Assembly: GCA_026182355.1 (NCBI GenBank)
Contig: JAPFBL010000370.1
Span: 124,001-188,000 of the forward strand
From: Hermatobates lingyangjiaoensis
Lineage: Eukaryota; Arthropoda; Insecta; Hemiptera; Hermatobatidae
Direction of reading: 5' to 3'
Length of the DNA: 64,000 nucleotides
In this document: one piece after another, positions 1-64,000 of the stretch
Position numbering within the stretch: the stretch's first letter is position 1
How the letters are laid out: each line of letters starts with the position of its first letter
The notes under the pieces: generated by a model
What the model was told of the DNA's origin: nothing
Database searches by the model: none
The model's input: only the letters and a program-made list of their open reading frames with translations
Made by a program: the position numbers and the translations under genes

Positions 1-46
1 TTGTTTTGATTGAAAAATCTTAGCCACATTTTATTATTTCGCATTA

Positions 47-136
47 TTTTTTTTTTTCAGGTAAGAATGGACTTTCTTCGCATTGAGGGAGCGTCGATTG
101 TACCTGGAAGGTGGTGGACTGTTCGTTAATTGAGGT
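47..136 (+). other. possible small exon after a polypyrimidine tract
   Basis: A run of T ends in CAG at position 60. It is followed by a less AT-rich stretch of about 75 bases and then by AGGTAATG, which could be a splice donor near 135. Read from 61, one frame gives about 22 codons and then TAA. The pattern fits an acceptor with a terminal or internal exon, but the piece is too short to recognise and such signals occur by chance in AT-rich DNA. No function is assigned. Confidence 0.15.
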
Positions 137-189
137 AATGTGTTATAACTGAAATCTTTCTACTAACATTATTACAAAAAATACAATTC

Positions 190-330
190 ATCTCTTACTG
201 AATCACAATAAGAAATTCCAAATAAAACTAACATCTTTCAAACCAGTCTTCAACAGAGTAAAACAATTCCTTACTTGAAACATCTTACAAAAGATCACAG
301 TGATCCCGTAAAGCAAAAATCAACGTCTAA
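190..330. repeat. degenerate foldback family B arm
   Basis: The segment keeps the family B order: an AATAAGAAAT motif, then ACATCTTTCAAACC, then CTTCAACAGAG. The intact family B copies read AATAAGAAATGGGAAAAC, AGATCTTTCAACCG and CTTCGTCAGAG at the same spacing. It is old and lacks a clear second arm. From 330 to 590 I see only AT-rich sequence. Confidence 0.45.
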
Positions 331-599
331 ACAACAATAAGAAATTTAGAATACTTGTATGTTAAATATTGGACAAAATACGAACAACCCATTTGTATAA
401 AATAAAAATCACTAAAATTTTTTAGTAAATCATTGAGTGAAATAAAGAGTTATAGCAGTATAAAGGATATAATAATTTTGTAATTCTGAAAAATACTTCC
501 AGCTCAAAAACCTTTACTTACTTGACTTTCTTTGTGTTTATTTGTTTTTTTGGTTTTCAAATTTTGTTTTAAAATATTTTGTATATATAAAAAATATAC

Positions 600-777
600 A
601 AGTTCAAAATCTAAGAAGAGTAACAAACAGGGTAAAGAAACACATTTACTAATTCAAATTTTCGGAAAATGTGTTTTTATGAGAAAAGAGAGAGAGGGAG
701 AGAGAGAGAGAGAGGGAGATAGAGGGAGAGAGAGGGAGAGAGAGGGAGAGAGAGGGGGAGAGAGGGAGAGAGAGGGG

Positions 778-846
<69 letters not shown>

Positions 847-890
847 GCTCTTCTTCGATTTTGAACTTGTCTATGTCGAGTTTTGATTGT
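600..890. repeat. foldback family C with (GA)n-expanded loop
   Basis: The left arm (about 600-690) holds GTTCAAAATCTAAGAAGAGT and CAAATTTTCGGA. The right arm (about 843-870) holds ACTCTTCTTCGATTTTGAAC-like sequence, its reverse complement with a few changes. The same arms occur at 16166-16354 and 54508-54690. Between the arms the spacer has become a GA-rich microsatellite. The hammerhead-like core of the left arm (minus strand) is degenerate. Confidence 0.6.
687..844. repeat. (GA)n / GAGAGG microsatellite
   Basis: About 155 bases of nearly pure GA dinucleotides with GGG interruptions at the left and perfect GA at the right. It makes long spurious open frames of Arg/Glu on the plus strand and Ser/Leu on the minus strand. 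These are not genes. Confidence 0.97.
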
Positions 891-1077
891 CTCTTTCATT
901 TTCTTGTGGATATCACAATATATTATGTGTAATACTCTAGACTTATGGCAGCAAGTGCTAGTGGAATACTATTTTTAAAGTATGATAAACAAAAAAAAAT
1001 ACAAAAGTAAGAAATTTTTAATATTAAAATGTTATGAATGATTAAAATAAGTCTTAGTAAAATATCATTCTTTTTTA

Positions 1078-1240
1078 TGTACTACCTCTTATATTTGTGT
1101 ACAAAGGCAGCAGGTCTTCCCTTAAGCATATGTTATTAAAATAAGCAGCAGCTTCTGCATTGACCAGTTTCTTGTTGACACTCTCTAGTTTTCGTATCAG
1201 TTTGCGGTGAGACTCTGGTAGCTTCCAAAGAAGGTTAGCA
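1078..1240 (-). pseudogene. Penelope-like element ORF fragment (tentative)
   Basis: The minus strand encodes an uninterrupted stretch with KLIRKLESVNKKL followed by a hydrophobic-F-x3-CL-x4-LLPLYTNI block. A basic, coiled helix followed by 'F...C....L.P.Y' resembles the region upstream of the reverse transcriptase in Penelope-like ORFs, as far as I recall that family. No reverse transcriptase or GIY-YIG part is present. If right, this is the only protein trace in the window of the retroelement class to which the ribozyme-like foldbacks may belong. A profile search against Penelope-like proteins would decide it. Confidence 0.35.
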
Positions 1241-1594
1241 AAAGACATTAACACACACAATAAACATAGGTCAAACACGAAAAACTAAATTTTAATCACT
1301 GTTTTAATCACTAAATTAACAAAATAAATAAAAATATGTACAAGCTTTCGGTACAGAAAGCTTGTACCGAAATACATACCTCTTATATGTATACAGATTA
1401 CGATCTTCGAAGTTTTTGTGACTTCAGTCTACTTATCAAATTATTATACAGATTCTAAGTATTTTAAAGATGTTAAAATATAAAATGTAGACTGACACGA
1501 TAGTCCGATTTGTCTGCTGGGTTGTTGGTCTGTTTGTTTATTATAGTCATGTGTTTTATGATTATTTCAACTGTTATTGTTAAAGAATGATGAT

Positions 1595-1682
1595 TCGGTT
1601 TTTTTATTAAATTACAATAAGAAATTTCAAAATGGAACTTTGATCTTTCGAACTGTTCTTCATCAGAGGAATACATATAGCA
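1595..1682. repeat. degenerate foldback family B arm
   Basis: ATTACAATAAGAAATTTC, then TTTGATCTTTCGAACTG, then TTCATCAGAG reproduce the family B arm in order and spacing. The second arm is missing. From 1683 to 1910 the sequence is AT-rich with a short (TA)n at about 1721-1737 and nothing else recognisable. Confidence 0.5.
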
Positions 1683-1911
1683 GGGGACAATTCATAAACC
1701 TTATAGATTTCCAAAAACTATGATATATATATATATAATAACATAGATAATATAATATATTAGAGATAACATAGAGGCGAATTTATAAAAACGAACACAT
1801 CTAACACTATTGAGTGATAACGGGAATAATATTGAAATGGTTTAATATTCGATAGCATATAATATAATATATGGTGCATGAAAAATAAATGGATTAAAAA
1901 AAAACATATAG

Positions 1912-2160
1912 CAGGGGGGCCAACCTGTGGTTCGCGAGCAACATGCAGTTCTTTGAAGGATTATTTGTGGCTCTCAAAAAATGTAACCGAGTTCTCTTTT
2001 CATTTTTGTGCAATTAGATTTTAAAAGCATATTTAATCTTTCCATATGTATTTTTTTTGTATACTTTTTAAATACGTATTTAATTGTGGCTCGCGAAAAA
2101 TTTCAAATTTTGGAAACTTGCTTGGACTATCAAGGAGCTTGGGCCATTTCTGGCATTTAG
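1912..2160. mobile_element. hAT-like non-autonomous element, copy 1
   Basis: It begins CAGGGGGGCCAACCTGTGG and continues with GTTCGCGAGC, a CAGTTCTTTGAAGGATTA block and GTGGCTCTCAA. The shorter copy at 53752-53924 has the same blocks and a better-defined right end. The CAGGG start and GGCCAACC box are typical of hAT-type termini. The right end here (about 2130-2160) is poorly defined and I see no clear 8-bp duplication. Confidence 0.55.
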
Positions 2161-2204
2161 CATTATATATGCTACAGGGCTGCCAGTCACTATGTTACTG
2201 TAAG

Positions 2205-2385
2205 AGTGGGCCAGGGTAGCCCAGTGGCAAGGTGCTCCCTTTTGTATCTTGTCGATTTATTCACGCGGGAGGTGTAGAAATGTCAGCAAGTCATCATCCC
2301 TAAGAAAGGATGTTAAACCGTCGGCCCCGAGCCTGTACGATGTCAAGTACTCGTTAAAGATCGCTACTTTTTTTCAGCTTTTCCT
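2205..2385 (+). repeat. decayed tRNA-derived SINE
   Basis: It starts with GGGTAGCCCAGTGGCAAGG, a degraded A-box-like head. Next comes CGATTTATTCACGCGGGAGG and then the family's central region with TTAAACCGTCGGCCCCGAGC and a GTACGATGTCAAGTACTCG block. The B-box is lost. It is the same family as 49479-49805. Confidence 0.75.
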
Positions 2386-2399
2386 TTAAGTAGGATCTA

Positions 2400-2797
2400 G
2401 GTTATCATAAATTAAGTTCACCTCTTCTAGGTGCTCATAGATTAAGTTCACCTCTTCTAGGTGCTCATAGATTAGGTTCTCCTCTTCTAGGTGCTCATAG
2501 ATTAAGTTCTTCTCTTCTAGGTGCTCAGAGATTAGGTTCTCCTCTTCTAGGTGCTCATAGATTAGGTTCTTCTCTTCTAGGTGCTCATAGATTAGGTTCT
2601 CCTCTTCTAGGTGCTCATAGATTAAGTTCTCCTCTTGTAGGTGCTCATAGATTAGATTATCCTCTTCTAGGTGCTCATAGATTAAGTTCTCCTCTCCTAG
2701 GTGCTCATAGATTAGGTTCTTCTCTCCTAGGTGCTCAGAGATTAGGTTCTCCTCTTCTAGGTGCTCATAGATTAGGTTCACCTCTTCTAGGAGCTCT
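2400..2797. repeat. 30-bp minisatellite, about 13 copies
   Basis: The unit contains AGGTGCTCATAGATTAGG and then TTCTCCTCTTCT, with single-base variants between copies. Because 30 is divisible by three, frames without a stop stay open across the array. The minus strand reads 131 codons of a decapeptide of the form NLIYEHLEEE, and one plus-strand frame is also open (GAHRLGSPLL). Openness alone is therefore no evidence of coding. No promoter, splice site or homologous protein is apparent. From about 2800 to 3360 I see no recognisable feature except a short near-repeat around ACATATGTAAAACAAATTAC at 3290-3350. Confidence 0.95.
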
Positions 2798-3361
2798 AGA
2801 GAGATTCTCCTCTAACAGCAGCTTCCTTCACTAAACTGTCTGCTAACTTATCCCCCAACTATTCTTACATCTGCCTTTTATCCATTCGATTTCGATTAAT
2901 AAAATTTACTGTACAACTCTCAATGCCACCTAGTGTCACTCATCTAACTACCAACACACCCAAGGTTGTTTAACTTCAGTATTCTACTTGAAAGCGGTAT
3001 GTATTCACATCACGTCCATGGATGTTACCATACAATAAGCGTAGTCTAATCCAGTGTCCTCAATTAACATATTCACCACCTCCGAAAGGTGTTTCTTATG
3101 AATTAGACCCATATTATACTTTTAAAGGCTATTTTTCTTTTAAATAATTTCTTAATAGTTCCTTCTATGTCAACAAACATTTTAAAAGTAAATCTGCAAA
3201 TTGGTTTACTTTCACTATTTTTTTACCTCCGATATGTTTATAAAAAGTCAAGAAAAAACTTTTGGAAATAGTTTTAATATTACATATGACATATGTAAAA
3301 CAAATTACATACATGTTTTACATATTACATATGTAAAACAAATTACATATATGTTTTTTCC

Positions 3362-3490
3362 GGCTAAAATGGCAATGGTCACGTGACCTTCTGTAGTCAT
3401 AAAGATGAAATATAGTTACTGAGTGCCACCAATGGCTGTTCACAAGATTTCCGCTACAACATCAAAAAAGCTAAAGGAAAAACCCTGAAA
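3362..3490 (+). mobile_element. LINE 3' UTR fragment
   Basis: This piece matches, in reverse complement, the sequence next to the LINE ORF fragment at 31395-31545. Shared blocks include the region around CACGTGACCTTCTGTAGTC, GAGTGCCACCAATGGCTGTT and AAGCTAAAGGAAAAACCCTGA. Here only non-coding 3' sequence survives. Orientation is inferred from the partner copy. Confidence 0.6.
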
Positions 3491-3616
3491 CATAATTACA
3501 TCTAAATACATAAAATTGTAGTCGAAGTAACCAAAAATAGAAAACAAAAATGTTTTTCCAATTTAACACATTAAGCATTTCTTTAAATCAAATTAAGTGG
3601 AACAATAAATAACAAT

Positions 3617-3820
3617 TGTAGGGTAAAAATGTAATGAAACGGTCTCCACATATAAAAATTTTAATGATATAAACAACGCGTTTCGAACACGTAGTGTTCT
3701 TCCTCAGGCATTAACTAAGGATGAGTGCCTGAGGAAGAACACTACGTGTTCGAAACGCGTTGTTTATATCATTAAAATTTTTATATGTGGAGACCGTTTC
3801 ATTAGATTTTTACCCTACAA
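3617..3820. repeat. foldback family A, near-perfect palindrome
   Basis: Two arms of about 95 bases are almost perfect reverse complements around a short centre near 3718. Each runs from TGTAGGGTAAAAAT through GGTCTCCACATAT to the core ACACGTAGTGTTCTTCCTCAGG. The near identity means a recent origin or conversion between arms. Each arm carries a hammerhead-like motif, left arm minus strand and right arm plus strand. The sequence after the right arm, ATGAGTAAATACCACATAA, recurs beside other family A pieces at 5530 and 35120. Confidence 0.92.
3728..3762 (+). ncRNA. hammerhead-like motif, family A
   Basis: CTGAGGA at 3729-3735 fits the CTGANGA core. One extra A (3736) precedes a perfect 6-bp stem II, GAACAC 3737-3742 with GTGTTC 3746-3751 and loop TAC. 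GAA follows at 3752-3754, then the self-complementary ACGCGT (3755-3760, minimal stem III), T at the cleavage position and G. Stem I is weak, with one C-G pair plus a G-T wobble. The unpaired base before stem II departs from the canonical ribozyme, so activity is uncertain. Confidence 0.5.
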
Positions 3821-4137
3821 TGAGTAAATACCACATAATAACTGATTGCACTACATTAGAAATAAATAACAATGTCTGATTTATGAAGAAAAAAAAATAA
3901 GAACCAAACAACTTGTTTGATATTGTTCAAATCTAATATTGTTGGAATTTTTTCAAACATTTTTCAAGGAATAACAAAGTCTTTCGTTTAGTTTCTTGAT
4001 TAAGCAATAATCTGTAATTTTGTTTGCAGCGTCGTGAGAGCATTGAGTTTTAAAAGTATATAATTAAGCCTTGTAGGATATCATGTTGTTTTTAGCAGAC
4101 AAGGTCCATTGAGAAGTACAAATGGTCTACATGATAT

Positions 4138-4160
4138 CATTAAAAAAAAAAAAAAAACAA
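4138..4160. repeat. A-rich tract in featureless AT-rich region
   Basis: A run of A at about 4141-4156. The surrounding stretch 3840-4530 is AT-rich and shows no gene or recognised repeat. Confidence 0.7.
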
Positions 4161-4529
4161 AAATTTCGAATAACGAAATAAATCGTACAAACTTATAAGC
4201 TTAACGATTTTTTTTTTATTACTGATATAGACATTAGAATAAATGTTAATGATATACCTGCTAGACCACACTCTAGCGTATTTTATTATTTAAAATAGAC
4301 TAAATAGTCTAGTTAGCAAAACATTTATAAATCACTATTTATAATAACATAAAAGAGTAAAGTTAACTAAACAGAACGCCCATACTTCATTATACAAGAA
4401 CACAACTTCACTTGTGATACGCTATAAAACATTTTCAAGCTAATGAAAACAATGGAATAAATGAAATATACAACACATGCTAAAGAGTAAAAATTTATAA
4501 ATCCATCAATATTGTAAAACTTCCTTGCA

Positions 4530-4575
4530 AACATAGTCCATAAAGAAAAGGTTGGGAACTACTGTCATAGTGTAC
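4530..4575 (-). mobile_element. isolated hAT-like terminal sequence
   Basis: On the minus strand this reads CAGTAGTTCCCAACCTTTTC followed by TTTATGGACTATGTTTGC. CAGTRGTTCCCAACCT is a common hAT-type terminus. No partner end is evident nearby, so this is a truncated relic. Confidence 0.45.
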
Positions 4576-4682
4576 TCAAGTAAATATTACACATATGTAT
4601 TTTAAATACTAAATGTTTGTTTGAACAGTCAAAAAATAGAATATATTAGATTTTCAATTAAGACTGTTTTATTTATGATTGT

Positions 4683-4792
4683 TTATTAATATTATTATGA
4701 TATTATGATATTATTTATGATATTATTACGATATTATGATATTATGATATTATTTATGATATTATGATATTATTTATGATATTATGATAAAA
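4683..4792. repeat. ATGATATT-type tandem repeat
   Basis: Irregular tandem copies of TATGATATTATGATATTATT with 20-25 bp spacing. Low complexity. Confidence 0.9.
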
Positions 4793-5026
4793 TAACATGT
4801 ATTTACATTTACTTTTAAATATTAAGAGCATACCTTCCAGCTAAGAAATCAAGATTAATTTGTAGATTTTAAAAAGATAAAATCAGAGTATTTTCAACTT
4901 TAGTTATAAAGAATCAAACTACTATTATTAAAAGTAACTTATTTCCAATTCACGAGCTACAAAATCCCTTAGTTGCCATTTATTCATATTATTATTATAT
5001 TATATTATATTATTATATATATTCAT

Positions 5027-5543
5027 ATTGAGGGATTTCAAGAATTACGTCACCAAACAAAAAAGTTTAATTTGAAACTAACAACGCGTTTCAAACACTT
5101 AGTGTTCTTCAAATTTACATCTAAAATAAAAATATATACATATCTGTGAGATTTAAGAACATCAGAGTGAATTATTTAAATATGATTACAATATATGAAT
5201 GCTGAATTGAACAGTTGAGGTTTTTAACAACGAAATTAGTATTAAAAAAATACTTAATTAATCCTGAACTTTAATAAAATGTTTATTATTAAGGTTCAGG
5301 ATTAATTAAGTCAATTTTCTTACTAATTTTTCCTTCTTAAAAACCTTCCCAGTTCAATTTAATATTCATAAATTGTATGCAATTTCAAATAATTCACTCT
5401 GATGTTTTTAAATCTCACAGATATGTATATATTTTTATTTTATTTTATTTTTTTTTAGATGTTAACCTAAAGAAGAAGACTAAAGTGTTCAGTTTTAATG
5501 AAACTTTTTTGTGTGGAGACGTAATTTTTAAAATCTCTCAGTA
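5027..5543. repeat. large palindrome, about 0.52 kb (family A-related ends)
   Basis: The left arm begins TTGAGGGATTTCAAGAATTA and the right arm ends with a diverged reverse complement around GTAATTTTTAAAATCTCTCA. Inner arm blocks also pair, for example CAGATATGTATATA with TATATACATATCTG and GTTCAGGATTAATTAAGT with CTTAATTAATCCTGAAC, around a centre near 5280. Both outer ends keep a diverged AACGCGTTTC...TGTTCTTC segment, showing kinship with family A. It is older than the 3617 copy. A (TAT)n run precedes it at 4985-5020. Confidence 0.8.
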
Positions 5544-5639
5544 TGAGTAAATACCACAGTATAACAGATTGCACAAGTAATGTATTCATGATTAAGAATA
5601 AAGGAAAGGTCTACACACAAAAGATTTTATACAACAGAG

Positions 5640-5700
5640 ATGTAACCTGAGGATGAACACTAAACGGTCGAAATTTTTGATAAAAACTTGGTGTTTTTTT
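5640..5700 (+). repeat. decayed hammerhead-like core
   Basis: ACCTGAGGATGAACACTAAA, CGGTCGAAATTTTTG and AAAAACTTGGTG follow the order CTGAGGA - hairpin - GAAA seen in the better motifs, but stem II is largely lost. It is probably an old arm of a family A-like foldback. The rest of 5700-6140 holds nothing recognisable. Confidence 0.35.
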
Positions 5701-6147
5701 CACTAATGCCAATCACGAGAGTTCTCTAAATAAATTACAAAAAGGTCTGTTTTAATGTTTTCAAAGAAATCTTTTAACATATGAAAGCTTATATTACGTT
5801 CCACTGTTTAAATAATTGTAAACTAATATGCAATATGTTTATATCAAAACAGAGAAGGGATCATGACTTTTTAAAATATCTTTCTCTTTTGTTTTGAACT
5901 ATTAGCTTGTAATTTTAAATAAGTGAGGGACAACACCCTTGAACTTATACCTCTGCAGTTAATCACCAATGAGCCTGATATTAACTCCGCAGATTAAAGG
6001 ATATAAGTGCGCTTAATAGGATTTAAAATTATTAAATAAGATCCAGATATAATCGATTTACTTCTGTTAGTGTGACAAATTGAATTTATTTGAAAAAAGA
6101 AATCATCAATAGAATTTATAATATAAATAAACAAAGACTATAGACTA

Positions 6148-6230
6148 GCGGTTCTCAACCTTTTTTTACTTCCCCTAAAAAAAACACTTATTCTCTGACC
6201 TCACACCCCCTATAGTTTAATACTTTATTT
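6148..6230 (+). mobile_element. hAT-like 5' end relic
   Basis: TAGCGGTTCTCAACC followed by TTTTT and then CACACCCCCTATAG resembles the common hAT terminus CAGYGGTTCTCAACC. No right end was found before the next element. From 6240 to 6500 no feature is supported. Confidence 0.4.
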
Positions 6231-6502
6231 AAAGATCAAATATGTGAGAATCATATTAAATTTAATAGAAATGATAAGTGAACTCAAGTGTTCTTATACA
6301 ATCCTTCTGTTCTTGCTGTGAACAATATTTCAGTCCCTATTAAAGCAGTCCTAAAATTGAAAAAAAAAGACCAACTGAAAGAATTTGATAGAATAATTTC
6401 ATTATTGATTCAAATAAAAATAATTATTTTTTTCGAACAGTTTCATTTTTTTTATATAACTTCAAAAACTCGATAAGCAAGTATTATCAATATATAAACA
6501 TA

Positions 6503-6607
6503 TTGTAGGGTAAAAAGTTAATGAAATGGTCTCCACATATAAAAATTTTATCGTATAAACAACGTGTTTCAAACACGTAGTGTTCTTCCTCAGGCATTAA
6601 CTAAGGG
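6503..6607. repeat. single arm of foldback family A
   Basis: It matches the left arm of the 3617-3820 palindrome from TGTAGGGTAAAAAG to CTTCCTCAGGCATTAACTAA with a few substitutions. It lacks the second arm, which shows that arms also occur singly. On the minus strand the core pairs GAACAC with GTGTTT, where a C-to-T change keeps a G-U pair. Confidence 0.85.
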
Positions 6608-6888
6608 TGAGCTTAATTATGTGCCGGCTTAATTATTCATCTTATAAATGATTTTTAGGATATTCGACACATAGGATCGCTTTCTATAAAAAATCAAATA
6701 ACAGTTCGTTATTCTCGTGGTGTATGCAATATTTATCTCCAGAAAAGGCTTTATATTAATTAATTAAGTGTTAATAAGTATAAAAACAATTAATAATAAT
6801 ACTCAATCAAAAATAAAAGTTGAAGACAGCTAAATAGAAGTAAATTAACACTAACATAGTAGAATTACTTGCTAGACAGTTGGGATTT

Positions 6889-8486
6889 AAAAATCAGGCT
6901 TACCACCCTAACTCTTCCTGATCTCATTTCACGTTATATCTAAAAATCAGGCTTGCCATCCTAACTCTTCCCGAGCTCATTTCACTTCATATCTAAAAAT
7001 CAGGCTTGCCACCCTAACTCTTCCCGATCTCATTTCACTTCATATCTAAAAATCAGGCTTACCACCCTAACTCTTCTTCATCTCATTTCACTTCATATCT
7101 ACAAATCAGGCTTACCATCCTAACTCTTCCCGAGCTCATTTCACTTCATATCTAAAAATCAGGCTTGCCACCCTAACTCTTCTTCATCTCATTTCACTTC
7201 ATATCTAAAAATCAGGCTTGCCACCCTAACTCTTCTTCATCTCATTTCACTTCATATCTACAAATCAGGCTTGCCACCCTAACTCTTCCTCATCTCATTT
7301 CACTTCATATCTAAAAATCAGGCTTACCACCCTAACTCTTCCTCATCTCATTTCACTTCATATCTACAAATCAGGCTTACCACCCTAACTCTTCTTCATC
7401 TCATTTCACTTCATATCTACAAATCAGGCTTACCACCCTAACTCTTCTTCATCTCATTTCACTTCATATCTACAAATCAGGCTTACCACCCTAACTCTTC
7501 TTCATCTCATTTCACTTCATATCTACAAATCAGGCTTACCACCCTAACTCTTCTTCATCTCATTTCACTTCATATCTACAAATCAGGCTTACCACCCTAA
7601 CTCTTCCTCATCTCATTTCACTTCATATCTAAAAATCAGGCTTACCACCCTAACTCTTCCTCATCTCATTTCACTTCATATCTACAAATCAGGCTTGCCA
7701 CCCTAACTCTTCTTCATCTCATTTCACTTCATATCTACAAATCAGGCTTGCCACCCTAACTCTTCTTCATCTCATTTCACTTCATATCTACAAATCAGGC
7801 TTACCACCCTAACTCTTCCTCATCTCATTTCACTTCATATCTACAAATCAGGCTTGCCACCCTAACTCTTCTTCATCTCATTTCACTTCATATCTACAAA
7901 TCAGGCTTGCCACCCTAACTCTTCTTCATCTCATTTCACTTCATATCTACAAATCAGGCTTACCACCCTAACTCTTCTTCATCTCATTTCACTTCATATC
8001 TACAAATCAGGCTTACCACCCTAACTCTTCTTCATCTCATTTCACTTCATATCTACAAATCAGGCTTACCACCCTAACTCTTCTTCATCTCATTTCACTT
8101 CATATCTACAAATCAGGCTTACCACCCTAACTCTTCTTCATCTCATTTCACTTCATATCTACAAATCAGGCTTACCACCCTAACTCTTCTTCATCTCATT
8201 TCACTTCATATCTACAAATCAGGCTTACCACCCTAACTCTTCTTCATCTCATTTCACTTCATATCTACAAATCAGGCTTACCACCCTAACTCTTCTTCAT
8301 CTCATTTCACTTCATATCTACAAATCAGGCTACCACCCTAACTCTTCTTCATCTCATTTCACTTCATATCTACAAATCAGGCTTACCACCCTAACACTTC
8401 CTCATCTCATTTCACTTCATATCTAAAAATCAGGCTTACCATCCTAACTCTTCCCGATCTCATTTCACTTCATATCTAAAAATCGA
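6889..8486. repeat. 53-bp satellite, about 30 copies
   Basis: The monomer contains ATCTACAAATCAGGCTTACC, ACCCTAACTCTTCTTCATCT and CATTTCACTTCAT. Variants fall at a few sites: AAAAAT or ACAAAT, GCC or ACC, and TTCTTC, TTCCTC or TTCCCG. Edge copies carry the AAAAAT/CCCGATCT type and central copies are almost identical, the usual mark of unequal exchange. One copy near 8328 has lost a T. No dyad symmetry or spacer variation suggests anything but a satellite. Confidence 0.98.
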
Positions 8487-8489
8487 TAT

Positions 8490-9340
8490 CAACAAAAAAA
8501 TTATGTCGGACAACCTGGATTATATCCTTGTTTTTTTCATTATTGCTCCGTTTTTAAGTACGAGGATTAAATGTCTTACATCAGTACTTGAAAACTAGAC
8601 TTAAAAAGTAACTTTTGGAAAGTTATATAATTTACTGGAGATAAATTTTGATTTATATTTATAAATCAAAGTTAATGTTGTTATTGAGATTGGTGAAGTT
8701 AAAAAAGTGTAGAATTGTAAAAATGAAATGGAATGTGAGGACTGGAGAGTGAGTCAGCTGTGAGGTGATTGGCTGGAGGCTATAGAGCGAGTAAGCTCTG
8801 ATATAAGTGAATAATAACAGTTTACTTAAGAAAGGCCTGATTGGGGGAGTGAGCGCGGAGTCAGGGCAAAGGGGGACTGGTCATTAGCACGAGGCTATTG
8901 AGGGAGAGATTGGACCATTCAAAGAATATAATTCGCAGCCTCTATTTGAAGTCCACAGTTACAACACTTGCGTTAGCTACAAATATACATGCCGACAGAC
9001 CACACGGATCGCGTCATTACACTTTCAAACCGACTACCACTCAGGCCCCCAAGACTCAAGCCTTCTTTAAATAACTGAATCCAGTGTCACCCAAAACAAA
9101 CTTTACTTGCGTAACAAGCATATAAACTGCAGAAATTATTGATACAACATTGCACAATAAACAAAATGGCTTTAAGAGCCTAGTTAACAGGACCTTGTTC
9201 TCAGTAATTCAGATCAGCAAAGCCAAGAAAACAAATATCTGCGTTTGTCTCCAGAAGACAAGTAAAGTTATATGTTTTCTTTCTTAACATATATATCTGA
9301 GAAAATTACTTGAGATAACCAAAACGATGTTATACATTTT
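8490..9340. other. GC-richer unassigned stretch
   Basis: From about 8720 to 9220 the sequence is clearly richer in G and C than its surroundings, with blocks such as GGAGAGTGAGTCAGCTGTGA and TGGGGGAGTGAGCGCGGAGT. I find no open frame over 60 codons, no RNA-like fold I can support and no second copy in the window. It may be part of an older transposon or a transcribed non-coding region. Confidence 0.3.
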
Positions 9341-9359
9341 TGTATGCGTCATTTTTCTA

Positions 9360-9363
<4 letters not shown>

Positions 9364-9396
<33 letters not shown>

Positions 9397-9476
9397 ATAC
9401 TCGAGATTCGTGAGTGTTAGTCCTTTTTTTTTGTGTTCTCTAGCTGTAACTTTAATTATATATATATATATATATG
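9364..9476. repeat. (TA)n microsatellites
   Basis: Two TA runs, at about 9364-9392 and 9457-9476. The second is immediately followed by a family B foldback fragment (GTCAATGATCAAACCAC). Other TA runs of more than about 20 bases lie near 10090, 10340, 10960, 15190-15300, 15395, 15515, 15880-16015, 16380, 16575, 16880, 17165, 18380, 41335, 41855, 56625, 57105, 57490 and 57790, many of them touching foldback repeats. Confidence 0.95.
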
Positions 9477-9535
9477 TCAATGATCAAACCACAAAATAAG
9501 AAATGGTTTGAAAATAAGAAGACTAGGCTAGAAGC
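9476..9535. repeat. foldback family B end fragment
   Basis: TCAATGATCAAACCACAAAA and TAAGAAATGG mark the outer end of a family B arm directly after a TA repeat. The inner part is lost and a TAGGCTAGAAGCTAGCC segment follows, which also precedes the hAT copy at 11340. Confidence 0.7.
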
Positions 9536-9540
9536 TAGCC

Positions 9541-9938
9541 CAGAGGTCGGCAACCTTTAACACTAAAAGAGCCATTTGAACCCTGTTTCCACTGAGAGCC
9601 GCAAATTCTTTTTGACATCTAAAATGGGGAAAAAAGCATTTATTAGAAAGTAAAAAATAAACATAAACGTATTAGTGTTTGACCACCCTTTGAAAGAAGG
9701 GCTATAAAGTGTTGCTTATGAAATCGACAAAGTGCTACAGAGAGTACAAAGTGTTACTCTCGTTAGAGGTGAAAGCAAATGAATCTGCCCAAGCATCATA
9801 TAACGATCTATTTTCCTCAAATATTTTCCTTTTCTTAGATTTCTCCATATCTGGTCTTGTTGGGGGTTGAAAGTTGAGATGGCGTTTTGGCGGGAATACC
9901 GGCTTTCGCGAATATGACGTTTATTTTGAGCTACAAAA
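9541..9938. mobile_element. hAT-1 non-autonomous element, copy 1 (truncated)
   Basis: It starts CAGAGGTCGGCAACCTTTAA and follows the 11340-11942 element for about 390 bases with scattered differences. It stops at CTACAAAAAACAAG, where a family B foldback takes over. On the minus strand (about 9740-9940) it keeps the open reading piece beginning FVAQNKRHIRESRYSRQN, the same as in the other copy. The sixteen or so bases before the left end are also shared with the other copy. Confidence 0.8.
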
Positions 9939-10083
9939 AACAAGACTAAGATCTTTCAACCGTAACAAGCCGTCTTAGTCAGAGTCAAAAACCCAACTCT
10001 TAGTTGGGATGGGATCTTAGTCTTGTTTTCCCATTTCTTATTGTGGTTTGATCATTGATTGTTGTTTCACGTGTTTATGTGAA

Positions 10084-10096
<13 letters not shown>
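9936..10096. repeat. foldback family B, asymmetrical copy
   Basis: The left arm is cut at ACAAGACTAAGATCTTTCAA, joined to the hAT copy. The right arm lacks the GACGAAGACC core but keeps GATCTTAGTCTTG, TTCTTATTGTGGTTTGATCA and the outer GTTTCACGTGTTTATGTGAA, ending in (TA)n. A deletion has therefore removed the right-arm ribozyme-like core. Confidence 0.85.
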
Positions 10097-10125
<29 letters not shown>

Positions 10126-10127
10126 CA

Positions 10128-10316
10128 AACACTTTTTCTTCTTCTTGGAATTTGGTCTGGGTTAATATACGGAATCACCTTTTTGCCAACGTTTCAGGGC
10201 TTATAGTTATAGCCCTGAGGATGTATTAAAATAAAGACGAAACTTTGGCAAAAAGGTGATTACGTATATTAACCCTGACCAAATTCCAAGAAGTAGAAAA
10301 AGTGTTTGTTAGTAAT
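10128..10316. repeat. foldback family D palindrome
   Basis: The arms run from ACAAACACTTTTTC through GGAATTTGGTC and CCTTTTTGCCAACGTTTC to the centre near 10205, then back. The right arm has an extra block, GATGTATTAAAATAAAGAC, within the ribozyme-like core that the left arm lacks. TA repeats abut both sides (10090-10125 and 10340-10378). A single family D arm lies at 35900-35975 on the minus strand. Confidence 0.88.
10212..10249 (+). ncRNA. hammerhead-like motif, family D
   Basis: GCC (10212-10214) pairs with GGC (10247-10249) as stem I. CTGAGGA lies at 10215-10221 and GAA at 10239-10241, followed by ACTTT where the best copies have ACGTY. The sequence between the cores (TGTATTAAAATAAAGAC) pairs poorly, so stem II is weak or decayed. 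Confidence 0.35.
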
Positions 10317-10347
10317 TTGTGGTCAAGAAAACTGTACGGTATATATA

Positions 10348-10381
<34 letters not shown>

Positions 10382-10409
10382 ACTAATAACTTCTCGACCG
10401 TGTGACAGA

Positions 10410-10958
10410 TATACAACTAAAAAATGATCGATCGGGATGCGGTCAGTTTCTTCCACTTTTTAATTCAAACTCTCATTGCCGACGTTTCGATTTTATTCAA
10501 AATCTTTTTCATAGGCCTACAAACAGAGGAAAAACTAGAATTTTAATACGTACATTTTTAAAACACAAACAAAAGAAGTACACTATGAAAATTAAATACA
10601 ATCTTGAGTATTAGGATAACAATGATAGAATAATAAAAAAGAGAAAAAGATGGAGTCTAACTATAAAAACAATAAAAACTATAAAAACTGTAAAAAAAAA
10701 CTTTGTTTTTATAGTTAGACTCCATCTTTTTCTCTTTTTTATTATTCTGTCATTGTTATCCTAATACTCAAGATTGTATTTAATTTTCATAGTGTACTTC
10801 TTTTGTTTGTGTTTTAAAAATGTACGTATTAAAATTCTTGTTTTTCCTCTGTTTGTAGGCCTATGAAAAAGATTTTGAATAAAATCGAAACGTCGACAAT
10901 GAGAGTTTGAATTAAAAAGTGGAAGAAACTGACCGCATCCCGATCAATCATTTTTTAG

Positions 10959-10966
<8 letters not shown>
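10410..10966. repeat. foldback family F palindrome, about 0.55 kb
   Basis: The arms of about 230 bases pair almost completely, from ACTAAAAAATGATCGATCGG at the left to its complement near 10960, around a spacer at 10640-10700. Each arm contains a hairpin GATTTT-GAAT-AAAATC followed by GAAACGTC. The related but distinct copy at 57170-57489 has GGTTTT/AAAACC at the same place. TA repeats flank both sides. Confidence 0.93.
10858..10900 (+). ncRNA. hammerhead-like motif, family F (variant core)
   Basis: The GATTTT/AAAATC hairpin (10871-10886) is followed by GAA, the self-complementary ACGT (10890-10893) and C. The 5' core reads CCTATGAAAAA rather than CTGANGA, so the conserved half is changed. 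The hairpin covaries with the 57400 copy (A-T there becomes G-C), which argues that the fold has mattered. Confidence 0.35.
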
Positions 10967-11008
<42 letters not shown>

Positions 11009-11059
11009 AACGACGGAAACACACACATAGTATTTCTTCTTTTTAGTGCTTGTTCTAGG

Positions 11060-11330
11060 GTATGCAATTGTGGCTCATTTATTATTTAGTACCCATTTTA
11101 TTAATGAGTGGAGCCACATTACCTGTTGATTTTACATTAGAAGTCGTGAATTTTGTTGAACATAAGTGTATTTAGAGTAGGGATCTTTAACAAGTACCTG
11201 ATATCGTACAGGCTCGGTACTGACCCTCATTAAATGTTGATTCTACATTGAGAGCCCTAAATTTTCCTTAATTCAAATATATTTAGAGTAGGAATCTTTA
11301 ACGAGTACGTGATATCGTAGGCTAGGCTAG
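11060..11330 (-). repeat. two SINE tail fragments in tandem
   Basis: On the minus strand these are two partial copies of the SINE central and 3' region, around GTACAGGCTCGG and CCTACTCTAAATACACTT blocks. The left one carries the alternative 3' end (TGGCTC...ATTTATTATTTAGTACC), also seen at 32710, 40570, 41020, 49270 and 60930. Neither has a tRNA-like head. Confidence 0.75.
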
Positions 11331-11339
11331 AAGCTAGCC

Positions 11340-11942
11340 CAGGGGTCGGCAACCTTTAACACTAAAAGAGCCATTTGAACCCTGTTTCCAAAAAAAAAAG
11401 AAACCCTCACTGAGAGCCGTAAATACTTTTTGACATCTAAAATGGGGAAAAAAGCATTTATTAGAACGTAAAAAATAAACATACACTTATTAGTGCTTTG
11501 ACTACCTTTTTAAAGATGGGCTATAAAGTGTTGCTATGAAAACCACAAAGTGCTACTCTCGTTAGAGGTGAAAGCAAATGAATCTGCCCAAGCATCATTG
11601 AACGATCTATTTTCCTCCAATATTTTCCTTTTCTTAGATTTCTCTATATCTGGCCTTGTTGGGGTGAAAGTTGAGATGGCGTTTTGGCGGGAATACCGGC
11701 TTTCGCGAGCATGACGTTTATTTTGAGCTACAAAAAACAATAAACTATACTTTTTTTTTAATATTTTAACATTTAATATTTCAAAGATCGCATAAAGATC
11801 TTCAAATTTAGAACTAAAACAATAAAAAAAAATAACTAACACAAATAAAATACACATAAATACTTTTTTAAAATAATTTATTTTGCCAAGCTACTCGTAG
11901 TCACAGTGTAAGGATGAAAGAACCGCAGGTTGCCGACCCGTG
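11340..11942. mobile_element. hAT-1 non-autonomous element, copy 2 (complete ends)
   Basis: It is 603 bases long, starts CAGGGGTCGGCAACCT and ends AGGTTGCCGACCCGTG. The terminal inverted repeats match at 15 of 16 positions. The flanking octamers AGCTAGCC and GGCTAGTC agree at 6 of 8, as expected for an aged hAT target duplication. It is much shorter than an autonomous hAT element and carries only the beginning of a transposase-like frame on the minus strand. Confidence 0.85.
11550..11745 (-). pseudogene. hAT transposase N-terminal relic
   Basis: Inside hAT-1 the minus strand reads FVAQNKRHARESRYSRQN and then SKKRKILEENRSFNDAWADS with SFAF after it. A short basic stretch, 'KKRK..EEN R.F...W...F.F', is how many ZBED/BED-finger hAT transposases begin. 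The zinc-finger cysteines and catalytic RNase-H-like domain are absent because the element is internally deleted. The copy at 9740-9940 has the same start but a diverged end. Confidence 0.5.
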
Positions 11943-11944
11943 GG

Positions 11945-12060
11945 CTAGTCTGATAGCATAGCCTAGAGACCGAGGCTCAACGTCCACTCCGTTGGACGAC
12001 GAGGTCAGATTTATTCACCTTCCGGATGAACAAATCGAGAGCAAACTGATTGTTAAAGTC
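11945..12060 (-). repeat. SINE head fragment
   Basis: Blocks GAGGCTCAACGTCC, CAGATTTATTCACCTTCCGG and AAATCGAGAGC match the SINE body on the minus strand with many changes. It directly follows the hAT-1 right end. Confidence 0.55.
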
Positions 12061-12130
12061 TACCATAGGTGTATCTCTCTAGAGACGAGAAAGTCACCAC
12101 TGTTAACTAAATTTCTAAAAAGCCCATGGG

Positions 12131-12452
12131 TTAGGTTAGGTTGCATTGGCAGTCCCACAATGGAACACACATAGGACGAGCATTGGCCCTTTGTGATACC
12201 ACACAATGAAGATTGATTCTACAGTGGGAGTCCTACATTTTGCCTAACTCAAGTGTATTTAGAGTAGGGATCTTTAACGAGTGCCTGCCATCGTACAGGC
12301 TCGGGAACCGACAGTTTAACGTCCTTCTCCGAGGGACAACGTGCTCAGATTTATTCACCTCCCGCGTGAATAAATCGAGGGCCAGGTGGGGATCGAACCC
12401 CGGTCCTATCAGTTCAGAGGCGAGCACGTAACCACTGAGCTAGCCTGACCCC
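12131..12452 (-). repeat. full-length tRNA-derived SINE with perfect 12-bp TSD
   Basis: On the minus strand the element starts GGGGTCAGGCTAGCTCAGTG (A-box region) and has a B-box GGGTTCGATCC-like segment. It continues with the central region around CTCGATTTATTCACGCGGG and ends with the tail CCTAACCTAA. Both sides carry AAAGCCCATGGG (12119-12130 and 12453-12464), an exact target-site duplication, so the 322-base insertion has clean ends. The tail is a pentamer-like CCTAA repeat and not poly-A. Confidence 0.93.
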
Positions 12453-12851
12453 AAAGCCCATGGGAAAATCTATTTTCTTTTTTTGTTTTCACAGTATCGT
12501 CCATGTCCATATTCTACTATAGTCAAACTACTTAATCATGTCAACTGTAAACCATATTTGAGTGTCATGTCAACAAACCGACGTCATGATTTCAAAGCAT
12601 TTTACTTTAATATAACTAGTAAAGATTTGTCTATATATCTCTTAATAATTGTTTCAATACATAAGTTTTCTGCATCTATCACAACACATTACCTGATTAA
12701 AAAATTAGTAAAATTATTATTCAATAGTTTATATTAAATTATTATTAAAATTATTAATGGTTATAAAAATTAGAAATAATTATTATAAATTATATATTAA
12801 ATATATATAAATAAGTATATGAAATTAAACCAGAAGGAAAAAAAAAGAAAA

Positions 12852-13038
12852 CAATAGAAAAAATGCTCTGAGGCCTTTCAATTTATGTTATCAGAGAGAA
12901 AACAAAGTAAGAACTAAAGGAGACAACATAAAAAGTATGTACAAAGAAGGTGACGAAGGTTCTTAGATCCTTAGTTCTTACTTTGTTTGCTCTCTGATGA
13001 TTTAAATTGAAAGGCCTCAGAGCATTTTTTCTATTGAA
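12852..13038. repeat. palindromic repeat, about 0.19 kb
   Basis: The arms pair AATAGAAAAAATGCTCTGAG through CCTTTCAATTTA, AGAGAGAAAACAAAGTAAGA and ACTAA with the complement ending at 13038, around a spacer near 12925-12975. No CTGANGA core is visible in the arms, so it is not grouped with the hammerhead-like families. From 13040 to 13345 I see no other feature. Confidence 0.88.
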
Positions 13039-13348
13039 GCTAGTATAATATATTGTGGAATAGGTTGAAGATAAAGTAGGTTTAAAAGATACAGAAGTAG
13101 AAAGGAACCAAGAAGGGGGCACAAGTAACCAAGTAGCAAGGGGCAAGGATTTGACCTCGAGAACTTTAAACCTAACCTCTGCTACATGTGTATAACCGAT
13201 CGACATGTTTAAACGACTAATTCATTCATTGAGTCGTGACAGGACAATCTAAAACTCATTCATATTATTAATTAAAAAAAAACTAATTGCTTGGTATCAA
13301 ACTAATGAAAGCCAACCTTTCAACGAATTTGATTCGCAAATTAATATA

Positions 13349-13548
13349 TAAAAAAGATTTCACATAAACACGTGAAATAACAATCAATGATCAAACGACA
13401 ATAAGAAATGGGAAAACAAGACTAACATCTTTCAACCGTAACAAGCGGTCTTCATCAGAGTCAGTCGGGCTTTGACTCTGACGAAGACTGCTTGTTACGG
13501 TTGAAAAGATCTTAGTCTTGTTTTCCCATTTCTTATTGTCGTTTGTTA
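13349..13548. repeat. foldback family B palindrome
   Basis: The left arm has the outer AAAAAGATTTCACATAAACA and CGTGAAATAACAATCAATGA, then the AATAAGAAATGGG and ATCTTTCAACCG blocks. The right arm mirrors the inner blocks and ends near TTCTTATTGTCGTTTGTTAA. The right-arm core CTGACGA (13478-13484) is followed by a hairpin and GAAAAGATCT, with one extra A relative to the best copies. Confidence 0.9.
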
Positions 13549-13789
13549 ATAAATTAATATATAAATATATCGAAAATGTAATAAATGATATAAAATAGAA
13601 ATTAACAAATAATCTTTTAAAATCTAAATATTTTTTTAAAAAAAATTAATATATTTAGTTTAAAATATATACATAATTTTAATTTTAATTTTACTGGTTT
13701 TTAAATTATTAAAAATATATTGATTCTGCTTTGAGAGTCCCTAAATTTCCCCCTAATACTGTTTCCCTCAGAGTGACTTTTAAAAGCAT

Positions 13790-14230
13790 GGTTTCTCAAT
13801 CTTTTTTACCATAGGGTGAATTCGTGCACGAATTACTATTTGTGAATTAAGGAAAATTCTGGCCGCACATTCCATTTCAATAGGGGAAAAAAATAGCAAT
13901 AAAACTAAAGTAGTGCTAAGTGAGTTGAGTACCAATTCGTTGTGTTCGTATATACTCGTAGTTACTTTCGGGAAAAAAAAACTAAGATCTTGGTCTTTTT
14001 TTCAAATTTCTTATTGTGGTTTGAAGATTGATGGTTGCTTTTGTATAGTGCCAAAATTTTCTATTTATTAATAATATAATTTTGGGTTTTTATACACTAA
14101 TTTTCTTTTCATTTTATTTTATATAGTTCCGGTCTATTTTTGTAATTTTTTTATTTTGTTATTTGTATTTGAGAAGTTTACTTGATGATAAAGTGTTTGA
14201 AATGCGTACTTTAAATAAAAAAACCTATGT
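13790..14230. repeat. mixed relics: hAT-like end and foldback scraps
   Basis: CATGGTTTCTCAATC at 13790 recalls the hAT terminus GGTTCTCAACC. At 13985-14040 GATCTTGGTCTTTTTTTCAA, TTCTTATTGTGGTTTGAAGA and ATTGATGGTTG is a degraded family B arm. At 14180-14215 CTTGATGATAAAGTGTTTGA and AATGCGTA looks like an eroded ribozyme-like core. From 14230 to 15180 the sequence is AT-rich with no supported feature apart from a GC-richer patch at 14740-14870, which has no recognisable product. Confidence 0.4.
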
Positions 14231-15189
14231 TTATTGGAGACTTTGTATTATAGTTTTACTCTGAGTATGAAAAATTTCTTTAATGATAAAAATGATTTTG
14301 TGGAAGTAAAAAAATACATTTTTTATAATAAGAGCATTCAAATATTTTTTAAATAACATTTCAATAAGAAGGAGAAAAAATTTTAATTATTCGGTATTTC
14401 AATAAGTAGAAAAGTAATTTGTAAATTCTTCGAATTAAGAATGATTCTCAAGTCTATAAAATAAAAAAAACAACTCTAGGTCAAATGGAGAAGTATAGTG
14501 ATAAAATAGCTATATCATTCGTGTCAATCAGTATATAATTGACGTGAATTATCTATTTATTCTGCATCAATACAATTATACTTAATGATAGAATCAAACA
14601 TTTGGCTAATTAAAAGAGTTAAATTAAACAACTGATTTATTTTGTCTATGATGTGTTGACATAAATTAGTTGACTGGCAACAAAGGGAAATACAAAAACA
14701 AGAAAAACTGAAGAAGAAGAAGATTAAAGTATAGGATTGGTTGTATTCACCGATGGCCTTTATTAACAATGACAACGTGGTGGAGCCAGGCAAACAATAG
14801 ACCATATATTGCACCGACCTCACTCCCCTGTCTGCCTCCTCTGAAAACTGGTCCAAATTGTGAAATCCAATTGTTTTTTTTTTTTTTTGATCCCAACATA
14901 ACTATTAGCTTATTAAGGACTAATTTATTTTTCAAATTGTATTATTAAAAATAAAAAAACCGGTTTTTTTTTCATAAGATTTATAATTTTTAAACTAATT
15001 ATATTTCTATATACCAAATGTTTTATATTGTTTATAAGTAACCAGCATTAAACAAATGTAGCAATATACATATATTAAGTTTATTTTATAACAAATTTTT
15101 TTTTTTGTTTAATTCATCGTTGTGTGACAGTAGTATACTAAAGAGTCGAGCAACTTTTACGAAACAACAAAAATCAAGACAACAATGAC

Positions 15190-15249
15190 AATGAAAAAGC
15201 TAATATATCTATGTATATATATATATATATTAAATATTATATATATAAC

Positions 15250-15295
<46 letters not shown>

Positions 15296-15400
15296 ACACA
15301 TAAACCACAGTAAGAAATCAGACAAAAAATCTTATTCTTTTTACTGTGGTTTAAACGTTGATTTTGTTTTCACTTGTTTTTTGTAAAATCTTATTATATA
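15190..15400. repeat. (TA)n with eroded family B palindrome
   Basis: TA repeats at 15205-15292 lead into ATCAACACATAAACCACAGT and TAAGAAATCAGA. Inverted sequence follows, with TACTGTGGTTTAAACGTTGA (family B outer ends), and then a TA run at 15394-15418. The ribozyme-like core has been deleted. Confidence 0.7.
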
Positions 15401-15546
15401 TATATATATATATATATAAAATATGATACGATTTCGACGACGATGGTCGAAATATCGATGTGAGTTATGTCTGTGTCTTTCTGTGTGTTTCCTTCGTTTT
15501 GAATTTATTTTATATATATATATATATATATGTCACATTATATATA

Positions 15547-15796
15547 GTTCAATGTAGATAAGAAAAGTAGAGAAATTAAAAACACACACTTACAGTCTCT
15601 AATTTTTAGTTTGATCCTTTTTCAGGAGAGATAAGAGAGGGAAACCAAGCGCACTGCTACAGAGACGGTTGGAGACCAACAACATTTCTGCACAAGCGCC
15701 CAGTCAAACAGAATAAGGTAGACAAGAATCAATTTAAAATTAAATATAGTTTTTTATTTCTTTATATTTATTTATCTACATTGAACTGTCTCTGTC
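15547..15796. repeat. family C-like foldback ending in (TC)n
   Basis: GTTCAATGTAGATAA at the left pairs with TTATCTACATTGAAC near 15788. The left arm contains CTAATTTTTAGTTTGATCCT and TTTTTCAGGAGAGA, a diverged minus-strand family C core (CTGAAAA...GGATC). TA repeats precede it and a long TC tract follows. Confidence 0.65.
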
Positions 15797-15826
15797 TCTC
15801 TCTCCCTATCTCTCTCTCTCTCTCTC

Positions 15827-15922
<96 letters not shown>

Positions 15923-15945
15923 TAAATGTATATATATATATTCAT
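15790..15945. repeat. (TC)n followed by (TA)n
   Basis: CT/TC dinucleotides run from about 15790 to 15872, then TA repeats to about 15940. This is a compound microsatellite. Confidence 0.96.
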
Positions 15946-15971
15946 TCATAGAGAAATTGGTAAGAAATTTA

Positions 15972-16022
<51 letters not shown>

Positions 16023-16058
16023 GCACAGTAAATTTCTTGCCAATTTCTCTATGAATGA
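15946..16058. repeat. hairpin with (TA)n loop
   Basis: TCATAGAGAAATTGGTAAGA and AATTTACTGT at the left pair with ACAGTAAATTTCTTGCCAAT and TTCTCTATGA at the right. The loop is a 45-base TA repeat. The TA run may have expanded inside the loop of a small inverted repeat. Confidence 0.88.
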
Positions 16059-16165
16059 TTTTTCGGTATAGCACTAATACACTAAATAGCACTAAATACA
16101 CTTATTTTAATTTATATATATATATAAATATTAAATATACATATATATATATATATATTATATTC

Positions 16166-16356
16166 AGGTTCGGAATCGAAGAAGAGTAACACATAAAGTA
16201 AAGAATTACACTTAGTCACAGACACTTTTTGAAAATTTGACACCCTTTGTCTTTTCTCCTCAAAACGGATTTTCCAAATATTTGATTTAGTAACTGTGTT
16301 TCTTTAATCTGTGTGTTACTCTTCTTCGATTTTGAACTCGTATTGTGTCTAGTTTT
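16166..16356. repeat. foldback family C palindrome
   Basis: The arms pair from GTTCGGAATCGAAGAAGAGT through AACACA at the left to TGTGTTACTCTTCTTCGATT and TTGAAC at the right. The centre holds the diverged motif TTTCTCCTCAAAACGGATTT and TCC, a decayed CTCCTGAAGACGGAT core. The arms match those around 600-890. Confidence 0.8.
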
Positions 16357-16429
16357 TATCATCATTCTGTTTATCAAGAGAATATATATATATATATATA
16401 TATATATTGATGTTGAGTAGCAGTTTGCT

Positions 16430-16500
16430 TCTCAACGCGAGTACTTCAAACTTCTTCCTGATGACGACGGATGTCGAAATATTGAAGTAAGTTCTGTAGT
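16430..16500. repeat. hammerhead-bearing segment, family G
   Basis: A single-arm piece sits right after a (TA)n run (16380-16406). It contains GTACTTCAAACTTCTTC and the core at 16454-16487, and is followed at 16530-16572 by an eroded family B end and a new TA run. Confidence 0.6.
16454..16487 (+). ncRNA. hammerhead-like motif, family G (canonical CTGATGA)
   Basis: CTTC 16454-16457 pairs with GAAG 16484-16487 (stem I). CTGATGA lies at 16458-16464, then one C, then stem II GAC 16466-16468 with GTC 16473-16475 around GGAT. GAA follows at 16476-16478, then the self-complementary ATAT (stem III), with T16483 at the cleavage site. All conserved type-I hammerhead positions are met except the extra base before stem II. 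If that C pairs instead with G12, stem II gains a pair but the core loses a base. Confidence 0.55.
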
Positions 16501-16569
16501 GAAAAAACCAATGTTGTGTCTTAAGATTTTAAAAAAGATCTTTTTTCCATTTCTTATTGTAGTTTAAAC

Positions 16570-16614
<45 letters not shown>

Positions 16615-16621
<7 letters not shown>

Positions 16622-16710
16622 TATATTTGGGGAACATTCCTTCGTTTATACACATCGTCGAAGAGGACCGAAACGTTGGAAGAAATAAATGCATCGGAAA
16701 CAAAACATAT
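16615..16710 (+). repeat. decayed hammerhead-like segment
   Basis: ATCGTCGAAGAGGACCGAAA and CGTTGGAAG lies right after a (TA)n run. It keeps GG-A-CC, GAAA and ACGT but has lost the CTGA half. It is probably a relic of the same class. The stretch 16720-16880 is AT-rich without a feature. Confidence 0.35.
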
Positions 16711-16874
16711 GGTGATTTGATGTACCTTGTTGCTGGTGAATTTGAAAGACTCTTAAGAGATTTGGAAAAGGTATCCAAGGAATATTAATTTAATTAATTA
16801 ATTGATATTTAATATTAATTAAACATAAATTAATTTTTAATTATTAATTAAAAAACAATAGGCAGAAAATTCAA

Positions 16875-16938
<64 letters not shown>

Positions 16939-16940
<2 letters not shown>

Positions 16941-17176
16941 ATGATCAAACCACAATAAGAAATGGGAAATCAAGACTAAGATCTTTCAACCGTAACAAGC
17001 GGTCTTCGTCAGAGTCAAAAACCCAACTGAGTTCAAAAAACCCAGAGTCAGTTGGGTTTTTGACTCTGACGAAGACCGCTTGTTACGGTTGAAAGATCTT
17101 AGTCTTGATTTCCCATTTCTTATTGTGGTTTGATCATTGATTGTTGTTTCACGTGTTTATGTGAAATCTTTTTATA
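16939..17176. repeat. foldback family B, best preserved palindrome
   Basis: The left arm starts TCAATGATCAAACCACAATA immediately after a 58-base (TA)n run. The right arm ends TTGTGGTTTGATCATTGA, then the outer GTTTCACGTGTTTATGTGAA and ATC, and runs into another (TA)n. The arms are nearly identical over about 80 bases around a centre near 17035. Each holds a complete hammerhead-like motif, minus strand at 16974-17016 and plus strand at 17062-17104. Confidence 0.95.
17062..17104 (+). ncRNA. hammerhead-like motif, family B (best example)
   Basis: Stem I is GACT 17062-17065 with AGTC 17101-17104. The core is CTGACGA 17066-17072, with one unpaired A at 17073. Stem II is GACCG 17074-17078 with CGGTT 17086-17090 (one G-U). 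GAA lies at 17091-17093. The self-complementary AGATCT (17094-17099) forms a 3-bp stem III with no loop, which would need dimer pairing. T17100 is the expected cleavage nucleotide. The same fold recurs at 37782-37824 and 41773-41815. Confidence 0.6.
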
Positions 17177-17284
17177 TATATATATATATATATATATTTA
17201 AATAGTCTAGAGTATTAGATAATGAGCACATTACATAATTAATTATGTAACTAAATGTAATAATGAGCGCACAGTTTGAAATAG

Positions 17285-17405
17285 ATCTTCAAAACCAGAG
17301 AGTTATCGTCTAATTGAAACCTGATTATGTTATATTGTATTTGACATGTTTCGGCATTGAATACTTCAGGTTCATAATTAAACAACAGCTCAGACTGTTC
17401 TACTA
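17285..17405 (-). repeat. degenerate hammerhead-like arm
   Basis: On the minus strand GAACCTGAAGTATTCAATGC is followed by CGAAACATGTC. GAA plus the self-complementary ACATGT and C fits the 3' half, but the 5' core has CTGAAGT instead of CTGAAGA. No second arm was found. The interval 17410-17780 has no supported feature. Confidence 0.35.
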
Positions 17406-17784
17406 AAGTCAAAGAAGAAACAGACTTTGAGAAAACTTATGCCTCATTATCATAATAATTCAAAGATATTTGAGGGCTCTCAATCCATGATGCTGACTTT
17501 GACACTGTACATTTGTCGAGAGTTTCAGTAATGTTTCATCTTTGACACAAAACCCGGAAATAATTAGCGATAGATTATATATTCAGCAAGATGAGAACTC
17601 GAGTCATTGGTGTTTGAGCTATCTAAGAATATTTTATTAAGCTCTACTAATAGTTGATTACAATAAATATAAACATTGATTTTAAAATTTTCAAACATCG
17701 TTATGAATATTTTTTTTTATTTTTTTAATCGATCCCCCTAGAGAATTAGAAATATCTGCTCTTTACGGTCTTTTGTTTTATCGG

Positions 17785-18010
17785 TCATTCTACTTTGGGA
17801 GTTCACAATTTTCCTTAAAACCAGTGCATTTTGAGTAGAAATCTTTAACGAGTGCCGGACATCGTAGATGCTCGGGACCAACAGCTTAACGACCTCTCGG
17901 AGGGGTGATATGGTCACATATATTCACCTCCCGCGTGAATAAATCATGGACCTAGTGGGGATCGAACCCCGAACCTACCAGTTCAGAGGTGAGTACGTTA
18001 ACCACTGAGC
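17785..18010 (-). repeat. tRNA-derived SINE, 3'-truncated
   Basis: On the minus strand it runs from GCTCAGTGGTTAACGTACTC (A-box region) and a GGGGTTCGATCCCC B-box through CTCCGAGAGGTCGTT-like central sequence to AAGTGCATT-like sequence near 17815. The CCTAA tail is missing. Confidence 0.85.
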
Positions 18011-18062
18011 ACTACTATTACTACTATTTTGGTAGTAAACCAAAATAGTAGTAATAGTAGTG
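18008..18062. repeat. perfect short hairpin
   Basis: CACTACTATTACTACTATTT and TGG pairs with CCA and AAATAGTAGTAATAGTAGTG around the loop TAGTAAA. It joins the SINE head directly to the family E ribozyme-like segment. It looks like a repair-made or foldback junction. Confidence 0.85.
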
Positions 18063-18087
18063 CTAATTGTAAAACAAATATGTTGTA

Positions 18088-18125
18088 GCCCTGAAGATGA
18101 AATACACTTATGTCGAAACGTCGGC
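18088..18125 (+). ncRNA. hammerhead-like motif, family E
   Basis: GCC 18088-18090 pairs with GGC 18123-18125. CTGAAGA is at 18091-18097. A short helix, G18099-C18114, A-T, an A-G mismatch, A-T, T-A, can form. GAA lies at 18115-18117, ACGT at 18118-18121 and C18122 is the preferred cleavage base. Stem II is the weak part. It shares GCC...GAAACGTCGGCAAAA with families D and F. Confidence 0.45.
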
Positions 18126-18189
18126 AAAAGGACTAGTTTCAAATCATTAGACCTCAACCCTCAAAAAAATTATATCATATATATAATAT

Positions 18190-18389
18190 AAAAAGATTTC
18201 ACATAAACACGTGAAATAACAATCAATGATCAAACCACAATAAGAAATGGGAAAACAAGACTAAGATCTTTCAACCGTAACAAGCGGTCTTCGTCAGAGT
18301 CAAAAACCCTACTGAGGGGTTGTTTGCCTAAAACAAGATCTTAGTCTTGTTTTCCCATTTCTTATTGTGGTTTGATCATTGATATATAA

Positions 18390-18390
<1 letters not shown>
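18190..18390. repeat. foldback family B, right arm core deleted
   Basis: The left arm is complete (AAAAAGATTTCACATAAACA, CAATGATCAAACCACAATAA, then the minus-strand motif near 18266-18302). The right arm goes straight from a short spacer (GAGGGGTTGTTTGCC) to GATCTTAGTCTTGTTTTCCC, missing the GACGAAGACC core. (TA)n follows at 18370-18428. Confidence 0.9.
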
Positions 18391-18430
<40 letters not shown>

Positions 18431-18629
18431 TGGGTGAGTGTGTTAGCATTGCTTGTTACCACGATGCGGTCCAGAATCTTTGATGGATCAAGTATTTTAC
18501 ACAGAAATGGGTAAATGACCCCATAGTGTAGATGATCCGTATTGTTTGGGAAGAATTATGCATGACGGGAAAGTAACTTTTTTGCCAAAAATCGGTTTTT
18601 AGAAAACATTTTTTTCTCTTAAACTGCTA

Positions 18630-19310
18630 ACTCTAGAATTTTAAAATTTTGGCATTATCCTTGATGTTACAAATGGAATAAACGAAAAATATATTCAAAA
18701 TTTTAAAACAACGGGAAATATTGTTTTTTTCCAATAAAATGTAAAAATTTGGACTTATAATTCAATCTCAAAGCTTGTGAGACCGATACAAGCCGTACCG
18801 TTTGACGGATCAAAATGAAACTATGCCTAGAAATAGAATATTATGTGGAGGATGAGTTGACATAATTTTTGTAAAAATTGCATTCACCAGAGGGCGTTAG
18901 AGTACAATTTCTGTTTTCATTTTGTATTCTGTTTCTATGGTATGATGGATTTGTCTCATAAAATGCTTTAACAAACGTATATATTGCACTCTTGAGCAAA
19001 ACTTAATAACAGTTATAATTACTTCATCTTTGTGAATTGTAGTATCTTACCATGATTTTGAAATGTGTCGATTGGACTCTTTCCTCAAGAAAGTGGGATT
19101 TATGTTTGTTGACAAATATCCAGTTTTTTCACTATTCTAGTCTAATTGTTCATATTTATTATTTTCAAAAATTAGAAGCTCCCAACTATAACAATTTTAA
19201 ATTATACTGAATAGCTGGCTTTGACTTTGATTTGATTATGTAAACTGGCTAATTATTAATATATTTTGTCTCAATATACATTCATAGCAAACTTATAACA
19301 CAGTAAAAGA
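18630..19310 (+). repeat. dispersed repeat, about 0.7 kb, copy 1
   Basis: It matches 43680-44385 in direct orientation. Examples are TTTTGGCATTATCCTTGATG, TACCGTTTGACGGATCAAAA, ATTCACCAGAGGGCGTTAGA and, later, AGAAGCTCCCAACTATAA and TAGCTGGCTTTGACTTTGA. There are no coding frames over 60 codons. The middle third diverges between the two copies. Family unknown; it could be a non-autonomous transposon. Confidence 0.75.
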
Positions 19311-20139
19311 CGCGTCTTTTTTTTTCAGGAGCACAAGACCACTTCAGATTTTTTTAATTCATTTAGACCTCAGGAACCGTTTCCGTTTCAAATTCATTAC
19401 TCTTAATATTTAAATGAAAACAATTTTTTTTAAATATATTTTAAAATAATTAGATAATTAATTGTAAAAAAGTAGGTTAAGTGAAAGTATGGGAGGAATT
19501 TTCGATTGGGTTGTAAGCCATCTGGAACTTGTTCCTACTACCTGTTTCAATCTACGTTCATAATTAATAAACATTTCAAGTTGAATTAATAACCTGAATA
19601 TTTTATTAAAATTATCTTAATTGAAATTAATTTTATATTCATACTATATTCAGAAGTCTAGTTTTTTTTAATATTTATAAACTATATATAGTTATAAACA
19701 AGTATTATAAGTAATGAAGGAGATAAACAAGGAAGAATTACTTTGCAAATTCTATATATTAAACACAACCAGTATTCTCTTACGAATAGTAGAGATATTT
19801 AACTGCTGTTTATACAGATGTGTTAAGATAAATACCTTTTTGGTGATCTATATTTGGTAGTGTAATTTTGCATTGTTTAGCAATCACTGATAAATGGGTT
19901 AAGGTGCTAACTTTCAGTGTGACGTATTATACATGCAAAGTAAATCGTATGTTTATTATTTGCATTCTTAAACACACATTATTTTAAAACCAACTGAAAA
20001 TAATAATGTCAAAATAAAATTTATCCTAAAAATATCATATTTAACTAAGTTCTACGAGTATAACTTGTTGTCAGAAATATTTACATTTTTACATCTTATC
20101 GTTTTATGATTATTGTTATGTTTATTTTTTTTTATATTG

Positions 20140-20345
20140 CATGATTTTTTACTTTAATATAAGTAAAGTATAGTGATCGTGAAAAAATTCGATCTCAAGA
20201 TTTTGACGGAATTACATGTTTTGAGGTCCCAGAAGTCGTTTTATGAAGTTTTTTCGATGATGTCGATTCGAATAATTTTTAGGAGACAAAAATCATTATA
20301 TAGTAAACCAGTTTGATATTTTTTTACTTATAGAAAATTAACAGT
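20140..20345 (+). repeat. dispersed repeat with TTTACTT...AAGTAAAGT hairpin, copy 1
   Basis: It begins with TTTTTACTTTAATATAAGTA and AAGTATAGTGATCG, then AAAAAATTCGATCTCAAGAT, GACGGAATTACATGTTTTGA and GGTCCCAGAAGTCG. Further copies lie at 22405-22650, 22775-22990, 38050-38175 (minus), 43570-43655, 47145-47260 and 47690-47775. The start forms a small hairpin. From 19330 to 20140 there is only AT-rich DNA. Confidence 0.7.
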
Positions 20346-22400
20346 ATAGAAAAATATCCAGATTTTATTAAAGTTGAGTTTGAACCACTTAAGATTTTTT
20401 TTTATAATAAACAATCTGTTTTCTATTTAATAAAGTAATGGAAGTTTTAATGGAATCATTAAATGAAATGACTTGTGAATTATAACAATGAAATCTGGAA
20501 GTCATTGCTTCGAGTGACGTCATATGCATGTCATTGGGATCATATTCACCTAGTCTTAATAACGCGTCGTATTGGTTTGAATTAATAACTCAAATATTTT
20601 ACATAGATTAGTCTGAAAAATAATTATTATCTTCAAGTTCACTTCAAACAGTAAGTAAAAAGTGATTTTCAAATTATTTCTACATTATTTATGAATATTT
20701 CATTTGTTAATTATTAATAATCATCAACATAATGAAATAATTACCAATGAGTAATTTTTATTCAATATGGCTGCTTTGCTTGTCCATAGGTCAGCGTCCT
20801 TTCATCTATTATGAAAGTATGATTCAATTTCATTTCCTTTGTAAGTTAGATGTAATCTAAATAAAATTTGATTTTAAACTAAACAAAAACGATTGAAGCT
20901 ATTAATACGTAATGAATTTAGAACAAAACACACAAATTTTAACTGCTGCATATTAATGTTAACAAACTTTCATTTGTTAGATTTAGATACATTTAAAATT
21001 TATTTGTTAGATTAATGACAATTTGTTTAATATTAAACATTTCATTTTGTCAGAATACACTATTCGAAATTTAAGACAAATATTAATAATTAACATAATT
21101 AAATGGTTTTAAATCAGTTCTCTGTATGGTAAATTATAGTCCTTTGGAAATTTAATTTATGCTTATGTTGTAGTTTATACTCTGAATTAATAGAATGTAT
21201 TTAATGTTAATAACATTATTAGTAATATTGATGCAACAAATATGTCTTATTTTCTGGAGCCTAATCTATATATTTATAAAACTTTGATGTTCTTGTTTAA
21301 ATACCTGCATACAGGTGACAATTAGAATACCTTTTAATTCCAGTTTTGAAGAATTATTCATATAAATATTAAAGAAAACAGTAAGTAATATATTACTTTA
21401 CAAATAGTGAATTAAAAAGAAAGGAGAATGAAAAATAAATTCTCTCAACATAGTTCTAGTTTTTATTTAAAATAGTTTGACAAACTTTAATTTCTTAACG
21501 TGTTTGTTTAGTTTGTTAGTATTTAATACAAACTAAGTAGTTTTAGTTTATTTGTATTTAATACAAATAAAGACTAAAGCATTATATTAGACATAATGAT
21601 GTGAACATTTTGAATGATACCACTTAACATTTAAACATTTTAATTTCAAATGTTATTTTGATTGCTCATTATCAAAGAACTGTTTTTCAGGTTACCCATC
21701 ATTCTGTAATTTCTTAAGCAAAAATCAAGGCCCTTAAAGAAAAAGTCTTTTCAGATTTAACATTCAACAAAGGAAATAAATCATAACATAGGTGAGTTTC
21801 TTTTTTCTTTTTCTAGATAATTCAGTATTTTATATATTCTTTGAGTCTTATTCTCATAAAGTTTTAATTTAAGGAAAACAGGCTCGACTGGTAGTGGATT
21901 TTAAGAATATATTTTGCAAAAAAGGGATTGAATACTTTAATTTCTTTTATCAAAATGATTTTCATTAGTTTTAGCACTTGCTAAATTAAACCTCTTTAAG
22001 ATGTTCAAGATATTTCCATTAGCTAACTTATATTTGATAATAACTTTCATTAATATTTAATTAAATAAGATATTCAAACGTTATATTAATTGTTAATATA
22101 ATTAAAAGAGTTTAACGCATCCATAAAAAAATGTCAATATGAAAATTAAATATTAAATGTTTGTTATATTAATAACATAATGAGTTTAAAAAAAAAAACA
22201 ATTCTACATCAAAAATTAACTTGAAATCTTATATCGAGGTTTCATTAAAAGTTACACTGGTGATTTATTTTGCAAAGTAACTGTAACATTTGCAAATAAC
22301 TTTTTATTTATTTTATTTGAAAATTTTGATTGATTGATATTATTCAATCAAGATATTTTTTTTACTGAAAAATCTTTTCCGTTTCTTTTGTTTACTTTTC
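20345..22400. other. AT-rich stretch without supported features
   Basis: No open frame over 60 codons and no recognised repeat. A short palindrome around TAGTTTATTTGTATTTAATA (21540-21575) and generally A/T-rich sequence are all I see. Confidence 0.5.
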
Positions 22401-22404
22401 GTAA

Positions 22405-23130
22405 TGAACATCACTTTTTACTTTACTGTAAGTGAAGTATTACCATAATGAAAAAAAAAAATTATAGCTGAGATTTTCATAGATTTATATGTTTTGAGGT
22501 CCCTAAAATGTGAAAGATTTTGAGGAGATCAAACAGCAAAAATGTGAAAGATTTTGAGGAGATCAAACAGCAAAAATGTGAAAGATTTTGTGGAAACAAA
22601 AATCATTTTGTTGTTAAACAGTTAGATATTTTTTTCTTATAGTAAAGTTGAGTGTAAATAACTCCAGATTTTTTAAATTACAGCATTAATCATTATTATT
22701 TAAATACATTTGATATTCTAAATCTTAATTGAGATTTTTTTTTTTGCTGAAAAATCTTTGTGGTTTCATTTATTTACTTTTCGTAATGAACATCACTTTT
22801 TACTTTATTGAAAGTAAAATATTACCGTAATGAAAAAATAATATCCTGAGATTTGGATGGATTTATATGATTTGAGGTACCAAAAGTGTGAAAAATTTTG
22901 TGGAAACAAAGATCATTATGTTGTTAAACAGATATGTTTTTCCTTATGGTAAAGTTAAGTGTAAGCCACTCCAATTTTTTTTTAAATTACAGCATTAAGC
23001 GTTTCTACATATTTAAATATATTTGATATTCCAAATAAAACCAGTGAATAGAAGAAAAATATATTAATTTTTTTCTAATTAATTTGTTTCCTTTATAGTA
23101 AAGTTGAGTGTAGGCCACTCCAGATTTTCT
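22405..23130 (+). repeat. three partial copies of the TTTACTT-hairpin repeat
   Basis: Related blocks start near 22415 and 22795 (ACTTTTTACTTTA...AAGTGAAGTATTACC), with a shorter scrap near 23095 (TAAAGTTGAGTGTAGGCCAC). The first contains a 34-bp unit, GTGAAAGATTTTGAGGAGAT plus CAAACAGCAAAAAT, repeated about 2.5 times at 22508-22590. Confidence 0.7.
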
Positions 23131-23519
23131 TTTTATATTTCCCTTAAATTATGGACTTAAAAAAAGAATCAAATTATCAAATTTAAAATTTTATAAATTC
23201 TGTCAATGAAAAAGGTTTTAAACAAAGGTCAAATGTTTGATTTAAACGTAGAAAGAGTTCTGATAAATATGTGTATTCTAGTTTATTTTAATGTAAACAA
23301 ACTACTTTTATTAAATTATAAAATTTGAAGATTATCTCGAAATATGAAGATATATCAATATATAATTTTCAATGTATCTTCAAATATTGAAGATATATTT
23401 GAAGATGAAGGTTTTAATCTTATCTATAACCCTCACTTTCTATAACTCCTAATCTTATCTAATTACTTCTAATCTTATCTATAACTCACTTTCAATGTGG
23501 GAGATAAAAAGTTTTTGCA

Positions 23520-24030
23520 TGCCCTGTCTCTGAGAAGACGTAAAGCTCTCGGTTCCGAGACTGTACCATGTCAGTTACTTATTAAAGATCCCTTTGTAAA
23601 TTAGGTGTAGCTAGGTTAGCTCAGTGGTTAAAGTATTCGCCTATGGGCTGGTAGTCCGGAGTTCGATCCCCATCTGGCTCTCGATTTATTTACGCGGAAG
23701 TTGAATAAATTTTAGTACATCGTCCCTCGGAGACATTGCAACGCAATCCTAAGCACGAATTCTGACAGTTACTCCGCAAAAACGGTACCTACGAGTAGGC
23801 CAAGGTCTTGGCTCGTAGGCCAAGAGTAATAGACAAACTAAAGCCCAGGTAACATGCGGAGATAATTACTGATAAGGTACTCAAAATTCCCTTACAAGTT
23901 ACACTTTAACTAGAGAACAGAGACATTAAGCCGTCGGTCTCGAGCCTGTACGATGTCAGATACTTGTTAAAGATACCTACTCGAAATGCACTTAAGTTAG
24001 GCAAAATTTAGGACTCCCATTATAGAATCT
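23520..24030 (+). repeat. composite tRNA-derived SINE
   Basis: A central-region piece (23530-23600) precedes a head with GGTTAGCTCAGTGGTTAAAG and GGAGTTCGATCCCCATC (23612-23685). The body after CTCGATTTATTTACGCGGAA then breaks up. A separate tail piece with GTCTCGAGCCTGTACGATGT lies at 23925-24030. The middle (23760-23900) contains unrelated sequence, including the inverted words CTACGAGTAGGCCAAGG and TTGGCTCGTAGGCCAAG. Confidence 0.75.
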
Positions 24031-24140
24031 GTAGAATCACCGAACAAACAAAAAGGTGGTAAACGGCTGACGTTATCACCCGCTAGAGGATCGGTTTAAA
24101 TAATAAAAAAATAGAAAAATATATTTCATTTAAAAACTGA

Positions 24141-24360
24141 GTCCTGACAAATATATTTTATTTTAATTCGATACTTTTATCAAATTTTAAAATTCGATAA
24201 ATTTTATCAAAAAGTTCAATAAATTCTGATAAAATTGAATATTTAAAAAAGTGTCCTGGCAAATATATTTTATTTTAATTCCATACTTTTATCAAATTTT
24301 AAAATTTGATAAATTTTATCAAAAAGTATAATAAATTCTGATAAAATTAAATACATTTGA
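24141..24360. repeat. 112-bp direct duplication
   Basis: Two adjacent copies of a block starting GTCCTGACAAATATATTTTA and ending TTCTGATAAAATT, at about 24141 and 24253, with about 90% identity by eye. Inside each, TATCAAATTTTAAAATTTGATA is a short palindrome. From 24370 to 25190 there is no supported feature. Confidence 0.85.
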
Positions 24361-25194
24361 TATTTTTCACCACTACTAATATTTTTGATTTCATATTCTA
24401 GCGTTTATAATGATTGGAATAAATTATAGCTTAGAGTTTTCTTGACTTTAACTCATATGGGTATTTACTAATGTTTACAATAGTTCTCAAGGCCAAAAAA
24501 TGAACGTGGTAGTAAAGATGAACAAAAGAGGGTGTGGTTTTATGGTAAACAGCTGACATAGCTTTTAATGCAGCTTAATTAGCGTGAAAGCGATTTCTAT
24601 TAGTGCTTGTTAGCGAGGCTCACGACTGTCCGGCTTATTTCTTCATTTTACTTTACCTCCAGGCCAGAGTCAAACCTAGAGCATTTCCCCCCCAGCAAAC
24701 AAACCAGTTTAGAATATTTACCAGCACCGACTTGATGATATATATCATTCTGATTTAAGTTGAAATAACGTTCAATTTTGTTCATAGTTTATTAAATTTA
24801 GTATTAAATATTTTACATTTAAACGACCACAATATATTTCATAATATTTTACAAAGTATGCTGAAATAAATTGTTAAGAAATCAGTTTTGAATATAAAAT
24901 AATAGAATTTGCAATAAAATATTATACAAAATTGGAAAACTATAATAACTGACGAGAATATACGGTTTTATATTTAAATTATTAGTTTGTAATATTCCAA
25001 CGGTCAGTTTGGTACAGTTTGGTATATTTTTAGTTATGCTGTCCTGATATATGCATATCATGGACGACTTAAGTGCATACCTCAAATACTATTTTTGGTA
25101 TACATGCTATTTTGGATCCTCAAAATACTATTTTTCCTCGTGGACTCTTCGTAATCCTATGTGGACCCTTACCTTAGGGGTTCATGTCGACCAC

Positions 25195-27840
25195 ATTGAG
25201 AACCACAGATATATACCAAAAGTTACTATACTATTGGTATAGTTACTATACTATTGGTGCTTCTTGTCATAGAACAGAATCACTGATATATACCAAAAGT
25301 TATACCAGATTATAATATTAATTGCTTCTTGTCATAGGGCAAAGTCACTGATCAGCACCAAAAGTTATACCAGAATACTATTGATTGTTAACTTGTCATA
25401 GGACAGAATCATTGATCTACACGTAAAGTTATACCAGAATATACTATTAGTTACTTCTTGTCACAGGACAGAATCACTGATCTACACCAAAAGTTTTACC
25501 ACAATATACTATTGATTAATCCTTGTCGTAGGACCAGAACCACTGATGCATACCAAAAGTTATACCAGAATATACTATTAATTGCGCCTTGTTATAGAAT
25601 AGAATCAGTGATCTATACCAAAAGTTATATCAGAATGTACTATTGATTGTAACTTGTCATAGGACAGAATCATTGATCTACACGTAAAGTTATACCAGAA
25701 TATACTATTAGTTACTTCTTGTCACAGGACAGAATCACTGATCTACACCAAAAGTTTTACCACAATATACTATTGATTACTCCTTGTCATAGGACAGAAC
25801 CACTGATCTATACCAAAAGTTTTACCAGAATATACTATTAATTACTTCTTGTTATAGAACAGAATCACTGATCTATCACCAAAAGTTTTACGAATATACT
25901 TATTCTTGTAAGGACATCACTATCTCACAAAAGTTTACCGAATATACTATTGTTACTTCTTGTACAGGACAGAATCACTGATCTACACCAAAAGTTATTA
26001 CCAGAATATACTATTAGTTACTTCTTGTCACAGGACAGAATCACTGATCTACACCAAAAGTTTTACCACAATATACTATTGGTGCTTCTTGTCATAGAAC
26101 AGAATCACTGATATATACCAAAAGTTATACCAGAATATACTATTAATTACTCCTTGTTATAGAATAGAATCACTGAACTATACCAAAAGTTATACCAGAA
26201 TATACTATTAATTACTCCTTGTCATAGGACAGAATCACTGATCTACACCAAAAGTTTTACCAGAATATACTATTAGTTACTTCTTGTTACAGGACAGAAT
26301 CACTGATCTACACCAAAAGTTTTACCAGAATATACTATTAGTTACTTCTTGTTACAGGACAGAATCACTGATCTACACCAAAAGTTTTACCAGAATATAC
26401 TATTGATTAATCCTTGTCATAGGACAGAACCACTGATCTACACCAAAAGTTATACCAGAATATACTATTAATTACGCCTTGTTATAGGACAGAATCACTG
26501 ATCTAACCAAAAGTTATACCAGAATATACTATTGATTTTACTTGTCATAGGACAGAATCATGATCTACACCAAAAGTTATACCAGAATATACTATTAGTT
26601 ACTTCTTGTCACAGGACAGAATCACTGATCTACACCAAAAGTTTTACCAAATATACTATTGATTAATCCTTGTCATAGGACAGAATCCACTGATCTACAC
26701 CAAAAGTTATACCAGAATATACTATTATTACTCTTGTTATAGGACAGAATCACTGATCTACACAAAGTTATACCAGAATATACTATTAGTTACTTCTTGT
26801 CATAGGACAGAATCACTGATCTACACCAAAAGTTATACCAGAATATACTATTGTTACTCTTGTCATAGGACAGAATCACTGATCTACACCAAAAGTTTAT
26901 ACCAGAATATACTATTGATTACTCCTTGTCATAGGACAGAATCCACTGATCTATCACCAAAAGTTATACCAGAATATACTATTGATTACTCCTTGTCATA
27001 GGACAGAACCACTGATCTATACCAAAAGTTATACCAGAATATACTATTGATTACTCCTTGTCATAGGACAGAATCACTGATCTACACCAAAAGTTATACC
27101 AGAATATACTATTGATTACTCTTGTCATAGGACAGAACCACTGATCTACACCAAAAGTTATACCAGAATATACTATTGATTACTCTTGTCATAGGACAGA
27201 ATCACTGATCTACACCAAAAGTTATACCAGAATATACTATTGATTACTCCTTGTCATAGGACAGAACCACTGATCTACACCAAAAGTTATACCAGAATAT
27301 ACTATTGATTACTCCTTGTCATAGGACAGAACCACTGATCTATACCAAAAGTTATACCAGAATATACTATTGATTACTCCTTGTCATAGGACAGAACCAC
27401 TGATCTATACCAAAAGTTATACCAGAATATACTATTGATTACTCCTTGTCATAGGACAGAATCACTGATCTACACCAAAAGTTATACCAGAATATACTAT
27501 TGATTACTCCTTGTCATAGGACAGAACCACTGATCTATACCAAAAGTTATACCAGAATATACTATTGATTACTCCTTGTCATAGGACAGAATCACTGATC
27601 TATACCAAAAGTTATACCAGAATATACTATTGATTACTCCTTGTCATATGACAGAATCATGACGAACAAAAGTTTACCAGAATATACTATTATTACTCTT
27701 GATAATGACAGAATATGATCGGACACGAAAGTTTCAGAATATACTTGATTACTCTTGTAGAGAGTAAGAACATGATCCTTACAAAATTTCGAAAACCTAT
27801 GATACCTTTCATAGGACAAACATGTCTAACCAAAAGTGGT
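25195..27840. repeat. 65-bp satellite, about 40 copies
   Basis: The monomer reads CCTTGTCATAGGACAGAATC, ACTGATCTACACCAAAAGTT, ATACCAGAATATACTATTGA and TTACT. Central copies (26980-27640) are almost identical. Copies near 25880-25960 and 27650-27830 show many single-base deletions, unlike the substitutions elsewhere. The first copies (25195-25330) are diverged. Short open frames across it are by-products. Confidence 0.98.
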
Positions 27841-28261
27841 CAACTGAAATAAACCTGAGATAACTTCAATAACTATCGACAGTATTTTTACTCAATTATG
27901 TGTTTGTAATATTACTTTCATCAAAGGACTTTCACTTTCAAAGAAAGTATACTTTCAATATGCTGAAACAAAATACTTGGAAACTTTCTGCTCAAGCGCA
28001 AATTAATTATGATTTTAGAGAATTAGTATCAGATTAAATATAAATGAAATGAAGTTTTATATTTCAACATCCGTTGTCATCAGGAGAAGAACAGATAAGA
28101 TTAAGTTGAAAAAATTTGAAAATATGCTTCCATAGGAAACAAAGAAAGTTTTATATAAAAAAAAAAAAAATGTCATAGTGTTATAAAAAGTAAATAGAAA
28201 ATCGCAAAATAATTAATAATTAATTAAATTAACAAATCACTTAAAAACAATCAATATTAAA

Positions 28262-28498
28262 GAAAGATTTATATTATTAATATGGCAAACCGTCATACCT
28301 AGTATGATGATGTTGGAGTCGTTGGAGCGTTTTCAGACGTTGTCCATCTTCAATCGCAACTAATTAACTAACCTAACCTACAGTAGGTCAGTTAGTTAGT
28401 TGCGATTGAAGATGGACAAAGTCCGAAAGCGCTCTAACGACTCCAACATCATTGTACGAGGTATGACGGTTTGCCATATTAATAATATAAATCATATT
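28262..28498. repeat. foldback family M palindrome
   Basis: The arms pair from GATTTATATTATTAATATGG through CAAACCGTCATACC, GTTGGAGTCGTTGGAGCG and the core to a centre at about 28380 (CTACAGTAGGTCAGTTAG). Related copies lie at 54960-55125 (palindrome) and 59205-59290 (single arm). The shared word is CCGTCATACC. Between 27840 and 28260 I see only AT-rich DNA. Confidence 0.92.
28398..28450 (+). ncRNA. hammerhead-like motif, family M (variant core)
   Basis: GATTGAAGA, then T, stem II GGAC-AAA-GTCC, GAA, the self-complementary AGCGCT and C. The 5' core has TTGAAGA in place of CTGAAGA. In the opposite arm GTTG before and CAAC after the core can pair. Stem II and the stem III box are well formed, and only the first core base differs. 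Confidence 0.4.
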
Positions 28499-28499
28499 A

Positions 28500-29735
28500 A
28501 CCTCAGTCGTAATATGCATGCATATTAATAAATAATTAATGCATTAATAACTTAATGCATTTAATAAAGAAAGACGCTTAATCTGAAAGACGGTTACCTA
28601 TAGATTACTTTTAAACATATATACTGATTTCTTTAAACTAAAATATTAGTTTCTTTAAACTCGTTTCCTTAGTTTTAATTATTAAAAAAAATTACAATTT
28701 TTTCACATATTTATTTAAATATACAACTACGTATATGTTGCGTAACAAGCATATGTAATATGAATAATACAAACAACTTTGAGAAACATGAGTAAAGAAT
28801 GAAAGACATCGGTTCAACTTTTCACTTCGTTTCTTGATTCTGGATCATCATGGCAGTAGATCCCTCAGCCATCTTCTCTTAAGTCATCTTATGGGATTCT
28901 GGGAAGGTTTTATATGGAAAGTTCGGTATGAAAACGCCTTGTAACGATCAGTGGCTAAATTATGTATAAAAGCTATTTTTAGGTCTCTATAAAGAGTGTA
29001 GTTTGTGATATAATAAGGTGCATAGGATTTTTTTATTGTAATTTTGTATTTTATAAATGTTGGAAGGTTTTGCACAACCCCATAGTTGAAGTTTGTAACT
29101 CCAGATCAGTCGCAGTAACGTTTTATACAACAGAACTTTGTTGTGGAAAAGTGGAAATGTGTGTAAAAAAAAAAATAAAAATTAACGGTAAGTATAGAGG
29201 TCAAGAGTAGTTATAGCATTGATTTTGTCTTTATTCTAATAATGAGTCAGCAAAAGAGGATTTATTCATTTCGTTTGCGTCTGTATTTAGAGTGCTTTAT
29301 CACTGGCGTATCCTTAATCTCCAACCTATTTTTTTTTTACTCAATTGAATGAATGAAAAACTTCAAAATAAAATACGATGTTTATGAATTAGATTACTCA
29401 TTGAAAAGAGATATTGATTGTGATAATATTGTATAAACGGCGGAAAGTGTATCTCACAGAACATTGTATGTAAATAAGAAACATATATACCTTCTCTTTG
29501 TCCTACATCAGATCAAATTTATTATAGTAAACTATTTTAACATTTCACGTCAGTTAAGATTGTCCTGTAAATATTTCCATTCAGTACTTTTAAATCTTTA
29601 CCAGCTAAATTGAATATATTTCTATTTTAGTGTTTAAGAGCAAGGGAATAACGTTTATGGCTAGAAAATCAATTTATTAATTTTTAATATTAAAATATAA
29701 CAAATAATTTATTTATTATATTTTTATTATAAATA
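28500..29735. other. AT-rich stretch without supported features
   Basis: No recognisable gene, RNA or repeat. The 63-codon minus-strand frame near 28884-29075 has no familiar features. Confidence 0.5.
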
Positions 29736-29739
29736 TAAT

Positions 29740-30243
29740 TTAATAAAAACTAGCAGATGTGTCAATCTTTGACAGGTATTTTACAAAATTCAGAGATGAT
29801 ACGTGGTATTCTAAAATATTATTATAAATTATAGAATAGTAGAAAATATCACTATTATTGCAGTCTATAACTGCCAGTAGATCTGGAGTTTCTTTTACGA
29901 TTTGCAGCTTTAGACACTGAGCACAAATTTGATTTTATTCTAGGTATACTTCTTATTTAGTATGTAGGTAGGTAGGACTCATTTTTTAAAGCGAGAAAAT
30001 TATGATAAACGCAAACAAGATTAAAATAAACTAAAAATACCTATTTTCTGCAATATCAGACGTCTAAAAATACCTATATATTTTTTAGAAAACCTAGACT
30101 ACTAGAAAGTAGTATACAGGTTTTGTCTGTACACTACTTAGGGCTGACTCGTTCCAAATTATCTTTACGTTTTATAAATTTGTGAGAAAAAAAAATATAT
30201 TTATTTTAATAATATATAGGTATTTTTAGGTGCCTGATACTGT
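29740..30243 (+). repeat. dispersed 0.5-kb repeat R, copy 1
   Basis: It is found inverted at 38365-38890. Shared words are CTAGCAGATGTGTCAATCTT, TAGATCTGGAGTTTCTTTTA, TTTAGACACTGAGCACAAAT, ACTACTAGAAAGTAGTATAC and GTACACTACTTAGGGCTGAC. Its last 115 bases are repeated once more at 30810-30930, on the far side of a LINE fragment. No coding capacity. Confidence 0.85.
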
Positions 30244-30809
30244 CCAGCCAACGACCAACGAATATTACCATGCACAACAGTGCATGTCGTAAACAGCAGT
30301 TCCGGACCAGAGGCCCACTACTGCTAGATTCTCATCCTGCTGTTTTTTGTTGGGTCAGTAAACAATGTCAAGAATGGGGGAGTCAGACAGTAAGGGAATG
30401 TGTCGTCTTCGTGGTCGTTTGGTCTTCAGGCTTTGCATTCTCTGAGGTACTGTATACTTTTGGAGTCATGTGGTCATAATTTTAGTTTAAATAGGAAACT
30501 TTGAGGATCGTGGGATTATGAAAGATTGAGAGTAGGATTTAGTTCCCGAACAAGGAGATTTGGATGGGTGGAAAGTTTTTTGTCTTCATTACTGGCAAGT
30601 CGAGCAATGTAGGAATAGATAGATTCTAAACTCAAATCATGTTGAATATCAACATTTCTGGCGTACCATGAAGCCCTAGCTATAAGGTGGGCACATTTAT
30701 TCTGTACTATTTGGATGCATTTCTTGTTTGTGGGCGCCGCTCCAAACCAGACTGAGCATCCGTATGTCATAGTAGAACGAATGACCGCCTTATAGACAAG
30801 GTCCTCCAC
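30244..30809 (-). mobile_element. 5'-truncated Jockey/CR1-like LINE, copy 1
   Basis: This is a minus-strand insertion consisting of the end of a reverse-transcriptase ORF (30516-30809) and about 270 bases of 3' UTR with GCCAACGACCAACGAATATT and CAGTTCCGGACCAGAGGCCC. The same UTR and ORF end recur at 42890-43240. It lies between two 115-120 bp direct repeats (30129-30243 and 30810-30930). Confidence 0.85.
30516..30809 (-). pseudogene. LINE reverse transcriptase C-terminal region
   Basis: The frame encodes the segment after the RT palm in Jockey/CR1-type LINEs. It has 'VYKAVIRSTMTYGCSVWFGA' (thumb region, Y-x6-MTYG-x3-W), then IVQNKCAHLIARASWYARN, DLSLESIYSYIARLAS and the closing STHPNLLVRELNP. 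There is no endonuclease or catalytic palm because the element is cut at its 5' side. The first residues (MYVED) come from the junction. It reads to a natural stop, so the 3' end is intact. Confidence 0.85.
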
Positions 30810-30930
30810 GTACACTACTTAGGGCTGACTCGTTTCAAATTATCTTTACGTTTTATAAATTAGTGAGAAAAAAAATAAAATATATTTATTTTAAAAATAT
30901 ATATAAGTATTTTTAGGTGCCTGATACTGT
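30810..30930 (+). repeat. direct repeat flanking the LINE fragment
   Basis: GTACACTACTTAGGGCTGAC through TTATAAATTAGTGAGAAAAA to AGGTGCCTGATACTGT repeats 30129-30243 with a few changes and a small TAAAA insertion. From 30935 to 31390 nothing is recognised. Confidence 0.9.
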
Positions 30931-31394
30931 AGCAAGTACGCATTATTAGTTGATATACCTGTAGAGCTAACAAACACAGCTGAAAAGTTCGTAACTTTGT
31001 TTCTACATTGAATTTTCAATTCATTCAAATTTTAACTTTTAAGTTAGACATGAACAAAATCTACTATCAGCTTGCTATGACTTATGGTGGTTAAGTTTGC
31101 TAGTGACAAAATTTTTGGTAAACAAACAGGGGTTTGGTTTTGGTTTTGCTAATGTATAAAACATAAAGATAACTTGAAATTATTCAGTTCTAAGCAATGT
31201 ACAGATCAAAATCTTTCTTTTATTTATACAGATAAATTAATTATTGGTAAGTATTCTTGGAAATGCCTGTTACTTGTTTTGGCTTAAAGGCACAGGTGAA
31301 TGACCATGAATGTAGACAAGTCCTGCTCTCCATGTTTACATTCATCCATGATGCAAGTTTGTTTTTGTATTATTGGATACTTTGACTACAATTT

Positions 31395-31957
31395 CATGTA
31401 TTTTAGAAGTAATTTTGATTTCAGGGTTACTCCTTTAGCTTTTTGATTATGTGACGGAAATTAGGTGGACAATCATTGGTGGCACTCCGTAATATATTTA
31501 ATCTTTATGACGACAGAAAGTCACGTGGCCATTGTCGTTTTAGTCGTCTTTGGGGGTTTGTGGGGATTACTAGTTGGGAAAGATTTTGGGCAAGTGGGTT
31601 TGGATGAGTTGAGAGTTTACTGTGGAATTTTTTGAAACAGTCTTTTGCGTAGTCGCGAACTTTAGGGGACTTTAACATCTCGGTATATGATTCAATTTGG
31701 GACGTAAAATGGGAGATGTGAGAGTTTTCTAAGTATTTTTTGGCTTGTATAGAACGAATATTTGAAGGTTTGGCAAAACCCCAAAGTTCTATGTTATAAG
31801 CCCAAGAAGGCTTCAAGATTGTGTTGTATATGTGTGGAGTCTGTCTGTTAGTGTGAGTTTTGATTTCCTGTCTAAGAGTCTTATAAGGCATTTGTAAGGT
31901 CTGTTGGTCTCTCTTCGTTTCAGTCTCTGTGTGGGTTGTCCATTCAAGTTGAACCAT
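31395..31957 (-). mobile_element. Jockey-like LINE 3' end, second family
   Basis: The 3' UTR (31395-31545, minus strand) matches 3362-3490. The adjoining ORF end (31505-31957) is a reverse-transcriptase tail different from the 30516 one. The insertion is 5'-truncated near 31957. No clear poly-A or target duplication was found. Confidence 0.8.
31505..31957 (-). pseudogene. Jockey-type reverse transcriptase C-terminal region
   Basis: 150 codons: TLRQEIKTHTNRQTPHIYNT, then ILKPSWAYNIELWGFAKPSN and IRSIQAKKYLENSHISHF, then KVRDYAKDCFKKFHSKLSTH with PNPLAQNL and a basic end RRLKRQWPRDFL. The 'Y-x-ILKP-x-W-x-Y-x-IELWG-x-A..SN' block is a hallmark of Jockey-clade LINEs just after the catalytic domain. 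Catalytic residues lie upstream and are missing. No internal stop, so it is fairly young or short-lived. Confidence 0.88.
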
Positions 31958-31959
31958 AA

Positions 31960-32700
31960 TTTTTTAAATCCCATCCAATAAAATTAAATAATTTTTCGTT
32001 ATACTATCCTTCTAAGAAACTTTTAAGAAACCTCAGTATGAATTTTCTAAATTATTTAATTCTTTTTCTCCGAAATTTAGTTTTCGAGGTTTACTCTTAA
32101 CTCTAAAATTCAATAATGGTTGTAGAGTTACCAGTTCTTGAGGTTCTGTATGTCTCAATGTTATGCTCTCATTATACTGGTGTAAGTCTTCTTTACTTTA
32201 TCTGTAGATATTGTGTTCTTCCATTCTTATAATACTTGATTTGCTTGATTGGTTTTTCACTTGAACCATTTTAATGGTAAACTATTAGGCCTAAACTCTG
32301 AAATATTTAAAGTACTTGTTAATTACAGAAGTATAATTAATTGTTATTAAGTTAATTGGCGCCCAATAACCATCGGCAAGCGATATTACAGAGCGCTAAT
32401 GGTGTTGTATTAATCAGACACCTTCATTTTAAATAAGATAAAAAACATCTTGTTTATTTTAATCCAATTTTTTATTAATATTAAGCGAAATTTTATATAA
32501 TAATCACAATATTGTAGGTAGTATTATAATATTGGGAGACAGAAAAGAAAGAAAGAAAATGTTCCAACTTTATAGATAACTTTGGTAAAAATATATTCAA
32601 TTTTAAGAAACTATATTGCTCAACTATGTTTACCGGAAAGTTTGTTTGTTTTCCAACACGCAGACTTATAAGATGGTTTTACTATTTCGTTATGTTCTAG
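31960..32700. other. stretch without supported features
   Basis: AT-rich sequence with no recognised gene or repeat. Confidence 0.5.
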
Positions 32701-32704
32701 GGGC

Positions 32705-33362
32705 GGAAATTTTAGCTTATTTATTATTGGTACCTATATTAGTAATGGGCAAGCCACATTACCTGTTGATTCCACATTACGATTTCTAAATTTTACCTAA
32801 CTCAAGTGCATTTAAAGCAGGGACCTTTAACGGGTACCTGACATCGTATAGGGTCTGGACCGACGGCTTAACGTCATCTTTACATTTAGAGTAGGGACCT
32901 TCAACAAGTACCTGACATCGTACAGGATCTGGACAGACGGCTTAACGTCCTCTCTACATTTAGAGTAGGGACCTTCAACGAGTACGTGACATCGTATAGG
33001 ATCTGTACCGACGGCTTAACGTCCTCTCTACATTTAGAGTAGGGACCTTTAACGAGTACCTGACATCGTACAGGCTTTGGACCGACGGCTTAACGTCCTC
33101 TTTACATTTAGAGTAGGGACCTTTAACGAGTATCTGACATCGTACAGGATCTGGACCGACAGCTTAACGTCCTCTTTACATTTAGATTAGGGACCTTTAA
33201 CGAGTACCTGACATCGTACAGGATCTGTACCGACGGCTTAACGTCCTCTCCGAGAGACGTCTTTCTTACATTTATTCACCTCCCATGTGAATAAACCCGA
33301 GGTGGTATTGAACCCCGGACCGACCAGTTTAGAGACAAATACATCAGAGCTAAGCTGGCCTT
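32705..33362 (-). repeat. SINE with internal 74-bp expansion (6 copies)
   Basis: The left end is the alternative SINE 3' end (AATTTTAGCTTATTTATTAT, AGCCACATTACCTGTTGATT). The right end is the head (TATTGAACCCCGGACCGACC, GAGCTAAGCTGGCC). Between them a 74-bp block, GGGACCTTTAACGAGTACCT to CTCTTTACATTTAGAGTA, is repeated six times (32820-33263). Copies vary at a few sites, so the array is not brand new. Confidence 0.92.
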
Positions 33363-33450
33363 TAAGTAGTTAGACTCAAAGGCCAATACTGCTTAACTTC
33401 ATTGATCTGACGGTGCTATAGTACCATAGACTATATCAAAAGCTGAGGAT
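33360..33450. repeat. 90-bp repeat next to SINE head, copy 1
   Basis: GACTCAAAGGCCAATACTGC, TTAACTTCATTGATCTGACG and GTGCTATAG to AAAAGC recurs at 36130-36245, there also preceded by AGCTAAGCTGGCCCC. The SINE head and this flank therefore moved or were duplicated together. From 33460 to 34700 nothing is recognised except poly-T (34187-34214). Confidence 0.8.
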
Positions 33451-34186
33451 GATAGCTTTTCATTTATTTGTTTTTCACAATCAATCTATCAGTTATTTTA
33501 TAATTTGGTATAACTGATTTCCTTATAAGTTACGTGTTCTTGTCTCCTTCAAACTAGTTTTATCAAAATTCAATCGGGTCGATATTGAAGGAGGACTTGA
33601 CAATATACGATTTTTAACGACATTAGTGAATAAGATATTAAATTTAATGTTTTATTAATATTAACTACAATTTATCATTGTTTCACAATATTAAGCTTCA
33701 GAAAAAGAAATAATAAAATTTGGAATTTTATTGATAATATCAGTAAAAATGTTTACAATTTTAACATCAGTATATCTCAACTGACTTCATTGTTGTTTAA
33801 AAAAAAAAAAAAACTTACATGTAAAAGGTCAATGTCATAATTGACTTAAAAATATATGACTTTAGATAGCAAATATTCATTGATATGTTACTTATAAGAT
33901 ATCATTGTTCTTGAAACATAGAATGGAAAAAAAGAAATCTAAAAAAAAAAAATGTAAATGTCATTTGTCTGATTTAGTAGATTGTGAATTCGTAAATGGT
34001 TTTAGTTGAAGACTATATTGTTTCTTTCGTTTTCTTTTCTTTATAAAGGCTATAGTGTAATTATACACAACTCAGTAGATGATTGTATATATGAGATGGA
34101 AAATTTGGATAACCTTAAAGGTCGAGTGTACAATTTATTTTCTTTTTATAAAAAAAAAGGTCATTAATCTTTTCTTAAAGGGGTTG

Positions 34187-34214
34187 GTTTTTTTTTTTTT
34201 TTTTTTTTTTTTTT
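34187..34214. repeat. poly-T tract
   Basis: A run of about 28 T. Possible relic of a retroposon tail on the minus strand, but no element is recognisable next to it. Confidence 0.9.
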
Positions 34215-34703
34215 GTTGATGTTGGAGTTCGTGGGTTTTGACACAAGACAAGAGTCTTTGAGTTGAGAGGGGTGTCAGTACATGTGATTATAGGCCAGTA
34301 GTTGTGGATACTAGAGCTGTGGTGTCTTAAGAGGTGAGAATAAAATCTTACAAGGCTGCCTCATCAGATAAACCAGTCTTTCTATCTAACATCTGTGAAG
34401 ATAGCATGAACAACCAGGGTCATCGTGGAAGGAACAAAGAAATCCTTAACCTATGATCACCTCTCTAATGTAACTCACACCACACTTCTATCACGCTATA
34501 AACTTATCTATTTATTTATTTTTGTTTTCTCCCGCTTAGTTAAATGTTTATACGAATTTACATACCACTTACCAATCACGTTCTTTCAAAATGATTTATA
34601 TTTACTTAACTCCTGCTTATTTCTTAGGAAAGATTCAACTAAAAACAATTACTGACGCACACCCTAGGAGTTTTTTTTTTTGCAACTTCCACTTCTTATA
34701 ACG

Positions 34704-35046
34704 ATAAAAAGATTTCACATGAACACGTGAAATAACAATCAATGATTAAACCACAATAAGAAATGGGAAAACAAGACTAAGATCTTTTCAACCGTAACAA
34801 GCGGTCTTCGTCAGAGTCAAAAACCCAACCAGAGTTAAAAGTTCGGTTTTTGATTCTGACGAAGACCGCTTGTTACGGTTGAAAAGATCTTAGCCTTGTT
34901 TTCCCATTTCTTATTGTGGTTTGGGTGGCAAAACTTGGAGGTGACAAAAGGGTAACACGTTAAATCGTCGGCCTGATTTGATCTTTGGTGTAATGGCTGG
35001 AAAGCTAAGGTGTACAGCGATCAAAACAGGTTTGATCATTGATTCC
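34704..35046. repeat. foldback family B palindrome interrupted by 107-bp insertion
   Basis: Both arms are complete, with the plus-strand core near 34855-34895 (GATTCTGACGAAGACC, CGGTTGAAAAGATCT). The right arm is split after TATTGTGGTTTG by about 107 bases (34923-35030) and resumes with GGTTTGATCATTGATT. The repeated GGTTTG at the break looks like a short target duplication. The inserted piece holds TTAAATCGTCGGCC, a SINE-like word. Confidence 0.88.
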
Positions 35047-35092
35047 TTATAACGAATGCAACAAAAAATCTGTTAACTAAAAAAACTCTAAC

Positions 35093-35205
35093 GTAGTGCA
35101 ATCAGTTATTATGTGGTATTTACTCATTGTAGGGTAAAAAAGCTAATGAATTTTTATATGTGGAGACTATTTCATTAGCTTTTTTACTCTACAATAACTA
35201 AAAAA
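35093..35205. repeat. foldback family A outer-end fragment
   Basis: GTGCAATCAGTTATTATGTG, GTATTTACTCATTGTAGGGT and then an inverted TGGAGACTATTTCATTAGCT and TTTTTACTCTACAAT show the outer arm and its flank. The core is deleted. The same flank lies at 3815-3850 and 39605-39645. Confidence 0.75.
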
Positions 35206-35224
35206 CGTTTAGTTACCTTAATAT

Positions 35225-35440
35225 AATATATCAACACCCAAACCACAATAAGAAATGAGAAAATTGATCTTTCAAACGAAACAAATGATCTTCGTCAGAG
35301 TCACATCCCAATTGAGAAGTTGGGATTTGACTCTGATGAAGACCATCTGTTACGGTTGAAAGGTCTTAAATTGTTTCTCATTTCTTATTGTGATTTAGAT
35401 GTTGACTACTGTTTTACAGGTTTATTATGAAATCTTGTTA
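35225..35440. repeat. foldback family B palindrome, diverged
   Basis: The arms pair ACCACAATAAGAAATGAGAA through CTTTCAAACG to the complement ending TTATTGTGATTTAGATGTTG. The core in the right arm has the canonical CTGATGA (35333-35339), then A, GACC, loop, GGTT, GAAAGGTCTT. Stem II pairs GACC with GGTT. Stem III AGGTCT needs a G-U pair. It is an older member than 16939-17176. Confidence 0.88.
35330..35370 (+). ncRNA. hammerhead-like motif, family B diverged copy
   Basis: CTGATGA 35333-35339, GACC 35341-35344 with GGTT 35354-35357, GAA 35358-35360, AGGTCT 35361-35366 and T. Stem I is reduced compared with the GACT/AGTC of the other copies, since AAAT follows the cleavage site. The core matches the canonical sequence better than the younger copies do. 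Confidence 0.4.
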
Positions 35441-35449
35441 TATAATATT

Positions 35450-35890
35450 ATTTGTATGAATTATAATTATTATAATAATTTAAAGATTATAATAATAATA
35501 ATTAAATATAATTAATAATAATTAATAATATATTAATAATAATAATAAACATAACATACTAAATATTAGTATATTTGGAGATAAAAATATGGAAAAACAG
35601 AAAAGCTGCTGTTTATATATTCGATCGAACACAAAAAGAGAACTTTTAGAAAACTGTACAAAGTTTTTTGACGAATTCGATATTGAATTTTTCGAATTCA
35701 AAATTTTTTGTGCAAAACAATTCGATATTTTGACAAATAGTCGTCATCAGGTGAGGAGATATCATTCCCTTGATGAGGGAAACAATGATGAATCCCTTCG
35801 TCGTAGTTGTATTAAAAGTGGTGCCACATTGCAGAAAGAACAAGGATATTATATCATACATGAAATAATTGGATATTAGAATTAAAAATA
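35450..35890. other. AT-rich stretch, short open frames only
   Basis: (TAA)n-like low complexity at 35465-35550. The 96-codon plus-strand frame at 35589-35879 contains NSRHQVRRYHSLDEGNND but nothing I recognise. The inner sequence GACAAATAGTCGTCATCAGG could be a minus-strand CCTGATGACGA core without the rest. Confidence 0.35.
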
Positions 35891-35899
35891 TAATTACTT

Positions 35900-35980
35900 T
35901 TCTTCTTATCGAGATTTGGTCGAGGTTAATTTGTAAAAATCACTCTTTGCCAATGTTTCATCTTTATTTCAAGACATTAT
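35900..35980 (-). repeat. single arm of foldback family D
   Basis: On the minus strand it reads ATAAAGATGAAACATTGGCA, AAGAGTGATTTTTACAAATT and AACCTCGACCAAATCTC. This matches the right arm of the 10128-10316 palindrome (GACGAAACTTTGGCAAAAAG...CCTGACCAAATTCC). Confidence 0.7.
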
Positions 35981-36129
35981 CGAAACTAAAAACAATATAC
36001 AATGGACAATTATCATATCTATACAACATTCTAACAATAAAGTCGAAAAACTTACTTACTTAATGCTAGTTTCTTACAACCGTTCTAACTGATCAGTTAT
36101 CTTATAACTTACATATTACTTACATAACC

Positions 36130-36245
36130 ACGAAGCTAAGCTGGCCCCTAAGTTCACCGGAAAGTACTGAGACCCAAAGGTCAATACTGCTTAATTTCAT
36201 TGATCTGATGGTGCTATAATGCTATAGACTATAGTAAAAGCCATT
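36130..36245. repeat. 90-bp repeat next to SINE head, copy 2
   Basis: It matches 33350-33450, including the AGCTAAGCTGGCC end of a SINE head. The rest of the SINE is missing here. Confidence 0.8.
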
Positions 36246-36347
36246 TCAATGCCATTTAACACAGCTTTTACTCTGCTAAGAGTAAAATTAGTCATTTAGA
36301 TGACAAACTAACTAAAATAAGTTTTTCCTAACAACAAAAGAAGAATA

Positions 36348-36927
36348 TAGGGTGTTCCATAAAGTCCGTGTGCGTTTTTAAAACAAATATACCCTTATTT
36401 GTAGCTGGGATAGGAATGATCTGTAAAAAGGATTAGAAAGAAGTAAATCTATATTTTTTAAAGTTTTATTGAAATTTTATCCACTTAACCTCCATCATGT
36501 GATAACCTCTTCCATACAGATAAATCACGAACTTCTTAACAGATGAATCGGAAGAGGTGGTCATTTCATTCATCTCCACGGTCACCAGACTTGACTCTGT
36601 TAGATTTTTCTTAGGGGGGTTATGTGAAAACAACTTTGTATGCATCTAAATCTTGTCCATTTGAAGATTTGAAAGCTAAAATAACTAATAAGATTTTACG
36701 GATTATTGTAAATCAGTTGGCGCATGTTTTCCGTAAACTGCAAAAGCGTATTACCCTCTATATTGCTAATAATGGAGGACTGTGGAAACTAAATATTATT
36801 TTTAGAATAAAACCTTAAAAAATGTAGGTTTACTTCCTTCTAATCTTTTTTTACAGATTATTTCTATCGTAAATACGAATAAAGTTATAATTTTTTTAAA
36901 CTGCACATGGACTTTATGGACACCCTG
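36348..36927 (+). mobile_element. mariner-type element, internally deleted, TIRs intact
   Basis: The left end TAGGGTGTTCCATAAAGTCC and right end GGACTTTATGGACACCCTG are near-perfect inverted repeats over about 25 bases. TA dinucleotides flank both ends (36346-36347 and 36928-36929), the target duplication of Tc1/mariner elements. The element is about 580 bases long and keeps only the 3' part of the transposase gene. Confidence 0.93.
36575..36818 (+). pseudogene. mariner transposase C-terminal part, frameshifted
   Basis: One frame gives PRSPDLTLLDFFLGG, the motif around the last catalytic Asp of mariner-type transposases (usually SPDL-x-P-x-D-FFLWGY). After a run of G at about 36615-36620 the frame shifts and continues as GYVKTTLYASKSCPFEDLKA, then IANNGGLWKLN, close to the family's C-terminal end. 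The HTH half and the first two catalytic acidic residues are gone. It cannot encode an active enzyme. Confidence 0.85.
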
Positions 36928-36959
36928 TATAACTGAAATATAAATATAAATATAAATGA

Positions 36960-37100
36960 TCACACAACAATATGAAATGGGAAAAGAAGACTAAGATCTT
37001 TCAACCCTAACAAGCGGTCTTCGTCAGAGTCAAAACCCCCAAATCCACATGGTAGTCATCGATAAAAAGATTTCACATGAACACGTGAAATCTTTTTATA
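36960..37100. repeat. foldback family B left arm plus terminal hairpin
   Basis: AATGATCACACAACAATATG, the AAGATCTTTCAACCC and GCGGTCTTCGTCAGAGTC blocks form a left arm. They are followed at 37066-37100 by the perfect hairpin AAAAAGATTTCAC...GTGAAATCTTTTT, the two outer ends of the family joined head to head. The remainder of the right arm is missing. 37110-37690 holds nothing recognised. Confidence 0.8.
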
Positions 37101-37699
37101 ACTGAAATATATGAATAAAACCGTTTAATGGATTTTTTTTATTTTAATTTCACTAATTCTGTAATCCAAATGATTCAAAATTTTCATTTTTTTTTTCTGA
37201 AAATTTCTTAAATTCAGCTAATTTTAGCTACTGAATGAAAGCTTTTAGTTTGAATTGTAGACAATACCAAGCTTTCTGGCTATCTCCAGGGTCACACCAC
37301 CCCCTCTCACTGGCCGACCTTCCCACCATTAGGCAAAGTCATGAACCCAGGTTCAACCCACTCAGCAATAAATAACAAGTACCCCTCAAAATTATTGAGC
37401 AACTCTTTATGGTTACCTGCTAAAACAATCATAGCGTTTACCTACTCACGGCCTTCTGTCTTGTTTTAAATGCTTAATCGAAATATTTTAAAAAACTTAA
37501 TTATCTACAAAATAAACTTTACTTAATACTTTAACTTTGATAGAGATATACAAAAAAGAAACTCTCGGAACATGTCACACAGTTGATTTTATCATCACCA
37601 GAGGGCTAACAATATTAAAAAAGTATTATTCAATACAGATATCTTAAAAAACTAGTTTTTTTTAGCATTCATTGACAGAACTAAGAGCAAATAAATACA

Positions 37700-37862
37700 A
37701 GATTTTACATAATCACGTAAAATAACAATCAATGATCAAACCACAATAAGAAATGGGAAAACAAGACTCAGTTGGGTTTTTGACTCTGACGAAGACCTCT
37801 TGTTACGGTTGAAAGATCTTAGTCTTGTTTTCCCATTTTCTTATTGTGGTTTGAACATAGAA
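37700..37862. repeat. foldback family B, left-arm core deleted
   Basis: The left arm runs through CAATGATCAAACCACAATAA to GGAAAACAAGACT and skips the core. The right arm is complete with the hammerhead-like motif at 37782-37824. Confidence 0.9.
37782..37824 (+). ncRNA. hammerhead-like motif, family B
   Basis: GACT/AGTC stem I (37782-37785, 37821-37824), CTGACGA 37786-37792, GACC/GGTT stem II, GAA 37811-37813, AGATCT 37814-37819, T37820. Relative to 17062-17104 one loop base differs (CCTCTTG for CCGCTTG), which breaks the fifth stem II pair but keeps four. Confidence 0.55.
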
Positions 37863-38049
37863 GTTAATTGGATTGAGTAGGTACTCGAATTGTGAATGAC
37901 ACAGGAATGAAAGGTAATGTTTATTATACAAGCGCGACACAATGACTGGCTGACCCCCTCCTCGAAACCAGCTTTGATAATCTGTCTCTGTGCGTAAACA
38001 AAGACTTTAACCCGCGTATGTCGGTGATACAGCCAACTCCGCTAACTTA

Positions 38050-38175
38050 GATATCATCGAAAAAAAAACTTCATAAAACGACTTTTGGGACCTCAAAACA
38101 TATAATTCCGTTAAAATCTCGAGATCGAATTATTTCACGATCACTATACTTATAGTAAAGTAAAAATGAATTATA
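38050..38175 (-). repeat. TTTACTT-hairpin dispersed repeat, minus copy
   Basis: On the minus strand this reads TACTTTACTATAAGTATAGT, GATCGTGAAATAATTCGATC and so on to GGTCCCAAAAGTCGTTTTAT, closely matching 20145-20260. The sequence 37865-38045 before it is GC-richer, with no known feature. Confidence 0.8.
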
Positions 38176-38364
38176 AAGTGGCACAGTGGGTGTTATAATA
38201 TTTCTAAGCCTTGAAATTATTTATTTATTTTTTTTAAAAGTCAATACTGCTACTCCTCATTATACATTCAGTCCTAAATATTTACTTATAATCGACATTC
38301 CTTTTTTTTTTAATTATGGTTTTCCAGTTTTCGAATCGTGAAAAACATTGTTTGTAGTATAAGT

Positions 38365-38890
38365 ATTCATAACAAATATTTTCATAAAAATACTTACAAA
38401 TATTTTTAAAATAAATATACTTTATTTTTTTCTCTCTAAAGTATAAAACATAAAGATAACTTGAAACGAGTCAGCCCTAAGTAGTGTACAGACAAAACCT
38501 GTATACTACTTTCTAGTGGTCTAGGTTTTCTAAAAGATATATAGGTATTTTTAGACGTCTGATATTGCAGAAAATAAGTATTTTTAGTTTATTTTAATTT
38601 TGTTTGCGTTTATCATAATTTGCTCGCTTTAAAAAAGTGAATCCTACCTACCCGCGTACTAAATCAGAAGTATGCCTAGAATAAATTAAATTTGCGCTCA
38701 GTGTCTAAAGCTGCAAATCGTAAAAGAAACTCCAGATCTACTGGCAGTTATAGACTGCAATAATAGTGATATTTTCTACTTATTCTATAATTTATAATAA
38801 TATTTTAGAATACGATATATCATCTCTGAATTTTTGTAAAATACCTGTCAAAGATTGACACATCTGCTAGTTTTTATTAAATTATATGAA
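38365..38890 (-). repeat. dispersed repeat R, inverted copy
   Basis: It is the reverse complement of 29740-30243. Here the junction region (AACTTGAAACGAGTCAGCCC) is continuous and has no LINE, so it shows the uninterrupted structure. Confidence 0.85.
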
Positions 38891-38894
38891 TATA

Positions 38895-39590
38895 AAAAAA
38901 AATATATTTGATTTATTGAAGGGAATGAAGGCATGACTGTATGAATTTCGAATTTTTCGTCATCACTATAGTTTGCTTATAGCAAAGCTTTAGAGTGTTT
39001 AAGTTACGTGTGATATCAATTCACTTTGAATAAGAGCGTATTTTATTAATCTATTTTTTTTTTTGGTTGTTTCACACGAATGCATTAATGTTTTAAACAA
39101 GTTGACTGCTGTGGGGCCATCAGACAGGCTGTCTTGTCTGTCTCTATTTTGAAGGTCGATTGCTCTGGGCCTGACTGACACAAATGCGGTTTCAACTCCA
39201 CCTTTTCAAGGCCTTTTAAAAAGCAAGTAAATCAGGCATTTCTTCTCTCATTTGCCTAAAACCACTGAACAACTCAAGGCCAGTCAGCATCTTTATCAGA
39301 AATCACTTTTCAAAAATTAAGATAAAAGACATCTCAGCCTACCTACTTGACCACAATAAATCACACTCTGCTTTTTACGACTATATTAATATTATCAATA
39401 AATTATATCGATTTTTAAAAAAAATTCTATTAAAAGAATCTATTTTTTAATGTCAATCTTTTTTACTGAGTTATCGCTGAATCATAAAAGGTTTTGATTT
39501 CAACATTTTGACAGATTTTATGTTTTGAAGCCACTAGGATCTTATTTGACTCTTTTTTCCTGGGATATGTGTTTGAATATTTCTTAAAAG
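38895..39590. other. stretch without supported features
   Basis: A 60-codon minus-strand frame at 38999-39181 lies in a less AT-rich part, but its product is not recognisable. Nothing else is seen. Confidence 0.4.
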
Positions 39591-39604
39591 TCTCTTCTAA
39601 GATA

Positions 39605-39745
39605 GTGCAATCGGTTGTTATGTGGTATTTGCTCATTGTAGGGTAAAAAAAAACTTAACGACATAACTCATTAGTTGTGCAATCCGTAATTGTACCTGAC
39701 GATGAATAGAAAGTGGTTGAAACGTCTAGTTTGATTTAAAAAACA
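39605..39745 (+). repeat. family A flank and eroded hammerhead-like core
   Basis: GTGCAATCGGTTGTTATGTG and TATTTGCTCATTGTAGGGTA is the family A flank. ACCTGACGATGAATAGAAAG then TGGTTGAAACGTC has CTGACGA, GAA and ACGT-C but a poorly pairing stem II. Confidence 0.5.
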
Positions 39746-39787
39746 ACTTCTCTTAGTGGAGATTTTTATTATTATCCATTTACCTTA

Positions 39788-39975
39788 GTATTAATGAAAT
39801 AATCTCCACATATAGGAATTTAATAACATAAACAATGCATTTCGAACACGTAGTGTTCTTCTTCAGGAAACGAAAGATGAATGTCAGTTGCAACACAGAC
39901 ACTCATCCTTGGTTATATGCTTAAAGAAGAACACTACGTGTTCGAAACGCTGTTTATATTATTAAACCTACAATT
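39788..39975. repeat. foldback family A palindrome, diverged
   Basis: The arms pair TATTAATGAAATAATCTCCA, CATAAACAATGCATTTCGAA and CACGTAGTGTTCTTC with the complement ending CGAAACGCTGTTTATATTAT. Stem II GAACAC/GTGTTC is fully kept in both arms although the core has changed to CTGAAGA (left) and TTAAAGA (right). Confidence 0.88.
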
Positions 39976-40517
39976 ATCCTAAAATTTTCATAGTTTATGT
40001 CTACGCTTAATCATTCCTCTTTGGTACAACACATTTAAATGTGACAGATACTAAAGTATAACTAAAATGAGTTCACATACCTGCCTCAGTAAGGCGATGT
40101 GGAGTGTGTTAATTTATGTTTGTTTATATTTTTTTTATTTTCTATATTCATTTTCACACCTCAATTCATATTTTACATTGTAAATGTTAACCTGGCGATG
40201 AACACTAAGTCTTCGAAACGATGTCTACATTGTATAAAACTTTTATTTAGTGACTTTGTGTTTCTTCTTCTAAACTTTTGTGAAATATAATTACGATATA
40301 CTGACAGTTCGACTTGTAAAGAGTTCACAATATTCTCTATTGTGTCCAGTGACTCGTAGTGGAACATGAGTAAACAGATTTAATAGACTCAAAATGCGTA
40401 AATACACTATAACCTCAACAACATCGTTTATTGAATAAAAAAGGAAAAAAAATGATTTGTTTTTGATATCTTTGCGCCATCTAACACGAAAACAGGTTGA
40501 GAAGAAAAATATAGTCA

Positions 40518-41107
40518 GGAAAAATTTAGAACTCCCAATTTTAGAATCAACAGGTAATGTGGCTTGCTCATTACTAAAATGGGTGCCAAATAATAAATGA
40601 GCCATAATTTCCGCCCACAATTACTGCACTGAATGGTGAAGTCACCTTATAAGTGTGAGCATTGAAAAACAAACAAGTTTACGTATCAATTCAGTAGGTG
40701 GTTTTTGTTGTCCGAACATTGCATTTTGTTAAATAATTAACGAAAACATTGATAGAAAAACACAACTCACCGTTTTTAACTCGTTTTTACATCTTATTTA
40801 GGTATAAAGAAACAGATAAGAATGATGGTATTTCTCTTTGTCTCTAATAAGCAAGTTATATTTGATTTTTAAAAACACATATATTGCAGTTTTTAAAAAC
40901 TATTTCAATTGTATAAACACAAAGTTGGGACAACAAAAACCATTTACTGAATTGATACGTAAACTTGTTAGTTTTTAAGGTAGCTTCACCATTCAGTGCA
41001 GTAATAGGAGCGGAAATTATGGCTCATTTATTATTTGGCACCCATTTTAGTAATGGACGAACCACATTACCTGTTGATTCTACATTGGGAGTCCTAAATT
41101 TTTCATA
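40518..41107. repeat. palindrome of about 0.59 kb with SINE 3' ends as arms
   Basis: The left arm starts with the SINE tail (ACTCCCAATTTTAGAATCAA, ATAATAAATGAGCCATAATT) and continues with GCACTGAATGGTGAAG and TTTACGTATCAATTCAGTA. The right arm repeats all of this inverted and runs into the rest of a SINE (to 41300). The arms differ at scattered sites. The centre is near 40805. A SINE plus 200 bases of flank has been duplicated in inverted form. Confidence 0.88.
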
Positions 41108-41300
41108 ACTCAAGTGTATTTAGAGTATCGATGTTTAGTGAGTACATGCATCGTATAGTAGGCTCAGCACTGACTGTTTAACGACGCGTTCAGATTTGTA
41201 CACCTCATGCGTGAATAAATCGAGAGCCAGGTGGGAATAGAACCCCGGACCTACCAGCTCTGAGGCAAGTACGTTTACCACTAAGCTAACCTGGCCTCCT
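41015..41300 (-). repeat. tRNA-derived SINE with alternative 3' end
   Basis: On the minus strand: head CCAGGTTAGCTTAGTGGTAA and a GGGGTTCTATTCCCACC B-box region, central part, then GGTAATGTGGTTCGTCC and AAATAATAAATGAGCCATAA instead of the CCTAA tail. It forms the right arm of the palindrome. Confidence 0.85.
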
Positions 41301-41326
41301 AATTGATACGTAAACCAAATAACCCT

Positions 41327-41334
<8 letters not shown>

Positions 41335-41360
<26 letters not shown>

Positions 41361-41362
41361 AT
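41335..41362. repeat. (TA)n microsatellite
   Basis: A short TA run directly after a SINE-flank piece. Confidence 0.95.
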
Positions 41363-41635
41363 TGATAATCAAAACTTGTTATTGATTTTCGTACTTCTCA
41401 TTCACTGTCAGTATATTGAGGGCGAATTAGGTCAATTATTATTTGGCACCCATTTTAGATAAATGCAACACATACCTTTGATTAGATTGGATGTACAAAT
41501 TATATCGATAACGTCAGTGCTTTAGAATGGAGTTTAGTTTTCTTTTATCTATACGCTAGCACCTCACTTTTAACGAACAGTTCAGATATATTACACTATG
41601 CTATATATAATATATAGTATATATATACATTAAAG

Positions 41636-41850
41636 ATTTCACATAAACAACTGCCTAATATACTAAATCAATAATCCAACCAATATAGAAATAGGAAACA
41701 GAATAAGATCTTTCAACCGTAACAAGCGGTCTTCGTCAGAGTCAAAAACCCAACTGGAAGGTTGGGTTTTTCGACTCTGACGAAGACCGCTTGTTACGGT
41801 TGAAAGATCTTAGTCTTGTTTTCCCATTTCTTATTGTGGTTTGATCATTG

Positions 41851-41853
<3 letters not shown>
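41636..41853. repeat. foldback family B palindrome in TA repeats
   Basis: The left arm is eroded at its outer end (CACATAAACAACTGCC...AATCAATAATCCAACC) but intact inside. The right arm is complete and ends TTGTGGTTTGATCATTGA before (TA)n at 41853-41882. The plus-strand motif lies at 41773-41815. Confidence 0.92.
41773..41815 (+). ncRNA. hammerhead-like motif, family B
   Basis: GACT 41773-41776 with AGTC 41812-41815, CTGACGA 41777-41783, GACCG/CGGTT stem II, GAA 41802-41804, AGATCT 41805-41810, T41811. It is identical to 17062-17104. Confidence 0.6.
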
Positions 41854-41884
<31 letters not shown>

Positions 41885-41889
41885 GTAAA

Positions 41890-42540
41890 TAACCTCCATA
41901 CCACTAATTATATGTAACGCATAAAACAAATATATTAAACGTTTAACAACTAGCAAAGTCTACCTTTTAAGCAATTTGATTAATAAATATATACTTACTA
42001 AATTATTAGTTTATTAAAGTATTCTCCTTCATTCATCTGTATTGTTGATCTATCCCCACCTTGTTACTCTGAGTCACAATCTTATGAAATGCAGTGAGTT
42101 GTAGCTTTTTTTTATTGATTTAGTAAAATAGTTTTTCAAGATTAAACTGTTACGTGAATCAAGTTTCTTTCTTCGCTTGAGTAAAAAAAAAACTAATTCT
42201 TGAATACAAGCAAGTGACAACAAAGTATTGTGCTAGATATGAGCTATCTCTTCTGGAGGCAGTTACTGCAGTTATGCATGGGTGGCCTTCACTAGCTAAC
42301 AAGGTGATAAACTTCTCTGCTCTCCCACACAAATTATAAATAACCAACCATGTTCTAGTCTTATAATGCATTCGAGATCTATAAATACCTTCCCAACTCT
42401 TAAATTGCCATTTATGGATAAATATCATTAACCTTTCTCAAGTCGTTTCAGTTCCCCCTTTGAAGTCAAGGAATTCGACTGTTTATCGGATTTCTTATAT
42501 TGTTATGATAATCTATCATCATTTTTTTTATTTTATATAT
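41890..42540. other. stretch without supported genes
   Basis: The 89-codon minus-strand frame at 42159-42428 contains WLVIYNLCGRAEKFITLLAS but I cannot assign it. No splice-like borders are convincing. Confidence 0.3.
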
Positions 42541-42571
42541 TTTATAGTTCATTTGTTTTTGGATGTCCACA

Positions 42572-42662
42572 CAAGGGCTGGGGAGCCGGAGTCGGAGCTG
42601 GAAATCGGAGCCGTGAAACCAAAGTTTTTTGGTAGAGCTGGAGCCAGGGTTGTAGCCAGAAT
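42572..42662 (+). repeat. GGAGTCGGAGCTGG-type imperfect repeat
   Basis: GAGCCGGAGTCGGAGCTGGA, AATCGGAGCCGTGAAACC and GAGCTGGAGCCAGGG form an irregular GGAGC/GGAGT repeat, GC-rich against the surroundings. Such motifs occur in several transposon families. I find no second copy here. Confidence 0.5.
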
Positions 42663-42889
42663 AAACTGTTAGATGAAATATGAGATAATGAACACGACGG
42701 TTTGTGTATAATATTTCATCTAATTCATTATTTAACCAGTCCGTGTTTCCAATTATAGTGGTAAATTGGTAATTTTCAAACGACTTTGAAATCGAGAAAA
42801 TTCTTCTTACAAAGATGTGACTTGATTATACGATCGGAATACAAACGTAATTTTGGAACTTGAACAGTCATTCAAACTTTTAATAATTT

Positions 42890-43240
42890 GTATACACCAA
42901 CGACTAACGAATATATCGGCGCACTATAGTGCACGTCGTAATTAGCAGTTCCAGACCAGAGGCCTTCTACTGCTTGATTACTGTGCTACTATAACTTGGA
43001 ATGTCAGTAATTCATGTCGGATATTAAGTTAGTCTGTACAGTAATGATGTCGTATTAGTGGTCATGTGGTCTTATTAGTCATGGTTTTCAATGGTTTTAG
43101 TTCGAAAAGTAGTCAGATAGTCAGAGGAATGAAGTAATTATTCAGTGAGGTTGAGAAACGTTAATGGCAGGATTTAGAGTTTGCACAAGGAGGTTCAGAT
43201 GAGTAGGTAGTTTGTTTGTATACACGTCTTTGTATAGAAA
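42890..43240 (-). mobile_element. Jockey/CR1-like LINE 3' end, copy 2
   Basis: The UTR ACACCAACGACTAACGAATA, CAGTTCCAGACCAGAGGCC matches 30250-30320. The ORF remnant on the minus strand gives NKLPTHLNLLVQTLNP, close to KLSTHPNLLVRELNP at 30550. It is 5'-truncated near 43240 and more decayed than the 30244 copy. Confidence 0.8.
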
Positions 43241-43569
43241 AGCCTACAATATTGAAAATAAAAGAAAGTTTTATTGCACTTTCTCTATTTTATTGTATTA
43301 CAGCAAGATTAACTTTCATTGTGTTTTAACATAATCAAACCGTTTCGCTGAATTACATACGATTAATTCTAGGTTTTCACTAAGAGGAATTAGCGAGCAA
43401 CAGATTTTCAAAATGTTATAAGGAAACTTCCTGCCAATCTTACAGCGTGTTGCTACAACCGTCAAACAACCTAAACAGCTTTACCTTACACTCAGCGCAA
43501 TACTAAATTTGCTGTAAGCTCGGCACTAATATTGCACTTTTAAGAGTTACATTTAAAGGGAAAAAGATC

Positions 43570-44385
43570 GTCTTTTACTTTACTATAAGTAAAGTATATA
43601 GTGATCGTGAAAAAATTCGATCTCGAGATTTTGACGGAATTATATGTTTTGAATATATGATTAAAGTGATAGCCCTTTGGTTTTTAAATTTTGGCATTAT
43701 CTTTGAGGTTACAAATGGAACAAACGAAAAATATATTCAGAATTTTAAAACAAAGGGAAATATTTTTTTTCAATAAAATGTAAAAATTTTTACTTATAAT
43801 TCAATCTCAAGATAGATACAAGCGATACAAGCCATACCGTTTGACGGATCAAACTGAAACTATGCTTAAAAATAGAACGTTTTATGGAAAATGATTTGAG
43901 ATAATTTTTTTCAAAATTACATTCACCAAAGAGGCGTTAAAGTACGATTTCTGTTTTTAGAAAATGGTTTTTCGACGCTAAACGGCTCATTAAAAATTAA
44001 TGAAAATTTGACCAAAAATAGAACAAAAAATTAGCAATTCATAAAAAAAAGTTCATAAAGTTTCAATTACGGGAAAGAGCAATAAAGCTATAAAAACTGT
44101 TTGTTTATCCCAGACTAAGGGATCACCTGCTATACTTGTCGAATTTTTGATATTTTTTACAATGTTTACATTGACTTAGAAATTTTTTGAGCAAACACTG
44201 AGATAAAATTAGACTATTCTAGTCTAATAGTTCATATTTATTATTTTCAAAAATTAGAAGCTCCCAGCTATAAATGATTTAAATTATATTGAATAGCTGG
44301 CTTCGACTTTGAGTTGAGTATGTAAACTGGCTAATTACTAACATATTTTTTCTCAATTTACATTCATAGCAAGCTTATAACAGAG
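43570..44385 (+). repeat. TTTACTT-hairpin repeat joined to 0.7-kb repeat, copy 2
   Basis: TTTACTTTACTATAAGTAAA and GTATATAGTGATCGTG start the hairpin repeat, cut after TATATGTTTTGAATATATGA. From 43680 it matches 18630-19310 (TGACGGATCAAACTGAAACT, AGAAGCTCCCAGCTATAAAT). The association suggests both belong to one larger element. Confidence 0.75.
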
Positions 44386-44389
44386 CACA

Positions 44390-46290
44390 ACAGACAGGAA
44401 AAAGATAACACTTGTTCAGAAAAAAAATGGTATATATGATTTTTGATAAAGGTAGAAAATTATTTTTTTAAATACTAAGGAGCCATAAATTTCCTGTATA
44501 TTAATTCTATAAAAGACCAAAAATGTTCAACATAATTAAAAATTGAAATCTTTTGTTTGAAGATTAATAAATGTAATTATCGTACATCCTTAATTAAAAA
44601 TTATCTTAAAACGATATTTTTTCTTCGATGTTTGTGATGTTTTTCAGAGAAAATTAGAGTATTTTCCTGTTTTAAATTTGAAAATTACACTTAAATATTC
44701 AATGAAAAAGGTGAACGAATATTCAATTCGTTTAAATGAGGTGAAGTAAACGATGAAAGAAATCCACTGGCTATTTGAACAAAGGCTATGTTCTCTTGTA
44801 GGAGATTATTTCGTATCAATAAATTTTCACTTTGGCTTATTTGTTTTAATTAGCTACACAATGGACTATGATGAGTGAAATAATAAAGAAATAATTAGTG
44901 AATTAGTTTACACTCGAGTATGAAATTATAGTGGCTCAACTAAATTCTGGTAAATTGGATAATAATGAAGCATAATCGGTCTTCGAGAAATTGTATTTAA
45001 TATTATGAAATTCAAGAGGTAGATCTTAAGGATGTATAGAATCTACATATGCAGTAAGAGAAGGTTGTTGTTATTTGTTATGCTATTTGATAATATAATA
45101 TCAAATTCAATATTTCTATTAACGTATTTATTTTTACACTATTCTGACTATAATAAATTAAAAGGAAACCTCATAATACAGATTTTATCAAATTAAATAA
45201 TGCCAGTAAAACAAAGTTACTTTTAGTTGTTATAATAATATGAAATTCAATACCTGTACTAACTTATTTATATTTGACATTATTATGATCACTTATAATA
45301 TAAAAAAGGAAATTATAATATGGAGTTTATATATTCAATAAAGCCAGTAAAGCCAAGTTATTCTTATCAAAGTATAAAATGGATTAGAAATGATTTTTAA
45401 AACATTGAATGAAATTCAATTCAGATTCATAGGTCTGCATTTAGTGTATAAATAATTACTATCCAGCCAGAATTGAGTTAGTCCCTTCATTTCCCGCCAA
45501 CGCTACATAATGCGCAAGTCATTTATATCGTATGATTATTTCAACCAATCAGAGCTCTCATTTTCCAAGTCCTTTTCATTTCTAATAGCGTCACTTTTAT
45601 TTGTAATAGTTTCAAATGAATTCAAATGTGTTCTGATTGAAAAATTTAATTTATTACATCTGTTTTCAATTAGTTTTTACGTTGATTGAACGACAATGCA
45701 AGAATATGGAAGATATTGATCATAGTTACGGTCAGTGGAAACATTATATTAATTTTCTTTTCTATATTACGAGTTGGATTGATATTTCTTTAGACTTTTT
45801 CTCTTTTATGTATAGTAATATATTATTAGTAATAGTATATTTGGTCACCATTACACCTCACGAGGAAAATAGAATATTTAATATAATTACCACCGTATAT
45901 ATCATGCAAAAAATCACGTTGTAATCGTTTTCAAGGCTCAGGGAACTTATAAACTGAATCAGAATGGTTTCTTCTATAACAATATTCAAAGAGCGTGTTT
46001 TAGTATCATTGAAAACAGTTATTTAGTCTATTAGTTGTACCTATTTTCCAAACTTCCCTTAGTAATTTTGGATCTTAAACAATGTTACTCTCATATTTTT
46101 TTCTCTTATGCTGTATTGTTACATTTAAATTTAGTTACATTTTATTTAGTTTTAAAATATTACTTTATTTTGCTTAATCTATGTTTTATTAAAAAATCCT
46201 TCTAACAGTCATTCTATTATTTTACTATATTGTTTTACTATATGCGTACTATTATAACTATTTTTATTGTACTTTTGTAGTTTCTCCTAT
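44390..46290. other. AT-rich stretch without supported features
   Basis: Two weakly similar segments start GTTGTTATTTGTTATGC (45065) and AGTTGTTATAATAATAT (45225), each followed by AATTCAATA...GTATTTATTTATTT, suggesting an old 160-bp duplication. The 95-codon frame at 45637-45924 is low complexity and hydrophobic and is not recognised. Confidence 0.4.
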
Positions 46291-46378
46291 TTTATTTGTT
46301 GATAGTATTATTTGTATTGTATACCATGCTCTTAGTGCAAATGGGTTTTAGTCAGTGACTATCAATAAATAAATAACA
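46290..46378 (+). mobile_element. possible LINE 3' end
   Basis: GCAAATGGGTTTTAGTCAGT and GACTATCAATAAATAAATAA has the look of Jockey/R1-type LINE 3' ends ('GACTATCAATAAATAAATAA'). The sequence upstream is too decayed to show an ORF. Confidence 0.4.
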
Positions 46379-46502
46379 TAACAAATACCTCACGACTGAT
46401 GAATATCAATTGCTTAATTAGATGTATTAAAATTATATTTTACGTACTAACTACAACTTTATAAGATTAATTTAAATTAATTCTAGTTTTTATTTTAAAT
46501 AA

Positions 46503-46818
46503 AGGGGTCAGATTAGTCCAGAGGTAACGTGTTTGCCTAAGGACTGTTAGAGCCGGGGTTCAGTGCCCACTCTGGCACTCGATTTATTTACGTGGAATGT
46601 GAAAAAAAAATCTGATACATCGTCCCTGGGAGTAGGCGTTAATTGGTTGGCCCCGAGCCTGTACTAAGTCAAGTATATGTACGTTATGGGCCCCTACTCT
46701 AAATAATACACTTCCGTTAGGACTCCCATGTAGAATCATTGTGTAGTATCTCAAAGGGCCAAAGTTAGGCCTATGTCTGTTCTCTTGTGAGACTGCCACT
46801 GCAACATAACCTAATTTA
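46503..46818 (+). repeat. tRNA-derived SINE, diverged
   Basis: Head GGGGTCAGATTAGTCCAGAG, B-box region GAGCCGGGGTTCAGTGCCC (changed), CTCGATTTATTTACGTGG, then GGCCCCGAGCCTGTACTAAG and the tail GACTGCCACTGCAACATAAC with CTA. The whole length is present but with many differences from 49479-49805. Confidence 0.9.
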
Positions 46819-47139
46819 AAATAATCCAAGTTTAATTTAAAATATTCCAAGTCTAAATTAAAATAATACATTTCAATATTGTTCAAATTTATTCATATTA
46901 TATATTATATTTATATTATAATTTATACGTTTATATTTATAGTTTATCAACTTGAAAATATATATATACTACATTAAAGTTCAAATAACTCTTTGATTAT
47001 TTTAAATTAACCCGAAAAAGTAGTATATTGAGGCAAAAAATATATTCCTGGTAGTTAATATTACTCCAATCGTAAATACATTAAGTTTATTGTGAATTGT
47101 AGGAAAAGTTTCCACACAATTGTCTTGTAAACGACAACA

Positions 47140-47780
47140 AAACTTGTTAGTTTACTATAAGTATAGTAAAACATTCCATCTCGATATTTTGACCGATTTA
47201 CATGTTTTGAGGTCCCAAAGTTATTTATGACGTTTTTCCGATGATGTCTGTGTGTGTGTGCGGGCGTATCTAAAGTTTGTGTAGACGTTACAATCCATAA
47301 TCTTTCACAGATGAGGTTATTATTTTCCATAAAAATGGGCTTTAAAGTGTAGATTTGTACATTTGATTGCCGAATATAAATAGAAATACATTAAACCGTT
47401 TGATTTTTGTAAATTAATATCTTTACTTAAGTAATGAAATTTTTCCTCATTGGAATTTTTAAATAGTGATAATAATGAATTAAAACAAGATTTAGAGAAT
47501 AAGATGCAATGATTTGGAACACCACTACATTGGATAAACAGATAGGACTTTAAGACGTGTATAAAGTACACATTATGATCTAATCAGAAAAATAAGGGAA
47601 AATTTTAAAATTTTTAAAACGACAAAAAAAGTTTTTTTTTTCAACAGATATTGAAATTTTGACTTATGATTGAATGTGAGAGTTATTAAGAAGACCAAAA
47701 ATCTTTATGTTGTTAACCGGTTGATACTTTTTTACTTATAGTAAAGTTGAGTGTAGGCCACTCCAGATTTTTTTTTGCGA
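47140..47780 (+). repeat. TTTACTT-hairpin repeat fragments
   Basis: TTAGTTTACTATAAGTATAG, ATCTCGATATTTTGACCGAT and TTACATGTTTTGAGGTCCCA (47150-47225) are followed by GACGTTTTTCCGATGATGTC and a GTGTGTGTGTG run. A second fragment lies at 47640-47770 (TTGACTTATGATTGAATGTG, TTACTTATAGTAAAGTTGAG). Sequence in between is partly shared with 18640-18760. Confidence 0.65.
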
Positions 47781-47784
47781 TCTG

Positions 47785-49255
47785 GTAAAAATCTGTCCAT
47801 ACAATTGTATTTAAATTGTTGAAACGCTTTTCTTGTTGGTTGTTATTTAATATGTTTAAGGTACAATCAAGCAGAATCAAATCTACTAACTCGACAGAAC
47901 AATTCAAAGATGGTGTAAGTAGAGAAAGTTCAAAGAAACTTCCATGAGATTCTTATATTTTATGTCTTGAGCGAAGGACAACAGGAACTAATGGCTTGAT
48001 CGCGATGAATCGAGTTATAAGCGTGTTTATCAAGCAAGACAAATATTCCATGAAAAATCAAAATTATTATATTTAAGAAAATTTTAGTATAAAAATAGAC
48101 GGTTTTAAGAGAGTTTTTATTTAAGAAACAATAATTATGTATAATGTGACATGTCATTCGTTAACTTAGCATAAAAAAGCAAAAGGTTTTAAAAAAAAAG
48201 TGTTTGATTATACAAAACAATAGTAAATGTTTTAAAAATAAAGCTAATTTAAGTGTAAAGGTGAGGTTGGTATATCAAGAGGCGTAAAGATAATATACAA
48301 CACGTAAGCTGGAGAACGTGACGTATTCAACGATAGCAGCTGGAGTACACGGCCAGTCTTATCAGTCGACTGCATTTTAAGTTATTTCTTTTAAAATCTC
48401 TTTCTAACAGGGATTGATAAATTTTTATTTTATTACTATTATTAGTATTTAATATCAAGCGGAAGTATATGATATCACGCACTGACTTTTAATTATTTCA
48501 GGCCAGTGAAAGAGAATTACTTAAAAAAAAAGAAATCATAATTCACAAAACACCGTTAATCTGAGTATGGTTCGTAATTTACTTTAATCAGTTTTTATAG
48601 ACTTTTAAATTAAAAACGGTTATTTTTAACGGAAATAGACCACTTAAGTCAAGTGATAAGTAGAAATTGAAGTACTTCAGTTCACAAAACCAAGATTATT
48701 TCAAAATCAACATTGATTGGGAGGTTGGGAAATTAATAATGACAAATATCTTTCCACTTGACGAGGATTATAACATCTTGATTTATTTTTTATTAATTTA
48801 TCTTATAGTTTTCACTTTTTTTTTTAAAAAAAAACGAGTCAAGTGAAATCTCATTCTACTTCTACATGGTATTATATAAATGATAAAATATACGTAGATC
48901 AATTGTTCTACTAGATTATTTTATTTAATGGGGGTTCTGGGATTAATGTTTTTTCCACATTTCTTGCACGCTGGAACATATAAAAGAGAAAGGACTTTCT
49001 TTTATAAACGGACTGTGAGTCTACTATGTGGGACTTGTAAACGTTGTATGTCTAAGAGGACGTAAAGTTGGTTTGTTGCTTCCTGTACGATGGAAGGTAC
49101 TCCTTGGTGGTCCCTAATCTAATAATCTTGATGAAGGCAATCTTGAAACGTGGCTCGTTTATCAATGAAATAGGTGTCAAATAACAAATGAAGCATTGTT
49201 ATTTTGTTGTTTTTCAACGGCCACACTTATAAGGCTTTTACCTTTTACAGCTGTT
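47785..49255. other. AT-rich stretch without supported features
   Basis: No gene or repeat recognised. CTTGATGAAGGCAATCTTGA and AACGTGGC at 49127-49155 may be another eroded CTGATGA...GAAACGT core. Confidence 0.4.
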
Positions 49256-49261
49256 TTAGGA

Positions 49262-49478
49262 GTGAAAATTGTGACTCATTTATAATTTGGCACCCTTGGT
49301 AGTAATAGGCGAGTCACATTACCTGTTGAATTCTACATTGGGAGTACTAAATTCTGTCTAACTCAAGTGGATTTGGTGTTGGGTTCTTTAACGAGTATCT
49401 GACATCGTACAGGCTCGGAGCCGACGATTTAACGTCCCTCTCTAAGGGACGACATAATGAGATTTAGTCACCTCTACA
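49262..49478 (-). repeat. SINE with alternative 3' end, head deleted
   Basis: GTGACTCATTTATAATTTGG, GTCACATTACCTGTTGAATT and GTACAGGCTCGGAGCCGACG, ending at CACCTCTACAGG. It faces the next SINE head to head with no gap. Confidence 0.85.
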
Positions 49479-49805
49479 GGGACCTGGTTAGCTCAGTGGT
49501 TAACGTGCTCGCCTCTGAACTGATAGGACCGGGGTTCGATCCCCACCTGGCCCTCGATTTATTCATGCGGGAGGTGAATAAATCTGAGCACGTAGTCCCT
49601 CAGAGAAGGACGTTAAACCGTCGGTCCCGAGCCTGTACGATGTCAGGTACTCGTTAAAGAACCCTACTCTAAATACACTTGAGTTAGGCAAAATTTAGGG
49701 CTCCCACTGTAGAATCAATCTTCATTGTGTGGTATCACAAAGGGCCAAAGCTCGGTCTACGTATGTTCCTTTGTGGGACTACCAGTGCAATCTAACCTAA
49801 CCTAG
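49479..49805 (+). repeat. full-length tRNA-derived SINE (reference copy)
   Basis: The head GGGACCTGGTTAGCTCAGTG has a canonical A-box (TAGCTCAGTGG) and B-box (GGTTCGATCCC), as RNA polymerase III promoters require. The body contains CTCGATTTATTCATGCGGGA, TAAACCGTCGGTCCCGAGC, GTACGATGTCAGGTACTCG, TACACTTGAGTTAGGCAAAA and TGTGTGGTATCACAAAGGGC. It ends CAATCTAACCTAACCTA. It has no poly-A tail. Mobilisation would depend on a LINE partner, unknown here. Confidence 0.95.
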
Positions 49806-49839
49806 TCAACTCTGGCGTGAATAATCGAAGGCCAGGTGG

Positions 49840-50095
49840 ATATCAAACCTGTGTTGACCTTTATACGCACCAAGCCATATTTCAGGCCATATCGTTTTTA
49901 AATCAAGTCAGGTTGTCTTTTTACGATTTGCCCTTTAGCCGTCGCATGTACACATGGCGACGCCCAAGGTGGACCACGCGGAGGCGGGCAACTCGATACT
50001 ACTCGCGCAACAGTATATTTACATCGCGAAACGGTTACACTGGGTACGAATGATATTTCGGAGCAAAAAGGAAGATCCCATGTAACATAACTAGG
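49840..50095. other. GC-richer unassigned patch
   Basis: It includes the hairpin CCGTCGCATGTACACATGGCGACG and a 78-codon plus-strand frame with TWRRPRWTTRRRATRYYSRN, which is arginine-rich and probably not coding. No second copy here. Confidence 0.3.
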
Positions 50096-50209
50096 TCAGA
50101 CTTTGTCTGATACATTATACATTTTACTTTTTTTTTTTTTTTAAACTATAGGTAATGTCCTAGGGTGATTTAACCCTATTTATGGCATGGATGTAGCTCA
50201 GAAACGCCG

Positions 50210-50295
50210 GGAGGTTGACTAAAAATAAATATCAAACCACGGACCTATCAGTTCAGAGGCGAGTACGTTAACCACTGAGCTAACCTAGCCCCCCA
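50210..50295 (-). repeat. SINE head fragment
   Basis: On the minus strand: GGGGGGCTAGGTTAGCTCAG, GGTTAACGTACTCGCCTCTG and TAGGTCCGTGGTTTGATAT (B-box altered). The body is missing. Confidence 0.85.
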
Positions 50296-50671
50296 AAAAC
50301 AAATATAAGTTTACTCTACACCACTAAAACGGTTTTAAAGGTAAATTATAGACAATAGAAACAAAACACATATACGGAAAGTGCAAAATTTTAGCTTCTT
50401 GCAAAATCAGCCCCTTCAAATCAAAAAGACAATCAGTCTCTTTTGAGTACAGTAATACCTCTTTATAGTGAAGAACGCAGCTTTTCTATATAACGCTGGA
50501 GAAATCCAGATATTAACCATTGGAGCTTTATTGGTCTCTACTGAAGTAAGAAACTTCTGCATAAACACCTACACCAGGGTCTCTGTACAAATATAATACC
50601 ACGAAACTGATATTCCTAGAATAACATCACTAACGACCTCTATAGAACCTACAACATAGTATAATTTTACA

Positions 50672-50735
50672 TATTTTACTTTACTGTCAGTAAAACATAG
50701 CGATTACTGACAGTAAAGTAAAATATGCAAAATAA
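50672..50735. repeat. perfect 23-bp-stem hairpin
   Basis: ATATTTTACTTTACTGTCAG and TAA pairs exactly with TTA and CTGACAGTAAAGTAAAATAT around the loop AACATAGCGA. It contains the ACTTTAC/GTAAAGT word that starts the dispersed hairpin repeat, so it may be that family's terminus. The 50300-50665 interval has no feature. Confidence 0.9.
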
Positions 50736-50971
50736 GGTAATTTATTTGTTGAATACAAATCAATTTGATTGATTTATATTAATAAAAATGAAGCATAGCT
50801 GATATAAAAAGAATTGGAGATTTCTTGAGAGTGAAGTAGCATACTGTGAAATGCTTTAATGATATTTTTGAATAGCCTGAAGAAACGAATCCTATGTTGT
50901 CTTGATTACAGACAGAGATACAAAATTTGAATGTTGAGAAGATATACCTTGCGTGTACTTATGCAAAAAAA

Positions 50972-51006
50972 GAGGAGGAGAAGGGTGGGGGGGGGGGAGG
51001 GGGGGA
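50972..51006. repeat. G-rich tract
   Basis: GGAGGAGAAGG and then two runs of G (about 13 and 7). It could form a G-quadruplex. The rest of 50740-51540 holds nothing recognised. Confidence 0.8.
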
Positions 51007-51547
51007 CTGTTTATCTGAATGTGACCATTATAACCTTAGATAAGTAATAATACTTTCAAGAGAATTTATGACAAACACAATCTAAAAAAGAAACACCATT
51101 ACAACTAATATCGCTTCATAATAAGAACAAGCAGTTTCATAAATTTGTCTTATTAAGATCTTAAAGGATTTATGTTTCATAAAGTCAATGTATTGCTAAA
51201 CCATTGTAGTGGCCAGAAACAGCCTCAGGTGTTTTGCAGGCTCTTATGATAAAACAATACCGTTTTCAACATCATTAAATCTCGTTTTTTTTTTTTTTTT
51301 ATTAATACTTTAGCTAATGCTTCTCAAAACGGTGCGGCATGGAAGACACTTAGGTGCGCCTCAAGAAAAAACAAAATTATATTTAGAATATTTAAGAAAT
51401 TTGAGTGAATTTCATAATTTTCTGCTATCCCAAATATGTAGTTTTCATATCAGAAGAAAGTTTTGGTCAGTTGAAAATTTAAACTATCACGAGAAAAAGC
51501 ATGGATATTCATGTTACAATCTTCTACATCTTACCTCTGTGAACATG

Positions 51548-51780
51548 GTTACTCTATGTAATAGAGTAACAGGAATAGACTAAGCAGGAACAGGATTCCT
51601 GCTAGTAATAGAGTAACAGGAATAGAGTTAGCAGGAACAGGATTCCTGCTAGTAATAGAGTAGCAGGAATAACAGGAATAGAGTTAGCAGGAACAGGATT
51701 CCTGCTAACGAATCCTGTTAGCAGGAGGTTAGTTCGTAGGATCGAATCTCTCAGTCTAAAGATCGTGAATGCTGAGACTG
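51548..51780. repeat. GTAATAGAGTAACAGGAATA tandem repeat and SINE-like head
   Basis: Two and a half to three copies of a 47-bp unit with GAGTTAGCAGGAACAGGATT and CCTGCTA (the last part a small palindrome) lead into GCAGGAGGTTAGTTCGTAGG and ATCGAATCTCTCAGTC. The latter matches 52608-52680. It resembles a minus-strand tRNA-like head (GAGAGATTCGAT). Confidence 0.75.
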
Positions 51781-51799
51781 CAGTTAATTTTAATAATAG

Positions 51800-52600
51800 A
51801 AACGTATTATTATTTTAATTTAAATAATAATAAATTTAAATACGTATTTTATTACATTTAAATAGCATTAAATGTAACAGTAGATCAAATATGAAAGGTG
51901 TTGATGAAGAGTTGAGAGTGTGTTTATCACATGTAAGACCTAATAATAAAAAAACTGTCAAGTCACATCAAAGCTCATGTTTCTCATTAGGATACTAGAA
52001 TGCAAAATATATGATTTAACGCGTCGACGTTTGATAAAACATATTGTCAGTAAACTTAGTATTTCTTCTGCTATTCTACTCAAATCCTACTATGATTAAC
52101 AGAATTTTAACATTCAAAACAAACCCATAGTAAAAAATATATACACCGAAAAATACAAATATAGCTTTCTTAAATAAAATACATATTCACAAAAAAATGT
52201 TAATCTTTATTAATCTACTTATTACCTATTAATCCACGTATACTATTGACCTTTCAACTCTTTTATTCTTATCTTTATTGTACTTTTCTTTATTTCTAAT
52301 TATACCTTCCCTATTATTTCTTACTTTCATTCAGCTCTCTTATTTTAATACCTTTTCTTGTTCTTTAATAATCTTTTATCCTTCATTTATTTTAATCTTT
52401 TTTTAATCGATTTATTACCTATTAATCTATTTATACTGTTGACCTTTCAACTCTTTTATTCTAACCGCTTTTTCTTGTTCTTTATTAACCATTTATCTTC
52501 TATTTATATTAATCTTTACTAATCAATTTATTCTATTATTACCATTGACTACCTCATTGATTTTGTTTAACATGTCACTTGGCCAACTCCTTTTCCAGTT
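51800..52600. other. AT-rich stretch without supported features
   Basis: Weak internal similarity (CCTTTCAACTCTTTTATTCT at 52250 and 52440, with CTTGTTCTTTAATAA nearby) suggests an old duplication of about 190 bases. No gene. Confidence 0.4.
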
Positions 52601-52604
52601 GAAA

Positions 52605-52780
52605 TCCTGTTAGCAGGAGGTTAGTTCGTAGAATCGAATCTCTCAGTCTTAAGATCGTGAATGCCGAGACTGCGGTTACCACTGAGAAAACACGCATAGG
52701 CAGAACATTGATATCACACAATGACCATTGAAATTTGGGAGTCCTAAATTTTGCCAGACACAAGTGTATTTAAGAGTAGG
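52605..52780 (-). repeat. second tRNA-like SINE head plus tail piece
   Basis: On the minus strand CTCAGTGGTAACCGCAGTCT (A-box-like) and GAGAGATTCGATTCTACGAA (B-box-like) form a head different from the main family. It is preceded on that strand by the shared tail sequence around GACTCCCAAATTTCAATGG. It may be a sister SINE family using the same tail. Confidence 0.6.
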
Positions 52781-53545
52781 GATCTTTAAAGAGTACTTAA
52801 CATCGTACAAGCTCAGGACTTATGGCTTAACATATGGATTTCAGACACGACGTAATCAGATTTTTTTCACCTGAAGCGAGAATAAATCGAGGCCCGTAAT
52901 GGGTATTGAACCCTCGACCACCAGTGCAGAGACGGACAGGCACGTTGCCACTGAGTTAACGTGGCTCCCAAAGTGATCTTTAACGAGCACGTGACATCGT
53001 ACAGGCTCAGGACTTATGGCTTAACATATGGATTTCAGACACGACGTAATCAGATTTTTTTCACCTGAAGCGAGAATAAATCGAGGCCTGTAATGGGTAT
53101 TGAACCCTGGATCTACCGGTTCAGAGACGGACAGGCACGTTACCACTGAGCTAACCTCGCCCCCAAAGGGATCTTTAACGCGCACGTGATATCGTACAGG
53201 CTCGGGACTAATGGCTTAACATTGATTTCAGACAAGACGTAATCAGATTTTTTTCACCTGAAGCAGAATAAATCGAGGCCCTAATGGTATTGAACCCTGG
53301 ACCACCAGTGCAGAGACGGACAGGCACGTTACCACTGAGCTAACCTGGCTCCCAAAGGGATCTTTAACGCGCACGTGATATCGTACAGGCTCGGGACTAA
53401 TGGCTTAATGTCTTCTCCGAGGAACGACGTGCCAAATATTTTCACCTGCTACATAAATAAATCGAGGGCCAGAGTAGATATTGAACCCTGGATCTACCAG
53501 TTCAGAGGCAAGAATGGAAACACTGGGCCTATTCGCTCTAATATG
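52780..53545 (-). repeat. tandem array of four tail-less SINE units, about 190 bp each
   Basis: Units begin near 52780, 52974, 53168 and 53357 (GATCTTTAACGNGCACGTGA). Each runs through CAGATTTTTTTCACCTGAAG and AATAAATCGAGGCC to a minus-strand head ending TAACCTGGCTCCC (or a close variant), joined to the next unit by CAAAG. The 3' tail is present only at the left end of the array. The copies differ from each other by substitutions, so the array is not very recent. Confidence 0.88.
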
Positions 53546-53751
53546 TGGCGGATAACGTCTTCCCAGAATAAATAAAGAGTGATATTACATCCTCACCGAG
53601 GTCTAATAATATACAAGAATGATTAGAAGCATTTTTTCTTATTCAAAACCTTAAAAACTTGAATATAATTAGAAAAGTTTTATTTATAAATATTTATCAC
53701 TTCATAAAATATTATCAACAAAAAAAAAAAGATTCCACGAATGTCCTATAC

Positions 53752-53924
53752 CAGAGGGGGCCAAAATGCGGTTCGCGAGCCACATGCGGTTTTTTGAAGG
53801 ATTATTGTGGCTCTCAATAAATATAATTTCTGTAAACAAAAATTTATTAAAACTTTTTTTACGTACGCGAAACATATTTAATTTTGGAAAAATGACTCGG
53901 GCTATGAAGGAGCTTGCCACCCTG
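53752..53924. mobile_element. hAT-like non-autonomous element, copy 2 (173 bp)
   Basis: It starts CAGAGGGGGCCAAAATGCGG, continues TTCGCGAGCCACATGCGG and GAAGGATTATTGTGGCTCTC, and ends GGAGCTTGCCACCCTG. The flanking octamers TCCTATAC and TACTATGC match at 6 of 8. It is related to 1912-2160. Confidence 0.75.
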
Positions 53925-54149
53925 TACTATGCATTCAAACTTTCTTCTCTGGAGATATTGAAGTAAAAAAAATGGCACGTAATAAGTTCTGATTTGTTAA
54001 TTTGTACAAATGATGATTGGTAAATATTGTTTAGATAAAAAGAGTTGACTGGTTCTTTTCAATATATGGAATATGCGAAAAACCTTGGTTAGAAATAGAA
54101 AATGGGGCTTGTTTCTATGGATATGTTGAGTAGATATGTTCATAACGTA

Positions 54150-54320
54150 TTCATGTGCATGAGGCCTTGGTACTGCCAGGGAAGCTTGAGCGAGAGCAAG
54201 GGTCGAGTTGTTCACGTGCACTACGTGACCGCAAACAGCTCCAGGCTGGCCAACCACACCGACCTGTTCCTTAGGACACAGCTTCGCCCAAATAAGTCAA
54301 CACTGCCTTCCCTGACTTAA
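54150..54320 (+). other. exon-like GC3-rich patch
   Basis: One plus-strand frame stays open from 54102 to a TAA at 54318. It uses many C/G third positions through GRVVHVHYVTANSSRLANHT and DLFLRTQLRPNKS, unlike all surrounding DNA. The minus strand is also open. No clear acceptor or donor frames it and I do not recognise the peptide. It is either a genuine exon or a piece of an otherwise unseen element. Confidence 0.3.
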
Positions 54321-54504
54321 CCAATGCATATTATATGCACCTCTTACTTATTTAATAAATTTCATAAAAGTACAAATTGTTTACTGCAAAAAACACTTAG
54401 GTTTAAAAAAAAAATTAATGAATTATATTCTTATTAATTCGAAAAATAGTTATCATACTGTCATATTTTATATATAAACTATTATAATAATATATCAATC
54501 TACA

Positions 54505-54700
54505 ATAAGATTTCAGAATCAAAGATGAGTAATAAACAGAGTAAAGAAACACAGTTACATAGTAAAATTTTCGGCCAATCCGTCTTCAGGAGAAAAGAGA
54601 AAGGGAGACCAAGCACGACGGATTGACAGATTGCCCAAAAATTTGAGTTTGTAAGTGTGTGTTACTCTGTGTGTTACTCTGTGTGTTACTCTGTGAAGTT
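54505..54700. repeat. foldback family C palindrome, diverged
   Basis: Left arm: CAGAATCAAAGATGAGTAAT, AACAGAGTAAAGAAACACAG, AAAATTTTCGGCCAATCCGT and CTTCAGGAGAAAAG. The right arm is short (CCCAAAAATTTGAGTTTGTA) and ends in a TGTGTTACTCTG triplicate (54650-54695). The minus-strand core is CTCCTGAAGACGGATTGGCC and GAAAATTTT. Confidence 0.85.
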
Positions 54701-54959
54701 AAAAAAATGTTCATATTAAATATAGAACTTCTATCTATTGTTCTATAGTTAATGATTTATATCTTTTAAATTTTTTTTTTAATTATTTTGAAATTATCTC
54801 TTAGTTTTTATAGAAACACTATATTACTAAGAACAGTATTACTACATCTACTAATACTGAGAGTGCAATACAATATAACTTGTGAAAATATTTCTAGACA
54901 TATTTACTATACTATAATTAATACATGCATATTGTTAATACCACTGAGGTTAGTATGAT

Positions 54960-55128
54960 TTATATTAGAAATAGGTAAAACCGTCATACCTCGTAAAATG
55001 ATCATGGAGTTGGAGCGCTTTCGATCGCAACAAACCTACTGTAGGAAGATGGACAACGTCCGAAAGCACTCCAACGACTCCAAGATCATCTTAAGAGGTA
55101 TGACGGTTTTACCTATTTCTAAGGTAAA
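54960..55128. repeat. foldback family M palindrome, copy 2
   Basis: The arms pair TAGAAATAGGTAAAACCGTC and ATACCTCGTAAAATGATC with the complement ending ATGACGGTTTTACCTATTTC. The right arm holds GGAAGATGGACAACGTCCGA and AAGCACTCC; stem II GGAC/GTCC is intact. The left arm has lost its stem II. Between 55130 and 56500 I see no feature. Confidence 0.9.
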
Positions 55129-56620
55129 CTATAATTAATATTTGATAACCACAGATAAATAAAAAATGAGACTACGACTCAAAAATATATATAAAAAAAA
55201 AGATAATACATGCATAATACTCGTATATGTATATTATAAACTAATGGATAAATCAAATTTAAATATAATTAAAGTTTTAACTTAAAACTATCTTTCAATT
55301 ATACAATTTATACATGTTAAAACACTTTATGATGATATAAAATTACATTGTTTCATTCATCAACTTATTTCTGAGTGCATAATTAAATTGGAGCTGTTGT
55401 ATGCAAATAGCTTTAGCGTAATTAATTCAATGAAACATTTTTAAAAATAATAATGGAGATATTACTAATGAAAATTTTCTTGAAACAACTAAATTGACAT
55501 GTTTTTGAATGGAAGAACGAGTTTTTTTTACAATAGTATATTTAAAAATGATTTTTGCAAATAATTTTGATTATCAAAATATTTGAAATGAATGACAGAT
55601 GAAAAAGTCTGTAGTGGTCTCATCATTAGTGTAAATAAACAATTAGTGTAAATTATCAGAAATAATAAAGTGTCAATTTAATTGAATGATTTATGAAAAT
55701 GTGGCTATTTTTATTTCGTTAATTATAGTGAATCTGTAATTATTGTACAATATGAAAGAGAAATAGACAAGGATGACTATTAATTAAGATGAAAAGCACT
55801 TGTTGAATAACATTACGAATCAAATCATTAGTTGGAACCATTAAAAATAAACAACACAATGTGATCATTATCAATTAGTACGGATATCAATTACTCAGTT
55901 ATTATATTCTCATTTTGTCTTGGTCATCATTACAGAGATATAATAATCAAATATAATTATATAATATTATTATATTAAATTAAAATTTAATTATATCAAT
56001 AAAAAACTTAATAAAATTATTAATTTAAAAACAATTTGCCTATTCATACTTAGATTGTAATTTTTATAGTTTATTTAAGCAATAACTTAATCTAATGCAT
56101 CTAATTTTCATTGATTTTTTTAGTGATACCGTTATGGCATTTTTTCTCAATTGTCTTCAAATATAATGAATTCAATTTATTATAGATCATTGTCATATTT
56201 TTTTAAGAATTTTATTGATTAGTAAACTAATTTTTTTATTAGATTAATTAATAAATTACTTTTTTTTTAAGATTAACTATTTTAATTAAATTTAGATTTA
56301 CGAATTCAATAGAACGTACAAAGTAAAACTTAGTAGTCATCGATTTTAGCGTTATATTTTCCTCTAATAATAATTGAAAATTGAAAATCATTATTTAGTA
56401 CTAAATGCAAATAATTTTCTACTTTGGCAAGAACAGTGGTAAAAAATCATTACAAATTCAAGTATCTTCCCTTTGATGCAAAAAAAAAAACAACATATTC
56501 TTTTTGACACGTTTTATATTACCAAGAATTGCATATTTGCCAATTTTCTGAAATCGTTGGACTTTGTAGAGTGATTGTAAAATTTTCGATATTCATGCAA
56601 CCATACACAGCGATGCATAG

Positions 56621-56623
<3 letters not shown>

Positions 56624-56664
<41 letters not shown>

Positions 56665-56666
56665 AT
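56624..56666. repeat. (TA)n microsatellite
   Basis: A TA run with one TATTATAT interruption, directly before a family C element. Confidence 0.95.
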
Positions 56667-56947
56667 CCACTTAAAATTAGAAAAAACGATCCAAACTGGA
56701 CGCAAAATCAGTTCACAAACGAAAAAAGCAACACACAGAGAAAGAGACACACTTACAAACTCAAATTTTCGGTTGATCCGTCTTCAGGAGAAAAGAGAGA
56801 ATGGGCGACCAAGCACGCCGGAAACAAGCGTGTTTCCGGCGTGCTTGGTCGCCCATTCTCTCTTTTCTCCTGAAGACGGATCAACCGAAAATTTGAGTTT
56901 GTAAGTGTGTCTCTCTGTGTGTTGCTTTTCATCGTTTGTGAACTGAT
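56667..56947. repeat. foldback family C palindrome in TA repeats
   Basis: A unique left end TCCACTTAAAATTAGAAAAA and ACGATCCAAACTGGACGC is followed by the palindrome. Its arms run from TCAGTTCACAAACG through ACACACTTACAAACTC and AAATTTTCGGTTGATCCGTC to TTCAGGAGAAAAGAGAGAAT, with the centre at about 56827. It ends GTGAACTGATATATA. TA repeats sit on both sides. The same structure, including the left end, is at 57532-57790. Confidence 0.95.
56867..56897 (+). ncRNA. hammerhead-like motif, family C
   Basis: CTC 56867-56869 with GAG 56895-56897 (stem I), CTGAAGA 56870-56876, C56877, then GGATCAACC with only GG/CC pairing, GAA 56887-56889, AATT 56890-56893 (stem III, self-complementary) and T56894. 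Stem II is shorter than in the 57706 copy. Confidence 0.45.
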
Positions 56948-57101
56948 ATATATATATATATTTGTTTTATTATATTCTTAATTTGTTGTTGTCATCATTA
57001 CAGAGTATATAATTATATAATATTATAAAAACATAATAATTATAAAATTAAATTAAAATATTATTAAATCAATAAAAATCGAAATATATTCACCTATTTT
57101 A

Positions 57102-57103
<2 letters not shown>

Positions 57104-57142
<39 letters not shown>
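57104..57142. repeat. (TA)n microsatellite
   Basis: A TA run lying shortly before the family F palindrome. Confidence 0.95.
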
Positions 57143-57144
<2 letters not shown>

Positions 57145-57169
57145 AATATTGATAAAAGTATGGACCGTG

Positions 57170-57489
57170 GAATAGAAACAAAACTAAAATTTATCGGGAC
57201 TCGGTGAGTTCTTCAGGTTCAAATTAAACTCTCATTGCCAACATTTCGGTTTTTATTTAAAACCTTTTTTATAGGCAGAAGTATACATTTTGAAACAGAA
57301 AAACTAAGTATTACATTACAAATTATATAATTTACAATAATTTGTAATGTAATACTTAGTTTTTCTGTTTCAAAATTTATACTTCTGCCTATGAAAAAAG
57401 GTTTTAAATAAAAACCGAAACTTTGGCAATGAGAGTTTAATTTGAACCTGAAGAACTGACCGAGTCCCGATAAATTTTAGTTTTGTTTA
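57170..57489. repeat. foldback family F palindrome, copy 2
   Basis: The arms pair from AGAAACAAAACTAAAATTTA through TCGGGACTCGGT and TTCAGGTTCAAATTAAACTC to the centre near 57325 and back. Each arm holds GGTTTT...AAAACC, GAAAC and GGCAATGAGAG. It differs from 10410-10966 in the outer third but shares the inner AAACTCTCATTGCC segment. TA runs flank it. Confidence 0.92.
57388..57428 (+). ncRNA. hammerhead-like motif, family F copy 2
   Basis: GGTTTT 57400-57405 with AAAACC 57411-57416, GAA 57417-57419, ACTTT, GGC. The 10871-10886 copy has GATTTT/AAAATC, so both members of one stem pair changed together. The 5' core is the variant CCTATGAAAAA. Confidence 0.35.
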
Positions 57490-57531
57490 TATATATATAA
57501 TATATATATATATATAATATATAATAATATT

Positions 57532-57790
57532 ATCCACTTAAAATTCGAAAAAACGATCCAAACTGGACGCAAATCAGTTCACAAACGAAGAAAAGCAACA
57601 CACAGAGAAAGAGACACACTTACAAACTCAAATTTTCGGATGATCCGTCTTCAGGAGAAAAGAGAGTTGTGTTTCCGGCGTGCTTGGTCGCCCTTTCTCT
57701 CTTTTCTCCTGAAGACGGATCATCCGAAAATTTGAGTTTGTAAGTGTGTCTCTTTCTCTGTGTGTTGCTTTTCTTCGTTTGTGAACTGAT
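57532..57790. repeat. foldback family C palindrome, copy in TA repeats
   Basis: Left end TCCACTTAAAATTCGAAAAA, then arms as in 56667-56947 with a short centre (GTTGTGTTTCCGGCGTGC). It ends GTGAACTGATATATATA. The arms are nearly identical. The shared left end outside the palindrome shows that the element is asymmetrical. Confidence 0.95.
57706..57736 (+). ncRNA. hammerhead-like motif, family C (best copy)
   Basis: CTC 57706-57708 with GAG 57734-57736, CTGAAGA 57709-57715, C57716, stem II GGA 57717-57719 with TCC 57723-57725, GAA 57726-57728, AATT 57729-57732, T57733. If C57716 pairs with G57726, stem II has four pairs but the G of GAA is used. Confidence 0.5.
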
Positions 57791-58205
57791 ATATATATAT
57801 ATATATTTCAATGTATATGTGTATATATATTCAATGATTTGTAAGTAACTTTAATTATTTGTCCGTTTGGACCGTCTGTTTTCAATTCAAAGTGTAGATA
57901 TATATTTCGAGATATATAAAAACTTTTGTTTAGGGGATTTCAATATTTTTTTATTTATATCCATTAAAATCTCGAAATTGTTTTTTTTTCTTTTTTTGCT
58001 AACTGTATTTTATTTATAGTAAGGTAAAAAAAAATTATGCTTATAAATATGCCTTAAATTGAATTTGTTTTGTGTTTAATATACTCGAATATGATGGGTT
58101 TTTTTTGTATGAAAATAATGAAGGAAGTAATTTGGTAATATGTTGGACAGTTTGAAAGAGGGCGGAGATGAAAGAAACTTTGTGAGAGACAAAGAGGAGA
58201 CCTCC

Positions 58206-58232
58206 TGCCCCCCCCCCCCCCCCCCCCCCGAC
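58206..58232. repeat. poly-C tract
   Basis: About 22 C in a row. The overlapping open frames (poly-Pro, poly-Gly) are artefacts. The flanks 58140-58350 are GC-richer, with a (CT)n scrap at 58268-58285. Function unknown. Confidence 0.95.
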
Positions 58233-58399
58233 CTTGGGACGGGCCCATGGGAATTAGCCCGTATTTGGGAGTCGCGCACTCTCTCTCTCTCCCACCTGCA
58301 CTGCCTTTGTCTAACCTCAACAAAACCGAGACAACTTTGACCTTGTCCAAAAACCACCACTATTGCCAGGCCTTTTCTAGTTGCACGACTTTTTTAAAA

Positions 58400-58815
58400 A
58401 AAAAAAAAAAAACTATTTCATTGTTTGTACTTTGATTTGCTAGTTTTCAATTTGAAGGTAACCTATTCTAGGTATATGTTACTTATAAACTATGATAGAA
58501 AACAGAATTGAATATATAGAACAGTGTTAAATACTCTCAGTATCCTTGTGCTGTTCACATTTTGCTGTTATTTTAAAGAGCCTTTTACTAAAGAATGTTT
58601 TGAAGGCTTGGAGATTTCAATCAATCAGGTATATCATGATATAAAAAAAAACCCCTATATAGACAGTGACTGACCCAATCAGTAAGCCGGAAAATCAGTC
58701 AGTATTTTTAGACTCTAAGTAAATAACTCTCTAAAAAATAAAAAACTGTTCGATTGAAACACGACTAAAAAAAAAAAACTTTTAAATCAACTGAACTTTA
58801 CTTTGCATAGTTATT
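58400..58815. other. stretch without supported features
   Basis: Poly-A tracts at 58397-58412 and 58768-58779 and AT-rich sequence. Nothing else. Confidence 0.5.
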
Positions 58816-58823
58816 TCGTTTAA

Positions 58824-58968
58824 ACACCTATTGACCTTTTTTCCAAAAAAAAGAAAAAAAAAACTGTTTCTTTTTTTTTATACTTTATCTTCTCCCATAA
58901 TGTTTACTCTTTTGTTTTTCACTGTGTTAAAATTAGAGGTGGACATCATGACTGGGTGTGGTACTGTG
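58824..58968 (+). repeat. 145-bp direct duplication, copy 1
   Basis: AAACACCTATTGACCTTTTT, then A-rich and T-rich parts, CTTCTCCCATAATGTTTACT, TTTTCACTGTGTTAAAATTA and GAGGTGGACATCATGACTGG with GTGTGGTACTGTG recurs at 60359-60503 with very few changes. The spacing is 1.5 kb. No target duplication or terminal structure is evident. Confidence 0.93.
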
Positions 58969-59204
58969 GAGTCTGTGTTTATACCATGCATACCATTGAT
59001 TCCGAGTGACTATCTGTTTTCAATTCAACAGTCTGAGTCTGTTTTGCAATGATGGTAAATAAGTCGCAAAGGCAAATTCTATACAATTACATAATTAGTG
59101 TAACTATACTAAGGTTTTTTATAGATTGTTGTTACTTAAATAATTTTATAGTATAGTAAACTAATTTTATATTAATTACCTCTTATACTAGAATTAGTAG
59201 TAAT

Positions 59205-59292
59205 ACTGTCCGTCATACCTCATAAATTCTCAGAAAAGCTCGATCGGTTTCGGGTCCGTCTGGATCCCATCTTCAAGAGCAACTAACTGACT
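59205..59292 (-). repeat. foldback family O single arm (M-related)
   Basis: It begins CCGTCATACCTCATAAATTC, sharing the CCGTCATACC end of family M, and ends AAGAGCAACTAACTGAC, which recalls the GCGATTGAAG/GTTAGTTAG part of family M. No second arm. Confidence 0.75.
59238..59280 (-). ncRNA. hammerhead-like motif, family O
   Basis: On the minus strand GCTC pairs with GAGC at the outer ends. The core reads CTTGAAGA (one extra T), then T and a long stem II GGGATCC...GGACCC, GAA, ACCGAT and C before GAGC. Stem I and stem II are strong. The core insertion and a longer stem III box depart from consensus. Confidence 0.4.
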
Positions 59293-59299
59293 GTTTATT

Positions 59300-60350
59300 T
59301 CATAACTGACTTCTTTATACGATTAAATATTTTAATTAAATTTAGGTTTATGAATTTAACATATATTAATCTTGTTTATCTTTTAATATAATCTAAATTT
59401 CTGGTTGTTTGAGGTTAGAGTAAAAGTTTTTTAGGAGTATGGGGCGAAGAATTCAGTTTAGTTCAGTCAATCAGTCGGAGTCAATCAGTTTAGCTGAGTT
59501 AATCAGTACGAATGAGGTGTATTCAGAGGCACTTACTTAACACTGTACTAATATTTTCTTCTATTCAATAATTTCTAATAATATGTTTACATTTTTGATT
59601 TTTTTTGTAAAATAACCATCAAAAGTAGGCACTTATATGCTAGGTATATTAATAAATAAAATAGATGAAGTAATGGAATCATACGTTAAAGTTTAAAATC
59701 TTCATGTAGTATCAAAGTAATTAAATTCTAGAGCTGTTTTTGTAAAGAACTAAAAGTGATTTAGCGATATCGTACAAACTGCTAATCAGGAATGGAAAAT
59801 TAGATCTCATCTTAAACGATGATTGAATTTAATTTATATTTTCAATGACATTAGAATCGTAAGAAAGGAAAAAAAAATATAATTAAAAAATTAACCTCAA
59901 ATCTTAATGAAATTGTTATCTGATTTAAAATGAAATAATAAATTAGATTTTTAATCTGAATAAATAAAGTATTTTGATCGTGATATCAAAGCTATTATAA
60001 TATGAATCTCTTTGATTTTTCGCACTCAGAGGGCCAAGCCAGGAATCAACTTGTTCTCACTGACTTAACTCCCACAGTTATATTATCATTGATTTCAAAG
60101 GTAATTAAAAAAATAAATTATTTCTAATTAGAAATCCCATAATGTCTAGGCAATAGTTTTGATTTTTTTTTTTTTTAAGCGTCTATAAGGTCACTTTTGA
60201 TGGTGAATTAAATTTAACCCTTATCATAATTAAAAAAAAAAAAAAAAATGATTTTCATTTTACAAGGATTTGGAGCTGAGCGAAATCTATTTAATTGCTT
60301 ATGGGAAAATTTTGGTTCAAATTTAAGTGAAACGCCTTTTATATTTCCAT
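59300..60350. other. AT-rich stretch with short AGTCAATCAGT repeats
   Basis: AGTTCAGTCAATCAGTCGGA and GTCAATCAGTTTAGC at 59460-59505 is similar to 62795-62835 (AGATCAGTCAATCAGTCGAA). No gene is recognised. Confidence 0.45.
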
Positions 60351-60358
60351 TGATCATT

Positions 60359-60503
60359 TTAAACACCTATTGACCTTTTTCAAAAAAGAAAAAAAAATTG
60401 TTCTCTTTTTTTTACTTTATCTTCTCCCATAATGTTTACTCTTTTGTTTTTCACTGTGTTAAAGTTAGAGGTGGACATCATGACTGGGTGTGGTACTGTG
60501 TTG
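60359..60503 (+). repeat. 145-bp direct duplication, copy 2
   Basis: It matches 58824-58968. Sequence after TGGTACTGTG differs between copies (GAGTCTG versus TTGGTATAC), which fixes the right border. 60505-60900 holds nothing else. Confidence 0.93.
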
Positions 60504-60904
60504 GTATACATTTGTCCCTGTATACAAAATAATTTATCTTGTTCAGTTTTCATAGTTTGCAAAAGAAACAATATCAGGGTTACTTTTTTTTTTTATAATT
60601 ATTGTTTAAGCTTGCAAAAAATAATTGGATTTATGATGTTTGAAATTGAAAATACTACTTCAGTTTTCATAATAGGGTAATCAAAGAACTATGCATAAGT
60701 ACTTTGATTATTAATCTTTAAATTTTGTCTTGTGCTTAAGATGAACTTTTAGAGCTTTTACAAGGCTGTTCAGTTAAAAGAAGTGTTTTTGTTTGTTTTA
60801 AAAAAAGTTTAACAAAATTTTGTTATTTTTAACAAAAACAATAAATAAAAAAAATAAAAATTTTAAACAATAAGTTCATAAAATGCCACGTTATAAGCTT
60901 TCAC

Positions 60905-61195
60905 CACCTTTTAGTGCTGTTATGAGATGAAAAGTACGGCTCATTTATTATTTGGCACCCATTTTTAGTAATGAGCGAGTTGCTTAACCTGATTTATTGT
61001 GCATTGGTTGTTTCAAATTTTGCCTAATTGACGTGTATTTAGAGAAGGGATCTTTAACTGGTGCCAGACATTGTGCAGGCTTTAACGTCCTCTTTGAAGG
61101 CTAATCGCTCAGATTTTTTTCTGAAAGAATCGAATCTAGGATCTACCAGTCTTGAGGCGAGTACGCAAGCCACTAAGCTACCCCGGCATCCCAGT
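60905..61195 (-). repeat. tRNA-derived SINE with alternative 3' end, old
   Basis: Left end TACGGCTCATTTATTATTTG and GCACCCATTTTTAGTAATGA; right end GCCACTAAGCTACCCCGGCA. The central part is shortened (about 61080-61120). Confidence 0.88.
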
Positions 61196-61466
61196 TAAAC
61201 AAAGTTAAGATGTTAGCTGCAATATAACAATGTTTTGCTTTAATGACACCTAAAACCATGTACATATAACTGACTGTCAACTCGATTCAAACTAGAAAAA
61301 CACAAAAAGCTAACGACAAATATATAAATCTAATGTAGTCCTAATCAATCGACGTCTGTAATAAGATAGATATTTATCATGCAACGTTTTTTTATTTTAT
61401 CTTTACAAGATAGCAAAAAAAAAGTCAATCAGATTTGTGACAAAAAAGAAATTTCACTTTAGAGAT

Positions 61467-61792
61467 AGGGGCCAGGCTAGCTCAGTGGTTACGTGCTCGC
61501 CTCTGAACTGATAGGACTGGGGTTCGATCCTCACCTGGCCCTCGATTTATTCACGCGGGAGGTGAATAAATCTGAGCGCGTCGTCCCTCGGAGAAGGACG
61601 TTAAACCGTCGGTCCCGAGCCTGTACAATGTCAGGTACTCGTTAAAGATTCCTACTCTAAATACACTTGAGTTAGGCAAAATTTAGTACTCCCTCTGTAG
61701 AATCAATCTTCATTGTGTGGTATCACAAAGGGCCAATGCTCGGCCTACGTGTGTTCCCTTGTGGGACTGCCACTGCAACCTAATCTAACCTA
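61467..61792 (+). repeat. full-length tRNA-derived SINE with 11-bp TSD
   Basis: Head GGGGCCAGGCTAGCTCAGTG, B-box GGTTCGATCC, body as in 49479-49805, tail CAACCTAATCTAACCTA. ACTTTAGAGAT (61456-61466) and ACTTTGGAGAT (61793-61803) form a target duplication with one mismatch. It is one of the two best-defined copies. Confidence 0.95.
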
Positions 61793-62029
61793 ACTTTGGA
61801 GATGACCTATATTTACTTAAGAACTGCTTACACTTCCAAACTGAATAACTCTGCTAGGACTTAAATCAGTCGTTTAGTTCCATCATAATTCTATTGATAT
61901 AGTATTGAACCCAGTAATCAGTTTTCTTATTTGTTTACAATCTTACAGAGCATTTTGAAACTTGTATGCGTTTTAAAGTTTTACCTGAACTTGTTTTTTG
62001 TTTTTTTATTGTTTAACCGATTCCTCTGG

Positions 62030-62312
62030 AGGGTGATAACGTTTACCGGCTTTTTGTTTTATCGGTGATTCTACAGATTCCACATAGGGAGTCCTAAATT
62101 TTGACTAACTCAAGTGCATTTTGAGTAGGGATCTTTAACAAGTACGTGACATAGTACAGGCTCGGGACCGACTTCTTAACATCCTCTCCGAGGGATGATG
62201 TTACTCATATTTATTCACCTCCTGCGTGAATAAATCGCGGGTCAAGAGGGGATCGAACCCCGGACCACCAGCCCAGAGGCGAGTACGTCAACCACTTAGC
62301 TAACCTGGCAAC
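62030..62312 (-). repeat. tRNA-derived SINE with third type of 3' end
   Basis: The left end has ATAACGTTTACCGGC and TTTGTTTTATCGGTGATTCT, as near 17760-17790 and, in plus orientation, 24030-24080. Thus a third 3' end type exists. The head GCCAGGTTAGCTAAGTGGTT and a GGGGTTCGATCCCC B-box are intact. 62315-62790 has no other feature. Confidence 0.9.
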
Positions 62313-62852
62313 TTGAACAAGTTTAGTTTCTAGACAATGTTTCACTACCAGTATTGTTGAAAAGATACCCTTTCAAAATACTGATTTCTCAGTCATGCCG
62401 AAAATTACATTTTTTAATAACAATACACTCATTATATAGACTAGAACTAGCTTTTACATTTTATCTAAAAACAAAATAATATTTGTCATCCGATTCTTCA
62501 TTAAAGAGAATGATTTGCAGTTATAGCATTAGCAACGCATCATTGAATCCTGATTAGAATACAAGACTAGGAGTCCTAACCTGCAGTTCAAGAAGAGTCC
62601 ACGTGAAAAATAGAATGTTATTATTAAACAAATATTTTGCTTATACTTCAAAGTTATTATTATTTTTCGTAAAGTATACTTTTTTTTTATATACTCAATG
62701 TGTTTGGCTTTTTCTCTGTAGTTTTATTTATTGTTTAATATAATATAAATTTCAAGCGGTATGGAATTTCTTTTCATGGTATGAGGTGAAAATCTCAGTT
62801 TAGATCAGTCAATCAGTCGAAGTCAATCAGTTTATTTCAGTAAGCTAATTAT

Positions 62853-63070
62853 CAAATTTTCGGGTAATCCGTCTTCAGGAGAAAAGAGGAAGGGAGACCA
62901 AGCACATTGTAGACGCAACGGCTAGTAACCAACGAGCAAGTTAGTTACTGGTTACTAGCTGTTTACTTGGTTACTAGCAACTTGCTAGTTGGTTACTAGC
63001 CGTTGCGTCTACAATGTGCTTGGTATCCCTTTCTCTTTTCTCCTGAAGACGGATTACCCGAAAATTTGAG
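62853..63070. repeat. foldback family C palindrome with structured centre
   Basis: The arms pair CAAATTTTCGGGTAATCCGT, CTTCAGGAGAAAAGAGGAAG and CCAAGCACATTGTAGACGCA with the complement ending ACCCGAAAATTTGAG. The centre (62915-63000) is built of GGTTACTAGC/GCTAGTAACC words in both orientations. Confidence 0.93.
63040..63070 (+). ncRNA. hammerhead-like motif, family C
   Basis: CTC 63040-63042 with GAG 63068-63070, CTGAAGA 63043-63049, C, GGATTACCC (two to three pairs), GAA from 63060, AATT and T63067. The stem I and stem III boxes are unchanged from the other copies while the loop varies. Confidence 0.45.
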
Positions 63071-63230
63071 TCTGTAAGTGTGTTTCTTTTACTTTCTCAA
63101 TGATTTTAGTTTAGTTCAGTTAGCTAAACTGATTGACTTTATCTAAGTCAAGCTGTACTAGGCTGGAAGACTCTAGTCTCCTGGCTAGTATAGCAGTATA
63201 GAAAGTATATTATAAAAAAAAAAAAAAACA

Positions 63231-63337
63231 GAATGGCTGACACCTACGGGTCATCAGTTTCAGGGCTTCCACAGTATCCACAGAGAGATTGGGTCGTCAA
63301 TCAGAAGTGAAGTGCTTATTAGCCAGGCCTCACCTAA
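63231..63337 (+). CDS. candidate exon 1 of an unidentified gene
   Basis: The frame starting GAA at 63231 is open through EWLTPTGHQFQGFHS...SEVLISQASP to 63337, where a good donor (CCTAA|GTGAGTA) cuts two bases into a codon. A competing donor, AAATG|GTAAGAG, lies at 63381 in a second open frame ending ...PATLPK. Its start is unclear: an ATG at 63233 opens only 25 codons, and the bases before 63231 are poly-A plus CAG. The base composition is more balanced than the surroundings. Product not recognised. Confidence 0.35.
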
Positions 63338-63422
63338 GTGAGTACCAGTTTTCACGTCCACCTGCCACCTTACCCAAATGGTAAGAGTCGATGTCTAGCT
63401 CTCTCTCTCTATTGTTCTGCAG

Positions 63423-63514
63423 GAAACCTCCCGAGAAGATACTGCTTCACACACAGCGACTCCCTAGAGAGTCTACCCTTCCTAGGTCAAAAATCGCAGC
63501 CACCACGAGTTCTA
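63423..63514 (+). CDS. candidate exon 2 of an unidentified gene
   Basis: It is bounded by a strong acceptor (CTCTCTCTCTATTGTTCTGCAG) and a near-consensus donor (TCTA|GTAAGT). Joining 63337 to 63423 keeps one frame open: KPPEKILLHTQRLPRESTLP and RSKIAATTSS. The intron would be 85 bases. A second frame (RRYCFTHSDSLESLPFLGQK) is open too, so the true frame is not settled. The next exon is outside the window or beyond the satellite. Confidence 0.4.
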
Positions 63515-63596
63515 GTAAGTATAATACAGTATAATAAAAAATAATGTATATGTTAGTATTATGACATTATATAATATGGCATAATCTTACTATTAT

Positions 63597-64000
63597 CATA
63601 ACTTAGTAATGAGTATAGTGTACCATTGAAGATTGCCATAACTTAATAATGAGTATAGTGTACCATTGAAGATTGCCATAACTTAATAATGAGTATAGTG
63701 TACCATTGAAGATTGCCATAACTTAATAATGAGTATAGTGTACCATTTAAGATTGCCATAACATAATAATGAGTATAGTGTACTATTGAAGATTGCCATA
63801 ACTTAATAATGAGTATAGTGTATTATTGAAGATTGCCATAACTTAATAATGAGTATAGTGTACCATTGAAGATTGCCATAACTTAATTATGAGTATAGTG
63901 TACCATTGAAGATTGCCATAACTTAATAATGAGTATAGTGTTCCATTGAAGATTGCCATAACTTAGTATTGAGTATAGTGTACCATTGAAGATTGCCATA
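63597..64000. repeat. 40-bp satellite running off the window
   Basis: The monomer contains CATAACTTAATAATGAGTAT and AGTGTACCATTGAAGATTGC. About ten copies with rare substitutions reach the last base, so the array is longer than seen. If exon 2 is real, the array lies in the following intron. Confidence 0.97.

Follow-up and report, generated by a model that had tools for sequence, protein, structure and literature searches.

Short head-to-head inverted repeats with minimal hammerhead-type motifs as probable gene-less insertions by Penelope-like machinery

The locus considered here raises two questions: whether a hammerhead-like sequence that occurs twice within a short inverted repeat is a genuine RNA motif, and what kind of element carries it. 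The inverted repeat (A3) spans positions 16937-17174 of the window, by which we mean the whole 64,000-nucleotide stretch of DNA analysed. It consists of two arms, 16937-17030 and 17048-17141, which are 100% complementary and are separated by a 17-nt centre; a 33-nt tail (17142-17174) is present at the right end only, and (AT)n sequences flank the element on both sides. A first-pass annotation had proposed a hammerhead-type order of sequence elements for the region 16974-17104, and this order is borne out on the + strand, where the family A motif (17062-17104) comprises GACT at 17062-17065, CTGACGA at 17066-17072, a stem II hairpin at 17073-17090, GAA at 17091-17093, AGATCT at 17094-17099, T17100 and AGTC at 17101-17104. 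A mirror copy lies in the left arm on the - strand, at 17016-16974. In both copies the order is that of a type I hammerhead in which a palindrome replaces the looped stem III, and cleavage is predicted after T17100 on the + strand and after base 16978 on the - strand. The invariants of type I hammerheads are CUGANGA .. GAA, the A15.1-U16.1 pair and H17, position N7 being left free in the core.

The window was scanned for a pattern comprising CTGANGA, at least seven bases, GAA, a palindrome of 4, 6 or 8 bases and a base other than G. This gave 25 full-pattern matches, of which 14 have a stem I of at least three pairs and eight have at least three pairs in both stems I and II, whereas 100 dinucleotide shuffles yielded means of 1.21, 0.05 and 0.01 and maxima of 5, 1 and 1 for the three classes, respectively. 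The control against shuffled sequence that had been proposed earlier, run here within the window, thus comes out in favour of the motif, with 25 and 14 matches against 1.21 and 0.05 per shuffle. The 25 loci, which share the invariant type I core and order, are related copies falling into seven families (A, B, C, E, G, J and L). A looser pattern, CTGANGA N8-30 GAA, gave 34 matches where 8.6 are expected. Counting any GAA within the 38 bases that follow CTGANGA, a palindrome starting with A and followed by a base other than G comes after the GAA at 25 of these 34 loci, compared with 144 of the 2457 GAA triplets overall. In viral and prokaryotic contigs the exact pattern has 0 matches.

The stem III box is AGATCT in family A, AATT in B, ACGCGT or ATGCAT in C, ATAT in E and ACGT in G, the last of these being common to G and L. 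The earlier claim that the box is always palindromic holds at 25 loci but fails for the copies at 13458-, 6593-, 35298- and 35333+, in which the palindrome has been lost; in three family A arms (13478, 34814 and 34856), an extra A after GAA shifts the register. Within family C, ACGCGT in C1 (3729+) and ATGCAT in C4 (39866-) differ by two changes that keep the palindrome, both of which CpG decay would also give. The motifs of family E (16454-16487, +; CTTC, CTGATGA, C-GAC-GGAT-GTC, GAA, ATAT, T, GAAG) and family G (18088-18125, +; GCC, CTGAAGA, hairpin, GAA, ACGT, C, GGC) had been counted among the foldbacks, an assignment that has to be withdrawn: each is a single arm, and a search of the window found no inverted partner for either (cores at 16458 and 18091). 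The G arm is akin to element H at 10205-10320, with 77% identity over 48 nt.

It had been noted further that the two halves of stem I differ from family to family and yet match. The better fit of the halves within families than between them stands, but a proper stem I is missing from the ACGCGT family, in which the halves form one C-G pair and one G.U pair only, and the annotation itself gives four stem I pairs for five boxes. Since copies are related, we took one representative per family and permuted the 3' halves of stem I among the seven families. The stem I sum was 22, compared with a permuted mean of 8.3, and 22 was reached in 2 of 5040 permutations; these representatives were picked with the stem I scores already seen, those of A, B and E being the best stem I copies. 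The five families of the annotation alone gave 1 of 120, the smallest value possible, and addition of H, whose box (ACTT) is not palindromic, gave 4 of 40320. Over 300 random draws of representatives, p had a median of 0.0024, a 90th percentile of 0.020 and a largest value of 0.069; taking the worst copy from every family gave a sum of 11 and a p of 0.019. Not all copies retain stem I: in A, 6 of 10 matches have four pairs and the other 4 have one, in B three pairs occur in 5 of 7 matches, and in E the stem is kept in one of two. Scores in C are 1-2, in L 0 and in J 6. Element J (12852-13036) reads CTCT CTGATGA TTTAAATT GAA AGGCCT C AGAG in one arm and CTGATAACATAAATT in the other; in the former, stem I has 6 bp and stem III is a palindrome, but there is no room for stem II. 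Considering both stems together, families A and E include copies with stems I and II both formed, B has three pairs in stem I and 2-3 in stem II, stem II of G and H holds an A.G mismatch, J is without stem II and L is without stem I.

Stem II also covaries in two homologous pairs, judged by eye and on small numbers. Its halves are GAC/GTC in E and AAC/GTT in the related copy at 28083-, which is without stem I; in G and H, the A.G mismatch is common to both and the neighbouring pairs flip between A-U and U-A. The arms of A, the commonest family, provide a different kind of evidence. Among 17 arms, the 12 catalytic positions are changed in 1 of 172 cells, compared with 42 of 579 cells downstream (Fisher p = 2.5e-4), and when both arms of each element are collapsed the figures become 1 of 108 and 34 of 333 (p = 7.6e-4); these counts ignore insertions (the three arms with an extra A after GAA) and leave out the s13984 row together with arm parts judged non-homologous (inner A1R, A2L, A4R, A7bL and others). 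Changes elsewhere in the motif number 3 of 114 in stem I, 8 of 140 in stem II and 2 of 64 in the interior of stem III, and N7 varies in 2 of 14. Because stem I covaries between families, stem II does so within two homologous pairs and the family A core is conserved, we uphold the earlier proposal of selection on a hammerhead-type RNA; the sequence comparisons support the view that the foldback motif is real and under selection as such an RNA.

Selection on the motif need not mean cleavage. The motif could be a protein-binding or reverse-transcription signal that resembles a hammerhead and does not cut, a reading that would suit family C with its want of stem I. An Rfam search is also in keeping with it, having returned no hammerhead at E <= 1 in the window and none at E <= 10 in 17040-17130; stem III of the motif is loopless. 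The hammerhead of the anole element PAc, in the account given in PMC11167929, needs protein for its activity and is not required for insertion in vitro, where ribozyme mutants insert normally, and RNA ends at the cut were not seen. What the hammerhead does in Penelope-like elements is described as unknown in PMC7761336. We nevertheless regard a mere look-alike as unlikely, given that the letters kept are those invariant in hammerheads, that N7 is free and that stems I and II covary. In the whole window Rfam gave 30 matches, mostly to microRNA precursors (best E 4.8e-12), all below the gathering score, which we take to stem from long hairpins, not from homology, and set aside. Three matches to the motif alone were at chance level, none of them to a hammerhead, and were also discarded.

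Minimum-energy folds of the monomer contain stems I and II in A and E (by eye) and no hammerhead in B, C and G. Plain cofolding of two motif copies gave duplexes other than the hammerhead dimer in five of five families, an outcome that neither supports nor excludes such a dimer. The transcript of a whole foldback is predicted to form a hairpin of -171 kcal/mol for A3, -162 for C1 and -176 for B2, in which the motif is buried; if the ribozyme acts, it is therefore more likely to do so in transcripts that start at or inside the foldback centre.

What, then, are the elements that carry the motif? In each, one unit occurs twice, head to head; where both arms have the motif, its 5' side faces the centre and the part after the predicted cut runs outward. 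We take each foldback, very probably, to be two leader-like units, or pseudo-LTRs (pLTRs), set head to head with the motif near the 5' end of the unit. Besides A3, family A comprises A1 (9937-10095; tail right), whose right arm has an internal deletion of the 5' part of the ribozyme; A2 (13338-13565; tail left), with a 15-bp direct repeat, AAATTAATATATAAA, at 13338-13352 and 13551-13565; A4 (18179-18393; tail left), in which the match of the right arm begins at AAGATCTT; A5 (34695-35055; tail left), with a 10-bp direct repeat, CTTATAACGA, and a right arm split by an insert of ~107 bp, beyond which alone the repeat becomes visible; the divergent A6 (35221-35448; tail right); A7b (37696-37861; tail left); and A8 (41618-41864; tail left). 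The insert in A5 (34924-35030, ~107 bp) has GGTTTG on both sides and is SINE-like in size only.

Family B, with its AATT box, is represented by B1 (56666-56947; motifs at 56870+ and 56787-), which has a tail of ~41 nt on the left and (TA)n on both sides, by B2 (57531-57790; tail left), whose motifs are 57709+, with the cut predicted after T57733, and 57654-, and by B3 (62852-63089), the outer ends of which are truncated. In family C, C1 (3604-3873; ACGCGT, without stem I) has its tail on the right and a 13-bp direct repeat, AATAAATAACAAT; C2 (35074-35205), from which the ribozyme part is missing, has its tail on the left and an 11-bp direct repeat, TAACTAAAAAA; and C4 (39604-39970), with ATGCAT as the left-arm box, has its tail on the left and extra DNA within the left arm. 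Foldback D (10372-10967) has 264-nt arms, a tail of ~36 nt on the left and (TA)n on both sides, and its relative K (57137-57492; tail left) is 79-82% identical to it in BLAST pieces. In D (10409-10966) and K (57172-57492), stem II, GAA and most of stem I are kept and one core G is missing; the core of D reads GCC TATGAAAA ... GAA ACGT C GGC in the left arm, with GAC in the right. Of the two I elements, I1 (28266-28530; tail right) has a degenerate core, TTGAAGA, and an AGCGCT box in the right arm, and I2 (54911-55140; tail left) has a 13-bp direct repeat, ACTATAATTAATA. In H (10123-10340), the left arm begins at the GAA of the motif.

The inner and outer ends of the arms follow a pattern. By eye, 12 of 17 family A arms have their inner end no more than 4 nt away from TCAGTTGGG; the exceptions are A1R (through its internal deletion), A2L, A4R, A7aL and A7bL. 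The TCAGT at the family A start resembles the arthropod initiator. On the outer side, the shorter arm stops at ...ATCATTGAT in most family A copies, A1L and A2R stopping earlier. A cluster of inner ends near GAA and stem III (A1R, A4R, 13984 and the left arm of H) was considered as a product of ribozyme cutting and dropped, because it lies upstream of the cut and some of the ends are explained by palindromes or deletions. There are single arms that are truncated at the 5' end. Within family A, the two arms of one element differ on average by 0.070, compared with 0.103 between elements, which is compatible with a single source locus or RNA; A6 and A8, whose arms differ by 0.18 and 0.15, as much as strangers, are excepted.

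The most regular feature is the tail. Both outer ends of each foldback were scored against the tail of its family, the threshold being the 99th percentile of 300 random places, and a one-sided tail of 33-41 nt was found at exactly one outer end in all 17 scored foldbacks, from six families. By eye, the tail measures 33 nt in A, ~41 in B, 39 in C, 36 in D, 36 in K and 38 in I. Tail-end scores range from 34 to 82 and those of the opposite ends from 8 to 20, the random 99th percentile being 22-29; the weakest tails, of A6 (34) and A8 (36), thus remain above the best opposite end (20). If ends took tails independently at even odds, 17 of 17 would be expected once in 131,072 trials; since the D and K tail was defined on those same single copies, the count without them is 15 of 15. 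A stricter flag, set at the largest of the 300 random draws, is blank for 5 of the 17 (A6, A8, B1, B2 and D), probably because random draws fell on the tails themselves. The scored set leaves aside B3 and a B copy at 54.5 kb, with truncated outer ends, the B-like pair at 16168-16337, the single arms A7a, C3, E and G, and H and J, for which a second copy to define the tail is wanting. At the right end of H only, ~29 extra nucleotides precede (TA)n (by eye), and H may follow the one-tail rule too. Among the tails of A, B, C and K, only that of A folds better than its shuffles (z -3.8), the values for B, C and K being -1.1, 0.1 and 0.65, so that these tails give no support for a conserved stem-loop at the start site. 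The one-tail rule and the conservation of the core are the main data of this study.

Direct repeats of 10-15 bp are found at the expected place in 5 of 19 elements (A2, 15 bp; A5, 10; C1, 13; C2, 11; I2, 13); at random places, a direct repeat of at least 10 bp occurred in 5.8% of 600 draws. Six of the 19 lie in AT runs in which a repeat is unreadable (A3, A4, A8, B1, D and K), A6 has a 9-bp AT match, and seven (A1, A7b, B2, J, I1, H and C4) have no direct repeat longer than 7 bp, which makes 14 of 19 elements that lack a usable repeat. Although (TA)n adjoins several foldbacks, the whole window is itself 64-77% AT (23-36% GC in 2-kb steps) and contains many inverted repeats and satellites. Satellite arrays are located at 6891-8484 (53 bp), 25247-27698 (65 bp), 2396-2813 (30 bp) and 63597-64000 (40 bp). 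Further inverted and tandem repeats, at 49330-49715, 52778-53507, 60991-62185 and 32809-33249, have in common the text that surrounds TACAGG..GG(G)ACC(G)A as a core; in one copy there is tRNA-like text (GGTTAGCTCAGTGG..GGTTCGATCCCC), and ARAGORN called no tRNA in the window.

Short inverted repeats without an ORF, with direct repeats at 5 of 19 sites, might also be DNA transposons of the MITE or foldback type, with the motif lying by chance in their terminal inverted repeats. This is highly improbable in our judgement: the equal inverted termini and fixed-length duplications of such transposons are not what we find, the outer ends differing in length by 33-41 nt in all 17 scored elements and the direct repeats being variable, from 10 to 15 bp. 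Moreover, a conserved RNA motif adjoins the centre, and some single arms are truncated at the 5' side.

The features are instead reminiscent of Penelope elements. In the copies described in PMC3846280, the marks of Penelope insertions are head-to-head inverted pLTRs, palindromes at the junctions and an optional 31-bp tail on one of them, with target-site duplications (8-10 bp) present in only some of the copies; the text of PMC8969392 mentions inverted pLTRs, along with short 3' extensions, among the peculiarities seen in individual copies. For anole PAc, PMC11167929 reports that both strands are cut and extended at AT-rich cut sites and that reverse transcription starts at two internal sites bounding a 30-40 bp tail. 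The foldbacks have the inverted, head-to-head pLTRs, and a tail of this kind on one of the two in 17 of 17 scored cases. A link to Penelope-like elements, which the first-pass annotation had suggested, is therefore supported, on grounds other than those given there, namely the head-to-head units, the one-sided tail and the direct repeats at some sites. We conclude that the foldbacks are most probably short ORF-less insertions made by Penelope-like machinery, bearing minimal type I hammerhead motifs and probably primed at two ends, and we assign this reading a probability of about 0.78. They have the look of gene-less passengers, or small by-products, of Penelope-type retroelements.

Protein-level searches bear on the word gene-less. 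No reverse transcriptase or GIY-YIG match was obtained for the 10 ORFs submitted to Pfam, out of 80 of at least 70 aa, and the single ORF of at least 150 aa in the window lies outside the foldbacks, the 152-aa ORF having no homologue in a protein search. As no such frame was found in the part searched, the foldbacks are described here as ORF-less derivatives and not as autonomous Penelope elements. Two ORF pieces elsewhere, at 30516-30818 and 31505-31963 (-), have the text KLSTHPN in common. They resemble ends of a jockey-type reverse transcriptase; neither has a fitting Pfam match, and 31505-31963 has no homologue in a protein search.

The foldbacks could be dead-end 5' pieces of autonomous Penelope elements and not a satellite lineage, if reverse transcription of a full-length RNA had begun at the upstream tail site instead of the downstream one. 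Such a reading modifies the explanation preferred above while remaining compatible with its mechanism, and we hold it to be possible though not probable. Solo pLTRs are known debris of such elements according to PMC3846280, and an ATG occurs in the motif region of both arms of D and of the right arm only of K, which is like the start of the anole ORF as given in PMC11167929. The 94-nt majority arm of family A, however, has no ATG, the part of the window searched contains no coding copy, and by eye the frame of D stops after 15 codons (right arm) and that of K after 6.

For insertion by Penelope-like machinery, we infer a sequence of steps from the anatomy of the foldbacks and the published biochemistry of Penelope elements. 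A short RNA with a defined 5' end (in family A, TCAGTTGGG) would be made, and a Penelope reverse transcriptase/GIY-YIG enzyme would cut an AT-rich site on both strands, the two cuts being staggered by roughly 10-15 nt. Each cut end would then prime reverse transcription inside an RNA, from a distal start in one case and a proximal start, 33-41 nt away, in the other, with the result that exactly one end has a tail. Finally, the two cDNAs would reach the RNA 5' ends and be joined there, giving a foldback. In our view, two-ended priming would account for the tail rule better than snap-back self-priming, because the latter alone would copy the tail to both ends.

The left arm of A7b may retain a trace of the ribozyme. 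By eye, its match starts immediately 3' of the predicted cut (AGTC...), and its junction with the right arm's 5' end shows an overlap of at most one base; in BLAST, the match begins 3 nt earlier with one mismatch, and the TCAG of the right arm also accounts for these bases. This arm, one of 17, is at most suggestive of a cut RNA having been used as a template. A hammerhead with a palindromic stem III would lend itself to working as a dimer between two transcripts. Dimer action of minimal Penelope hammerheads is reportedly the subject of Lunse et al. 2017, to judge by the title, and it is also described for Penelope-like minimal hammerheads in PMC7761336. One may go further and propose that the palindromic stem III is a template-pairing signal through which two element RNAs are held together close to their 5' ends, which would supply an enzyme acting at both ends of a cut target with two facing templates at all times; we think this doubtful. 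If it were true, the dimer ribozyme, the one-tail rule and the head-to-head product would be parts of one two-RNA insertion mechanism, and cleavage would trim one leader, as A7b may show, its left arm starting at the predicted cut. Independently of this proposal, these tiny natural insertions, in which the motif core is conserved amid drifting surroundings and the two ends use different tail sites, provide a natural record for examining whether two-ended priming, dimer templates and cleavage in vivo occur.

Among the known systems close to the foldbacks are elements of the Penelope/Poseidon kind. With bdelloid Pen (as described in PMC3846280) and anole PAc (as described in PMC11167929), the foldbacks share head-to-head inverted pLTRs, a tail at one end and a 5' minimal type I hammerhead motif, and perhaps also the AT-rich surroundings and the short duplications in some copies. 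They differ in consisting of two pLTRs only, with no ORF, and the usual hammerhead of families A, B and C is without ATG, N7 being C, A or G. Among titles and opening lines of abstracts in the open-licence literature, which is not proof of absence, we encountered no ORF-less paired-pLTR foldbacks with hammerheads. According to the accounts in PMC7761336 and PMC6155905, the minimal type I hammerheads of Penelope-like elements lack helix III or tertiary contacts, and with the minimal Penelope hammerheads (Cervera and de la Pena 2014; Lunse et al. 2017) the foldback motif shares the type I order and a very short or missing stem III loop. What may set the foldbacks apart from these minimal dimer-type hammerheads is a palindromic stem III box that differs between most families and is found in inverted units.

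Metazoan retrozymes, as presented in PMC7229834, resemble the foldbacks in being short and non-coding with a type I hammerhead, and they co-occur with Penelope elements. Movement of the foldbacks as retrozymes, via hammerhead-cut circular RNA, is nonetheless very unlikely: the same source describes retrozymes as direct tandem repeats, whereas foldback units are inverted pairs, set head to head with a one-sided tail, and 0 of the 34 CTGANGA..GAA loci overlap tandem-repeat rows. The Terminons, in the description given in PMC7761336, have conserved Penelope-like hammerheads in common with the foldbacks; they are giant elements attached to telomeric repeats, whereas the foldbacks measure ~0.1-0.6 kb and are interspersed in the window.
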